This document shows positions 1 through 46,891 of a stretch of DNA of 46,891 nucleotides, one piece after another. The position numbers and the translations under genes are program-made. The notes under the pieces were generated by a model, which saw nothing but the letters and a program-made list of their open reading frames with translations, did no database searches and was not told where the DNA came from. Origin of the DNA: Akkermansia muciniphila (GTDB lineage: Bacteria > Verrucomicrobiota > Verrucomicrobiia > Verrucomicrobiales > Akkermansiaceae); assembly GCA_945860285.1 (NCBI GenBank), contig CAMAQB010000013.1:1-46891 (forward strand). Reading direction: 5' to 3'. Each line of letters starts with the position of its first letter. Within the stretch, counting starts at the first letter, position 1.

Positions 1-438
1 GGGGAGACTTCATTCCAAGTCTCGGATTTTGCGTTTGGTGCCGCGTAGGAGCACGTTTCTGCCGCACAAGGGATGGCAATATGACCAGCCCCCACAAAAC
101 CATTCCGCGTCCGTTAGGCATCGTTGGCGCGCGGATTGAACGGGGTCACGTATGAGATGGGGATCCACCAACAGCGCGATAAAAAGCTGGAAAAAGCCCG
201 CGAACGTCGTAAAAACCTTCGTCAGAAACTCTCTCTCAACACAAACACCAACAACAAACTAACCAACCCGGCTGTAGCTTAACTCATACAAGTCTATGAG
301 ACATTCACGAACAACCGGGACAAACCATGAAACAAAAATCCACGGGCTTATTCCAGGCGTTCGTGTTGTGAAGGTTCCTCGGTGCGAAACACAATAAGAC
401 CATCGATCATTACCGAGCGGTGGCGTAATTTGGAAAAA
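1..438. other. Left-edge stretch, no confident gene
   Basis: I recognise no gene here. A plus-strand frame open from the stop at 115-117 to TAA at 280-282 ends in a very basic, Lys/Arg/Asn-rich tail (KARERRKNLRQK around 190-225), which looks like the 3' remnant of a lost gene, possibly a transposase. It has no convincing start codon. A 6-bp inverted repeat (CTCATA at 283-288, TATGAG at 295-300) follows that stop directly, but no T-run follows it. The rest is not codon-structured in a way I can support. It may be decayed sequence plus the distal 5' region of the pectate lyase gene. Confidence 0.3.
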
Positions 439-466
439 TTGACAACCATGGAAAGCCTGTTAAATT
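439..466 (+). promoter_or_regulatory. Probable promoter of the pectate lyase gene
   Basis: TTGACA at 439-444 and TAAATT at 461-466 are separated by 16 nt. The -35 is a perfect consensus and the -10 matches 4 of 6. Transcription would start near 473 and give a leader of about 165 nt before the ATG at 638. The same 16-nt spacing recurs in front of other genes of this window. Confidence 0.55.
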
Positions 467-637
467 CACACCTGTTTTTTCCGCCCGCCTGCATCTTCAC
501 CGAGCTTCACCTCACAAACAAATTTCTTGCTGCCAGCGGGCCGACATCTTTACCATGGGACGCATCATACCGAGACAATCCAGAGCATTCATCCGCATGT
601 TTCCAAACCCAAATCACCGAATAATCGAAATTCACTT

Positions 638-2635
638 ATGATATGCACTCGTCACAAAGCAGCCGCAACGTTTGCGTGGATTATCGGACTTATTTCGGCT
701 ATCAGCACAATGCCTGTAAACGGTGCGGCATGGGCGGAGTCGTTTGAAGGCAGGTTTGCGAAAAACTATTTCGTCGAGCCTCAGGAAATGAACGGAGGCT
801 GGAGCAACATGAGAATCAATCCTGCGGCCGGCTACTCCGGCCGCGCCGGTGCGGTCAACATTGTCAAGATGCCCGCCCGCATTGGCAATGGTGCGATGAA
901 ATGTGTGCGAACACAGCAAGGCCGCCGCATGGAAATCGAACTGGTGAATCGCGACGAAAACGACAGCCCGCGCATCGGTCAGCACTGTTGGGCGGCGCTC
1001 AGCATCTTAGTTCCAGAAGCGGGCATGAAACACTCCGGAATGGTGATTCAATGGCATGGCGGCGCGCCCAATGCAGGCAATGGAAAGGAGTATGCCCAAG
1101 GACCTGAAGCATGTCTCAGGCTCGACAATGGCCAGTTCATTTACCGGAGCAACTACAAAAGATCCAAGGCTGCTACCCCGGGAAATCGCGAAACCAAAAT
1201 CCTGGAAAAAGCAACTCCCGGCCAATGGTATGATTTCGTGTTCCATCACTATTTCTCCCTGGGTGATGATGGACTAACGGAAATCTGGCTCCAGGGCAAA
1301 AGGATATGTTCCGACAAAGGACCGAACGCTTTCTACTACCGCAGCAAGTTCGCGTTCAAATTCGGTTCCTATGGCAGCACGACCGGCGGCACAATCTTTT
1401 TCGATGAAGCCAAAGTTATGACCGGGTCTGGATCCTACGATCAAATCGCCACCGCAAAGGCGAAACAACCCGCTGAAGTTCCCGCCGTGCCGGTTCCGGA
1501 CCCAAAAGCCATCGCCGTATCAACCGAACCAGCCGTTTACTGGGAAGCCCGCCTGCGGCCTTTCATGATGGAGAAACCCGAGTGGTACGACAGCGCCGAG
1601 GCGGTCCGCATCGCCGATAATCTGCTTGTGTATCAGTGCGACTCCGGCGGTTGGCCCAAAACGATGGGTTTCAAAAAAAGAATCAACCTGACGACCATCA
1701 TCACTGACGCGGATCGCCCGGCTCTCCTGGCCGCGAAGAGTCGGACCGACAGCACCATAGACAACGCTTCAACCTACACACAGATCGAATACCTGGCCCG
1801 GGTCTTCAACGCCACCAGGCAGGAGCGATTCAAGGAATCCTGCCTCAAGGGCATCGATTTTCTCCTCAAGGCTCAATATGAAAACGGTGGCTGGCCGCAA
1901 TTTTATCCCTACCCCAAGGACAAGGATTACCTGGCACGCATCGTCTCCAATCACGATGAAAAGGATTATTTCCTGCACATCACCTTCAATGACGAAGCCA
2001 TGATCTCTGTCCTGCGTCTGTTGCAGCGCATCGCCAACGACAGGCCGACGTATGCTTTTGTCGACGCCGAACATCGCACCCGCTGTGCGAAAGCCGTGGC
2101 CAAAGGAATCGAATGCATCCTGAAATGTCAGGTTGTTGTGGAGGGAAAACGAACCGCGTGGTGCGCACAGCATGATGAAAAAACCCTGGCCCCGGCAGGC
2201 GCGCGGGTTTACGAGAAGGCGTCGCTCAGCGGGCATGAGTCCGTGAGTATCGTGCGTTTCCTGATGACCATCGATTCGCCCTCGCCCGAGATGGTGGAGG
2301 CCATCCAGTCAGCCTTAGCCTGGTTTGATGCCGCTAAAATCAATGGCTTGCGCGTGGTGGATCAAGCCTCCCCCTCCCTGCCCGGGGGCCGCGACCGCAT
2401 TGTCGTCGCCGACCCCAAGGCCGATCCCCTATGGCCTCGTTTCCTCGATATTCACACGCGCCAACCGATTTTCTGCGGCAACAACGGCATCGTGAAACGC
2501 AGCCTTGCCGAAATAGAACCCGATCGCCGCACCGGTTACATGTGGTATAGCACGACTCCCGCCGATTTATTGAACAAAGACTACCCCACATGGCGGAAAA
2601 AATGGGCTCCCGAAAAGAATGTTCTGACAAAATAG
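638..2635 (+). CDS. Secreted two-domain lyase: PL-like jelly-roll domain + PL10 pectate lyase
   Basis: Predicted to be exported and to cut pectate/polygalacturonate by beta-elimination. The ATG at 638 is chosen because residues 1-33 from it form a signal peptide (basic start, hydrophobic 10-23, Ala-rich cleavage region); the frame is open further upstream to 527 but that part is not leader-like. The product is 665 aa. Residues ~33-275 resemble the concanavalin-like polysaccharide lyase family Pfam PF14099 (IQWHG, GQWYDFVFHHYFS, IWLQGKRI). Residues ~305-650 match family PL10 pectate lyase, with GGWPKTMGF, STIDNASTYTQIEYLA, GGWPQFYPY, ITFNDEA and CAQHDEKTLAP. The fusion suggests a pectate lyase with a second lyase or a carbohydrate-binding domain of the same fold; activity of the first domain is not certain. 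No clear Shine-Dalgarno. The acetylesterase downstream fits joint pectin breakdown. Confidence 0.85.
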   Translation: MICTRHKAAATFAWIIGLISAISTMPVNGAAWAESFEGRFAKNYFVEPQEMNGGWSNMRINPAAGYSGRAGAVNIVKMPARIGNGAMKCVRTQQGRRMEIELVNRDENDSPRIGQHCWAALSILVPEAGMKHSGMVIQWHGGAPNAGNGKEYAQGPEACLRLDNGQFIYRSNYKRSKAATPGNRETKILEKATPGQWYDFVFHHYFSLGDDGLTEIWLQGKRICSDKGPNAFYYRSKFAFKFGSYGSTTGGTIFFDEAKVMTGSGSYDQIATAKAKQPAEVPAVPVPDPKAIAVSTEPAVYWEARLRPFMMEKPEWYDSAEAVRIADNLLVYQCDSGGWPKTMGFKKRINLTTIITDADRPALLAAKSRTDSTIDNASTYTQIEYLARVFNATRQERFKESCLKGIDFLLKAQYENGGWPQFYPYPKDKDYLARIVSNHDEKDYFLHITFNDEAMISVLRLLQRIANDRPTYAFVDAEHRTRCAKAVAKGIECILKCQVVVEGKRTAWCAQHDEKTLAPAGARVYEKASLSGHESVSIVRFLMTIDSPSPEMVEAIQSALAWFDAAKINGLRVVDQASPSLPGGRDRIVVADPKADPLWPRFLDIHTRQPIFCGNNGIVKRSLAEIEPDRRTGYMWYSTTPADLLNKDYPTWRKKWAPEKNVLTK

Positions 2636-2970
2636 ATACGACCGAAGATTTCATTCCTCACCAATTCCATAACACAGGCAGGCCTGACACCCTCCGTTTC
2701 CCCCGCAACGGCCCCACACAAGTTCTTTCAGCGCTTTCATCTCAAAAAGCAGATTTCTAACAATACGATCCCGCTAGGCGCCTTGGCAGGTGATCGTGGA
2801 ATGGATTGCGGCAGACGAAACCGATCACACCTGGTTGGGGAAAACGTTCTCCACTTCGCGCTAAAGAACGGCAGTTGCGGAGAGACGATCAAGGAGTTCG
2901 CTTCCACACCGTTGAAGAAATTGAAAGAACAACCCAAAATGCACGAATACCATAAGGCCAACAACCATCC
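2636..2970. other. Intergenic region before the acetylesterase, nothing recognised
   Basis: 335 bp between two same-strand genes. Short open frames exist on both strands, but none has family-like sequence, a ribosome-binding site or codon pattern support. I found no strong terminator after the lyase and no clear promoter for the esterase, so co-transcription remains possible. Confidence 0.4.
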
Positions 2971-4107
2971 ATGCAACAGAACCACAATCCCCGCAGGACC
3001 TTCGCGGTTTCATCCTTCGCCATCACCGCACTCGCGCTTTCGACCATCGCCGCATCGGCCTCCGACCTGCCCGGTGCCAAGCCTGCCGACATGACGAAAC
3101 CTGTCCAGGTTTTCATTCTCATGGGACAGTCGAACATGGTCGGTCTCGGCAAAGTCGGCGGACCTGACGGTTCGCTGGAATTCGCGGTGAAGGAAAAGAA
3201 AAAGTATCCCTATCTCGTGGATGAATCCGCCAACTGGGCCGAGCGCAAGGATCTGCGTTTTGCCCGTGTGATGTCGGGTCGCGGCGGCGGCATGCAGCGC
3301 TTCAACAACGAGTGGATGACCGTCAAGACATGCAAGACGATCGGGCCGGAGTTCGGCATCGCGGAACCCCTCGGCAACGCAGTCGAGGCACCGGTGCTTC
3401 TTTTGAAGAGCTGCATCGGCAACCGCAGCCTCGGCTGGGATCTGCTGCCGCCCGGCAGCGAGCGCTACGCGTTTGTCATCAAGGACAAAGCGGGCGTGGA
3501 AAAAAAGATGGTCTATGCCGGCTACAAGGACAAACCCGAGTCATGGGAAATGGACCCGGCCCAGGGCCTCAAGACCGAACCCGCGCCCTGGGTGGACAAG
3601 GCCGGCAAGCCGGTCGAGTGGTATGCCGGCAAGCAGTGGGACGACGACATCAGCTACGCCAAAACCGTGCTCTCCGAGCTTGACAAACACTACCCCGACG
3701 CGACGAAGTACGAAGTCGCGGGATTCTTTTTCTGGCAGGGTGAGAAAGATGCCGGCAATCCCGGACACGCCGCACGCTACGAGCAGAACCTTGTGCATTT
3801 CATCAAGCAGTTGCGCCAGGAATTCAGCGCTCCCCATGCGAAATTCGTGCTCGCCACGATGGGTGAATCCACAAAAGACAGTGGCGGACCCGGCGGCGAG
3901 ATTCTCAACGCTCAACTCGCCGTGGACGGCAGTGCCGGAAAATATCCCGAGTTCAAAGGCAACGTCGCGACGATCTACGCCAATCCAATGGCCCAGGGCG
4001 GAAGTGGAAACGGACACTACGGCGGCAAGGCGGAAGTCTATATGGATGTTGGCGAAGCCATGGGCAAAGCGATGGCGGCTCTGCTCGGCAAAGACAATGG
4101 CAAATAA
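2971..4107 (+). CDS. Secreted SGNH carbohydrate acetylesterase (sialate O-acetylesterase-like)
   Basis: Likely removes O-acetyl groups from polysaccharide side chains outside the cytoplasm. The ATG at 2971 gives a clear signal peptide (residues 1-30, hydrophobic 11-29, cut near ASA-S). The mature part starts with the SGNH block VFILMGQSNMVG, with Ser54 as expected nucleophile. FWQGEKDAG (block with the oxyanion Gly/Asn) and GNGHYGG near the C-terminus (His349, candidate catalytic His) complete the SASA/CE6-like pattern (Pfam PF03629). Length is 378 aa, normal for a single-domain member. It lies 335 bp after the pectate lyase, so pectin or hemicellulose deacetylation is the natural guess; the substrate cannot be read from the sequence. 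It converges with the oxidoreductase gene on the other strand. Confidence 0.85.
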   Translation: MQQNHNPRRTFAVSSFAITALALSTIAASASDLPGAKPADMTKPVQVFILMGQSNMVGLGKVGGPDGSLEFAVKEKKKYPYLVDESANWAERKDLRFARVMSGRGGGMQRFNNEWMTVKTCKTIGPEFGIAEPLGNAVEAPVLLLKSCIGNRSLGWDLLPPGSERYAFVIKDKAGVEKKMVYAGYKDKPESWEMDPAQGLKTEPAPWVDKAGKPVEWYAGKQWDDDISYAKTVLSELDKHYPDATKYEVAGFFFWQGEKDAGNPGHAARYEQNLVHFIKQLRQEFSAPHAKFVLATMGESTKDSGGPGGEILNAQLAVDGSAGKYPEFKGNVATIYANPMAQGGSGNGHYGGKAEVYMDVGEAMGKAMAALLGKDNGK

Positions 4108-4347
4108 ATCCCGCTCGTCACCGGATAGCACGGCCATTCATAGAAACATTTTCACTACGCTCACCGCATTGGTCGCGGGCACTGCCAATTTGTTGCAGAC
4201 GAGCATGCAGTCACAGGACAGAAGCAGGCGCATCGGGCGGAGGATGACAAAATGCCCATCGCTGCCTGGAATTCAACTGCCAACGACAACAACGAAGACG
4301 TTGCATCCTTGTAGTCCCGGGTTGCGCCGGTTTCAACCGGGCCGAAA

Positions 4348-5472
4348 TTACGACAACGTTTCCTTCGGCAGGTGCTTGATGGCACCACCTTCGAGGGCGC
4401 TTTCGTGAGCGAGGATGCCCGTGCAAGTCCAGTTGGCGGACTGCTTGGCGTTCGGAAAGGGATCGCGCGCTTCAACCAATGCCATGGCGAACTCGTGAGC
4501 GAGATGCGGATGACTGCCGCCATGGCCGGCACCCTGGGTGAAGCTGAGGTGGGTGTTCTCGTCGGTATCATAAACGCCTTTGGTCGTATAGCGCTGGATT
4601 CCTTCGGGGAGGCGTTCGGCGAAATCGGGTGCCACGACGAGCGACGGGATCTCGGGCTCAGGCATCTTGGCGGTGTGCATGACGAGCGGCTCGTGTTCGA
4701 TGAGGGGCCATTCGACGGACTTCTTGTCGCCGTAGATGTCGATGCTTTCACGGTACTGACGAGCGGTATCGAAGAGGCTGCGGATGACGCGGACGGTGAG
4801 GTCGCTCTTGGCAACTTTGACGTGGGCGGTCTCGACGGCGAAGGGCGAGTTGTAGTGCTTGACAAGTTCTTCGCGGACGGTGCCGGAGCCGAAGCAACTG
4901 ACGTATTCGGCATCGCCATTGGCAAGACCGAGCGCGGGACCCACGCAATGCGTGGCATAGTGCATCGGCGGCAGGCCGGGCCAATAATTGGGCCATCCGT
5001 CCATGTCTTGCTGGTGGCTGGCTTGGATGAACTGCAGCTTGCCAAGCTCGCCCGTGTCGCGCAGCTGCTTCATGTAGAGATACTCGCGGGCATAAACGAC
5101 GGTTTCCATCATCATGTATTTCAAACCCGTCTCCTGGGTAAGTTTGATGATCTCCAGGCATTCGGCGACGCTGGTGGCCATGGGCACGGTGCAGGCAACG
5201 TGCTTTCCCGCTTTGAGCGCGGCGATGCTCATCCATCCGTGGTCGGGAATCGGTGAGTTGATGTGAACGGCATCGACATTGGGGTCGGCGAGAACTTGTT
5301 CGAACCCGGTGTATTGGACATCGACCTTCCAGTGGTAGCCACACTCCTTGAGCTTGTCGGGGTTGCGCTGACAGATGGCGTAGCAGTTGGTGTGGGGGTG
5401 CTTTTGCCAGATGGGGATGAACTCGGCTCCAAATCCGAGGCCGACGACTGCAACGTTGATTTTCTTGCTCAT
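4348..5472 (-). CDS. Gfo/Idh/MocA family NAD(P)-dependent oxidoreductase
   Basis: 374 aa cytoplasmic oxidoreductase, probably acting on a sugar or sugar derivative. The N-terminal Rossmann fold is clear: VAVVGLGFGAEFIP at residues 7-20, then INSPIPDHG near 71. The ATG at 5472 sits just before the Rossmann strand, so it is the right start. The family usually has an EKP motif whose Lys is catalytic; here the equivalent is CTVPMA (residues 94-99), with Val96 in place of Lys. The downstream helix and the GHGGSHPHLAHEFA block near 315-330 are otherwise family-like. This is therefore either a subfamily with a different mechanism or one with altered activity. It stands alone on the minus strand; a weak hairpin (GGTTG/CAACC, 4320-4337) follows the stop. 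A perfect inverted repeat lies 28 bp upstream of the ATG. Confidence 0.85.
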   Translation of the reverse strand: MSKKINVAVVGLGFGAEFIPIWQKHPHTNCYAICQRNPDKLKECGYHWKVDVQYTGFEQVLADPNVDAVHINSPIPDHGWMSIAALKAGKHVACTVPMATSVAECLEIIKLTQETGLKYMMMETVVYAREYLYMKQLRDTGELGKLQFIQASHQQDMDGWPNYWPGLPPMHYATHCVGPALGLANGDAEYVSCFGSGTVREELVKHYNSPFAVETAHVKVAKSDLTVRVIRSLFDTARQYRESIDIYGDKKSVEWPLIEHEPLVMHTAKMPEPEIPSLVVAPDFAERLPEGIQRYTTKGVYDTDENTHLSFTQGAGHGGSHPHLAHEFAMALVEARDPFPNAKQSANWTCTGILAHESALEGGAIKHLPKETLS

Positions 5473-5500
5473 GAGTTTGGGGAATGCGATGCGTATTGCG

Positions 5501-5550
5501 CCATAAAAACTGGGGCGAGGCCAGTGTTTTGTTCGGACCAGTTTTTATGG
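5501..5550. promoter_or_regulatory. Perfect 13-bp inverted repeat upstream of oxidoreductase gene
   Basis: CCATAAAAACTGG at 5501-5513 is exactly mirrored by CCAGTTTTTATGG at 5538-5550, with a 24-nt spacer. Each arm also has the form CCA-N7-TGG, so each could be an operator on its own. The pair ends 28 bp before the ATG of the minus-strand Gfo/Idh/MocA gene. It may be a double operator for a sugar-responsive repressor or, if transcribed, a hairpin in the 5' leader. Confidence 0.6.
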
Positions 5551-5942
5551 GGTGATCGGGCGGTTGGGAAATTCGAAGAAAGGCGGGAACACTCCCTTTT
5601 TTTGCCGCCTCCAGTTCAGCCAGCGGCGCTTTCAATGGCCTTCCTGCCAATAGCAAATTTCTGAATATCAAGTCCGATCATCGCTCCCCAGATAAACCCA
5701 ATGGTGAGTAGACAAACGGAAGACAGTCGCAGCATGGGCCACGTTGACACCCGCAACCGCCTGAAAAGTCAAACGTTCACCACGCACGAGGCACCGACCT
5801 GCGGCGAGTGCTCCGGGCTGACGGATGAAGGCGCGCTTGATGCAATAGCGGAAACTGCCTATGACATTCGGAGGACTGGCCGTTAGGCTGACGATCCGAC
5901 TTGCTCGTCCTGGTATTTTCTAAAAAAACCCGAGATTTTTGC
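5551..5942. other. Intergenic region between divergent genes, nothing recognised
   Basis: About 390 bp between the oxidoreductase (minus) and bL28 (plus). Two open frames of 60-70 codons overlap on opposite strands (5701-5886 plus, 5777-5992 minus); neither resembles a known protein and the minus one runs across the bL28 promoter. I saw no tRNA-like fold. The region presumably carries promoter sequence for the minus-strand gene. Confidence 0.4.
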
Positions 5943-5971
5943 TTGACACGCCGCGGAAATCCCGCTTTTCT
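5943..5971 (+). promoter_or_regulatory. Probable rpmB promoter
   Basis: TTGACA at 5943-5948, 17-nt spacer, TTTTCT at 5966-5971. The start codon is at 6004, so the leader would be about 26 nt. The preceding context TTTTTGCTTG is shared with the bL35 gene promoter, which suggests a common promoter type for ribosomal protein genes here. Confidence 0.5.
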
Positions 5972-6003
5972 TCGCCCCCCCGCAATAACCATTTCATTCA
6001 GTC

Positions 6004-6267
6004 ATGTCACGCATTTGCAGTATCAGAGGTTCCGTTGTCCGCAGTGGTGGGCGCATCCATCGTTCCGGTCTCGCCAAGAAAAAGGGCGGTATCGGTCGTC
6101 ACGTGACCAAAGTGGTCAAGCGCAAGGTTTCACCGAACCTTCAGGACAAGCGCATCTGGGTGCCGGAATTCGGCCACTACGTCCGCCTGCGTCTCTCCTG
6201 CAAGGCGATCAAGACCATCACCAAAAACGGTGCGCTCAACACCCTTATCAAAGCCGGATTGGTTTGA
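6004..6267 (+). CDS. rpmB: Large ribosomal subunit protein bL28
   Basis: Structural protein of the 50S subunit, 87 aa. Recognised by the basic N-terminal region with SGGRIHRSGLAKKKGG, the SPNLQDKRIWVPE block typical of bL28 (PNLqkkri), and the LRLSCKAIKTITKNG segment. The ATG at 6004 is the first in frame after the promoter. It is monocistronic: own promoter before it and a strong terminator 30 bp behind it. The common partner bL33 is not next to it. Length is at the upper side of normal. Confidence 0.95.
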   Translation: MSRICSIRGSVVRSGGRIHRSGLAKKKGGIGRHVTKVVKRKVSPNLQDKRIWVPEFGHYVRLRLSCKAIKTITKNGALNTLIKAGLV

Positions 6268-6296
6268 TCGCTGACACGCTTTCATATCTCACAAGC

Positions 6297-6321
6297 AACC
6301 CGGGCAATACCCGGGTTTTTT
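6297..6321 (+). terminator. Rho-independent terminator of rpmB
   Basis: AACCCGGG at 6297-6304 pairs perfectly with CCCGGGTT at 6310-6317 around a CAATA loop, followed by a T-run through 6321. It lies 30 bp after the bL28 stop and between convergent genes. Confidence 0.85.
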
Positions 6322-6372
6322 GTTGCCCTAGTTCCGCCAAGGCGAATGCAGTGATGACGGATAGGAAAATCT

Positions 6373-6735
6373 CTAGGCGTCCTGCAACTCGATGAGTTTC
6401 GCCCCGCTCCACAGGCTTTCCAAATCGTAGTATTCGCGCAACTCAACATGGAGGATGTGCACCATCACATCTATGTAATCAAGCACCACCCAGCGGCTGT
6501 CGGCATTGCCCTCGGAAAGGATCGGTCGCACATTGTGCCAGTCGATCACATGTCCGGCGACATCGCGCATGATCGCCCGGAGGTGGGGCATCGATGATCC
6601 CGAGCATAGAACGACAAAGTCGGTGATGGTGGAGAGCCCACGCACGTCCCAAAGCTGGATGTCTTCCGCCTGGATTTCCTCAGCCGCCTTGACGCAGGCC
6701 TTTGCCAGTTCGATTCCCTTCACTTGATTACTCAT
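6373..6735 (-). CDS. rsfS: Ribosome silencing factor RsfS
   Basis: Small cytoplasmic protein (120 aa) that binds bL14 on the 50S subunit and blocks subunit joining under starvation. Hallmarks of the RsfS/YbeB (DUF143) family are present: LWDVRGLSTITDFVVLCSGSS near residues 28-48, WVVLDYIDVMVHIL near 85-98, and REYYDLESLW close to the end. The ATG at 6735 is chosen because the family begins just before ELAK; the open frame continues upstream to 6924 but that part is not conserved and overlaps the bL35 promoter. Divergent from rpmI. In many bacteria it neighbours nadD, which is not the case here. Confidence 0.92.
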   Translation of the reverse strand: MSNQVKGIELAKACVKAAEEIQAEDIQLWDVRGLSTITDFVVLCSGSSMPHLRAIMRDVAGHVIDWHNVRPILSEGNADSRWVVLDYIDVMVHILHVELREYYDLESLWSGAKLIELQDA

Positions 6736-6856
6736 GATAACAACAGCGCCGGACTCGTGTGGTCCCACGCGGGGGGCGACGCTAACACATGCAGAGAAGT
6801 TTTGACAGAACCAAATGAGAAATTTTAAAAAAAGCAAGATTCCTGCCATTTTTTGC

Positions 6857-6884
6857 TTGTCACCTTCGAAATGACCGGTAGTCT
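6857..6884 (+). promoter_or_regulatory. Probable rpmI-rplT promoter, almost leaderless
   Basis: TTGTCA at 6857-6862, 16-nt spacer, TAGTCT at 6879-6884. Only 9 nt separate the -10 box from the ATG at 6894, so transcription would start within about 3 nt of the start codon. That fits a leaderless or near-leaderless message and the absence of a Shine-Dalgarno. Confidence 0.5.
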
Positions 6885-6893
6885 CGCCGTCCC

Positions 6894-7103
6894 ATGCCAG
6901 GTCCTTCAGGCACATCCAAAACAAGAAAAGCTGTCGCCAAACGATTCAAGATCACCGGCACAGGCAAAGTTCTACGTCGTAAACAAGGCAAGCGCCACAT
7001 TCTTCAAAAGAAGAGTTCGAAGCGCAAGCGCGCTCTCGGTCGTGCCTGTCTGGTTTCCGATGCCGACATCAAAAATGTCAAAGAGAACCTGCCTTTCGGT
7101 TGA
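6894..7103 (+). CDS. rpmI: Large ribosomal subunit protein bL35
   Basis: 69 aa basic 50S protein. The segment KTRKAVAKRFKITGTGKVLR (residues ~9-28) is the bL35 signature, followed by the basic HILQKKSSKRKRALG stretch. It begins the usual rpmI-rplT pair, but the infC gene that normally precedes it is absent and its place is taken by the divergent rsfS. A 141-bp gap with two hairpins separates it from bL20. Confidence 0.95.
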   Translation: MPGPSGTSKTRKAVAKRFKITGTGKVLRRKQGKRHILQKKSSKRKRALGRACLVSDADIKNVKENLPFG

Positions 7104-7111
7104 ACGAAAAT

Positions 7112-7149
7112 CGCAGAGACATCTGCGCACCCACCCGCGGTTCGGGTGG
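7112..7149 (+). promoter_or_regulatory. Two tandem hairpins in the rpmI-rplT gap
   Basis: First hairpin: CGCAGA (7112-7117), loop GACA, TCTGCG (7122-7127). Second: CCACCCG (7131-7137), loop CGGTT, CGGGTGG (7143-7149). Both stems are perfect and no T-run follows, so neither looks like a terminator. They lie in the 141-nt untranslated gap before bL20, a protein known to repress its own operon by binding RNA in several bacteria; a role as bL20 leader is inferred. Confidence 0.5.
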
Positions 7150-7244
7150 ACTCCACACGGCCTGCCCCTTCACACCGGGCTTTTCGTCAGGCGAGACTGT
7201 GGGAGTAATCAAAACAAACAGCCTGCCGATAGAAAAACAAACAC

Positions 7245-7616
7245 ATGTCAAGAGCCACCAATTCACCGGCCAGCCGCAAACGCCGCAAGCGTACGCTGCT
7301 CCGTGCGAAAGGCTTCCGCGGATTCCGCTCGAAGCTTTTCCGCTATGCAAAGGACGCTGTTCGCAAGGCGCAAACCTACGAATACCGCGACCGCAAGAAA
7401 CGCAAAGGCCAATTCCGTCGTTTGTGGATCGCCCGCCTCAGCGCCGCGACCCGCAGCCACGGTATGACCTACTCGCGTTTCATCGAGGGCCTCAAGGCCG
7501 CCGGCATCGAGGCCGACCGCAAGATCCTTTCGGATCTGGCGATCACCGATGCCGCCGCTTTCAGTGCCATTGTTGCCCAGGCCAAACAGGCGCTTGTTGA
7601 CAAAGCCGCGGCATAA
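7245..7616 (+). CDS. rplT: Large ribosomal subunit protein bL20
   Basis: 123 aa early-assembly 50S protein and likely translational autoregulator. Typical bL20 features are [53 protein letters not shown] and [11 protein letters not shown]. The N-terminus is a long basic helix as expected. Start ATG at 7245 gives the usual length. It follows rpmI on the same strand with a 141-nt gap that holds two hairpins, and is closed by a strong terminator. Confidence 0.96.
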
Positions 7617-7659
7617 CCGCAGCGGCATCAACGGGAACCGGGACAAATCAACATCATCA

Positions 7660-7690
7660 CACCGCCGGTTCGCCCGGCGGTGTTTTTTTT
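7660..7690 (+). terminator. Rho-independent terminator of rpmI-rplT
   Basis: CACCGCCGG at 7660-7668 pairs with CCGGCGGTG at 7674-7682 (9 perfect pairs, 5-nt loop), followed by eight Ts at 7683-7690. Confidence 0.92.
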
Positions 7691-7715
7691 GCCACCACAG
7701 CGGGCGGGTACGGGA

Positions 7716-7745
7716 TTGACTCGAACCGATACCGTGGAGTAGTCT
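7716..7745 (+). promoter_or_regulatory. Probable promoter of the MscS-like gene
   Basis: TTGACT at 7716-7721, 18-nt spacer, TAGTCT at 7740-7745, start codon at 7769. The -10 is identical to that proposed for rpmI and both this site and the xerC one continue with GACC. Confidence 0.45.
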
Positions 7746-7768
7746 GACCCACGCGCCGCAACCAACTC

Positions 7769-9478
7769 ATGATCCGCCCTCTCGTCCTCGTTTTTTGCCT
7801 TTCCGCCATCGGACCGGATGCCATGGGACAGGAGCAAGGCGATGCCAAAGCCAATCCCCCGGCATCAGCCAATGCCAGCGCCGAGAACAGCAAGGTTCAG
7901 GCACTGGAGGGCTTGCTGCTGTCGATGCGCAACGAGGAAGAGGAACGCAACACGCAACGCGAGCTGCTCAAAAAAGCCGTAACCGAGGAACAGAAAAAGA
8001 ACATCTCTGCGGAGATCGACCGGATCGACGGTAAGCTCAGAGAGCTGCGGGAAAATTTCACCACTACGGCAACAGGGATCAATCCCGATGCGGGCACCGC
8101 CAATTCCGATGGTAAACTATCGATCAATGACGAGCTGAGGAACATCATTCAGCCGATGGCGCGGGAACTCAGGGAAGCGACCGCGCAGCCTCGCGAAATC
8201 GAGAATCTCACCATCGACCTCGCCAAGTGGAGGGCCAAGCAGAGCCTGGCAAGCACCGCGATGACGCAAATTGATGCCTTACTCGCGGAAAAAAACTCCG
8301 CGGCCCTCAACAAGGAACTCAGCACCCTGCGCAAATCCTGGCAGAAGCAGCTGCAGGAGGCCGAAAGCCGTTCCGCCAATACCAAGGTCCAGTTGGAGGA
8401 ACGCACGCGCAATTCACCTTCGGTGTTCAACCTGCTGACGAATTTCATTTCCCACTTTTGGAAAAACCGCGGCTTGAGCCTGTTCCTCTCGTTGAGCGGT
8501 GGTTTGCTCGCCTGGTATCTCGGCAAACGGCTCTATCGTTCATTGAAGAAACTGAGCCCGATGCACAAGAAGCATGAGGACTCGTTCACCACCCGGCTCA
8601 TCGATGTTTTCGCGCATGTGCTTGTGGTGTTGTTGGGATTGTTCACCGCGTTGTTGATACTTTACAACCGCAACGACTGGCTGTTGCTCACGGCGTCGCT
8701 GATCCTGTTCATCGGCATGATCTGGGCCTCGCGCACCGCCCTGCCGCCCTACTTTGAACAAGTCCGGCTGATTCTCAACCTCGGAACCATCCGGGTCGGC
8801 GAGCGAGTGATCATCAACAACCTGCCATGGCGGGTGGAATCGCTGAATTTTTTCTGCGAACTGCGCAACCCCGAACTCACGGGCGGCATCCTGCGGCTGC
8901 CGGCGAAATCGCTGCTCAACCTTTACTCGCGCCCTTGCCAACAAAAGGAACCATGGTTTCCCTCGAAAACCGACGACTGGGTCAAGCTCGACGACGGCAC
9001 TCTCGGCAAGGTGGTGCTGCAATCGCCGGAACAGGTGCAGCTTGTCAAAATGGGTGGCTCGTTCAAATCCTATGCGACCGCCGTTTATCTAACAAAAAAT
9101 CCGGAGAACATCAGCAATCAATTCCGCGTGTCCTCCATTTTCGGTCTCGATTACCGTCATTTGCCAATCGCCACGTCGCGAATTCCGGAGACCCTCCGCA
9201 ATGAAATCCTGCGGGTGCTGGTCGAACGCTATGGCAGGGAGGCCATCAAGTCGGTCAATGTCGAATTCGCATCGGCCGCGACGTCATCGCTCGATTTCCT
9301 CCTTGCAGCGGATGTCGACGGCGGCATCGCTTCGCAGCACGAAATCCTGCTGCGCATGTTGCAGAGGATCGCGGTTGATTGCGCCCTTGAAAACAACTGG
9401 ACGATTCCCTTCCCACAGATGACAATCCACACACGCGCGGAAGAAGTCGCCGCGGCATCCCGTTCTAGTGACCAATGA
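7769..9478 (+). CDS. MscS-family mechanosensitive channel with periplasmic coiled-coil extension
   Basis: 569 aa inner-membrane protein, probably a small-conductance mechanosensitive or osmoadaptation channel. Residues 1-20 are a signal peptide. Residues ~35-225 are rich in Glu, Lys, Gln and Leu with heptad character, so a periplasmic helical/coiled-coil extension is likely. Membrane segments follow near 236-254, 280-299 and 305-323. The MscS beta domain is visible in LNLGTIRVGERVIINNLPWRVESLN, and the C-terminal end has the family signature IPFPQMTIH. The usual pore-helix Gly/Ala pattern is weaker than in E. coli MscS, and gating is not predictable. The stop codon overlaps the next start in ATGA (9475-9478), so the two are translationally coupled. 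Confidence 0.8.
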   Translation: MIRPLVLVFCLSAIGPDAMGQEQGDAKANPPASANASAENSKVQALEGLLLSMRNEEEERNTQRELLKKAVTEEQKKNISAEIDRIDGKLRELRENFTTTATGINPDAGTANSDGKLSINDELRNIIQPMARELREATAQPREIENLTIDLAKWRAKQSLASTAMTQIDALLAEKNSAALNKELSTLRKSWQKQLQEAESRSANTKVQLEERTRNSPSVFNLLTNFISHFWKNRGLSLFLSLSGGLLAWYLGKRLYRSLKKLSPMHKKHEDSFTTRLIDVFAHVLVVLLGLFTALLILYNRNDWLLLTASLILFIGMIWASRTALPPYFEQVRLILNLGTIRVGERVIINNLPWRVESLNFFCELRNPELTGGILRLPAKSLLNLYSRPCQQKEPWFPSKTDDWVKLDDGTLGKVVLQSPEQVQLVKMGGSFKSYATAVYLTKNPENISNQFRVSSIFGLDYRHLPIATSRIPETLRNEILRVLVERYGREAIKSVNVEFASAATSSLDFLLAADVDGGIASQHEILLRMLQRIAVDCALENNWTIPFPQMTIHTRAEEVAAASRSSDQ

Positions 9479-10230
9479 CGATCCCAATGAGACTGCTGTT
9501 GTTATTAATGATTCCCCTTCGCGGTTTTGCGGCCGACCCTCCCCCGCGTGCGGTGGTTGTCGACATCGCCGCTCCGCGCTATCTGGCGACGACGCTCAAC
9601 GGCATATCCATGCAGTGTGTGACCTTTGATTCGCGATCACACGTCCTGAAGGTGCTCGATCAGCCCGATGGTCCCGGCACACTTTGGGCGGACTGTCAGG
9701 CCGCGGGTCAATCGGTGAGAGGACTGGCTGCGATCAATGCCGGATATTTCACCCCGCAAGGCACTCCATTGGGGGTTGTAATCGCCAGCGGTCGCAAGGC
9801 GGGGGGCAACAACGCCTCCTCGCTTGGTTCCGCGGTCTGGTATGAGTCAAACGGTCGCAGCGCCATCGTCCGCCGTGAAAAAACCAGTTTCAAAGCCACG
9901 CAGCTCATTCAAGCGGGACCGCTGCTCGCGGAGAATTCCAAGGAAATCAAAGGTCTCGAAGCGGTGAAAAAAAGCGCCCGCTGTTTCATCGCCTGGGACG
10001 GCGGCAGCAACTGGATGATTGCTCGCAGTTCGCCGTGTTCGCTCGCCCAGTTGTCGCATGCGCTGGCCGGGGCCAATCCCGCCGGGTTCCCGATCCATTG
10101 TGCGCTGAACCTCGACGGCGGTCGCTCTGCCGAGATCTATGTTTCACAAGCCATCGGCGGCGGCCCCGTATTCAACCGGCCGATCTGGAACAATCCGGTT
10201 CGCAACTTCCTCGTCCTCCAGGCCAGGTGA
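9475..10230 (+). CDS. Secreted NAGPA-like phosphodiester glycosidase family protein
   Basis: 251 aa with a signal peptide (residues 1-20, LLLLLMIPLRGFA). The conserved blocks of the phosphodiester glycosidase domain (Pfam PF09992) are seen: AINAGYFT with GTPLGVVIASGR shortly after, and ALNLDGGRSAE near the C-terminus. Family members cleave phosphodiester-linked sugars, such as the uncovering enzyme NAGPA, or act in spore and envelope polymers; the substrate here is unknown. It overlaps the channel gene by 4 nt, indicating one transcript. Converges with the GYF-domain gene after a 14-bp gap that has no terminator. Confidence 0.82.
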   Translation: MTIPMRLLLLLMIPLRGFAADPPPRAVVVDIAAPRYLATTLNGISMQCVTFDSRSHVLKVLDQPDGPGTLWADCQAAGQSVRGLAAINAGYFTPQGTPLGVVIASGRKAGGNNASSLGSAVWYESNGRSAIVRREKTSFKATQLIQAGPLLAENSKEIKGLEAVKKSARCFIAWDGGSNWMIARSSPCSLAQLSHALAGANPAGFPIHCALNLDGGRSAEIYVSQAIGGGPVFNRPIWNNPVRNFLVLQAR

Positions 10231-10244
10231 ACCACCAAAGGAAG

Positions 10245-11246
10245 CTATCCACGCATGGCAGCAGGCTGGCCGATGCGGCTGGCCATGAAGTTGACGCACT
10301 TGCACATCTGTGAAACGATCGGAAAACACAGCGCCATCGCCGCCGGAGGAAACAGCAAAGCGCAAATGCAATAGGCGAGAAACGTTCCCTCGCTCATTCG
10401 TGGCGCACCCCGCAGATTGGCCGCCCGCGAAGCCAGACGATTCCAATCAGCAGCCAGACTGTTGTATGCGATGAATATCCAATACAGGTTGTAAAACGGA
10501 ATGAACAACATGCCCACCGCCATGCCGGGAGTCGTGCGCGGACTGGCGGCGCGGAGGCAGTACCACGCACGGGCGAGGATGAACAACTGATAAATCGCGG
10601 CGGAGAACAAGAACAACGTGCCGATGCCGAGCACACAATACAGCACGATCATCATCGTCATCGTTGGCTGAACCCCGGCTTTGATTTGATTGTTGATCGA
10701 CACCGCCATCAGGGTCATTGCCACTAAGCTGAGCAACCCCGAGCAAAAAAGTCCCAGCCAGACGCCATAGCTCACCGGGCTGACGGGAAAGTAAGGGTAG
10801 TTGCCTCCACCGGAACCGCGGGGGTTCTGCATTTGTGCGCTGGCGGCGGGAGTGGCATACGGAGCGGCACCTTTCGTCGGGGCAACTGCGGCGGGAGTGG
10901 CATACGGAGCGGCACCTTTCGTCGGAGCAACTGCGGCGGGAGTGGCGAAGGGAATTGCGGGTTTCGTCGGCACCACAGCGGGCTGCGGCATGGCGGACTT
11001 TGTCGACGTAACGGTGCGCGCGGCAGGATTGCCGGCAGGCCGAACCGTGCCCGCGCGCGCAGGTCCCGACGGCGCAACGGGAAGCAGTCCCGCGACCTGG
11101 GACGCCTTGACCCATTCAGCCATTCCTTCTGCCCAGAGCAGGGTTCCGGCAACGATGCGCCCCTCCTTCGCAAATTGTGCCAACTGCGCGCCGGTGTAGG
11201 GCCCCATCTGCTTTCCGTCGCTCGCGACATACCATGCATCACTCAT
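10245..11246 (-). CDS. GYF_2-domain multi-pass membrane protein
   Basis: 333 aa. The ATG at 11246 is chosen since the GYF_2 domain starts there: WYVASDGKQMGPYTGAQLAQ with LLWAEGMAEWVKASQV (Pfam PF14237, residues ~4-52). A Pro/Ala/Thr linker (~60-140) contains three 15-residue repeats of the type V-A-P-T-K-G-A-A-P-Y-A-T-P-A-A. Four hydrophobic segments follow between ~160 and 320, in a DUF4328-like arrangement with FIPFYNLYWIFIAY. GYF_2 domains usually bind proline-rich peptides, so it may organise membrane proteins; exact role unknown. An in-frame upstream extension to 11303 is possible but would start inside the xerC-facing region without conserved residues. Divergent from xerC. Confidence 0.75.
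   Translation of the reverse strand: MSDAWYVASDGKQMGPYTGAQLAQFAKEGRIVAGTLLWAEGMAEWVKASQVAGLLPVAPSGPARAGTVRPAGNPAARTVTSTKSAMPQPAVVPTKPAIPFATPAAVAPTKGAAPYATPAAVAPTKGAAPYATPAASAQMQNPRGSGGGNYPYFPVSPVSYGVWLGLFCSGLLSLVAMTLMAVSINNQIKAGVQPTMTMMIVLYCVLGIGTLFLFSAAIYQLFILARAWYCLRAASPRTTPGMAVGMLFIPFYNLYWIFIAYNSLAADWNRLASRAANLRGAPRMSEGTFLAYCICALLFPPAAMALCFPIVSQMCKCVNFMASRIGQPAAMRG
10846..10980 (-). repeat. 45-bp tandem repeat within the GYF-domain gene
   Basis: Three units beginning at 10846, 10891 and 10936 with a strict 45-bp period. The first two are nearly identical at DNA level; the third has diverged. They encode the Pro/Ala/Thr linker. The near identity suggests copy number could vary between strains by slippage. 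Confidence 0.9.
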
Positions 11247-11310
11247 CGCAGCGAGACTAGAAAAACCTAGCGGATAGCGCAACCAGATTTTAGAGGCTCC
11301 CATGCAATTC

Positions 11311-11338
11311 TTGACATTCCGGATGGTCGATCTACTCT
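11311..11338 (+). promoter_or_regulatory. Probable xerC promoter
   Basis: TTGACA at 11311-11316, 16-nt spacer, TACTCT at 11333-11338. Start codon at 11354, so the leader would be only about 9 nt. Confidence 0.55.
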
Positions 11339-11350
11339 GACCTCAGGTCA
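11338..11350. promoter_or_regulatory. 13-nt palindrome at the xerC transcription start
   Basis: TGACCT-C-AGGTCA is a perfect odd palindrome that begins at the last base of the -10 box and covers the expected start of transcription. Its placement suits a repressor operator. It is short, so chance occurrence is possible. Confidence 0.35.
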
Positions 11351-11353
11351 GCC

Positions 11354-12271
11354 ATGCACGAGACGACAAGCGAGCCCTTGGAAGTGGATTTTTTCCGTTA
11401 CCTCGACACCGAGCGCACGGCATCGGCATTGACCTTGCGGAACTATCGCGCCGCCCTGCAATCGTTCCGTGAGTTCCGTGGTGAACGCTTCCAATCCTGG
11501 CGTGATGAACAAACCGACGACTTTCGGGCATGGTTGTTTGCGATGATGAAAGAAAACCTGTCGCGTGCCACGATCCGCCTGCGTTTTGCGGCGATTCGTT
11601 CATTTTACAAGTACCTTGTGCATCGGCGCGGGCTGGCCAAAAGTCCGGCGGCCAACATGCAACTGCCGAAAGCGGAGCGCAAACTCCCGGTGGTGTTGAA
11701 CATTTCACAAATGGAGGAACTGCTCTCGCTGCCGCAAAAACTTCGCGGCGACAAACCCAAAATCGCCTGGCTGGCGGCGCGCGACACCGCATTGCTGGAA
11801 ATGTTTTACTCCTGCGGACTGCGGATTTCCGAACTGCGCATGCTGGATGTTAAGGACATCGATTTCATCAGCGAATCCTGCCGGGTCATGGGCAAGGGCT
11901 CGAAGGAGCGAATCATTCCCATCGGCGGACCCGCGCTCGCAGCATTGCAATCCTACCGCCAGGCCGCCGCCGTCACCAGCGGACCGGTGTTTCTGAGTTC
12001 GCGAAAAACCCGGATCACCCAACAGGCCATCGATTTGCTGCTGAAAAAATACCTGCGCCAATCTTCGATCCCCTTCGCGATTTCCCCGCACAAACTTCGT
12101 CATTCTTTCGCGACCCACATGCTCGATGCCGGAGCCGATCTGCGCAGTGTGCAATCACTGCTCGGCCACGCATCGCTTTCGACCACGCAAATCTACACCC
12201 ACGTGACCCGCGAACGCCTGCGTCAGGCCTACGACGGAGCGCACCCGCGCGCCAAATCCACGCCCGCATGA
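11354..12271 (+). CDS. Tyrosine recombinase XerC/XerD family
   Basis: 305 aa site-specific recombinase, likely resolving chromosome dimers at dif together with a partner. The N-terminal SAM-like DNA-binding domain (~10-100) carries RYLDTERTASALTLRNYRAAL. All catalytic residues are present: Arg157 (CGLRISEL), Lys181 (GKGSKERIIP), His246 and Arg249 (HKLRHSFATHML), His272 (LLGHASLSTTQIYTHV) and nucleophile Tyr281. Length and lack of accessory domains fit a housekeeping XerC or XerD rather than a phage integrase. No phage or integron genes surround it. Its stop overlaps the next start by 4 nt. Confidence 0.9.
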   Translation: MHETTSEPLEVDFFRYLDTERTASALTLRNYRAALQSFREFRGERFQSWRDEQTDDFRAWLFAMMKENLSRATIRLRFAAIRSFYKYLVHRRGLAKSPAANMQLPKAERKLPVVLNISQMEELLSLPQKLRGDKPKIAWLAARDTALLEMFYSCGLRISELRMLDVKDIDFISESCRVMGKGSKERIIPIGGPALAALQSYRQAAAVTSGPVFLSSRKTRITQQAIDLLLKKYLRQSSIPFAISPHKLRHSFATHMLDAGADLRSVQSLLGHASLSTTQIYTHVTRERLRQAYDGAHPRAKSTPA

Positions 12272-12948
12272 AAAAGATCCTCTGGTTCTGTCTCAGCGCC
12301 TGCCTGCCGGTCGGAGCCGAAGGAGATGCGGAATTGATCCAGTTGCTGCTCCGTGAAAACCTCGATCACCGGACCTTCGCCTTCAGCGATGTTGTCGCCG
12401 CCTCCTCCGGAAAAAAAGTGATCCCTCTCGATGAAGCGAATGCCGCACACCTGCGGATCACCACGGCGGTGCGGACCGCGCTCGACAAGGCGCTCGGCGA
12501 ACTCTCCCGCGCGGATTCCCCGGTGCGAAAACTGCGCCGCATCAATGAAGCGTCGCGGTTTTTCGAAGATTCCCTGCTGGCAAAAATCAACAGCAGCGAG
12601 GGGCTGCGCTGTGAAATCCCGCCCGCGAAAAACGGCGAACTCCAGCGTTCCGGTTATCCCGATCTGAAAATCACCGACAAGGCCAGCGGCGTTGTGGCTT
12701 ACCTTGATCCGAAACTTGTCGAGGCCAAGTCGCTCGACTCCACTTTGCGAACTTTTTACTACGAACCCAAACACGAGACGCTCAAGATCAACGACGATGC
12801 CATCCACCTGCTCTGCGGCATCGAGCACGACGGCAACGAGGGGGCCTGGACATTCACACGTTTCCATTTGATCGATCTCAGCAAACTGCGCGTTCGTCTG
12901 AAAGCCGAGTTTCAAGCCTCGAATGCCGACATTTATCCTGCAAAGTAG
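12268..12948 (+). CDS. Secreted protein of unknown function with a PD-(D/E)XK-like motif
   Basis: 226 aa, not recognised as a named family. A signal peptide is likely (residues 1-17, ending PVGAEG). The middle is helical and rich in Ala, Leu, Arg. A striking stretch is G-Y-P131-D132-L-K-I, then 14 residues on, Y-L-D147-P-K149-L, followed by an alternating hydrophobic C-terminal half. This spacing is like a PD-(D/E)XK nuclease core, which is inference only; export would be unusual for such a nuclease. It overlaps the recombinase by ATGA and is followed 9 bp later by the IF-1-like gene, so the three are probably co-transcribed. Confidence 0.6.
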   Translation: MKKILWFCLSACLPVGAEGDAELIQLLLRENLDHRTFAFSDVVAASSGKKVIPLDEANAAHLRITTAVRTALDKALGELSRADSPVRKLRRINEASRFFEDSLLAKINSSEGLRCEIPPAKNGELQRSGYPDLKITDKASGVVAYLDPKLVEAKSLDSTLRTFYYEPKHETLKINDDAIHLLCGIEHDGNEGAWTFTRFHLIDLSKLRVRLKAEFQASNADIYPAK

Positions 12949-12957
12949 CGCCGGCCC

Positions 12958-13170
12958 ATGGAAAACTGCATCACCACCACTGCCACGATCATCGGACCCT
13001 ATTCGGACATTTTCCAAGCCACGCTGCCTAACGGAAAAGTCACGCTTGCCCATCTGTCGCGCGAAATGTCCGGTTCGCACGACCGGATCAAACCCGGAAT
13101 GATCGTGCGGGTGGAACTCACTCCCTATGACTTCGATGTCGCACGCATCGTCGCGATCGAAGCTGGTTGA
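12958..13170 (+). CDS. Translation initiation factor IF-1-like S1-domain protein
   Basis: 70 aa, the normal length of IF-1, which binds the A site of the 30S subunit. The OB-fold pattern is visible: ATIIGPYSDIFQATLPNG aligns with the IF-1 strand pair, LAHLSREMSGSHDRIKPGM with the LAHisGKMRknyIrilpGD block, and VELTPYDFDVARIV with VELSPYDltrgRI. The conserved KM-R region is somewhat altered (REMSGSHDR), so it may be a diverged paralogue rather than the main infA. It is not near ribosomal protein genes, but at the end of the recombinase run, and converges with cysN after 6 bp. Confidence 0.75.
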   Translation: MENCITTTATIIGPYSDIFQATLPNGKVTLAHLSREMSGSHDRIKPGMIVRVELTPYDFDVARIVAIEAG

Positions 13171-13176
13171 CGAGGT

Positions 13177-14421
13177 TCAGACGATCATGCCCGCGCCGAC
13201 GGTTTCATTCGTTCCTGGGTCGATGAGAATGAAACTCCCGGTCTGGCGGTTGCGGCTGTAGCTGTCGAAAATCAGCGGCGTGGCGGTGCGCAGGGAGATC
13301 CGGCCGATGTCATTCATGGCGAATGTTTCCAGTCCTTCGACCTTGTGAAGGGTGTTGACATCGACATGGTACTTCACCTCCTGCACCACCGCTTTCGTTT
13401 CACGCGTCGTATGGCGCAGGATCAACTTGGCCTTGTGGGGCATGGGTTTTTGCGAGAACCAGCAGATCATCGCCTCGATGTCCTGCTCGACCTGCGGCGG
13501 GTTGTTCTCTTTGACGATCATGTCGCCACGGGAGATGTCGATTTCATCATCGAGCGTGATGCAGACCGATTGCGGCGCGAATGCCTCCTCCCTCTCGCCA
13601 TCGGGTGAGTGAATCGCCTTGACCCGGGTGCTGAAACCGGAAGGCAGCACGGTGACCCTGTCCCCCGGTTTGAAAACACCACCCGCCACACGACCGGCGT
13701 AACCGCGGAAGTCATGCCATTCATCGCTCATCGGCCGGACCACCCACTGGACCGGGAAGCGCGCATCGACATGGTTTTCCTCGCCGCCGATGTAAACGTG
13801 CTCCAAATGATAGAGCAAAGACGGTCCCTGGTACCAAGGCATGTTCGCGGACTTGTCGACCACGTTGTCGCCATTCAACGCGGAGATCGGGATGAAGGTG
13901 ATGTCGATGATGTTGCCCAGCCGCGAGGCCAGGGAGAGATAGTCCTCGACGATGCTGTTGTAGACGCCCTCGCTGTATTCCACCAAGTCCATCTTGTTGA
14001 CCGCCACGACCAGGTGCTGGATGCGGAGCAGGTTGGCGATGAAACTGTGGCGCTTGGTCTGTTCGATCACGCCTTTGCGGGCATCGATCAAAATGATCGA
14101 CAGATTCGCTGTGGAGGCACCGGTCACCATGTTGCGGGTGTATTGAATGTGCCCGGGGGTGTCGGCGATGATGAATTTCCGCTTCGGCGTGGCGAAGTAG
14201 CGATACGCCACGTCAATGGTGATGCCCTGTTCGCGTTCGGCTTTGAGTCCGTCGGTCAACAGCGCGAGATTGACGTTCGCATCGCCGCGTTTGCGCGAGG
14301 ATTCCTCCATCGCTTCCAATTGGTCTTCGAAAATGGATTTGGAATCATACAGCAAACGGCCGATGAGGGTTGATTTGCCGTCGTCAACCGATCCGGCAGT
14401 GGAAAATCGTAGCAGGTCCAT
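13177..14421 (-). CDS. cysN: Sulfate adenylyltransferase subunit 1 (GTPase)
   Basis: 414 aa GTP-binding subunit of ATP sulfurylase that drives formation of adenosine 5'-phosphosulfate. GTPase motifs are complete: P-loop GSVDDGKST at residues 10-18, DTPGH at 87-91, NKMD at 142-145. The start MDLLRFSTAG is family-typical. It ends without the C-terminal APS kinase domain found in CysNC fusions, which agrees with a separate cysC next door. It follows cysD by 42 bp and is the last gene of the minus-strand cluster. Confidence 0.95.
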   Translation of the reverse strand: MDLLRFSTAGSVDDGKSTLIGRLLYDSKSIFEDQLEAMEESSRKRGDANVNLALLTDGLKAEREQGITIDVAYRYFATPKRKFIIADTPGHIQYTRNMVTGASTANLSIILIDARKGVIEQTKRHSFIANLLRIQHLVVAVNKMDLVEYSEGVYNSIVEDYLSLASRLGNIIDITFIPISALNGDNVVDKSANMPWYQGPSLLYHLEHVYIGGEENHVDARFPVQWVVRPMSDEWHDFRGYAGRVAGGVFKPGDRVTVLPSGFSTRVKAIHSPDGEREEAFAPQSVCITLDDEIDISRGDMIVKENNPPQVEQDIEAMICWFSQKPMPHKAKLILRHTTRETKAVVQEVKYHVDVNTLHKVEGLETFAMNDIGRISLRTATPLIFDSYSRNRQTGSFILIDPGTNETVGAGMIV

Positions 14422-14463
14422 GGTATAAAAAATTTCGCTTGATGGTTTGCCGGGCGCAGGCGG

Positions 14464-15369
14464 TCAAAAATATCCTTCCTTTTTGCGATCTTCCATCGCG
14501 GTTTCCGAACGCTTGTCGTCGGCCCGGGTGCCGCGTTCCGTCTGCCGCGCGGCGGCGACCTCGGCGATCACTTCATCGAGATCCGACGCATGGGATTCCA
14601 CCGCGCCGGTGCATGTGGCGTCGCCAATCGTGCGAAAGCGAACAATGCGCTTTTCGGTTTTTTCGTTAGGCTGCGGCTTCAGGAAATCGGTGACCGCAAG
14701 CAACTGGCCGTTGCGTTCGAACACCTCGCGTTCGTGCGAATAATAGATCGACGGCAGGGGGATTTCCTCCCGTTTGATGTACATCCAGATGTCCATCTCG
14801 GTGAAATTCGAAAGCGGAAACACGCGGAAATGTTCACCGGGATTTTTGCGACCGTTGAAAAGATTCCACAATTCAGGCCGCTGGTTTTTCGGATCCCACT
14901 GACCGAAGTCATCGCGATGGGAAAAAAAGCGCTCCTTCGCCCGCGCTTTCTCCTCGTCGCGGCGCCCGCCGCCCAGGCAGCAGTCGTACTGGTGTTTTTC
15001 AATCGTATCCAACAGCGTCACCGTCTGCAACTTGTTGCGCGAGGCGTTGGGACCTTTTTCCTCGATCACTCGCCCGCTGTCGATCGACTCCTGCACCAAC
15101 CCGACCACCAGACGCGCGCCGATTTTTTCGACAAACTCATCGCGATACACCATGGTCTCGACGAAGTTGTGTCCGGTGTCCACATGGACCAACGGAAAAG
15201 GCATTTTCGAAGGCCAGAACGCCTTGCGGGCCAGCCAGGCCATGACGATGGAATCCTTGCCGCCGGAAAACAACAACGCGGGATTTTCAAACTGGGCGGC
15301 GGTTTCACGAAGCACGAAGATCGCTTCGGCTTCCAGTTGGTCGAGATGGCTGAGATGATAATTAGGCAT
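14464..15369 (-). CDS. cysD: Sulfate adenylyltransferase subunit 2
   Basis: 301 aa catalytic subunit of ATP sulfurylase (PAPS reductase-like PP-loop fold). The PP-loop SGGKDS is at residues 35-40; further signatures are HVDTGHNFVE, CCLGGGRRDEEKARAKER, FRVFPLSNFTEMDIW, and the family-typical end SETAMEDRKKEGYF. Start ATG at 15369 gives normal length. It has its own promoter-like site upstream and an inverted repeat before that, so it can be expressed apart from cysC. Confidence 0.95.
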   Translation of the reverse strand: MPNYHLSHLDQLEAEAIFVLRETAAQFENPALLFSGGKDSIVMAWLARKAFWPSKMPFPLVHVDTGHNFVETMVYRDEFVEKIGARLVVGLVQESIDSGRVIEEKGPNASRNKLQTVTLLDTIEKHQYDCCLGGGRRDEEKARAKERFFSHRDDFGQWDPKNQRPELWNLFNGRKNPGEHFRVFPLSNFTEMDIWMYIKREEIPLPSIYYSHEREVFERNGQLLAVTDFLKPQPNEKTEKRIVRFRTIGDATCTGAVESHASDLDEVIAEVAAARQTERGTRADDKRSETAMEDRKKEGYF

Positions 15370-15403
15370 GGGAAAATTCCGCGCGCTGCGCAGGCACGCA
15401 GTC

Positions 15404-15431
15404 GTTTTACCGCCGATTCCGCCCCCGTCAA
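15404..15431 (-). promoter_or_regulatory. Probable cysDN promoter
   Basis: On the minus strand TTGACG (15431-15426), 16-nt spacer, TAAAAC (15409-15404), start codon at 15369. Leader of about 27 nt. Confidence 0.5.
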
Positions 15432-15440
15432 CAAAAAAAT

Positions 15441-15466
15441 ATTAGTTTGTTGCTCAATTTACTAAT
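15441..15466. promoter_or_regulatory. Inverted repeat upstream of the cysD promoter
   Basis: ATTAGT at 15441-15446 and ACTAAT at 15461-15466 with a 14-nt spacer, ending 10 bp before the -35 box. This is a typical place for an activator of sulfur genes, and the AT-rich dyad with a T-N11-A core is compatible with a LysR-type regulator. The regulator is not in the window. Confidence 0.4.
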
Positions 15467-15487
15467 GTTTCAATAAACCATTGACGA

Positions 15488-16081
15488 TCAATGGGAAATC
15501 CGTTGCGCGATGGACTGCAGAAGCAGGTCGACGCTTTCGTCGAGGTCCTTGATTTCGGTGTCGATGACCAATTCCGGCTGCATCGGTTCCTCGAAGGAGC
15601 TGTCCTTGCCGGTGAAATGGGCGACTTCCCCCCGCGCAGCTTTGGCGTAGAGACCTTTGACGTCCCGCTGTTCGCAGGTTTTGTAACTGGCCTTCACGTA
15701 GACTTCGAAAAAATCCTTGCCGAGAATGCCGCGGGCGACATCCCGCAACAGCCCGTGCGGGGTGATGGCGGAAACGAGCACGATCAACCCCTGCTGTGCG
15801 AAAAGCCTGGCGACTTCGGCGATGCGGCGCACATTTTCCAAACGATCCTCGTCGCTGAAACCGAGGTTCGAATTCAAGCCGGAGCGGATGTTGTCGCCGT
15901 CGAGGATCACGGTCGCGCGCCCCTGCTGATGCAGGATCCGCTCGGCCGCATTGGCGATGGTCGATTTTCCCGAACCGGAAAGTCCGCAGAGCCAGATGAC
16001 AATGCCGCGCTGACCTAACAAATTCTCCTTGTCGTGGCGCTGGAGGAAGCGGTGGAATTCCGTGTGGATGTTTTGTTGCAT
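15488..16081 (-). CDS. cysC: Adenylylsulfate kinase
   Basis: 197 aa enzyme that phosphorylates APS to PAPS. P-loop GLSGSGKST at residues 33-41; ILDGDNIRSGLNSNLGFS, DRLENVRRIAEVA, VSAITP and the FFEVYVKASYKTCEQRDVKGLY block are all typical of APS kinase. Full length, single domain. It lies upstream of cysD and cysN on the same strand, completing sulfate activation. Its first 46 codons and ~47 bp of upstream sequence exist as a diverged second copy at 17000-17189. Confidence 0.95.
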   Translation of the reverse strand: MQQNIHTEFHRFLQRHDKENLLGQRGIVIWLCGLSGSGKSTIANAAERILHQQGRATVILDGDNIRSGLNSNLGFSDEDRLENVRRIAEVARLFAQQGLIVLVSAITPHGLLRDVARGILGKDFFEVYVKASYKTCEQRDVKGLYAKAARGEVAHFTGKDSSFEEPMQPELVIDTEIKDLDESVDLLLQSIAQRISH

Positions 16082-16128
16082 TGCTTTGCCAAGCTACATG
16101 CCGATGCGGGTCGTGTAAAGATCGGATC
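15943..16128 (-). repeat. Direct repeat copy A: cysC 5' end plus upstream sequence
   Basis: Covers the first ~46 codons of the intact cysC and ~47 bp before its ATG. By eye about nine of ten bases match copy B (17000-17189), with one 4-base insertion in B. The match starts at GGCCGC and ends at GATCGGATC. Confidence 0.85.
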
Positions 16129-16229
16129 GGCGGTAGTTGACGCGGACTTCGCTGCAGTTGTGCTGTTCCGGCCTTGAGCAGGGCGAAAAGTGAACGACGG
16201 ACCCGGACAGTTGAGTGGGAAACCTTTCC

Positions 16230-16391
16230 TCAAGAGCGACCCGCGATCTCGAATTTCCAGCAGCGTACGATTTTCCCCCGCTGGCGCAAGATCGGTGCGG
16301 CCAACTCCTGCAACCGCACCACGGCACGCAGTTTTTCTTCGATGGGCCGCCGCGCCAGTTCGTGGCGGCGGCGCTCCTTGCCAGCCAGCAT
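16230..16391 (-). CDS. Small helical protein paired with nucleotidyltransferase
   Basis: 53 or so residues, starting MLAGKERRRHELAR, with ATG at 16391 five bases after the stop of the nucleotidyltransferase gene; an alternative ATG at 16415 would overlap that gene. The body RPIEEKLRAVVRLQELAAPI is an amphipathic helix, followed by a basic R-G-K-I-V-R-C-W end. I do not know a named family, but small ORFs of this shape (PxxEKLRxxxxLQxxAAPIL) next to nucleotidyltransferase genes look familiar from other environmental bacteria; that is recollection, not a search result. Its tight coupling suggests an antitoxin, cofactor or substrate of the enzyme. Confidence 0.6.
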   Translation of the reverse strand: MLAGKERRRHELARRPIEEKLRAVVRLQELAAPILRQRGKIVRCWKFEIAGRS

Positions 16392-16396
16392 TTGGT

Positions 16397-16900
16397 TTAT
16401 GTTGTGGACTTCCATTTGTTGAAGCGTTCGGTCAGTTGGTGGCGTTCGAGGGCCTCGCGAAGGTAGTCTGCATCCAGTTCCACTTGCTGCATAAAAGCGG
16501 CAAACCGCTGCCGGTCCTTGTCCCGGCCCGTCTGTATCATGATCGCCGCGAGGTGTTCCGGTCGCAGCACCCGCGTTACGGTTTCCGCGTAGCGAGTCTC
16601 CCTCGCCTCGGTCAACGCCTCCTCCAGCAACGGGTTGTAGGCCGGAAGAAATTGCACCGGCATACCCTCCACCAGCAAACATTCGCCTTCCTCCTCGCAG
16701 CCGCGTCGTTTCAACGACTCGTAGATTGGGGCCAGCGTCAGCAGCCCGCCGGATGTCTGCGGAAGCAGGACGAACACGTCCAGATCGAAGGTAAGAAACG
16801 GCTCCATATAGAAGATCGCCCCAACCGCACCGCCGATCGCATAGCGGCTGATCACGCCCTCGCATTCCAGCTCGTTCAATACTTGCAAAGTCGCTTCCAT
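16397..16900 (-). CDS. Nucleotidyltransferase-like protein (Pol-beta/AbiEii-like fold)
   Basis: 167 aa. The N-terminal part has the nucleotidyltransferase signature: YAIGGAVGA (Gly23-Gly24) and, 14 residues later, the metal-binding pair D39-L-D41 in FLTFDLDVFVLLP. The second half has the helical PEHLAAIMIQTGRDKDRQR block, typical of AbiEii/DUF6036-type nucleotidyltransferases. Such enzymes are known in toxin-antitoxin and abortive-infection systems, where they add nucleotides to RNA or protein. It has a strong Shine-Dalgarno (AAGGAG, 6 nt before the ATG), unlike almost all other genes here, which supports foreign origin. It lies between the two cysC repeats, next to a small partner gene and close to hipBA. 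Confidence 0.72.
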   Translation of the reverse strand: MEATLQVLNELECEGVISRYAIGGAVGAIFYMEPFLTFDLDVFVLLPQTSGGLLTLAPIYESLKRRGCEEEGECLLVEGMPVQFLPAYNPLLEEALTEARETRYAETVTRVLRPEHLAAIMIQTGRDKDRQRFAAFMQQVELDADYLREALERHQLTERFNKWKSTT

Positions 16901-16930
16901 CGTTTACTCCTTCACGATCCGCACCCTCAA

Positions 16931-17137
16931 TCACTCATTCCCGCACGGGTTCACCACTTGCACCGCCACCACGGGCATCCCGCCCTTGCCCGGGCACCCG
17001 GCCGCGTTGGCGATGGTTGATTTCCCCGAACCGGAGAGCCCGCACAGCCAAATGACAATGCCGCGCTGACCTAACAAACTCTTCTTATCTTGGCGCTGGA
17101 GGAAGCGGTGGAATTCCATGTGGATGTTTTGTTGCAT
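16931..17137 (-). pseudogene. Truncated second copy of cysC
   Basis: Starts MQQNIHMEFHRFLQRQDKKS and keeps the P-loop GLSGSGKST, then leaves the cysC sequence after residue 46 (IANAA) and runs into 22 unrelated residues before stopping. Without the rest of the kinase it cannot be an APS kinase. Numerous substitutions relative to the intact copy show that the duplication is not very recent, or that the copy came from a related strain. Its upstream sequence is a copy of the cysC upstream region and may drive the nucleotidyltransferase gene behind it. Confidence 0.88.
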
Positions 17138-17189
17138 TGCTTTGCTTTGCCACGCTACATGCCGATGCGGGTCGTGTAAAGATCGGATC
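17000..17189 (-). repeat. Direct repeat copy B: remnant cysC 5' end plus upstream sequence
   Basis: 190 bp matching copy A (15943-16128). Together the repeats bracket 16129-16999, which contains the nucleotidyltransferase and its small partner. The repeat ends 46 bp after the hipA stop. Confidence 0.85.
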
Positions 17190-17235
17190 TAAGGAACTTG
17201 CGGTCCGACATCTTCGACACTGGATTCGTCGCTAC

Positions 17236-18540
17236 TCATTTTTTCGGGAAAGTCATCCGGTGTGTCTTTTGGATTTTTTCGCGCCAGTCGTCGGCGAGCC
17301 GCGCCTCGGCCGCAAAATCCGGCCAGCATTGCACCGCCGCCCGCACTTCCTCGATGATGGTTGCGGCGCGTCCGCGTTTCATCACCGCCGCTTTCGCGCA
17401 GGCCGCAAAATCTTCCTGCACAAAACCGTCGCGCTTGCCGTTCAGAGTCATCTGGTGCGTGGCAGTCCACAAACCGGTCGGATTGAAGCTGTAGGTCACA
17501 TCGAAGGCCGGCGCGAGCGACCATTCGCCCTGCCGGTTCATCAGAAACGCGATGTTCTTCACATGATCATCCTGATTCCGCGCCACGATGTTGAACACCA
17601 TCCGCCGGAACTGCTGTTCCACTTCCGCCATCGGCAGCTTGAGCTGGCGAACCGTCAGCAGCGCCTGCTCGTAGGCGTAGGCGCCAGGCTGATTGAAATC
17701 GAAATGCGCCAGCGCACAGAGCGACTGCATGTGCAGCTTCGCCCCGCCGGCCAGGCGATCAAAGCGGCGCGTCATGAAATGCCGCCGCCCGTTTTCCTCC
17801 AGAAGGCGGCATTCGCTCATCGAGATGCCCGCCGCCTTCGCCATCAGGTAGTAAGCATACTCGATCGCACCGTAGCCCTTCGGGTCTTCGAGTTCCTTGT
17901 CCTTGTTGCCCGCCACGCCGTCGAATTTCAGCAACCAGTAATCGAAGCCCTCGCCCGCAGTGATCTGGCCGGAACGCACCTCGTTTGTCGCGCGATTCCA
18001 CGCAATCACGGCCTTGGCCCGCGCGCCACCGGCTGAAGTTCCCACCTGCAGAATGTCGCGCAGCGCCTTCTCCTTCCCCGTCTCGTGAAAATGCCCCCGC
18101 ACATCGCCGCGATGCGTAAGCACCTCGCTTGCGAGCCGCACCAGAGCGTCGATCTCGATTTTCGATGACGTACGCGACTTCGGCCCCTGCACCGGCGCGA
18201 ACTCCAGCGCGCCCATTCCCCGCGCGCCGGTATAGCAAAGGCGCTCCACCGCTTGGAAACTCTCCGGCGTCCGACCCTGCGTGGCCAGCCAGGCATCGAT
18301 CAAGGAGTTGCCGAACTTGTCCGGCAGCGAATCCGCAAGCAACCCTGGCAAACCGTGAAACGTGCTCCGGGACAACGTGGGAAATTCATACACCTGTTGA
18401 TGCAACGGCATCGCCAGCGGCGAAAGCTCGATCCCGCTCCTGGCAAATGCGGGGTCGTATTGGAACGCCGCGACTTCCCTCCCTTCCTCGAGCGAAACCG
18501 CACCAATGGTGCGTCCCCAAAGCTGCACCTCCGCGATCAT
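17236..18540 (-). CDS. hipA: HipA-type serine/threonine kinase toxin
   Basis: 434 aa type II toxin of the HipBA family; such kinases phosphorylate translation targets (GltX in E. coli) and cause dormancy. The HipA N-terminal domain covers ~1-100 (FHGLPGLLADSLPDKFGN). The kinase core has the Gly-rich loop VGTSAGGARAK (167-176), the catalytic motif NQDDHVKN with Asp324 as likely catalytic base, and the metal-binding AFDVTYS with Asp347. All key residues are kept, so it should be active. The start overlaps the hipB stop in ATGA, the normal arrangement. Its placement beside the cysC remnant and a second toxin-like pair suggests a small acquired island. Confidence 0.9.
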   Translation of the reverse strand: MIAEVQLWGRTIGAVSLEEGREVAAFQYDPAFARSGIELSPLAMPLHQQVYEFPTLSRSTFHGLPGLLADSLPDKFGNSLIDAWLATQGRTPESFQAVERLCYTGARGMGALEFAPVQGPKSRTSSKIEIDALVRLASEVLTHRGDVRGHFHETGKEKALRDILQVGTSAGGARAKAVIAWNRATNEVRSGQITAGEGFDYWLLKFDGVAGNKDKELEDPKGYGAIEYAYYLMAKAAGISMSECRLLEENGRRHFMTRRFDRLAGGAKLHMQSLCALAHFDFNQPGAYAYEQALLTVRQLKLPMAEVEQQFRRMVFNIVARNQDDHVKNIAFLMNRQGEWSLAPAFDVTYSFNPTGLWTATHQMTLNGKRDGFVQEDFAACAKAAVMKRGRAATIIEEVRAAVQCWPDFAAEARLADDWREKIQKTHRMTFPKK

Positions 18541-18890
18541 AACGTCTCACCCCAGGTCCACTTTTTCGACTGCTCCGCAACGGCCTTTTTGCCTGTGGCC
18601 CGCTGTCGTTTCCGGCTTTGCATTTTCAATTGCGCCATCGGACTGGCCGTTTCCTCCGGGACAAACGCATCAAACCGCTCCAGCAAACCGAGCACCCGGC
18701 AGACCCGCACAAAGCCCGAAAGCTGCGTCGCCACTTCCCCCGATTCCAGTCGTTCCACGGTCCGTTTCGATACCCCGGCCTGCTCCGCCAGCGCCGCCTG
18801 TGTCAGGTTGCGCACAATGCGCGCAGCCGCCAAACGCCCGCCCAACTCTTTCAGCAGGCTTTCATCACTCAGTTGCGAGGAAATTTTCAT
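18537..18890 (-). CDS. hipB: HipB-like XRE-family antitoxin
   Basis: 117 aa antitoxin and autorepressor. A Cro/C1-type helix-turn-helix is clear at ~18-70: LAAARIVRNLTQAALAEQAG then VSKRTVERLESGE. The C-terminal tail is basic and probably flexible (QSRKRQRATGKKAVAEQ), as expected for the part lost to proteolysis. It overlaps hipA by 4 nt. Upstream lie three TGACGA(C/G)TT copies and inverted TTCGTC elements that are good candidates for its binding sites. Confidence 0.88.
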   Translation of the reverse strand: MKISSQLSDESLLKELGGRLAAARIVRNLTQAALAEQAGVSKRTVERLESGEVATQLSGFVRVCRVLGLLERFDAFVPEETASPMAQLKMQSRKRQRATGKKAVAEQSKKWTWGETL

Positions 18891-18903
18891 AACGCAACAA
18901 ATA

Positions 18904-18979
18904 TGACGAGTTAAGCCGAAAAATCAATTTTATTCGTCGAAAATGACGACTTATTTAAAATCGCTACTTGTGACGACTT
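18904..18979 (-). promoter_or_regulatory. Repeated operator-like sites upstream of hipB
   Basis: TGACGAGTT at 18904-18912 and TGACGACTT at 18944-18952 and 18971-18979 share TGACGA(C/G)TT in the same orientation. The middle copy is part of a dyad, TCGTC (18934-18938) N6 GACGA (18945-18949). The first copy is 14 bp upstream of the hipB ATG. Multiple half-sites at a toxin-antitoxin promoter fit cooperative autorepression. Confidence 0.6.
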
Positions 18980-18993
18980 GGAGGCAAAAATCG

Positions 18994-19023
18994 AAACAAT
19001 TCGTCAATAATGGCGAATTGTTT
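18994..19023 (-). promoter_or_regulatory. Perfect 10-bp inverted repeat between hipB and the small membrane gene
   Basis: AAACAATTCG (18994-19003), 10-nt spacer, CGAATTGTTT (19014-19023). On the minus strand it lies after the small membrane-protein gene and is followed by CGATTTTTG, so it may work as a weak terminator. It also contains the TTCGTC element seen in the hipB operator region and could instead be a distal operator. Confidence 0.45.
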
Positions 19024-19063
19024 GGAATTTACTGAAATAGCGCCCCTATCGCTGCGCCGCCGA

Positions 19064-19315
19064 CTAGCCCTTGGGCGTTTCGATGGCCGGGGCCGGGGCT
19101 TGTTGGTTGATCGGCGGCACCTTGTTGCCGACCATGCGGCTGACCAGGAGAGCGAGAAAGGCCGCCGCGCCGAGCATCGCGAGGAAGAGCATCACCACCA
19201 CGCCGAAATGCGGGCGGAAACGGGGGTGAATGGCTTTCCTGGCAAAACGCCATGACACCAGCAACGCAATCAACGCACCAATGCCGAAGGAGATCCAAAA
19301 TGCTTCAAGATTCAT
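19064..19315 (-). CDS. Small two-helix membrane protein, unknown function
   Basis: 83 aa from the ATG at 19315, chosen because the first hydrophobic helix (FWISFGIGALIALLVSW) begins there; the upstream extension is Cys-rich and not protein-like. A second helix runs VVVMLFLAMLGAAAFLALLV, and the tail is Pro/Ala-rich. No family recognised. It is the last gene on the minus strand before hipBA and lies 99 bp after the NusG-like gene. Confidence 0.55.
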   Translation of the reverse strand: MNLEAFWISFGIGALIALLVSWRFARKAIHPRFRPHFGVVVMLFLAMLGAAAFLALLVSRMVGNKVPPINQQAPAPAIETPKG

Positions 19316-19414
19316 GCGATAGATCGATTCCGCACGCGCATTTTGCGTGCAGGCATCGCCGCCATGACAGCAAGAATTTTGCAAAAGGCAATCACAATCT
19401 GTGCTGCCGGATGG

Positions 19415-19951
19415 CTACGACTCGGGGAGAGGTCGCCGGGGCAGCAACAGGGTAAAAATATCGACATCCACCGCATGGGTTTGTCCCAGGAATTCAAGCA
19501 ACACCTTCACCCTCTCGGCACCGGGCAGCACCTCGATGATGACCCCCTTCATCCCCTGCAGCGGACCCGTGGCCAGCTCCACTTCATCGCCGGTCTCGAA
19601 TTGCGGCCGGACGATCAACACTTCATCCACGGCGTGTTCTTGCCAGGCTTGCCTCATCGCATCGATGAAGTTGTCGGGCACTTCGGGAACCACGCCGCCG
19701 AATTTGACAAATCCGCGCACGCCATGGCAAAACGAAACCGCGCGCTCCACGTCCTCCCTGTGAAATTGCGCGAGCACGTATCCAGGAAACAGAGCCTCCT
19801 GCCACCAGACCTTGCCTCTTCTGGTGGCCTTGCGGTAGCGCAGCATCGGACAAAAAACCTCCACCCCTTCAATCTCGCGCAGATGATCCGCCGCCAAGCG
19901 CTCCCGTTTGGTCTGCGTCCTCAAGCAATACCATTTTCTCAAGTGCTCCAT
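19415..19951 (-). CDS. NusG/RfaH-family transcription antitermination protein
   Basis: 178 aa. The NGN domain (~1-110) shows KWYCLRTQTKRERLAADHLR, VEVFCPMLRYRKATRRGKV and the hallmark ALFPGYVLAQF; a KOW domain follows (GDEVELATGPLQGMKGVIIEV). The ATG at 19951 is two bases after the stop of the upstream gene and has GGGAG seven bases before it. Specialised NusG paralogues of this kind (RfaH, UpxY, LoaP) help RNA polymerase read through long operons, often for polysaccharides. No polysaccharide operon lies here, so the target is elsewhere. Co-transcribed with the GbsR-type regulator and pabB. Confidence 0.85.
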   Translation of the reverse strand: MEHLRKWYCLRTQTKRERLAADHLREIEGVEVFCPMLRYRKATRRGKVWWQEALFPGYVLAQFHREDVERAVSFCHGVRGFVKFGGVVPEVPDNFIDAMRQAWQEHAVDEVLIVRPQFETGDEVELATGPLQGMKGVIIEVLPGAERVKVLLEFLGQTHAVDVDIFTLLLPRRPLPES

Positions 19952-19952
19952 G

Positions 19953-20477
19953 CTACTCTCCCAACATCCGTTGCAACAGCGGCAGCACAATGCGGCCACG
20001 GGTCATCCACGCCTCCAGCTTGAGCATGCGGGACCGGTAGTGCTTGCGCAGCACCTTGTCTTCTTCGCGCGATGCCAGCGTCAACAGCTCGCCGACCTTG
20101 CCCTTGCCACTCTCGAGGTGCGGCCTGACCTCCTCGCGGATGAAACCGCCGACCAGGCGTTTGAGATCGACATCCGGTTGATACAAGGTCCGCCGTCCGC
20201 CGTGCCCATTGACCTCCTTGAGCGCGCCAAGCTTGCGCAGCATCCGCAGACCCTGGCTTGCCGAACCTTTGCTGAGGTTCAGTTTGTCCACGACATCGTC
20301 GAGCGACAACGGTTCGGGCGCGACAAACATCAGTCCGTAAATTTCTCCGAGTGACTTCGGCAGTCCCAGCACCCTCACGCCATCGACAAAAAACCCGACT
20401 ACCTGGCGTTCGAGAACGCTCAGTTTGGCATAAGGGTAATCATCCCGTTCGGGCGCGGATTTCACTGGGGAATTCAT
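19953..20477 (-). CDS. GbsR/MarR-family transcriptional regulator
   Basis: 174 aa. The winged helix-turn-helix lies at ~40-105: GLPKSLGEIYGLMFVAPEPLS, then LDDVVDKLNLSKGSASQGLRML, then a wing with GHGGRRTLYQP. This is the GbsR/OpcR type, known in Bacillus to control glycine betaine synthesis and uptake. The C-terminal half is helical and probably dimerises. It starts 6 bp after the pabB stop, and an extensive perfect palindrome lies 13 bp upstream of its ATG, inside the end of pabB, a probable autoregulatory operator. Confidence 0.82.
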   Translation of the reverse strand: MNSPVKSAPERDDYPYAKLSVLERQVVGFFVDGVRVLGLPKSLGEIYGLMFVAPEPLSLDDVVDKLNLSKGSASQGLRMLRKLGALKEVNGHGGRRTLYQPDVDLKRLVGGFIREEVRPHLESGKGKVGELLTLASREEDKVLRKHYRSRMLKLEAWMTRGRIVLPLLQRMLGE

Positions 20478-20483
20478 AGCGCT

Positions 20484-21773
20484 TCAGGCAATATTGTTCA
20501 ATTCTTTTTGAACAATATTTTGCCATTTCTCCAGTGCTGTTTGCAAACCCCGTGCCTTGTGAAGTGTTTCCTCGTATTCTTTTTCGGGATCGGAATCCGC
20601 CACGATCCCGGCACCGACGTGATAATGGATGCTGTGATTTTCGCGAATCAGGCTGCGAATGACGATGTTCATCCGGCATTCGCCATTGAAGCCAAGGCAT
20701 GCGATCGAGCCGCAGTACAATCCGCGCGATACGGGTTCGAGCATCCCGATGATTTCCATCGCCCGCTTTTTCGGCGCGCCGGTGATGCTGCCGCCCGGAA
20801 AACAGGCGCGCAGAACATCAATCGCATCCAGCCCGGAGCGCAACTGGCCGCGAACGGTCGATACCAGATGAAAAACCTGCTCCAGTTTTTCGAGTTGCAG
20901 CATTTCATCCACCCGGACCGAACCGAATTCGCAGACCTTGCCGAGATCGTTGCGCAGCAGGTCGGTGATCATCACCAGCTCCGAAATTTCCTTGGCGGAT
21001 GTCTGGAGTTCGTAAGCGGAACGCAGGTCCTCGCTGGGATCGTCAAAACGCGGCCTGGTGCCCTTGATCGGACGGGTTTCAAGCATCGATCCGCTGATTT
21101 TCACAAATGTTTCCGGAGAGGAACACAGCACCTCGCGACCGCCCAAGCGAAGCCACGCGGACATCGGCGCGGGCGAACATTCGCGCAACCTTTCATACAA
21201 TCCGAACAAGTCCGCATCGTCGGGGCACGCGGCCTGGAATTTCTGGCTCAGGTTGACCTGATAGATGTCGCCAGCCGCAATCCACCGCTGGGCCAGACGG
21301 ACTTTTTCGACAAATTGTTCGCGACTCATCAGCGCAGAAAATTCCCCGATCGGACGCGCCGCCGCGAACGGTGAGGGCTCCCGCATTTTCGACGACAAAG
21401 TGCCGCGCTCGATCCACTCGCCACTGTGATGGCAATGGACCAGCATGTGAGGATAGACGCCGAAATGATAGGTGCCGTCGTACTCGATCCAGCCGCACAT
21501 GCCGCCGAGAGGAAAACCCCGGTCCATTTCCACCCGACCGCCCTTCATCAAAGCCTCCTGCAGCTGCGCCGCATCCTCCTCGCAGCCCAGCGAACCGGTC
21601 AGCAGTTGCACGGGTTCCGCCGCGATGATCGAAACCGCCGCTCCGCCACCCGAAGGCAAGTGGCCCGAGCTGTCGAAAAACACAAGGCCTTCGAGATGGC
21701 GCAGCCGCGCCACCACCTCGACCGGCGACATGCCGGACAATGCAGCAAGCGGACGGCCCGATTCATCGTTCAC
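20484..21773 (-). CDS. pabB: Aminodeoxychorismate synthase component I
   Basis: 429 aa chorismate-utilising enzyme; with PabA it makes 4-amino-4-deoxychorismate for folate. The C-terminal chorismate-binding domain shows GDIYQVNLSQKF, the PIKGTRPR motif (Pro235-Ile-Lys237-Gly-Thr239; Lys in this position marks PabB rather than TrpE, which has PIAGT), ELVMITDLLRNDLG, and FPGGSITGAPKKRAMEII. The start is a GTG at 21773; an ATG 14 codons inside (MSPVEVV) is an alternative. First gene of the pabB-gbsR-nusG run. An inverted repeat is found 18-48 bp upstream of the GTG. Confidence 0.9.
   Translation of the reverse strand: MNDESGRPLAALSGMSPVEVVARLRHLEGLVFFDSSGHLPSGGGAAVSIIAAEPVQLLTGSLGCEEDAAQLQEALMKGGRVEMDRGFPLGGMCGWIEYDGTYHFGVYPHMLVHCHHSGEWIERGTLSSKMREPSPFAAARPIGEFSALMSREQFVEKVRLAQRWIAAGDIYQVNLSQKFQAACPDDADLFGLYERLRECSPAPMSAWLRLGGREVLCSSPETFVKISGSMLETRPIKGTRPRFDDPSEDLRSAYELQTSAKEISELVMITDLLRNDLGKVCEFGSVRVDEMLQLEKLEQVFHLVSTVRGQLRSGLDAIDVLRACFPGGSITGAPKKRAMEIIGMLEPVSRGLYCGSIACLGFNGECRMNIVIRSLIRENHSIHYHVGAGIVADSDPEKEYEETLHKARGLQTALEKWQNIVQKELNNIA
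20490..20519 (-). promoter_or_regulatory. Perfect 12-bp palindrome at the pabB/regulator junction
   Basis: AATATTGTTCAA (20490-20501), 6-nt spacer, TTGAACAATATT (20508-20519). It lies within the last codons of pabB and 13 bp before the regulator ATG. As DNA it looks like a MarR/GbsR operator; as RNA it would form a stable hairpin, with the T-rich loop on the plus strand. The coding constraint makes chance conservation of 24 paired bases unlikely. Confidence 0.65.
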
Positions 21774-21790
21774 AGCCGCAACAAAGACCC

Positions 21791-21821
21791 CCGGAGATTG
21801 TGAAGCAAGTGAAATCTCCGG
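21791..21821 (-). promoter_or_regulatory. Inverted repeat in the pabB upstream region
   Basis: CCGGAGATT (21791-21799), 13-nt spacer, AATCTCCGG (21813-21821). It ends 18 bp before the pabB GTG. If transcribed it would form a 9-bp hairpin in the leader; otherwise it could be an operator shared by the divergent glycoside hydrolase gene. Confidence 0.45.
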
Positions 21822-21911
21822 AAAACGAAGTACGAGAACGCATGGGGATTATTGACTTGTCGCGCTCACCGCCCGGTGACAGACTGTTGATCGCTCCCAT
21901 TGCCCATTCCC

Positions 21912-23510
21912 ATGAATCGCTTTTCCCGTTTCCTCCGCTGCATCATTCTGCCGGCCTGCATTCCATCGATCATCAATGCGGCGGAAAGCCACCTGCTGAA
22001 GGCAGAGGATTTCAAACATCACATCGAGCAGTTCAATACAAACGACCGTGAATTGTACAAAGGAGCCATCGACAATGCCGCCGCCTGGGAATTTCTCCGC
22101 GAGCGCATGCCCTTGTTCGAGTGCCCTGATGCGGACATCACCCTGAGCTATTATTTCCGTTGGTGGACCTATCGCAAGCACATCAAAAAGACACCTGCGG
22201 GATTCATCGTTGACGAATTCCTTCCCGACGTGAGTTGGGCGGGCAAATACAACTCGATCAACTGCGCGGCGGGCCACCACATCTATGAGGGCCGCTGGCT
22301 GCGCGACACCGCCATTCTCGACGACTACGACGCCTTCTGGTTTGGCAAGGGCGGCAACCCGCGCAGTTATTCGTTCTGGGCCGCCGATGCCATCTGGCAG
22401 CGCTACTGCGTGACAGGCGACAACAGCGAGGCGCTGCGATTGCTGCCCGCGTTGATTGCCAACTTTGGCGAGTGGGAAAAATCACGTCGCGATGCCAACG
22501 GCCTCTACTGGCAGATCGATGATCGCGACGGCATGGAAGCGTCGATCGGCGGCAGCGGCTACCGGGCGACGATCAACAGTTATCAATTTGGCGATGCGCG
22601 GGCGATAGCCAACATCGCTGAGCTGGCAGGTAAAACGAATGTCGCAACGGAATTTCGACAAAAAGCGGCATCGATCAAAACGCTGGTGCAGGAAAAATTA
22701 TGGGATGCCGACGCGCAATTTTTCAAAGTCCTGCCGCGCGGGGAAAACACCCAACTTGTCGACGTGCGCGAACTGCACGGCTTCACCCCATGGTATTTCA
22801 ACTTGCCCGACCCGCAATTCCATGTCGCGTGGAAACAGTTGACCGATTCCCGGGGTTTTGCCGCGCCCTTTGGTTTCACCACCGCAGAGCAGCGGCATCC
22901 GCAATTCGCCCTTTCCTACCAGGGACATGAGTGCCAGTGGAACGGCCCGGTCTGGCCTTATGCCACATCGATCACGCTCACCGGCCTCGCGAATCTGCTC
23001 AACGGTCCGGCTCAGGATGTCATCAGCGCGCGGGATTATTTTGCCGCACTGCGGACCTACGCCAAATCCCAAAGGCTCAAACTCGATGACGGACGCATCG
23101 TGCCCTGGATTGACGAAAACCAGAATCCCCTCACCGGCGATTGGATCTCGCGCACCCGCTTGAAAAGCTGGAAGAACAACACCTGGGATGCCGGCAAGGG
23201 CGGTGAGGAGCGCGGCAAGGACTACAACCACTCGACCTTCTGCGACCTGGTGATCACCGGTCTTTGCGGGTTGAGGCCGCGAGCCGACAACACGGTGGAA
23301 GTAAACCCGTTGACACCCGTTGAATGGCCGTACTTTTGCATCGACCGCATTCCCTATCACGGTCACGAACTGAGCATTTTCTACGATGCCGGCGGCACCC
23401 GCTACAACAAGGGCAAGGGACTGCATGTTCTGGTTGACGGTCATGAAATTTCCTCATCAAAGACACCCAGGCGATTGACCGCTCCATTGCCGTTGCGCCC
23501 GACCCAATGA
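21912..23510 (+). CDS. Secreted (alpha/alpha)6 glycoside hydrolase, MGH1/GH63/trehalase-like
   Basis: 532 aa from the ATG at 21912, where a signal peptide begins (MNRFSRFLRCIILPACI, cleavage near INA-AE); an in-frame ATG 12 bp upstream is less leader-like. The body has aromatic and acidic motifs of an (alpha/alpha)6 barrel: FRWWTYRKH, GRWLRDTAILDDYDAFWF, YWQIDDRDGMEASIGGSGYRATINSYQFGDA in pieces, WNGPVWPYATS, and a C-terminal beta segment. WNGPVWP and the order of blocks resemble the mannosylglycerate hydrolase-like and GH63 families. Substrate cannot be stated; an alpha-linked glycan is likely. A possible promoter (TTGTCG 21857-21862, 17 nt, CAGACT 21880-21885) is weak. Divergent from pabB. 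Confidence 0.75.
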   Translation: MNRFSRFLRCIILPACIPSIINAAESHLLKAEDFKHHIEQFNTNDRELYKGAIDNAAAWEFLRERMPLFECPDADITLSYYFRWWTYRKHIKKTPAGFIVDEFLPDVSWAGKYNSINCAAGHHIYEGRWLRDTAILDDYDAFWFGKGGNPRSYSFWAADAIWQRYCVTGDNSEALRLLPALIANFGEWEKSRRDANGLYWQIDDRDGMEASIGGSGYRATINSYQFGDARAIANIAELAGKTNVATEFRQKAASIKTLVQEKLWDADAQFFKVLPRGENTQLVDVRELHGFTPWYFNLPDPQFHVAWKQLTDSRGFAAPFGFTTAEQRHPQFALSYQGHECQWNGPVWPYATSITLTGLANLLNGPAQDVISARDYFAALRTYAKSQRLKLDDGRIVPWIDENQNPLTGDWISRTRLKSWKNNTWDAGKGGEERGKDYNHSTFCDLVITGLCGLRPRADNTVEVNPLTPVEWPYFCIDRIPYHGHELSIFYDAGGTRYNKGKGLHVLVDGHEISSSKTPRRLTAPLPLRPTQ

Positions 23511-23804
23511 CCCGCAAGGAACGGGAAAATCCCTTATGAAAAAAGGGACAGAGGCGCAGCAACGGCAAAAATGAATTTGCGGCATGCTGGCAACCGGCGT
23601 GTCCGTGCCCCTGAATTGATGGTTGACCTGAGAATGAAAAATGCTAGCAGTCTGCCGTCAACTGCAACGTCGGCATCAGGCGCCACCGACACCAAAGCAA
23701 GAGCTCCGTCGGTCCATTCGCTTTCGTCCCAATGCCGGATTTGAGGCGGGACAGCCGCGCCGCGGGCAATATCGAAAAAAAACAGTCAGAAAAAAAACAG
23801 CCGC
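23511..23804. other. Intergenic region before glutaminase
   Basis: 294 bp. Contains a short hairpin (TCCCTT 23530-23535 / AAGGGA 23543-23548) without a T-run, a promoter-like pair listed separately, and then about 150 bp of untranslated leader. No gene seen. Confidence 0.4.
23623..23650 (+). promoter_or_regulatory. Possible glutaminase gene promoter
   Basis: TTGACC at 23623-23628, 16-nt spacer, TAGCAG at 23645-23650. The leader to the ATG at 23805 would be ~150 nt. Confidence 0.35.
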
Positions 23805-25661
23805 ATGAGTCCAGCCGATCCGCAAGTGCCCTTGTCCCCCGTGATTGATTATTTGAACCGACTGCACGAGACTTGTGCGACCGCAACCGAAGGCGAGGTG
23901 GCCACCTACATTCCGGATCTTGCCAAGGCCAACCCCGATTGGTTCGGCATCTGTCTGGTCACGGCCACGGGTTCCGTTTACGCAGTGGGCGACACGGATG
24001 TGCCCTTCACCATCCAGTCGATCTCCAAACCCTTTGTTTACGGACTGGCTCTGGAGGATCGCGGCAGAAGCGCGGTGCTGGAAAAGGTGGGCACCGAACC
24101 AACCGGCGACGCCTTCAATTCCATCAGCCTCGAACCCGGAACGGGACGACCGCGCAATCCGATGATCAACGCCGGAGCGATCGCCACGGCAGGACTGGTC
24201 GAGGGGCGCACGCACGAAACACAACTGCGCCGCCTGTTGGAAACCTTCGGCCTCTACGCCGGTCGCGCCCTGAGCATCGATGAGGAAGTCTATCAGTCGG
24301 AGAGCGAAACCGGCCATCGCAACCGCGCCATCGGCCACATGTTACGGAATTTCGACATCCTCAGCAACGACCCGATGCCGGTCACGGAACTGTATTTCCA
24401 GCAGTGTTCGATCTCGGTCACCTGTCGCGATCTCGCCGTGATGGCAGCCACCCTCGCCAACCGCGGCGTCAATCCGCTCACCGGCAAACAAGCATTGCGC
24501 GGCGAATACGTTGAAAGCGTACTCAGCGTGATGGAGACCTGCGGCATGTACGACTACGCCGGCGAGTGGCTGTACAATGTCGGCATGCCCGCCAAGAGCG
24601 GGGTCTCCGGCGGAGTGATTGCCGTGCTGCCCGGCCAGTTGGGCATCGGCGTTTTTTCTCCCCGACTCGACGCGCGCGGCAACAGCGTCCGCGGCATCAA
24701 GGTGTGCGAAACCCTGTCGCGCAACCTCGACCTCCATCTGCTCAACCGTCCCACCATCGGCCGCTTCACCATCCGGCTCAAATTCACCGCCGCCGATGTC
24801 AACTCCAAGCGCGTCCGCACCGAAGAGGAATCACAGATGCTGAGGAAAACGGGTTCGCGCATCTGCGTCTGGCAGTTGCAGGGCAACCTGACATTCTCCA
24901 CGACCGAGATTGTCGTGCGCGACCTGATCGAAAACTTTGCGGATGTCGATTTCTTCATCATCGATTTCCAGCAGGTCTTGAGCCTGAATGAAAGCGCCTG
25001 TCATCTATTCCATGGCTTCCTTGAAAAACTCACCGGCCATGACAAGCGGATGATGTTCACCCACACCGGGTCCGTGCCGCTGCTGCGGCGCTTTCTGCGC
25101 ATCAAAATGGGCGCTGGTTCCGATGCCGAATACCTGGCATTTGATGTCAACGACCTGGCACTGGAGTGGTGCGAAAACAAACTGCTCGACCTGCATCTGC
25201 CCGACCGAAAGCGCGACCACCGCGCCGATCCCGCGACCTGCGACGCTTTTGCAGGACTCAGTGGGGAAGAATTGGCGATCGTGACCCCGCTGCTGCAACA
25301 TCGCAGTTACAAGGCGGGCGAATCCGTCATCATCGCGGGCGACGAAGCCGACGAAATTTTTCTGCTGGTTCGCGGCAACACAAGCGTGCTGGTGCCACTC
25401 GCATCCGGTGCCTTGAAACGGTTGGCCACATTTTCTCCGGGCATGAGTTTTGGCGAAATGGCGGTCATCGACCGGGCCCCGCGCTCGGCGTTGATCCGGG
25501 CCGACACCGATGTCGAATGCGCCCTGCTGACGCTGGCGGACTTCGATCGGCTGGGCCGCGAGCACCCGCGCATCAAAATCCAGTTGCTACAAAACCTCTG
25601 CATCACCATGTCGGGCAAGCTGCGCAAAGCCAACTGGGAACTGGGCGTTTTGACCGAGTGA
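23805..25661 (+). CDS. glsA: Glutaminase fused to STAS and cyclic-nucleotide-binding domains
   Basis: 618 aa. Residues ~10-310 are a serine-dependent glutaminase (glutamine to glutamate plus ammonia): catalytic S72-I-S-K75 in FTIQSISKPF, NPMINAGAIA, the EVYQSESETGHRNRAIGHML block, and AKSGVSGGV. Residues ~350-455 look like a STAS domain (VWQLQGNLTFS, FFIIDFQQVLSLNESA). Residues ~480-605 are a cNMP-binding domain with an intact phosphate-binding cassette, FGEMAVIDRAPRSA (Glu551, Arg560). The fusion suggests activity controlled by a cyclic nucleotide and perhaps by an anti-sigma/STAS-type interaction. An adenylate cyclase gene is found ~4 kb downstream, the natural candidate for ligand supply. 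Similar three-domain glutaminases exist in other phyla; the regulatory mode is inferred. Confidence 0.9.
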   Translation: MSPADPQVPLSPVIDYLNRLHETCATATEGEVATYIPDLAKANPDWFGICLVTATGSVYAVGDTDVPFTIQSISKPFVYGLALEDRGRSAVLEKVGTEPTGDAFNSISLEPGTGRPRNPMINAGAIATAGLVEGRTHETQLRRLLETFGLYAGRALSIDEEVYQSESETGHRNRAIGHMLRNFDILSNDPMPVTELYFQQCSISVTCRDLAVMAATLANRGVNPLTGKQALRGEYVESVLSVMETCGMYDYAGEWLYNVGMPAKSGVSGGVIAVLPGQLGIGVFSPRLDARGNSVRGIKVCETLSRNLDLHLLNRPTIGRFTIRLKFTAADVNSKRVRTEEESQMLRKTGSRICVWQLQGNLTFSTTEIVVRDLIENFADVDFFIIDFQQVLSLNESACHLFHGFLEKLTGHDKRMMFTHTGSVPLLRRFLRIKMGAGSDAEYLAFDVNDLALEWCENKLLDLHLPDRKRDHRADPATCDAFAGLSGEELAIVTPLLQHRSYKAGESVIIAGDEADEIFLLVRGNTSVLVPLASGALKRLATFSPGMSFGEMAVIDRAPRSALIRADTDVECALLTLADFDRLGREHPRIKIQLLQNLCITMSGKLRKANWELGVLTE

Positions 25662-25824
25662 GGATTAGCTGCTCCCCCCGAAGTCCCGGCAAACCAATCA
25701 CAGGTCAAACGACATTTGCCTGAAGTATTTGATTGCATTGACGGCTTGAATTAACGACTTTGTATGCCTAACACCGTGTTGAACCACCCGGAGCAACGAG
25801 TGCCTACCCACGACCACCGCTGCA

Positions 25825-28800
25825 ATGAAAATGCCACCATGCACCGATAGCAAAAACAGTGATCGAATCTTTCGGATCATCGGCGGTGCTTTCGCACTTA
25901 TGTTCATCACGGCTCCGTCCCATGGACAAAACGCCAGCGTTCTGGAGATCGAGAACATCGTACAGACCTCCCGGAGCGGACAGGATGCATGGGTCGCAGC
26001 CGAGCCAAAACAATCATTATCGATCACCGACCGCATCCGCACTCGGCAGCGCAGTCGGGCCACTGTCGCGCTCACCGGTCTGTTCACCCTGCGGCTCGAA
26101 CCGTTTACCACCATCGAAATCACTCCGAATCTGGTGACTTCCGAAAAACCCAAACTCGACCTGCTTGGCGGAGCGGCTTTCATTTTCAGTCGCGAGCGCA
26201 ACGGCGAAATGGACATCGCCCTGCCGGGAGCGAATGCCGCCCTGCGCGGCACCCAATTGCTGGCAAGGGTTCTTCCCGATGGAAAATCATTCGTGCAAGT
26301 GCTGGAAGGCAACGTCGAGTTGAGCAACGACAAGGGAAAACTGACACTCGCGGCGGGAGAGGCCGGCGAAGCGGTGAAAGGAAAAGCACCCCGGCGCACG
26401 GCGGTCATCGAGGCAAAAAACATTCTGCAATGGGCGCTCTATTATCCCGCGGTGCTCGACCTCGCCGATCTTGGCGATGGTGCGGCGGTAAACAAGTCTT
26501 CGGCCGATGCCTACCGCCGCGGCAACCTGCTGAAGGCTCTCGCCAAGCTGCCAAACCGCCCCTCGAACAAAACCGACGACATCGTCTATCACGCCGGGGT
26601 GCTGCTGGCGGTGGGCAGCATCGATGAATCGCGCGCGCTGCTCCGACAAGTGCCGCGGAACAACGTGGGACGTCGCGCGCTCGAACGCATGATCGCCGCG
26701 GCCCAACAACAGCCTGCGAGCGAATGGAACATCGAAGAAGTCAACACCCCATCCGAAGCGATGGCGGAAAGTTATTATCTGCAATCAATCGGCAAACTGG
26801 AGGCCGCGCGGGCGATGGCCGAGCACGCCACCAAATTGTCCGCTGAAAACGGCTACGCCTGGACCCGGCTCGCCGAGTTGGAGTTTTCCGCCGGGCGCAC
26901 GAAAGAGGCGCGACTGGCGATTGAAAAAGGAATGTCCTTCGCGCCGGAAAATGCCCGGGCCCACGCCCTGCGCGGATTCATCCTGAGCGCCGATAACCGC
27001 ATCGCCGAGGCCCGGGAGTGCTTCGGCACATCGGTGCAGCTCGACGGCGGATTCGGCAACGGCTGGCTGGGACTGGGACTAACGAAAATCAAACAGGGGC
27101 ATCTGGAGGAAGGACGGCAGGATTTGCAAAGCGCGGCTACCGTCGAGCCCACCTCGTCGATTTTCCACAGTTACCTCGCCAAGGCGATGAGCCAGGACGG
27201 TCGGGCGGCGGAGGCAACCAAGGACCTTGAACTGGCGAAGATGCTCGACCCGAACGATCCGACACCTCTCTTGTATTCGGCGATCGAACACCAGCAGAAC
27301 AACCGCACCAACCAGGCCATTGCCGATTTGGAGAAATCGATCGAACTAAACGACTACCGCCGGCTCTATCGCTCGCAATTCCTGCTCGATCAGGACCGCG
27401 CGGTGCGGAGCGCCAACCTGGCGAAAATCTATCAAAATGCGGGGATGAAGGATGTTGCCGTGCGCGAGGCGACCCGGGCCGTGGAAAGCGATTACACCAA
27501 CGCATCGGCCCACCTGTTCCTCGCCAATTCATTCGACGCGCTGCGCGATCCGAACCGCATCCTGCTGCGCTACGAAACACCTTGGTTCAACGAACTGCTG
27601 CTGGCGAACCTGCTTTCCCCGGTCGGCGGCGGACCGCTTTCGCAGTTTGTCTCGCAACAGGAATACTCGAAATTGTTGGAAGCCGACGGCATCGGCGGCA
27701 GTCTCACCACCGCGTGGCGCAGCACCGAGGAACTGCGCACGGCCGCTTCGCTCTTCGGCACCCACGGCAACGTGAGTTTCGGGATCGATGCGTTCTTCCG
27801 CGATAACAAGGGGGATCGACCCAACAACGGTTCGGAAATCTCCGAAATCTACGCTCAGCTCAAATGGCAGCCGACACCCGATGACATCTTTTATTTTCTC
27901 GGAAAATGGGCCGAGCAGACGAGTGGCGACACCTTTGAAACGTATGACAACAAGCCGCTGTCACCGGATTTCGACTTCAAGGAAATCCAGCAACCCGGCC
28001 TGCTGCTGGGCGGATGGAACCATCGCTGGGCACCGGGCTCCAACACCCTGTTCCTCGCGGGCCGCCTCGCTGCCGAACAAAGCATCCGCGATCCGTCTTC
28101 GCGCCAACTGATGATCGAACGCGACACCAGCGGCATGCGCCCGGACTTCTTGCAAACTTCCGTCAGCGGCGACGACGAGTTCACCGACCCCGCCCTGGCT
28201 GGCTCCGTTTCCGTCGCGCCCGACGGTGAATCGCTGGTGTATTCCCCCGCCCTGTTGAAGGCCATCGCCCCGTTTCTCGGCAGCGGCAATGTGGTGAACA
28301 TCGGCGATGCCGGGTTCGATTTTGAAACGCATCGCAAGATCGAAATTTACAGTGCGGAAATCCAGCACATCCAACAGGGGGAGGACAACACCCTGCTGGT
28401 CGGCGGTCGCTTGCAGCAGGGGCGGATCGAGACCGACGCCCGGCTCACGGCCATTCGCCCGAACTATGTCGGCCTTGCCACACCGGCATCGGATCAACAC
28501 ATCGAATCGGACTTCACCCGCACCGGCGTGTATGCCTACGACTACTGGAAAATCGTGCCCGATCTCACGCTGATCGGAGGGCTAACGTGGGACATGATTG
28601 ACCATCCCGACAACTTCCGCAATCCCCCGGTGAACGACTTGCAGGAAAAGGACCAGAGTCTCTCCGGCAAACTGGGATTCTCGTGGGAAGCGTCGAAACG
28701 CTTGATCATACGCGGCATCGCGGCCGAAGGCATGGGCGGACTCACCTTTGATGAAAGCGTGCGGCTGGAACCCGTGCAACTCGCGGGATTCAACCAGGCG

Positions 28801-29484
28801 TATCGAACGGTGATTTCCGAATCGCTGGTCGGTTCCGTCGAAGCTCCGCACTATGAAATCCTCGGACTCAGCGCGCAAGGTTCGCTGCCATCCCGCACCT
28901 GGTGGGGTTGCTCCGCCAACATGATCAAACAGGACGTTTCGCGCACCGTCGGCGCCTTCACCGGCTATGACGCAGGGGTCTTTCCGATCTCGCCGGCCTT
29001 TTTCGCCGATGGCACCAGTCAGGATTTGGAGTATCTGGAACAAGCGGTGAACATCACCCTCAACCAGCTGGTGGGCGAGGAGTTCTCACTCGGCGCCAGC
29101 TACCTCTTGACGCGCTCCGAATTGCAAACCCGTTATCCCGAACTGCTTTCCGAGCCCGGCACGGATTACACCGACGAGGCCATGCTGCAGGAGATTTCGC
29201 TCTACGCCAACTGGAATTCCCCCAGCGGATTTTTCGCGCACGTCGAAGTCAATGGCTTTCAACAAGACCTCAACGACGACCCCTCGCGTCCGACACCGCG
29301 CAGTGGCGACGAGTTCGTGCAGTGCAATGCCTGGGCGGGTTACCGTTTCCAACAGAACAGTTGCGAAGTTACCGCCGGGGTGTTGAACATCGGCGACACC
29401 GACTACGCGCTGAGTCCGTTGAACCCTCACGCCGATCTCGCGAGGGAGAGGACCTTTTTTGTTCTTTGCCGACTTAGTTTCTAA
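25825..29484 (+). CDS. FecR-TPR protein with C-terminal outer-membrane beta-barrel
   Basis: 1219 aa. Signal peptide at 1-35 (IIGGAFALMFITAPSHG). A FecR domain follows (~37-200): RTRQRSRATVALTGLFTLRL, PGANAALRGTQLLARV, FVQVLEGNVELSND. TPR repeats occupy ~240-590 (WTRLAELEFSAGRTKEARLA, GWLGLGLTKIKQGHLEEG). From ~604 on, alternating hydrophobic strands with many aromatics run to a terminal Phe (FFVLCRLSF), the usual end of an outer-membrane barrel, as in TonB-receptor-like proteins. The combination suggests a periplasmic sensor module anchored by its own barrel. It stands 12 bp before the cyclase gene and FecR proteins are often found with CHASE2 cyclases, so a joint signal path is likely. A possible promoter is TTGACG 25738-25743 / TGTATG 25761-25766 (17 nt). 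Confidence 0.82.
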   Translation: MKMPPCTDSKNSDRIFRIIGGAFALMFITAPSHGQNASVLEIENIVQTSRSGQDAWVAAEPKQSLSITDRIRTRQRSRATVALTGLFTLRLEPFTTIEITPNLVTSEKPKLDLLGGAAFIFSRERNGEMDIALPGANAALRGTQLLARVLPDGKSFVQVLEGNVELSNDKGKLTLAAGEAGEAVKGKAPRRTAVIEAKNILQWALYYPAVLDLADLGDGAAVNKSSADAYRRGNLLKALAKLPNRPSNKTDDIVYHAGVLLAVGSIDESRALLRQVPRNNVGRRALERMIAAAQQQPASEWNIEEVNTPSEAMAESYYLQSIGKLEAARAMAEHATKLSAENGYAWTRLAELEFSAGRTKEARLAIEKGMSFAPENARAHALRGFILSADNRIAEARECFGTSVQLDGGFGNGWLGLGLTKIKQGHLEEGRQDLQSAATVEPTSSIFHSYLAKAMSQDGRAAEATKDLELAKMLDPNDPTPLLYSAIEHQQNNRTNQAIADLEKSIELNDYRRLYRSQFLLDQDRAVRSANLAKIYQNAGMKDVAVREATRAVESDYTNASAHLFLANSFDALRDPNRILLRYETPWFNELLLANLLSPVGGGPLSQFVSQQEYSKLLEADGIGGSLTTAWRSTEELRTAASLFGTHGNVSFGIDAFFRDNKGDRPNNGSEISEIYAQLKWQPTPDDIFYFLGKWAEQTSGDTFETYDNKPLSPDFDFKEIQQPGLLLGGWNHRWAPGSNTLFLAGRLAAEQSIRDPSSRQLMIERDTSGMRPDFLQTSVSGDDEFTDPALAGSVSVAPDGESLVYSPALLKAIAPFLGSGNVVNIGDAGFDFETHRKIEIYSAEIQHIQQGEDNTLLVGGRLQQGRIETDARLTAIRPNYVGLATPASDQHIESDFTRTGVYAYDYWKIVPDLTLIGGLTWDMIDHPDNFRNPPVNDLQEKDQSLSGKLGFSWEASKRLIIRGIAAEGMGGLTFDESVRLEPVQLAGFNQAYRTVISESLVGSVEAPHYEILGLSAQGSLPSRTWWGCSANMIKQDVSRTVGAFTGYDAGVFPISPAFFADGTSQDLEYLEQAVNITLNQLVGEEFSLGASYLLTRSELQTRYPELLSEPGTDYTDEAMLQEISLYANWNSPSGFFAHVEVNGFQQDLNDDPSRPTPRSGDEFVQCNAWAGYRFQQNSCEVTAGVLNIGDTDYALSPLNPHADLARERTFFVLCRLSF

Positions 29485-29495
29485 CAGAATCAACC

Positions 29496-31580
29496 ATGCC
29501 CGCAGCAAAGACTGGGAAAGACCAAGGTGCTCTCGGCAGAACGGAGCGCACCACGCGCGTTGTCGCCGCGCTGATCGGAGCAGTGCTCACGGTGGGCATC
29601 GGCAACTTCGCGCTGCTGCGAATCGGCGATCCGTTGGTCTCGCTGAGCTATGACCTGCCATTTATTTTTCACCGGGCGGGCAACAGCAACGAACTTCGAA
29701 TCGTCTATCTGAACAAGGCGAACGAAGATGTACTGGACAGGAGACCGCAGGCACAGTTGCTCGACAAACTGGCGAAGGCCGGTGCCAAAACGGTAATCTA
29801 TGATGTTATTTTTGACATCCCTTCCGCAGATCCGCAGGTGGATGATGAGTTTGCCGACTCCATCCGCCGGTTTCGCGGTGTTGATGCGACGGGGAAACCC
29901 CTGCCCGGTGTGCCGCAACGCCACGTGCTGCTGGCCTGCGGTCGAAAAACGATCAATACCGCCGGGGCGGTCGGCGAACAATTGATCCCTCCTATCGATG
30001 CCCTGCTGGATGCGGCCGATGATTTCGGCATCGTGGCGTTCGACGATGAGGAATACATGATCCGCAAGCTGTCGACCGGCAGCAAGGATGAACCATCGTT
30101 GATCTGGAAAACTGCCGTTGTGCTGGATGCGGGGCTCGATGAAAAAACGCGCACTTCACCGCGTTGGGTCAACTACAGCGGACCTCCCGAAAAGAGAAAA
30201 ACCCGTGGCACGCAATCGACGATTCCCTCTTGCGGATCGGACAGCGTGATGCTGAGCACGGAGGACAGCGGATTCTTCCGCGACAAGGTGGTCATCGTCG
30301 GCGGCGAACCGGGCATCGTCGGCGAGGCGCTGGGAAAAGACCTGTTTTCCACACCATTCCACCGCCTGCAGTTCGGCGAAAAACTTCCGTTGATGAGCGG
30401 CGTGGAAGTCCAGGCCAACGGACTGGCCAACCTGCTGAGGAAAAACTGGCTGAACCGTTCCAGCCATGCGTTTGATTTGATTATCACGGCTCTCTGCGGG
30501 ATCATTGTCGGTGCCGGACTGAGCTTCCTGCGCCCGCTCCGCGCCATCCTGATCGCCCTCTGCCTCAGCCTTGGCGGTGCCATTACCGGCACCGCTTCGA
30601 TGCGCTATGGCAATTTTTGGTTTCCATGGAGCGTCGTTTCGTTTCTGCAGGTTCCTGCGGCTCTCGTTTGGGGCATCGCATCGAGTTCCTATATCGAACG
30701 TTTCTTCCGCATCAAAATCTCCGCCGAACAGGAGGCCATCCGCGCGGCGTTCGCCAAGTACCTTTCCCCGCAAATGCTCGAACGCCTGACCTCGCAGGGA
30801 TTCACCACCAACCTCGGCGGCGAATCGGTGCAGGCGGCAATGATGTTCACCGACCTCGAATCATTCACCGACATGTGCGACAGGATTCGCGACCCGCAAC
30901 GCATCGTGCAGACGCTGAATGATTATTTCGAACGAACGACAGCCAGCATTTTTGACAACGATGGAGTGATCATCAAGTACATTGGCGATGCCATCTTCGC
31001 CGCATGGGGTGCGCCTGTTGCCGATCCACACTCGCCGATCAAAGCGGTGCACGCGGCGTGGAAGCTTTTTGAAAGCGACAAACTCGTGGTCGATGGCGTG
31101 AGCCTGAGAACCCGGATCGGACTGAATTACGGCGACGTGGTTTCAGGCAACATCGGCAGTTCCCGGCGGGTGGACTACACGCTGATCGGCGATGCCGTGA
31201 ACCTGACGGCACGACTGGAGGGGCTCAACAAAATGCTGGGTACGCACATTCTGATGAGCGAGTCGATCCTGACCCACCTCGATCAGGAATACCGCACGCG
31301 CAGGGTCGGCAAGTTCCAGGTCAAGGGTCGGAAAGAACACACCGTGGTTTACGAACTGCTCGGACCGGCGCGGGAGCAGAAACAACCCGCCTGGATCGAC
31401 ACCTACGAGAGGGCCATTGATTCCCTCAATGCCAATTGCCTTGCGAGCGCGCTTCCCCTTTTTGCAGCCGTCGATCAACAGCGCGGTCCCCAGGGCGACG
31501 GACCCTCGCGGTTCATGATTGGGTGGATCAAGTCCGGTGCGTTGATCATCGACGGCATCATCGAGTTAAAAGAGAAATGA
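29496..31580 (+). CDS. CHASE2-domain class III adenylate cyclase
   Basis: 694 aa inner-membrane cyclase. First membrane segment ~22-43, then a periplasmic CHASE2 sensor (~45-320, with SLSYDLPF, GAKTVIYDVIFD, DKVVIVGG), then three membrane helices (~325-400), then the cyclase domain (~440-610). Catalytic residues: metal ligands Asp453 (MMFTDLESFT) and Asp498 (KYIGDAIFAAWG), purine-selecting Lys494 and Asp566 (LIGDAVNLTARLE, which specifies adenine), transition-state Asn569 and Arg573. All are present, so it should make cAMP. It is the second gene of the FecR-barrel operon. Its product could act on the cNMP-binding glutaminase upstream. Confidence 0.9.
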   Translation: MPAAKTGKDQGALGRTERTTRVVAALIGAVLTVGIGNFALLRIGDPLVSLSYDLPFIFHRAGNSNELRIVYLNKANEDVLDRRPQAQLLDKLAKAGAKTVIYDVIFDIPSADPQVDDEFADSIRRFRGVDATGKPLPGVPQRHVLLACGRKTINTAGAVGEQLIPPIDALLDAADDFGIVAFDDEEYMIRKLSTGSKDEPSLIWKTAVVLDAGLDEKTRTSPRWVNYSGPPEKRKTRGTQSTIPSCGSDSVMLSTEDSGFFRDKVVIVGGEPGIVGEALGKDLFSTPFHRLQFGEKLPLMSGVEVQANGLANLLRKNWLNRSSHAFDLIITALCGIIVGAGLSFLRPLRAILIALCLSLGGAITGTASMRYGNFWFPWSVVSFLQVPAALVWGIASSSYIERFFRIKISAEQEAIRAAFAKYLSPQMLERLTSQGFTTNLGGESVQAAMMFTDLESFTDMCDRIRDPQRIVQTLNDYFERTTASIFDNDGVIIKYIGDAIFAAWGAPVADPHSPIKAVHAAWKLFESDKLVVDGVSLRTRIGLNYGDVVSGNIGSSRRVDYTLIGDAVNLTARLEGLNKMLGTHILMSESILTHLDQEYRTRRVGKFQVKGRKEHTVVYELLGPAREQKQPAWIDTYERAIDSLNANCLASALPLFAAVDQQRGPQGDGPSRFMIGWIKSGALIIDGIIELKEK

Positions 31581-31694
31581 ACATCAACCTGAACACATTT
31601 TCCGCCGGGCCGATGAGCGCGCATAAAATTACCCGGATGGAGGAAATTGGCACATCAGAGGGTTGACAAGAACTCCAAAAACACAAAAAATAAA

Positions 31695-32504
31695 ATGTTC
31701 ACGAAGATAATCAGCGTCCTAATGATCCCTTTCCGTCGTCATCTGCTGGAAAAAAAACGCACTCGTTGTTTCGAGCTGCTCTGTTGCCTGTGCATCGCTT
31801 TTTTCACCAACAGAACCAGCGGCGCGGTATTGATGGATCAAATCGGCACGCCGGTAAACTACACACTCGGCCTGGGACCGAAAAAACCAAGCCAGATTTC
31901 TCCGGTGACTCCCGAGTTTTTTGATCCTTCGTTCGACTCCACAGTCCTCGAGGATTTCACCGCGAATTCGAGCGAACTGCAGCTTTTCCATGTTGCCGCG
32001 TTGTTCGAAGCCCAGGGCGGCTTCGCCAGTTTTGCCGGCGCATTTGGTTATCGCGTCGATGTTTTCAGCGATCCGTCACTGGCGGGAACTTCCCTCGTCG
32101 GCGACGTGGCGAGTCAATTCATCGTCGTCGGCAGCGGAGCGAGCGTCACGCAGGTCCCCGATCTATCCGGCCTCGCGGAGTATGGTTTGGTGAGTCTGGA
32201 TGTGAACATCAACCTGACATCAGCGGGAACCTACTGGCTCGGGGTCTCGGTGATTGCCCCCTTTGAATCGGGCATCTTTTTTCTTCAGCACAGCGGGGCC
32301 GCCACGGCGGGGAATGCCGACGCGAGATTTGCCAATCCCGAAGACGGCTTTGGCCTGGGAGCGCTGTCCACCACCGATCTCGACTATGCCTACGCGATCG
32401 AGGCCATTCCCGAACCGGCCAGTGCCCTGCTGGGTGCCTTGGGCCTCGCAATGCTGCTCGGCAGCAGAAAACGTTCTCTTGTGAACCGGGGTGTGCTCGG
32501 ATAA
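31695..32504 (+). CDS. PEP-CTERM secreted protein
   Basis: 269 aa from the ATG at 31695; the alternative TTG at 31647 adds residues without leader character. Signal region KKRTRCFELLCCLCIAFFT, then a beta-rich, Gly/Ser/Ala-rich domain with no known enzymatic motif. The C-terminus is the sorting signal: AIPEPASALLGALGLAM followed by basic SRKR, which is the PEP motif, hydrophobic helix and positive tail recognised by exosortase. It should end up at the cell envelope or be processed to the outside. It is 114 bp after the cyclase and 43 bp before the next gene, so likely in the same transcript. The exosortase gene is not in the window. Confidence 0.85.
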   Translation: MFTKIISVLMIPFRRHLLEKKRTRCFELLCCLCIAFFTNRTSGAVLMDQIGTPVNYTLGLGPKKPSQISPVTPEFFDPSFDSTVLEDFTANSSELQLFHVAALFEAQGGFASFAGAFGYRVDVFSDPSLAGTSLVGDVASQFIVVGSGASVTQVPDLSGLAEYGLVSLDVNINLTSAGTYWLGVSVIAPFESGIFFLQHSGAATAGNADARFANPEDGFGLGALSTTDLDYAYAIEAIPEPASALLGALGLAMLLGSRKRSLVNRGVLG

Positions 32505-32547
32505 AATTCCGCGAATTTTCCATCGTCACGCCTTTTGATTTCCTGCC

Positions 32548-33690
32548 ATGCACGCGAAACGCACCATCATCTTTGCTATTTCCCTGCTTCTTCTTGGAGC
32601 GGGGGGTATCTGGTGGCGGCAGGAAAACGCGCGCAAACCCGGAGCGCAGGTACACCAACAGTCGGTCGGCGGATCCATCAAAAAAGACTTGCGCGCGCCC
32701 TCGGCTGATCCCGTGGCTCGTGGCGAAGTGTTGCTGCAAAACAAGCTTCCGCGCGATGAATCGCTTGGTGCCCTGCAGCAAATGCAGGAAGAATTGCGCG
32801 CCCTGCCCGCTGACCAAGCCGTCGCGCGGATCGAAGAGTATCTCAGAACCGGAAAAGACCGCAAAACCGGACTGGGCTTTGTCATCGGGGCGGGCGGCAC
32901 TATGAAGGAATGGCCGACATTGCGAACGTTTCTCGTCGATGCCCTGCTCGCCATCGATGCACAGGCCGCCGCGCGGATCAGCAGGGAGATTCTCGCCAAA
33001 CCGGGCAGCGCCGATGAATGGGCGCTCGCACTGCGCAATCTGGGTCGGGTGGAGACATCCGCCGACTCCAGGGAATTGCTGATCGAACGCACCAAAGAAC
33101 TGATCAACAATCCCGAATGGCAGGCCGATCCCAGCATCGGGTATCTCAATGCCTTCGACACCCTTGTCCATACCGACGCCACTGAAACCATTCCGCTATT
33201 ATCAGGGCTGATTCAGAGAAAAGACCGCAAGGACTTGGCGCATGCCGGTTTTCTCACCCTCGACCGTCTCGTCCAGCGCAACCCGGTTGATGCTCTCCAT
33301 CTTGTGGCAGCCGAACGGGCCCTGAGCGCCAGCCGTCCGGAAATGGTCGCCCAGCAATTCGCCCGCGCCGATCTGCGCGACACCTCGCAGCGCGAAATCG
33401 TTAGAAACTGGCTGCTGAATCCCTCTCGGACTCCCGCAGAGTTGCAATCATTCGCCGGTGTCTATCCGAACAACAATCAGTTCATTTCCCACAATTTGCT
33501 CAGCTCCTCCACCCAGTCGACAGGCGCGGAACTCGCCGCCCACGACCGCGCGGCGCTGGAAATCATCACTTCCTGGCAGAAAGATGCCGCTTTTCAGCCG
33601 GTCCAGGAACAACTCCGCACCATGGTTGCCCGCCTAAACAGTTTCGTGGGTGTCTCAAAATTGCCGATCCCCGCTCCGCCTGCCAAATAA
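32548..33690 (+). CDS. Membrane-anchored helical protein of unknown function
   Basis: 380 aa with one N-terminal membrane segment (TIIFAISLLLLGAGGIWW, residues 6-23) and no evident signal cleavage. The rest is almost entirely helical, rich in Ala, Leu, Arg, Glu, and reads like repeated helical pairs (ALPADQAVARIEEYL, LLSGLIQRKDRKDLAHAGF, LLNPSRTPAELQSFAGVY), compatible with HEAT/TPR-like folding in the periplasm. No catalytic motif seen. Sits between the PEP-CTERM protein and the giant protease-containing protein with gaps of 43 and 10 bp, so it probably serves the same system, perhaps as a chaperone or adaptor. Confidence 0.65.
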   Translation: MHAKRTIIFAISLLLLGAGGIWWRQENARKPGAQVHQQSVGGSIKKDLRAPSADPVARGEVLLQNKLPRDESLGALQQMQEELRALPADQAVARIEEYLRTGKDRKTGLGFVIGAGGTMKEWPTLRTFLVDALLAIDAQAAARISREILAKPGSADEWALALRNLGRVETSADSRELLIERTKELINNPEWQADPSIGYLNAFDTLVHTDATETIPLLSGLIQRKDRKDLAHAGFLTLDRLVQRNPVDALHLVAAERALSASRPEMVAQQFARADLRDTSQREIVRNWLLNPSRTPAELQSFAGVYPNNNQFISHNLLSSSTQSTGAELAAHDRAALEIITSWQKDAAFQPVQEQLRTMVARLNSFVGVSKLPIPAPPAK

Positions 33691-33700
33691 TCATTCGACC

Positions 33701-36700
33701 ATGAATCCCAACAACCTCTCGTGGAATGATTCCTGCTTCAAAAGTTCCAAAAATCCAATACTCATGAAAATCACTCCCAAGGAAGCAATCAATGCCCATG
33801 TCGGCAACGGCGCGTTGCACTGCATTGGCAAAAGGCATTTCCAGGCGGGACTCGTTGCCATGCTGGTGATGATCTTCTGCCTCATCCTTCCCATTGGCGC
33901 ACAATCACAGGCGATCCCCGCGTCGAATGGTTTGACAATGAAAACCTACGACAACACATACGGCGCTGCGTTTTTGAATCCAATTGCCAATCTGCAGGCG
34001 GTCACTCCCAGCGCCACTTCAGTGCAATATGAAAACGTCCAAGTCCGGCCCGGCAACGCCGTGCGACTTCCCGGTCTCACCAAGAATGATACCTTTTCCG
34101 TTCTCTGGGAAGGCTGGATGGACGTGGCCAAGGATGGTCCTGGAATGTATTCGTTCGCGACGAAGAGCGACGATGGCAGTGTCATCTATCTGGATCTGAA
34201 TGACGACGGGGATTTTGCCGATCCAGGCGAACTGATCGTAAACAGTAATTTCGATCATGATGTCATCACCCGGCTTGCAACCACAAGGATCGAGAGGGAT
34301 GCGGTGCGGATCGCCATCGGCTTCTATGAAAATTCTGGCAACCAGTCCATGATTGCCAAATTCAAGAAAGGCGAAGTCTTTGAATACAAGTCGCTCGATC
34401 CAATCAACGGGCAGTCGGGACATTTCCACACCACCCGGCCACCGGCAAATCCTGCAGCGGCAAACATCTGGGACTTTGGCATCGCGGGCAGTCGGGCGAT
34501 AGTCGACGGGCAAACCATCAATTGGCTATTGCCTGCTGGAACCAATCTACAATCGCTTGCACCGACCTTTGGAATTTCCGACGGTGCGATCGCGAATCGT
34601 CCCTCCGGAACGCCAAGGGATTTTTCGGTGCCGCAGACCTATACTGTCACGTCTCAAAATGGCGCGAAGACGAAGACTTACAGTGTAGTTGCATCCAATT
34701 CCAATGTTCCGCTCGTCCACACGTTTGACTCTGGTAACCAGGGGTGGAAGGTTGTGAGCTTTAGCAATCCTGCTGCCAGCGATTATTCAATCGTTGGAAC
34801 CTACGCGCCAACGCATGTAGCGACTGGAGGCAACCCGGGCGGATTCATCAGATCAACGGACCCGGACTCCAAGGACTTTGCCTTCGCTGCGCCGGAAAAT
34901 TTTGTTCGCAGATTGACCAATGCCAGCGGAGGGACTCTGTCGTACGATCTAACCTATGTCGGTGCCGGCAACTACTTCGGCCGTGACCTGATACTTGCAG
35001 GCGGAGGAATCAGTCTCGTGTGGAAGAGTCCGGTCTCCTTGATTCCCACAGCCGGATGGACTCATGCAGCCGCAACGTTGGTGCCATCATCCCAGTGGCG
35101 CGTTGGCACGGATGTCGGTCCCTTGGCCACAAGTGCCGATTTTCAGACCGTTCTGGCCAATCCAACAGGCCTTTTCCTGTATGGCGAACACACATATCCT
35201 GGTGCCGATCTCACCAGCATTGACAATGTGTCCATCGCGCCAGCCATGAGTCCACTCATTTTCACCCAACCTCTCAGCCAGACGATTGCCAGCGGTGCAT
35301 CTACGGAGCTGATGGTAATGGCCTCCGGTGTGCCTGCGCCGTTTTACCAATGGTATCAGGGTGAGAGCGGCAACACGCTGAGCCCGGTGGACGGAGCCAA
35401 CTCGGCGGTCTTGACTACTCCCACTCTCATTGCCACGACCCAATTCTGGGTTCGTGTCACCAACCCTTTTGGCATGGTCGATAGCGACACAGCGACGATT
35501 ACTGTCGATGCCCCGCCCGAGGCCAACACCTTTTTGAGTGATCTGGATTTGAGCAGCGGTGAGCTGTCACCCGCATTCGATCCTCTCACCGGCCTCTATT
35601 CCGCCCGAGTTGCCAACCCCGTTTCCGCCATCACGGTGCTGCCGACAGCGGCCAGTTCTTTGGCAACGGTGCGAGTCAACGATCTGATTGTCCCGCTCGG
35701 ATTTTCAAGCCAAGCACTGGACCTGGAAGTCGGTGCCAACGTCATCACCATCCAGGTCGCGGCGGCAAACAGAAATGCCAATAGAACGTACTATGTCACT
35801 GTCACCCGGGCGGCTCCGGTGATTGTCACCACCGGGCCCGCCGAGATGGTGGACTCCACTCAAGCGGTATTGAAGGGCACCGTGAATCCCAACGGCGCGG
35901 CGACCGTGTATTTTGAATACGGCAGCACTCCATTGTTCGGCGAACGGACCGATGACATGGACATATCCGGCATCGTGGCCACCGCTTTCCAAAAAGAACT
36001 GACCGGCCTTCCCGGTGACAGCATATTTTACTATCGTGCCGTAGCGCAGACCGAAGACGGCACATTTTATGGCCTGGAGCAATCCTTCACGACCTCGCCG
36101 GAAGCGCCGGTCGCCGCTACCGGTGATCCTGCGGTGGTAACCAATAACAGCGCGACGCTGATTGGAGCCGTGGACCCCAAGGGGCTTGAAACCGTTGTTG
36201 TGTTCCAATACGGAACCACCAATCTCTACGGCAACGTCACTCCCCCGCAAATCATTCCGCCCGGCACCGGCATCGTCGACATCGTCGTTCCCAACGCCGG
36301 ACTGATTCCCAATTCCACTTATCACTATCGGATTGTCGCCAGCAATGCCGCCGGTGACGCAGTCGGCGAGGATGTCATTTTCAATGCCAGTGTGGGCGGC
36401 GACGCAGCTCTTGCTCCGACCGACAAACCAACGGTGAATACGGGTGCTGCATTGGCGGTGGGAACCCAATCGGCGACATTGCTCGGCAGCGTCAATCCGA
36501 ATCAAGGCACTACTGTTGTTCAGTTCGAATTCGGCACGAGCACCAGCTACGGACGAAAAACCAAGATTCAAGGCGTTGGCAACAGCAGCACCTTGGCAGA
36601 TGTGGCGCTGTTGGCGGATGGCATGCTTCCCGGCACGGAAATCCATTACCGCTTGATCGCCTCGAACAGTCTCGGCACTTCGACAGGTGAGGACAAATCA

Positions 36701-39700
36701 TTCATAACCAAATCAGCCGCGCCCACAGCGGTGACCGGGGACGCGGAAATCCTCACCACCACCAAGGCGCGATTGAACGGCTGGGCGCGCGCCAGCGGCG
36801 CTGCTGCGGACGTATTCTTTGACTACGGAACCGACGGCGTCACCTTCCCAAACAGCATCAGCGCCTCACCTACGTATGTGGACGGCAACGTACTAACGGC
36901 AGTGAGCGCCGAGTTGCCGAATCTCTCGCAGGGCGTGACGTATTTCTATCGTGTGCGTGCCGAGAACGCGGACGGCAGTGGAACCGGAGATGTCAAATCC
37001 CTGAAGGTCGCATTGCTCTCCGGGCTGATTCAGCGCTTTCCCGCCGAAGTGGCGCCTGCCGAGCGTCAGGGGTCTGTGACCGTCACGCTCCACCCCGGCG
37101 GAATTGGCAGCGGCTGGCGCTTCGCTGGCGAGTTGTCATGGCGTTTGTCCGGAATTCCCGCGACTGGCTTGACCAGCGGTGACCGGGTGATTGAATACCG
37201 ACCCGTGGCCGGGCACATTCAGCCAGCGAGCGAAACGGTATCGGTCGTCAGCGCTCCTCCGGGAATTTTGTTGGATCGAACCTACACTCCGTCGGTGACG
37301 ACGGGAACAGGCGACCTGACAGTCAGCTTGAAACCGGAATCCCTCGCGGACAGCAACGTGCCCGTGGCCAACCGGCTCCAGTGGCGGCTTTTCGGCGAGA
37401 GCGATGCGCAGTGGAAGGACAGCGGAACGACGGTGAGCGGACTGGTCGCTGGCAGCCATTTGATCGAATGCAAAGCAGTCCCCGGTCGTGCGACCCCTCC
37501 AGCCGCAAGTGCGCTGATCGAAGAAAACCAGACGACCACCAGCACCATCACGTATTTCCTGAACCAGGAAACCATCGGCGCGGCACCGGGCGTACTTACG
37601 TTCCAAGTGGTGTCGGCCAGCACCGACCAACCATACGCCTACTGTGGACAAATCCGCAGTGATACCGGTGCCGGAAGTGGTTTTGTCGTCGGACCGCGCG
37701 TAGTTGCAACCGCAGGACACGTCGTGTTCGATGATGGCTCGCTTGCCACGGCGACAGGGCTGCAATGGTTGTTTCAAAGAGACCGCGATGTTCACGAGCC
37801 AAGGGTTCTGCTGCCGCGCGGTTACTATCTCATGACTGGTTACGCGGCCCAGCGGGCTGCGGACAATTCTCCGGGCACCTCGACGCCGCAATCGCAGAAC
37901 CTCGATGCGGCATCGCTGTATTTCAGTGAAGACGCCGGTCGCGGCGGTTACAGCGGTTACCTGGCTAGCGATTCGACCAGCAATGAATTCATCCTGTCCT
38001 CCGCAATCAAAACGCTTGTCGGCTATCCTCTCGACGGCATTGCCGAACAAGATCGCGACAAGATGCATGCGACGCCCAGATCCGCCGTGCGTTTTTCCCA
38101 AGCTTTCGCACGAACCTACACGACGAGCGACATCCGCAGTGCCGGTGGCAACTCGGGAGGTCCGCTCTGTGTTCAGTATGAAAACAGCAACTTCTATCCG
38201 GCGGCCATTTATCTCGGCGGCACCGCCCAAACCGTGGTGCGGGCGATCGACAGCGATGTGGTGGAACTTTTCGGTTTCGCGGAAACCAGCGGACGTTCAG
38301 GAGTCGGCGATGCCGGCGGAAGCCTGACGACAATCAGCAGAACACCAATCGCCACTCCCGCGCTCGGTGCTTTGCAGGTGATGATCGAACCCGCCGCGGC
38401 CCGCAATGCGGGTGGCGGCTGGCGTCTCCGCTCACAGTCGTCCTTCCGCGCCGGGGGCTACCAGGAAAACAACCTGAACCCTAACATCTATAGCGTCGAA
38501 TTCGCCACGGTGGCGGGCTATGTGCCGCCTTCGTTGCATACGGTCGAAATCAAGGGCGGGGAACTTGCCACCTTTTCGTTCACCTACGAAAAAATCATTC
38601 TGCCGCCGGTGATCAATTCGCCCGACAGTGTGACGGGTGTCCGTGGCTCGACTCTCGCGTATCAAATCACCGCACTGAACTCACCGGATCTCTTTTCGCT
38701 TCGCGGCGCGTTGCCAGCGGGTATGTCATTCGAGGAAAGCAACGGATTGATCTCGGGCATTCCCACCGAGGCGGGCAGGTTCATTGTCACGGCCGGAGCA
38801 AACAATTCGGGCGGAGCCGACTCGCGGATGGTGACACTCACTTCGCTGCCTGATCTGAATCCCCAGTCGCTCACCATTCCCTATAACCAGCCGATGAGCT
38901 ACCAGATCATCACCAGCGAGAGCGGAAATGGAGTCGTCTTCGCAGCGACAAATCTTCCGCAGGGCTTGTCCCTCAATCCCGTTAGTGGGCAAGTTTCCGG
39001 GACACCCATGGTTGCCGGATCATTCCCGATTCCCATCAGCGTGACGATCCGCAACGCCACCGCGACATCGATACTCACACTCCACATCACCGGCACCCCT
39101 CCGGTCTTCACCCTGCAACCCGTGGCGGCCCGAACCATCGCCTATGGCGGAAGCACCTCACTGAAGGTGGCCGCCGAGGGACTTCCCGCCCCGACATTCC
39201 AATGGTATCAGGGTGAGAGCGGAGTGACCGATTCACCGATTCCAGGTGCGACATCCGCGATGTTCACGACTCCTTCACTCACCACACCAACAAAGTACTG
39301 GGTGCGCGCATCAAGCATCAGCGGCAGCACCGACAGCTCCACTTCGGCGATCAGCCTGCTTCCTTCCACCAACGCCAATCTTGCCGGCCTGCTATTGAGT
39401 TCGGGAACGCTGTCGCCAACGTTCAATGCGGGCATTGCCTCCTATGCGGCAAATGTCGGCAATGCCGTGTCGACAATTCAAATCACCCCGCTTGTCGAAG
39501 TCGGCCAATCAACCGTTAGAATCAATGGCGGCCCGACCGCTCCGGGCGCGCCGAGCATTCCACTCGCACTTGCAACCGGACCCAACCTCATCAGCGTCGA
39601 AGTGACCGCTGGCGATGGCACCACGAAAAAGACCTACCTGATCACCGTCACGCGCCTTGCTCCCGCTTCCATCACGACCGGCGGCATCCTGAATCTAACA

Positions 39701-42700
39701 GATATTTCCGCGACCATCCAGGGCACGGTGATTCCAAACGGCAATGCCACGGTTTTTTTCCAATACGGCAAAACTGACCAGTACGGCAACACCACGACAC
39801 CGCAGGATGTTTCCGGAACCAATCCCCTCGTTTTCCAGTCGGTTTTAACAGGACTCCTCGGCGACACCGAATACCACTTCCGCAGCGCCGTCACCACGGC
39901 AGCGGGCACGTTTTTCGGAGAGGACGCAATGTTCCGAACCGCTGTCAATTCCCCGCTTGTGGCCACCGGTGATGCGGTCGATGTGACACGCACTGATGCA
40001 TTGCTACTCGGAGCGGTGGATACCAACAACATCGCAACAGAGGTATATTTCGAGTATGGTCCGACCACCAACTACGGCTTCAATACGCCGCACGGCACCA
40101 TTCCCGCCGGAGTTGGTGTGGTTGACATCTCCTATCCCGTCACCGGTGTGAATGCCTCCTATCACTATCGTCTTGTCGCCATCAACACCGCAGGCATGGC
40201 GTTCGGCGACGACGTGATTCTGGGCACGGGCGGCGGCAGCAAGATTGATTCCAGCAAACCGGATGCCGCCACGGGTGATTCATCCGACATCACCACGGGT
40301 TCGGCAATTCTTCAAGGTCTGGTGAATCCGCACAACCGGACCACCATGGTGAGTTTTGAATACGGATTGACAGAAACCTACGGCAGCAAGACCGCCAGCC
40401 GGGGCGTTGGCAACGGCAACACCGGCATCACAGTGGTTCAAATGGCGGACGGCTTGTTACCGGGAACAACCTATCATTACCGCGTAAGCGCGGCAAACAG
40501 CCACGGCACCACTCTCGGCGAAGATCGAACATTCACCACCGCACCGCTAGCACCGGCGGCGTTGACGGGTGATGCCGGGGCATTGACAGCGACGACCGCG
40601 AGAATTCATGGCACCGTCAAGGCCCGTGGTGCGAATACCCTGGTTTCATTCGAATACGGTACCGATGGAATGAACTTCCCCAACAGAGCGAATGCAGACC
40701 CAGCGAATGTCACCGGCGATGCTGAAATACCGGTCAGCCTGGAGATTGCCAACCTCGACGAACTGGTGACATACTATTACAGAATTCGCGCCAGCAACTC
40801 CGGCGGTACGACCCTGGGGGCAATACGCACTTTGCGGACCGGATCACTACAAGGGCTGGTTCAGGATTTCACCCGCGAAGTTCCCATCAACGACCGCCTG
40901 GGCCAGTTGATTGTCTATATCCTGCCAACAGCCATCGGCGGCTGGCGTTTCATCGGCGACACCTCATGGAGAAATTCGGGCGAGATGGTCGCTTCCCTCA
41001 CCACCGGCGAGAGAGAAATCGAATTCCGCCCGGTGGCCGGATACATCCAACCACAAAACGAGCTCGTCGGCGTGGTCAGTGGCGAAACCACACAAGTGCT
41101 CGAACGGATTTATTATGATTCCGCTGTCGCAGGTACAGGTGCCTTGAAAGTGTTCCTGCTGCCTGAATCGATCACAGGAACCGGTGTTTCGTTGCCGAGC
41201 CGCGCGCAATGGCGCATCATCGGCGACAGCACTTGGATCGATTCCGGTGCGGAGCGAACTGGTTTGACGCCCGGAAGTTATCTGGTGGAATGCAAGGCGG
41301 TTCTCGGCAAAAACACCCCTTCGCCGGTCAACGCGCTGGTGACGCAAAGGGCGACAAAAACCACCAGCATCAGCTACTTCCCCGCCAGCGCACCAAGTTT
41401 GAACCCGCCTCGCCCGATTCCCTTTTCCACTGTCTCGACAAGTGAAAATCTTCCGTACGGCTACGTCGGACAAATCCGCAGCGGCACGGGATCATACAGC
41501 GGTTTCGTCGTCAAACCACGCGTTGTTGTCACCGTGGCCCAGGCGATATTCGACGACGCGACCTTGTCGGCGACGAGCGGCACCCAGTGGTTGTTGCAAC
41601 GGGATCGCGGTACCTACGAACCAACTCCGCAGACTCCCCGCGGATACTATCTTTTCAGCGGCTATGACGCCCAACGCACAGCCGAAGCCAGTCCGGGCCT
41701 GTTGTCGCCGCAATCCCAGGACATGAACGTCGCGGCGCTTTATTTCGCTGCGGATGCGGGACGGGGCGGCTTCAGCGGGTTCCTCGCCAGCGATACGGAA
41801 CCTAACGAATTTCTCACCTCGACTTCGCTGAAAACCCTGGTCGGCTATCCGGTCAATGGCGTGTCGACCGCGAACCAGGGCCGCATGCACGCGACAACCC
41901 CGGCAACGGCAACGATGACCCTGGCCCTTGGCAGAACCTATCAAACCAGTCAGATCCGCGGCATGGGCGGCATGTTCGGCGGTCCATTCTGCGTGCAGAA
42001 AGACGGCGGTGCCTTCTACCCGGCCGGCGTTTTTGTCGGCGGCACCACGCAAAGCCTGATCCGCGCCATCGACGGCAACATGATCGACCTGTTCACCCGC
42101 GCCGAAGTCAGCGGCAATGGCGGCGACAACAATACCGGCGGCGGCATCACCCATTCGAGTTTCACCACCATCGGCACTGCCTCACAACCGGGCGCTTTGA
42201 AAATCACCATCCTCCCCGAAGCCGCGATTTCCGCAGGCCGATGGAGCATCAGCCCCGAGACCACGCTGCGAACCAGCGGTGCGCAAAAAGGCAACCTCGC
42301 TCCGGGAACCTACGTGATCAAGTTCAACACCGTGGCCGGGTTCCAAGTTCCCGCGCAACAAAGGATCACCATCAGCGGCGGCCAGCTCTCCACCCTGACC
42401 TACACCTTCGAGTCCTCGACCACTCCGCAGGAATCGTGGCGATTGACCAATTTCAACAGCACCGCAAATGCCGGCATCGCCGCCGACGACGCCGATCCCG
42501 ATGGCGACGGCGCCAGCAACAGGGACGAATACGCGGCCGGCACGAATCCCAACAATGCCGCAGACATGTTCAAGGTTCTCACCATGACCCGGACAACAGG
42601 CCTTTTCAGCGTCAGCGTTCTTGGCAAAAAAGACCGCACCTATGTCCTGGAGAGAACCAGCAGCCTGAACGCCGCTTCATGGAGTGCGGTGAAATCCATC

Positions 42701-42793
42701 GGACCGCTGGCCAGCGACCAGCCAATCACCCTCAGTGATGCCGCACCGCCTGTCGATCAGGGATTTTACCTGGTCCGCGTCACTTCGCCTTGA
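33701..42793 (+). CDS. Giant secreted repeat protein with one intact and one dead serine-protease domain
   Basis: 3030 aa from the ATG at 33701; ATG 33764 is an alternative with a shorter leader. Signal helix ~50-71. Order: PA14-like domain (~76-229), laminin-B-like domain (~335-516), Ig-like (~520-605), cadherin-like (~609-705), four FN3-type repeats (starts near 35829, 36118, 36436, 36733), PEGA-like modules, trypsin-fold protease 1 (~1299-1529), PEGA-like, two putative-Ig repeats, then Ig, cadherin-like, four FN3, PEGA, protease 2 (~2573-2803), PEGA, and a Ca-binding DPDGDGASNRDEY repeat. Protease 1 has His1340 (ATAGHV), Asp1402 (LDAASLYF), Ser1485 (GGNSGGPL). In copy 2 these are Gln2614, Asn2676, Phe2759. 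No PEP-CTERM or other sorting tail. Likely extracellular adhesion plus proteolysis. Confidence 0.85.
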   Translation: MNPNNLSWNDSCFKSSKNPILMKITPKEAINAHVGNGALHCIGKRHFQAGLVAMLVMIFCLILPIGAQSQAIPASNGLTMKTYDNTYGAAFLNPIANLQAVTPSATSVQYENVQVRPGNAVRLPGLTKNDTFSVLWEGWMDVAKDGPGMYSFATKSDDGSVIYLDLNDDGDFADPGELIVNSNFDHDVITRLATTRIERDAVRIAIGFYENSGNQSMIAKFKKGEVFEYKSLDPINGQSGHFHTTRPPANPAAANIWDFGIAGSRAIVDGQTINWLLPAGTNLQSLAPTFGISDGAIANRPSGTPRDFSVPQTYTVTSQNGAKTKTYSVVASNSNVPLVHTFDSGNQGWKVVSFSNPAASDYSIVGTYAPTHVATGGNPGGFIRSTDPDSKDFAFAAPENFVRRLTNASGGTLSYDLTYVGAGNYFGRDLILAGGGISLVWKSPVSLIPTAGWTHAAATLVPSSQWRVGTDVGPLATSADFQTVLANPTGLFLYGEHTYPGADLTSIDNVSIAPAMSPLIFTQPLSQTIASGASTELMVMASGVPAPFYQWYQGESGNTLSPVDGANSAVLTTPTLIATTQFWVRVTNPFGMVDSDTATITVDAPPEANTFLSDLDLSSGELSPAFDPLTGLYSARVANPVSAITVLPTAASSLATVRVNDLIVPLGFSSQALDLEVGANVITIQVAAANRNANRTYYVTVTRAAPVIVTTGPAEMVDSTQAVLKGTVNPNGAATVYFEYGSTPLFGERTDDMDISGIVATAFQKELTGLPGDSIFYYRAVAQTEDGTFYGLEQSFTTSPEAPVAATGDPAVVTNNSATLIGAVDPKGLETVVVFQYGTTNLYGNVTPPQIIPPGTGIVDIVVPNAGLIPNSTYHYRIVASNAAGDAVGEDVIFNASVGGDAALAPTDKPTVNTGAALAVGTQSATLLGSVNPNQGTTVVQFEFGTSTSYGRKTKIQGVGNSSTLADVALLADGMLPGTEIHYRLIASNSLGTSTGEDKSFITKSAAPTAVTGDAEILTTTKARLNGWARASGAAADVFFDYGTDGVTFPNSISASPTYVDGNVLTAVSAELPNLSQGVTYFYRVRAENADGSGTGDVKSLKVALLSGLIQRFPAEVAPAERQGSVTVTLHPGGIGSGWRFAGELSWRLSGIPATGLTSGDRVIEYRPVAGHIQPASETVSVVSAPPGILLDRTYTPSVTTGTGDLTVSLKPESLADSNVPVANRLQWRLFGESDAQWKDSGTTVSGLVAGSHLIECKAVPGRATPPAASALIEENQTTTSTITYFLNQETIGAAPGVLTFQVVSASTDQPYAYCGQIRSDTGAGSGFVVGPRVVATAGHVVFDDGSLATATGLQWLFQRDRDVHEPRVLLPRGYYLMTGYAAQRAADNSPGTSTPQSQNLDAASLYFSEDAGRGGYSGYLASDSTSNEFILSSAIKTLVGYPLDGIAEQDRDKMHATPRSAVRFSQAFARTYTTSDIRSAGGNSGGPLCVQYENSNFYPAAIYLGGTAQTVVRAIDSDVVELFGFAETSGRSGVGDAGGSLTTISRTPIATPALGALQVMIEPAAARNAGGGWRLRSQSSFRAGGYQENNLNPNIYSVEFATVAGYVPPSLHTVEIKGGELATFSFTYEKIILPPVINSPDSVTGVRGSTLAYQITALNSPDLFSLRGALPAGMSFEESNGLISGIPTEAGRFIVTAGANNSGGADSRMVTLTSLPDLNPQSLTIPYNQPMSYQIITSESGNGVVFAATNLPQGLSLNPVSGQVSGTPMVAGSFPIPISVTIRNATATSILTLHITGTPPVFTLQPVAARTIAYGGSTSLKVAAEGLPAPTFQWYQGESGVTDSPIPGATSAMFTTPSLTTPTKYWVRASSISGSTDSSTSAISLLPSTNANLAGLLLSSGTLSPTFNAGIASYAANVGNAVSTIQITPLVEVGQSTVRINGGPTAPGAPSIPLALATGPNLISVEVTAGDGTTKKTYLITVTRLAPASITTGGILNLTDISATIQGTVIPNGNATVFFQYGKTDQYGNTTTPQDVSGTNPLVFQSVLTGLLGDTEYHFRSAVTTAAGTFFGEDAMFRTAVNSPLVATGDAVDVTRTDALLLGAVDTNNIATEVYFEYGPTTNYGFNTPHGTIPAGVGVVDISYPVTGVNASYHYRLVAINTAGMAFGDDVILGTGGGSKIDSSKPDAATGDSSDITTGSAILQGLVNPHNRTTMVSFEYGLTETYGSKTASRGVGNGNTGITVVQMADGLLPGTTYHYRVSAANSHGTTLGEDRTFTTAPLAPAALTGDAGALTATTARIHGTVKARGANTLVSFEYGTDGMNFPNRANADPANVTGDAEIPVSLEIANLDELVTYYYRIRASNSGGTTLGAIRTLRTGSLQGLVQDFTREVPINDRLGQLIVYILPTAIGGWRFIGDTSWRNSGEMVASLTTGEREIEFRPVAGYIQPQNELVGVVSGETTQVLERIYYDSAVAGTGALKVFLLPESITGTGVSLPSRAQWRIIGDSTWIDSGAERTGLTPGSYLVECKAVLGKNTPSPVNALVTQRATKTTSISYFPASAPSLNPPRPIPFSTVSTSENLPYGYVGQIRSGTGSYSGFVVKPRVVVTVAQAIFDDATLSATSGTQWLLQRDRGTYEPTPQTPRGYYLFSGYDAQRTAEASPGLLSPQSQDMNVAALYFAADAGRGGFSGFLASDTEPNEFLTSTSLKTLVGYPVNGVSTANQGRMHATTPATATMTLALGRTYQTSQIRGMGGMFGGPFCVQKDGGAFYPAGVFVGGTTQSLIRAIDGNMIDLFTRAEVSGNGGDNNTGGGITHSSFTTIGTASQPGALKITILPEAAISAGRWSISPETTLRTSGAQKGNLAPGTYVIKFNTVAGFQVPAQQRITISGGQLSTLTYTFESSTTPQESWRLTNFNSTANAGIAADDADPDGDGASNRDEYAAGTNPNNAADMFKVLTMTRTTGLFSVSVLGKKDRTYVLERTSSLNAASWSAVKSIGPLASDQPITLSDAAPPVDQGFYLVRVTSP
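35251..38590 (+). repeat. Internal duplication, block 1 of the giant protein
   Basis: Ig, cadherin-like, four FN3-type, two PEGA-like, active-type protease, PEGA-like. Offset to block 2 is ~3.82-3.85 kb. A 24-base stretch starting at 35347, coding for QWYQGESG, is identical at 39199, showing common origin at DNA level. Confidence 0.85.
39096..42415 (+). repeat. Internal duplication, block 2 of the giant protein
   Basis: Same module order as block 1 but with a protease domain that has lost His, Asp and Ser. Protein similarity is visible along the whole block (GYYLxxGYxAQR, DAGRGGxSGxLASD, KTLVGYPxxG), while most DNA has diverged. Confidence 0.85.
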
Positions 42794-42817
42794 GCGCCCG
42801 GAAATCTGGAAGCTCGA

Positions 42818-43219
42818 TCAGTGAACCACCGCGTAGAAGAGCAACAGCACGAATACGGCTTTGCACGTCAGGTGCAAGAGCTGGTCGACGTTATAAGAGA
42901 TCCAGCCCTCGCATTTGGAAAAATCGATCAGCCAGTGCAAGACCACTTCGCAAAGCGCCAACAGCACGCTGCCGGTGATCAACCACACCGCGCCTGCATG
43001 TATGAACGAGTGGGCCGTCAGTGCGTGAACCCAGGTGAGGGATGGCAGATTGCCCGCGCCACCTTTGTTCTCCACATGGCGGTTTTTCATTGTGGCGAGA
43101 AACGTACCCTGCATCGGGTAATCACAGACAAAATGGCCGATGGCCAGCGCAAAAAACAGAGTCAGCGGCCCAATCGCAGGAAGGGGCAGGCTCGCAAGAA
43201 ATGGCGGAGGCAGAGTCAT
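42818..43219 (-). CDS. DUF3307 membrane protein
   Basis: 133 aa. HFVCDYPMQGTFLATMKN near residues 29-46 is the DUF3307 signature, followed by THALTAHSFIHA-like Val/His-rich helices and an HWLIDFSKCEG motif. Three to four hydrophobic helices. Function of the family is not established. It is the second gene of a minus-strand pair, 11 bp after the cNMP-binding-like gene, and converges with the giant gene across 24 bp. Confidence 0.8.
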   Translation of the reverse strand: MTLPPPFLASLPLPAIGPLTLFFALAIGHFVCDYPMQGTFLATMKNRHVENKGGAGNLPSLTWVHALTAHSFIHAGAVWLITGSVLLALCEVVLHWLIDFSKCEGWISYNVDQLLHLTCKAVFVLLLFYAVVH

Positions 43220-43230
43220 TGATCAAAGTG

Positions 43231-43713
43231 TCAATGCAACAAGCGCGCCGCTTCGGACACCGTGGTGTTGACGGCCAGTTTTTCATTCATTTGGCGGATG
43301 CGCCGGCACATGCACACCATGATGCCGGTCAACAAGGCATTGCCCGCCACCGGATAGGAATTGACGAAGTCATCAATGTCGGCACGCGAGGCCCGCCAGA
43401 TTTGCGAAAAATCCTTGGTGACGACGTTCGCACTCGCCACCCCGGGGTCGAAGATGTTCACTTCGCCGATTGTTTCGCCCGCTTGCACACGACTGATGAA
43501 AAGAACCCGTCCCTCCACCCCGCCGGTGACGTGCAACAGTCCGGAAATGAGGAAATACAGGGAGTCCTGCGGCGCGCCCTGCGCGATCACCGTGGTGCCC
43601 GGATGGCCGGGAATGAACTCTCCATAATTGCTCAGCAAGGCGCGATCCTCGTCCTGCATCAGCGATAATATGCCAATCGATGGCAATTCAGGTCGGTTGA
43701 ATTGATCATTCAT
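43231..43713 (-). CDS. Cyclic-nucleotide-binding-like protein with degenerate pocket
   Basis: 160 aa: one CRP-type beta-barrel (~20-120) and a C-terminal helix, with no helix-turn-helix. The phosphate-binding cassette reads TIGEVNIFDPGVASANV: Gly83-Glu84 are kept but the essential Arg before Ser/Thr-Ala is Ala93. It is thus unlikely to bind cAMP in the normal way and may be a ligand-free regulator or bind another molecule. Co-transcribed with the DUF3307 gene, divergent from katG. Confidence 0.75.
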   Translation of the reverse strand: MNDQFNRPELPSIGILSLMQDEDRALLSNYGEFIPGHPGTTVIAQGAPQDSLYFLISGLLHVTGGVEGRVLFISRVQAGETIGEVNIFDPGVASANVVTKDFSQIWRASRADIDDFVNSYPVAGNALLTGIMVCMCRRIRQMNEKLAVNTTVSEAARLLH

Positions 43714-43757
43714 GCGCCATCACTCAAGCAGCTTTCCCGTTTATTTGACAGCAATAA

Positions 43758-46082
<2,325 letters not shown>

Positions 46083-46742
46083 TGCATTTTGAAACCGCTT
46101 GATGCGGAGAATGCGCAGGTGCTCCGAAACAATGGTCGGGCTGGCAGGAACTCCAGTTGACGGTGCGTTTATCTTCAATTTCATGGTCATTTGTGCGTTG
46201 TTTGTCTCTCCCAAGGGACGAAAGGCGTGCAGCCCCGAACGGTCGGTTTGTATGAAATCCGCGTGCATGATGAAGGCCATTCGCCTAATTCGAGTGGGTG
46301 TTTGAAAAGCTCACGCGCAACCCGCCCGCCGGAGAACTTGAAAGCGTGCTGCCGGTGCAGTTGGCACCGGGCGCGGGCGTAGCAATCCAATGCCATCGCT
46401 ATCGAAACCGAAGCGATAACATGAAGATCAATGGGGTCCACTAGTGTCCAAAATAAGACAATATGTTAGTTTGTCTCTTACAGTAGCAAGGGATCCCATG
46501 CGAGTTCGCAGACAGTAGCATGCAATATGCACGAACTGCATCTCGATTGGTTCTACCGCCCCCGTAATCCATAAGAGCCATCCCGGACTGGTTCGCCCAA
46601 ACTCCGCTAGGGAAAGCACCAGAAATCCTCTTGGACGACGGTCGCGTCTTGTTCCCGAACCCAGCTGAGAGTGGGGCTCTGGCATCACGCCTGTTACCCC
46701 ATCCGAAAATGAGACGCCGCCAAACAAAAATAAACAAAATAA
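46083..46742. other. Gene-poor stretch before the IS end
   Basis: About 660 bp. A minus-strand frame (46187-46441) with an Arg/Cys-rich sequence and another at 46441-46737 are open but unlike known proteins. There is a 6-bp dyad ATCGCT (46395-46400) / AGCGAT (46412-46417). From about 46440 on the base composition becomes more AT-rich, consistent with foreign or decayed sequence next to the insertion element. Confidence 0.4.
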
Positions 46743-46758
46743 CAGGGCAAACGCATTT
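46743..46758 (-). repeat. Probable terminal inverted repeat of an ISAs1-type element
   Basis: CAGGGCAAACGCATTT directly follows the transposase stop codon (on the minus strand) and resembles the CAGGG...CGCATTT ends I associate with ISAs1 elements. The other end is outside the window, so this is a prediction. Confidence 0.45.
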
Positions 46759-46891
46759 AAAATTTGAGGATTTTCGCCAAGTAGGTGTTATCCCAGCCTG
46801 CGCGCTTCACTCGTCCTTTGATTCCTCTTTTGTTTGTGGATTCCCGCCGGATCAAGTTCATTGCCAGACCTCGTGTCGTTCCCAGGTTTTG
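46757..46891 (-). mobile_element. ISAs1-family transposase, C-terminal end, cut by window edge
   Basis: Only the last 44 codons are in the window, ending at TAA (46759-46757). The encoded end, ...LAMNLIRRES, then GIKGRVKRAGWDNTYLAKIL, is the characteristic ISAs1 C-terminus (GIKGKRxKAGWDNDYLxxxL). Whether the element is intact depends on sequence to the right. Confidence 0.75.

Follow-up and report, generated by a model that had tools for sequence, protein, structure and literature searches.

A FecR-TPR-barrel receptor and a CHASE2 cyclase encoded with giant trypsin-like proteins in Akkermansia muciniphila and other Verrucomicrobiota

What does a predicted outer-membrane receptor sense when its gene stands in line with those of an adenylate cyclase and a giant protein that carries a protease? 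To our knowledge, the inputs of CHASE2 domains and of FecR-barrel receptors are mostly open. The locus considered here brings both together on a contig of Akkermansia muciniphila (assembly GCA_945860285.1, contig CAMAQB010000013.1). The whole stretch of DNA analysed, 46,891 nucleotides long, is called the window throughout. The reading that we favour, with a probability of about 0.5, is that a protease-coupled outer-membrane receptor drives a cAMP circuit that crosses the envelope and has effectors encoded nearby.

A preliminary description of this DNA had listed five plus-strand genes at 25825-42793, separated by 11, 114, 43 and 10 bp. All five open reading frames are confirmed, and ATG starts give the same gaps. 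The span it drew left out two flanking cyclic-nucleotide-binding genes, at 23805-25661 on the plus strand and 43231-43713 on the minus strand. The frame of P0003 is longest from a TTG at 31647, and the ATG at 31695 is used here. That of the giant is longest from a GTG at 33650 (3047 aa), where it overlaps the preceding gene, and the ATG at 33701 gives 3030 aa. Placements in the outer membrane, in the inner membrane or outside the cell are read from domains and from N-terminal stretches judged by eye. The features are as follows.

23805-25661, plus strand: P0007, glutaminase-STAS-cyclic-nucleotide-binding protein, candidate cAMP effector (Pfam)
25825-29484, plus strand: P0001, FecR-TPR-beta-barrel protein, predicted outer-membrane receptor, 1219 aa (Pfam, model, Foldseek)
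29496-31580, plus strand: P0002, CHASE2 adenylate cyclase, 694 aa (Pfam, alignment with solved cyclases)
31695-32504, plus strand: P0003, PEP-CTERM protein, optional member (C-terminal PEP motif)
32548-33690, plus strand: P0004, hydrophobic N-terminal helix and alpha-solenoid, 380 aa (AlphaFold2 model)
33701-42793, plus strand: P0005, giant multidomain protein, probably exported, 3030 aa (Pfam)
37625-38284, plus strand: trypsin-like module 1 of the giant, with intact His/Asp/Ser (alignment of modules)
41450-42109, plus strand: trypsin-like module 2 of the giant, dead (alignment of modules)
42425-42790, plus strand: C-terminal TSP3/beta domain of the giant, possible export or anchoring domain (repeats in the same genome)
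43231-43713, minus strand: small cyclic-nucleotide-binding-domain protein downstream of the giant (Pfam cNMP_binding)

The receptor, P0001, has a FecR domain (Pfam, E = 6e-9) and TPRs, together with a match to a TonB-dependent-barrel-like family that falls under its cut-off (E = 2e-5; 24.9 bits against 27). Its structural model was built from 19 sequences and has a mean pLDDT of 74, with low confidence at residues 450-585. It comprises a FecR part rich in beta structure, a TPR region made of helices and, towards the C-terminus, 22 strands of at least 8 residues, which start directly after the low-confidence helical stretch. The Foldseek matches listed for this model are TonB-dependent receptors, the best at E = 2e-14, with TM-scores of only 0.3-0.5. 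No Plug family was found by Pfam at E<=0.01. Pfam (with the barrel match below cut-off), the model, the fold search and an hhalign comparison described below together place a FecR domain, a TPR region and a predicted C-terminal outer-membrane beta-barrel in one protein.

The next gene, P0002, begins 11 bp downstream and encodes a CHASE2 domain (Pfam, 2e-20) followed by a class III cyclase domain (Guanylate_cyc, 4e-24). Residues 408-621 align with solved class III adenylate cyclases. In an alignment with a photoactivated adenylate cyclase, the positions that we take to serve metal binding, purine recognition and transition-state stabilisation are conserved, in agreement with the earlier call of a CHASE2 adenylate cyclase with all catalytic residues. 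Longer cyclases, of 1015-1065 aa, are encoded in genomes G104, G127 and G129. The one scanned, at locus L123 of G104, has an N-terminal protein kinase domain.

Co-conservation, one half of the test that the preliminary description had set for its five-gene system, is found for four of the five genes, which recur together in other Verrucomicrobiota. The genome itself holds a second set, on contig C49, where the receptor is 61% identical to that of the window, the cyclase 54%, the PEP-CTERM protein 37% and P0004 56%, and the giant has 5519 aa. A scan of genome contigs with four receptor sequences gave 31 loci, 29 of them labelled Verrucomicrobiota or a subgroup. The other two, L101 and L118, come from one MAG and are labelled Porticoccaceae. 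With the window, C49 and genome G027 added, there are 34 loci, all anchored on the receptor; L108 and the G034 locus are one and the same. Two of the records, Haloferula sp. BvORR071 (L113) and Luteolibacter marinus NBU1238 (L117), are not labelled as MAGs and appear to come from cultured strains. In 27 of the 34 loci the cyclase gene adjoins that of the receptor, P0004 is near the receptor in 20, and a protease module occurs within the covered flanks of 17; many contigs or flanks stop within the cluster, and L116, L120 and L121 stop inside the receptor gene.

The arrangement is not rigid. P0004 and the giant lie on the other strand in G034, and other orders are found in G146, L103 and L124. 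The giant of G104 (L123) is about 9 kb from the receptor, and the cyclase of G129 (L122) is about 13 kb downstream. P0004 was not found within the covered flanks of 14 of the 34 loci, and at L115, close to the window, no cyclase lies between the receptor and the PEP gene. At L107, neither cyclase nor module was found within 7 kb upstream and 10 kb downstream. No module was found within the covered flanks of L095, L096, L097, L098, L101, L104, L105, L107, L109, L111, L114, L115, L116, L117, L120, L121 and L123 (17 loci in all). At L098, L101, L104 and L114, the receptor/cyclase pair is present with no module in about 10 kb downstream, the upstream flank covering only 1-2 kb for L098 and L101. 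These four pairs suggest that the receptor may also have other inputs.

Such variation in gene order, the coming and going of the PEP-CTERM gene and the loci that have no protease, P0004 or cyclase might indicate that independent functions loosely share a genomic neighbourhood and have no pathway in common. This explanation is already disfavoured and appears very improbable when whole genomes are compared. Module and barrel were searched for separately in one set of 239 genomes of the order, at thresholds of E<=1e-25 and E<=1e-40, respectively. The protease module was found in 12 genomes and the barrel in 13, and all 12 are among the 13. The thirteenth barrel genome, G069, is 86% complete and has its barrel in pieces on two contigs. 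The hypergeometric probability of this overlap is 2e-19 when genomes are counted and 4e-6 when genera are (5 and 6 of 48), and the latter is the safer figure because genomes of one genus are not independent. In addition, the linkage recurs after rearrangement in L124 and L125, whose records are assigned by title to other classes of Verrucomicrobiota. All five genes are real, and chance does not account for the conservation of most of the cluster.

The exception is the PEP-CTERM gene. Its C-terminal PEP motif is plain, with a Pfam score of 17.2 bits against a cut-off of 20.7, and the genome has one exosortase gene, located elsewhere than the operon. A PEP-CTERM homologue is present in 5 of the 34 loci, the window included. 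The gene is thus an optional member of the cluster, and its earlier assignment to the core of the system does not hold. Promoter-like matches in the window are at chance level (7 against 5.7); one of them, TTGACA-17-AAAAAT at 31663-31691, precedes this gene, and an internal promoter is therefore possible there. Terminator-like matches exceed shuffled sequence (38 against 21), and none on the plus strand falls within the gaps separating the five genes.

Conserved linkage could also arise if the giants served as outputs of the sensor pair. The giants and their proteases would then be products of the system, acting as adhesins or as extracellular proteases; the barrel and cyclase would sense something else, cAMP would control the production or export of the giants, and the linkage would reflect co-regulation. 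This is the main rival to the favoured reading, a possibility that we hold tentatively and consider less probable. The same-strand genes with short gaps speak for it. Single receptors also accompany several protease modules, as a regulon could: one contig of G129 encodes four giants and one receptor, and G132 (L107) has five module matches, all on contigs other than the receptor's. In Sinorhizobium meliloti, Clr-dependent target genes lie downstream of cAMP, according to the available parts of the literature on that system. Against such an output role, the window shows no enrichment of CRP-type palindromes (9 found, 16 expected), a lack that also counts against the favoured reading. Furthermore, one protease family and one receptor family occur in almost exactly the same genomes, a tighter match than we would expect of outputs. 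Moreover, the giant at L124 lies upstream of the receptor, and their longest frames overlap by 4 bp.

The giant itself consists of Ig-like, Fn3-like and cadherin-like domains, two protease modules and a TSP3-type C-terminus (Pfam), behind a hydrophobic N-terminal stretch judged by eye. Residues 534-1652 and 1816-2926 are 46% identical, which marks an internal duplication of about 1110 aa. The size and the protease of the 3030-aa secreted protein first described are upheld, and its single protease becomes two modules within a duplication, of which the second is dead. In module 1, the triad is intact (H1357, the Asp of QNLDAAS and S1502, numbered from the GTG start). In module 2, it is lost, with His replaced by Gln, Asp by Asn and Ser by Phe.

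Assignment of the modules to the trypsin-like family rests on Pfam and the conserved triad. Trypsin_2 is matched at E<=0.1 by 13 of 14 aligned modules (best 1.5e-9). The window module is just under the cut-off for this family, at 26.2 against 27.6 bits, and the giant of L124 is above it. A profile of the modules compared with PDB sequences returned no trypsin. The five lipase matches that it gave were short and weak, and are taken as chance.

Across the collected loci, the three catalytic residues are kept in 32 of 39 modules (42 less three repeats, with L118 and L119 being near relatives). The seven modules that have lost the triad are all second modules of duplicated giants. They form one clade (FastTree support 1.0) and share their losses: His is replaced by Gln in all seven, Ser is lost in all seven, and Asp is replaced by Asn in six. 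Across four loci, pairwise identity is 51-64% among the dead modules and 58-66% among the live ones; therefore, the dead copy has not decayed much faster. This is a clear case of a duplicated protease in which one copy has been retained after loss of its catalytic residues.

The rest of the giant is more variable. Lengths range from about 1300 to 6131 aa across loci, and the domains before the protease differ among the three giants scanned whole: Ig-like, Fn3-like and cadherin-like domains in the window, leucine-rich repeats and a beta-propeller in L106, and FG-GAP repeats in L124. The last 123 residues of the window's giant have eight further matches within its own genome (E<=0.001), most of them weak and one being the C49 giant. 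Since it recurs at these places, the C-terminal domain may have a role in export or anchoring.

For P0004, Pfam gave nothing at E<=0.01. Its AlphaFold2 model, from 18 sequences and with a mean pLDDT of 87.9, has an N-terminal helix followed by an alpha-solenoid. This fits the membrane-anchored helical protein originally proposed, the anchor being judged by eye. Foldseek found no PDB match at E<=0.001; the best, at E = 4.5e-3, was uninformative as to fold relatives. The weak matches are mostly to ARM/HEAT-type helical proteins, with TM-scores to the query of at most 0.41 among the best 50.

The genomic company of P0004 says more. A search of 57 relatives gave 12 matches, four at loci with the full set and eight at distant loci (L019-L026), where no FecR-barrel or CHASE2 match was found. 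At all eight distant loci, the P0004 homologue adjoins a trypsin-like open reading frame, several of these being weakly assigned. Among the seven of these proteins that were scanned, six match Trypsin_2, above cut-off only at L021 and otherwise at E values of 3e-5 to 0.05, and five match a P-domain, one below cut-off. The L025 assignment consists of a P-domain match below cut-off and a GNSGG motif, that of L024 of a GNSGGP motif alone, and in four of the eight frames no strict His motif turned up. Seven of the eight are 279-418 aa long, and one has 2031 aa. These pairs resemble the window in setting a trypsin-like protein beside a P0004-family protein, and differ from it in their mostly small proteases, their P-domains and the lack of a FecR-barrel or CHASE2 match. 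Because the homologues adjoin trypsin-like frames at loci with neither match, the protease, and not the receptor, is probably the partner of P0004.

A further explanation draws on this association and on the kept triad. The protease might cut its envelope partners (the receptor, P0004 or the CHASE2 domain) and so switch the cyclase, as in regulated-proteolysis cascades, with the dead module as a built-in regulator. The triad kept in most modules, the retention of the dead copies as one clade and the pairing of P0004 homologues with trypsin-like frames where the receptor is missing would all suit such a scheme. The size of the giant and its front domains, on the other hand, suggest the outside of the cell, and we regard cleavage of envelope partners as quite improbable.

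If cAMP is made, the flanking genes may indicate where it acts. P0007, whose gene ends 163 bp before that of the receptor, matches Glutaminase (7e-121), cNMP_binding (2.6e-15) and, below the cut-off of that family, STAS (0.0018). The small protein encoded at 43231-43713 matches cNMP_binding at 3.3e-15. The genome as a whole has four matches to this family (PF00027), two of which flank the operon. A glutaminase-CNB homologue directly follows the giant in G027, G141, G164, G174 and G146. In G141, G164 and G174, the receptor, cyclase, P0004, giant, glutaminase-CNB and two further CNB genes form a run on one strand, and the same order is found in G027. The 12 genomes that have both module and barrel contain 71 cNMP-binding matches, of which 19 fall no more than 20 kb from a barrel match where about 0.6 would be expected; the count was made by hand from match positions, with six genomes outside the 12 left out. 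These nearby genes come from six of the 12 genomes and two genera, the other six having none within 20 kb. A CNB-type open reading frame was found in 9 of the 31 scanned loci with a small profile that includes the L101 protein itself.

The favoured reading, in which the protease feeds the receptor, can be set out as a series of steps. The giant would be exported, with front domains that vary by lineage and a trypsin-like module whose catalytic residues are conserved. P0004 would be held in the inner membrane by its anchor and serve the protease as a chaperone, inhibitor or tether. The barrel would recognise a protein or peptide, most likely the giant or something produced by its protease, and the TPR/FecR part in the periplasm would pass the signal on to the cyclase of the inner membrane through its CHASE2 domain. 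The resulting cAMP would act on the CNB proteins encoded next door, namely the glutaminase-STAS-CNB protein and the small CNB protein. The parts, their recurrent linkage, and the intact and dead catalytic triads are established at the level of sequence. Where in the envelope the proteins sit, what the barrel binds, which way the relay runs, that cAMP is made and that it regulates the effectors are inferences.

A receptor whose input is the giant, or comes from the giant's protease, is favoured on three grounds: a single protease family is involved in the linkage, the triad is kept, and the closest studied receptor answers to a protein signal, as far as the available parts of its literature describe it. 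Since receptor and protease occur in the same genomes, the bacterium may sense products of its own proteolysis. In its fullest form, the idea is that of a bacterial protease-activated receptor, an extension that seems unlikely. Giant surface proteins whose capture domains are interchangeable would cut extracellular protein, and the dead protease copy would hold or present the fragments. The plugless 22-strand barrel would read them and raise cAMP, which would act on a dedicated cAMP-binding glutaminase, and one receptor could serve several giants that differ in their capture domains.

These findings bear on receptor input and on cAMP output alike. A receptor tied to one protease family within a lineage offers a direct candidate for its input, and the cNMP-binding proteins, the glutaminase included, are candidate cAMP effectors in these bacteria.

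The closest known counterpart is NsrA and CyaK (with CyaD1 and CyaD2) of S. meliloti, where a FecR-TPR-barrel protein is likewise encoded beside a CHASE2 cyclase. A tblastn search of plasmids with the receptor gave one match only, in the TPR region, and the S. meliloti pair was reached via the cyclase: P0002 is 29% identical to CyaK over 607 columns. The pSymB record has a FecR protein of 1190 aa, whose gene and cyaK overlap by a single base. By Pfam, this protein is a FecR-TPR protein with a barrel-like C-terminus, and the profile of the receptor aligns with it over 971 columns (hhalign 99.3%). It is presumably NsrA, judging by its place and size; the record does not carry that name. The available parts of PMC7529298 and PMC13001267 place NsrA in the outer membrane, with a barrel at residues 600-1200, describe it as perceiving a plant signal together with CHASE2 cyclases, and give the ribosomal protein uL2 as the candidate signal. 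Together with the profile match to the FecR protein beside CyaK, these accounts, as far as available, strengthen the earlier view that the barrel/cyclase pair is sensory. Unlike the window, the S. meliloti stretch has no protease giant, P0004-like gene or cNMP-binding gene named among its 13 annotated features, going by annotation.

Clusters that pair FecR or TPR elements with CHASE2 proteins also appear in the available parts of three other papers (PMC9239204, PMC5192318 and PMC4439547). The CHASE2 cyclase cluster of Campylobacterota has a phosphodiesterase gene, and the accessible text describes no protease giant (PMC9239204). The Burkholderia operon resembles the window in placing a FecR-domain envelope protein, here FecR-LysM, beside a CHASE2 sensor. 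It differs in that the sensor is a histidine kinase and the output consists of this kinase and a response regulator, with no barrel or cyclase described in the portions available (PMC5192318). In the magnetotactic cluster, mtxA is followed by a gene with similarity to adenylate cyclase and CHASE2, and TPR elements are discussed; no protease giant or CNB gene is described in the accessible part (PMC4439547). A protease giant is mentioned in none of these accounts, those on S. meliloti included, as far as available. The assembled system is not described in the titles or abstracts found in the open-access library searched. The sensor pair is therefore of a known kind, and the novelty lies in what accompanies it: the protease giant, P0004 and the cNMP-binding genes.

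The CHASE2 adenylate cyclases of one genus within the same order are long proteins of 1015-1065 aa (contigs G104C5, G127C22 and G129C16). A domain scan of one copy (L123:18573-21740, from genome G104), which was the sole copy scanned, placed a protein kinase domain N-terminal to CHASE2, making it a kinase-sensor-cyclase protein.

The receptor reading frame lies in two pieces in two loci on MAG contigs (L111:30-4333 and L112:8261-11546), reflecting either a broken gene or an assembly error. At a further receptor locus, large ORFs occupy the opposite strand behind a cyclic-nucleotide-binding gene (L101:10659-15016); judged by eye, these look like putative ABC exporters.

The second copy of the cluster in the window's own genome (L015, on contig C49) and the receptor locus L095 carry the following additional ORFs:

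L015:148-1128, transposase-like ORF (HTH_38; rve match below the cut-off)
L015:9298-11168, two additional ORFs between P0004 and the giant protein
L095:12836-14774, two additional ORFs in the same interval

The transposase-like ORF is immediately upstream of the C49 copy and close to the contig end. A Pfam scan of the C49 pair returned no match.

Other genes of the window include:

527-4107, Pectic acid lyase/polysaccharide lyase protein, then a SASA-type esterase
11354-12271, tyrosine-recombinase-like gene
17236-18540, HipA-like kinase gene
43842-46082, catalase-peroxidase (KatG-like) gene with two peroxidase stretches

The lyase and the esterase are a possible plant-polysaccharide degradation pair, and the KatG-like gene lies downstream of the cluster.

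At the distant loci L019-L026, trypsin-like ORFs adjoin proteins of the family of P0004, the helical solenoid, and a P-domain is often present. No family name was found for this pairing; the P0004-family protein and the trypsin-like ORF constitute a two-gene module.
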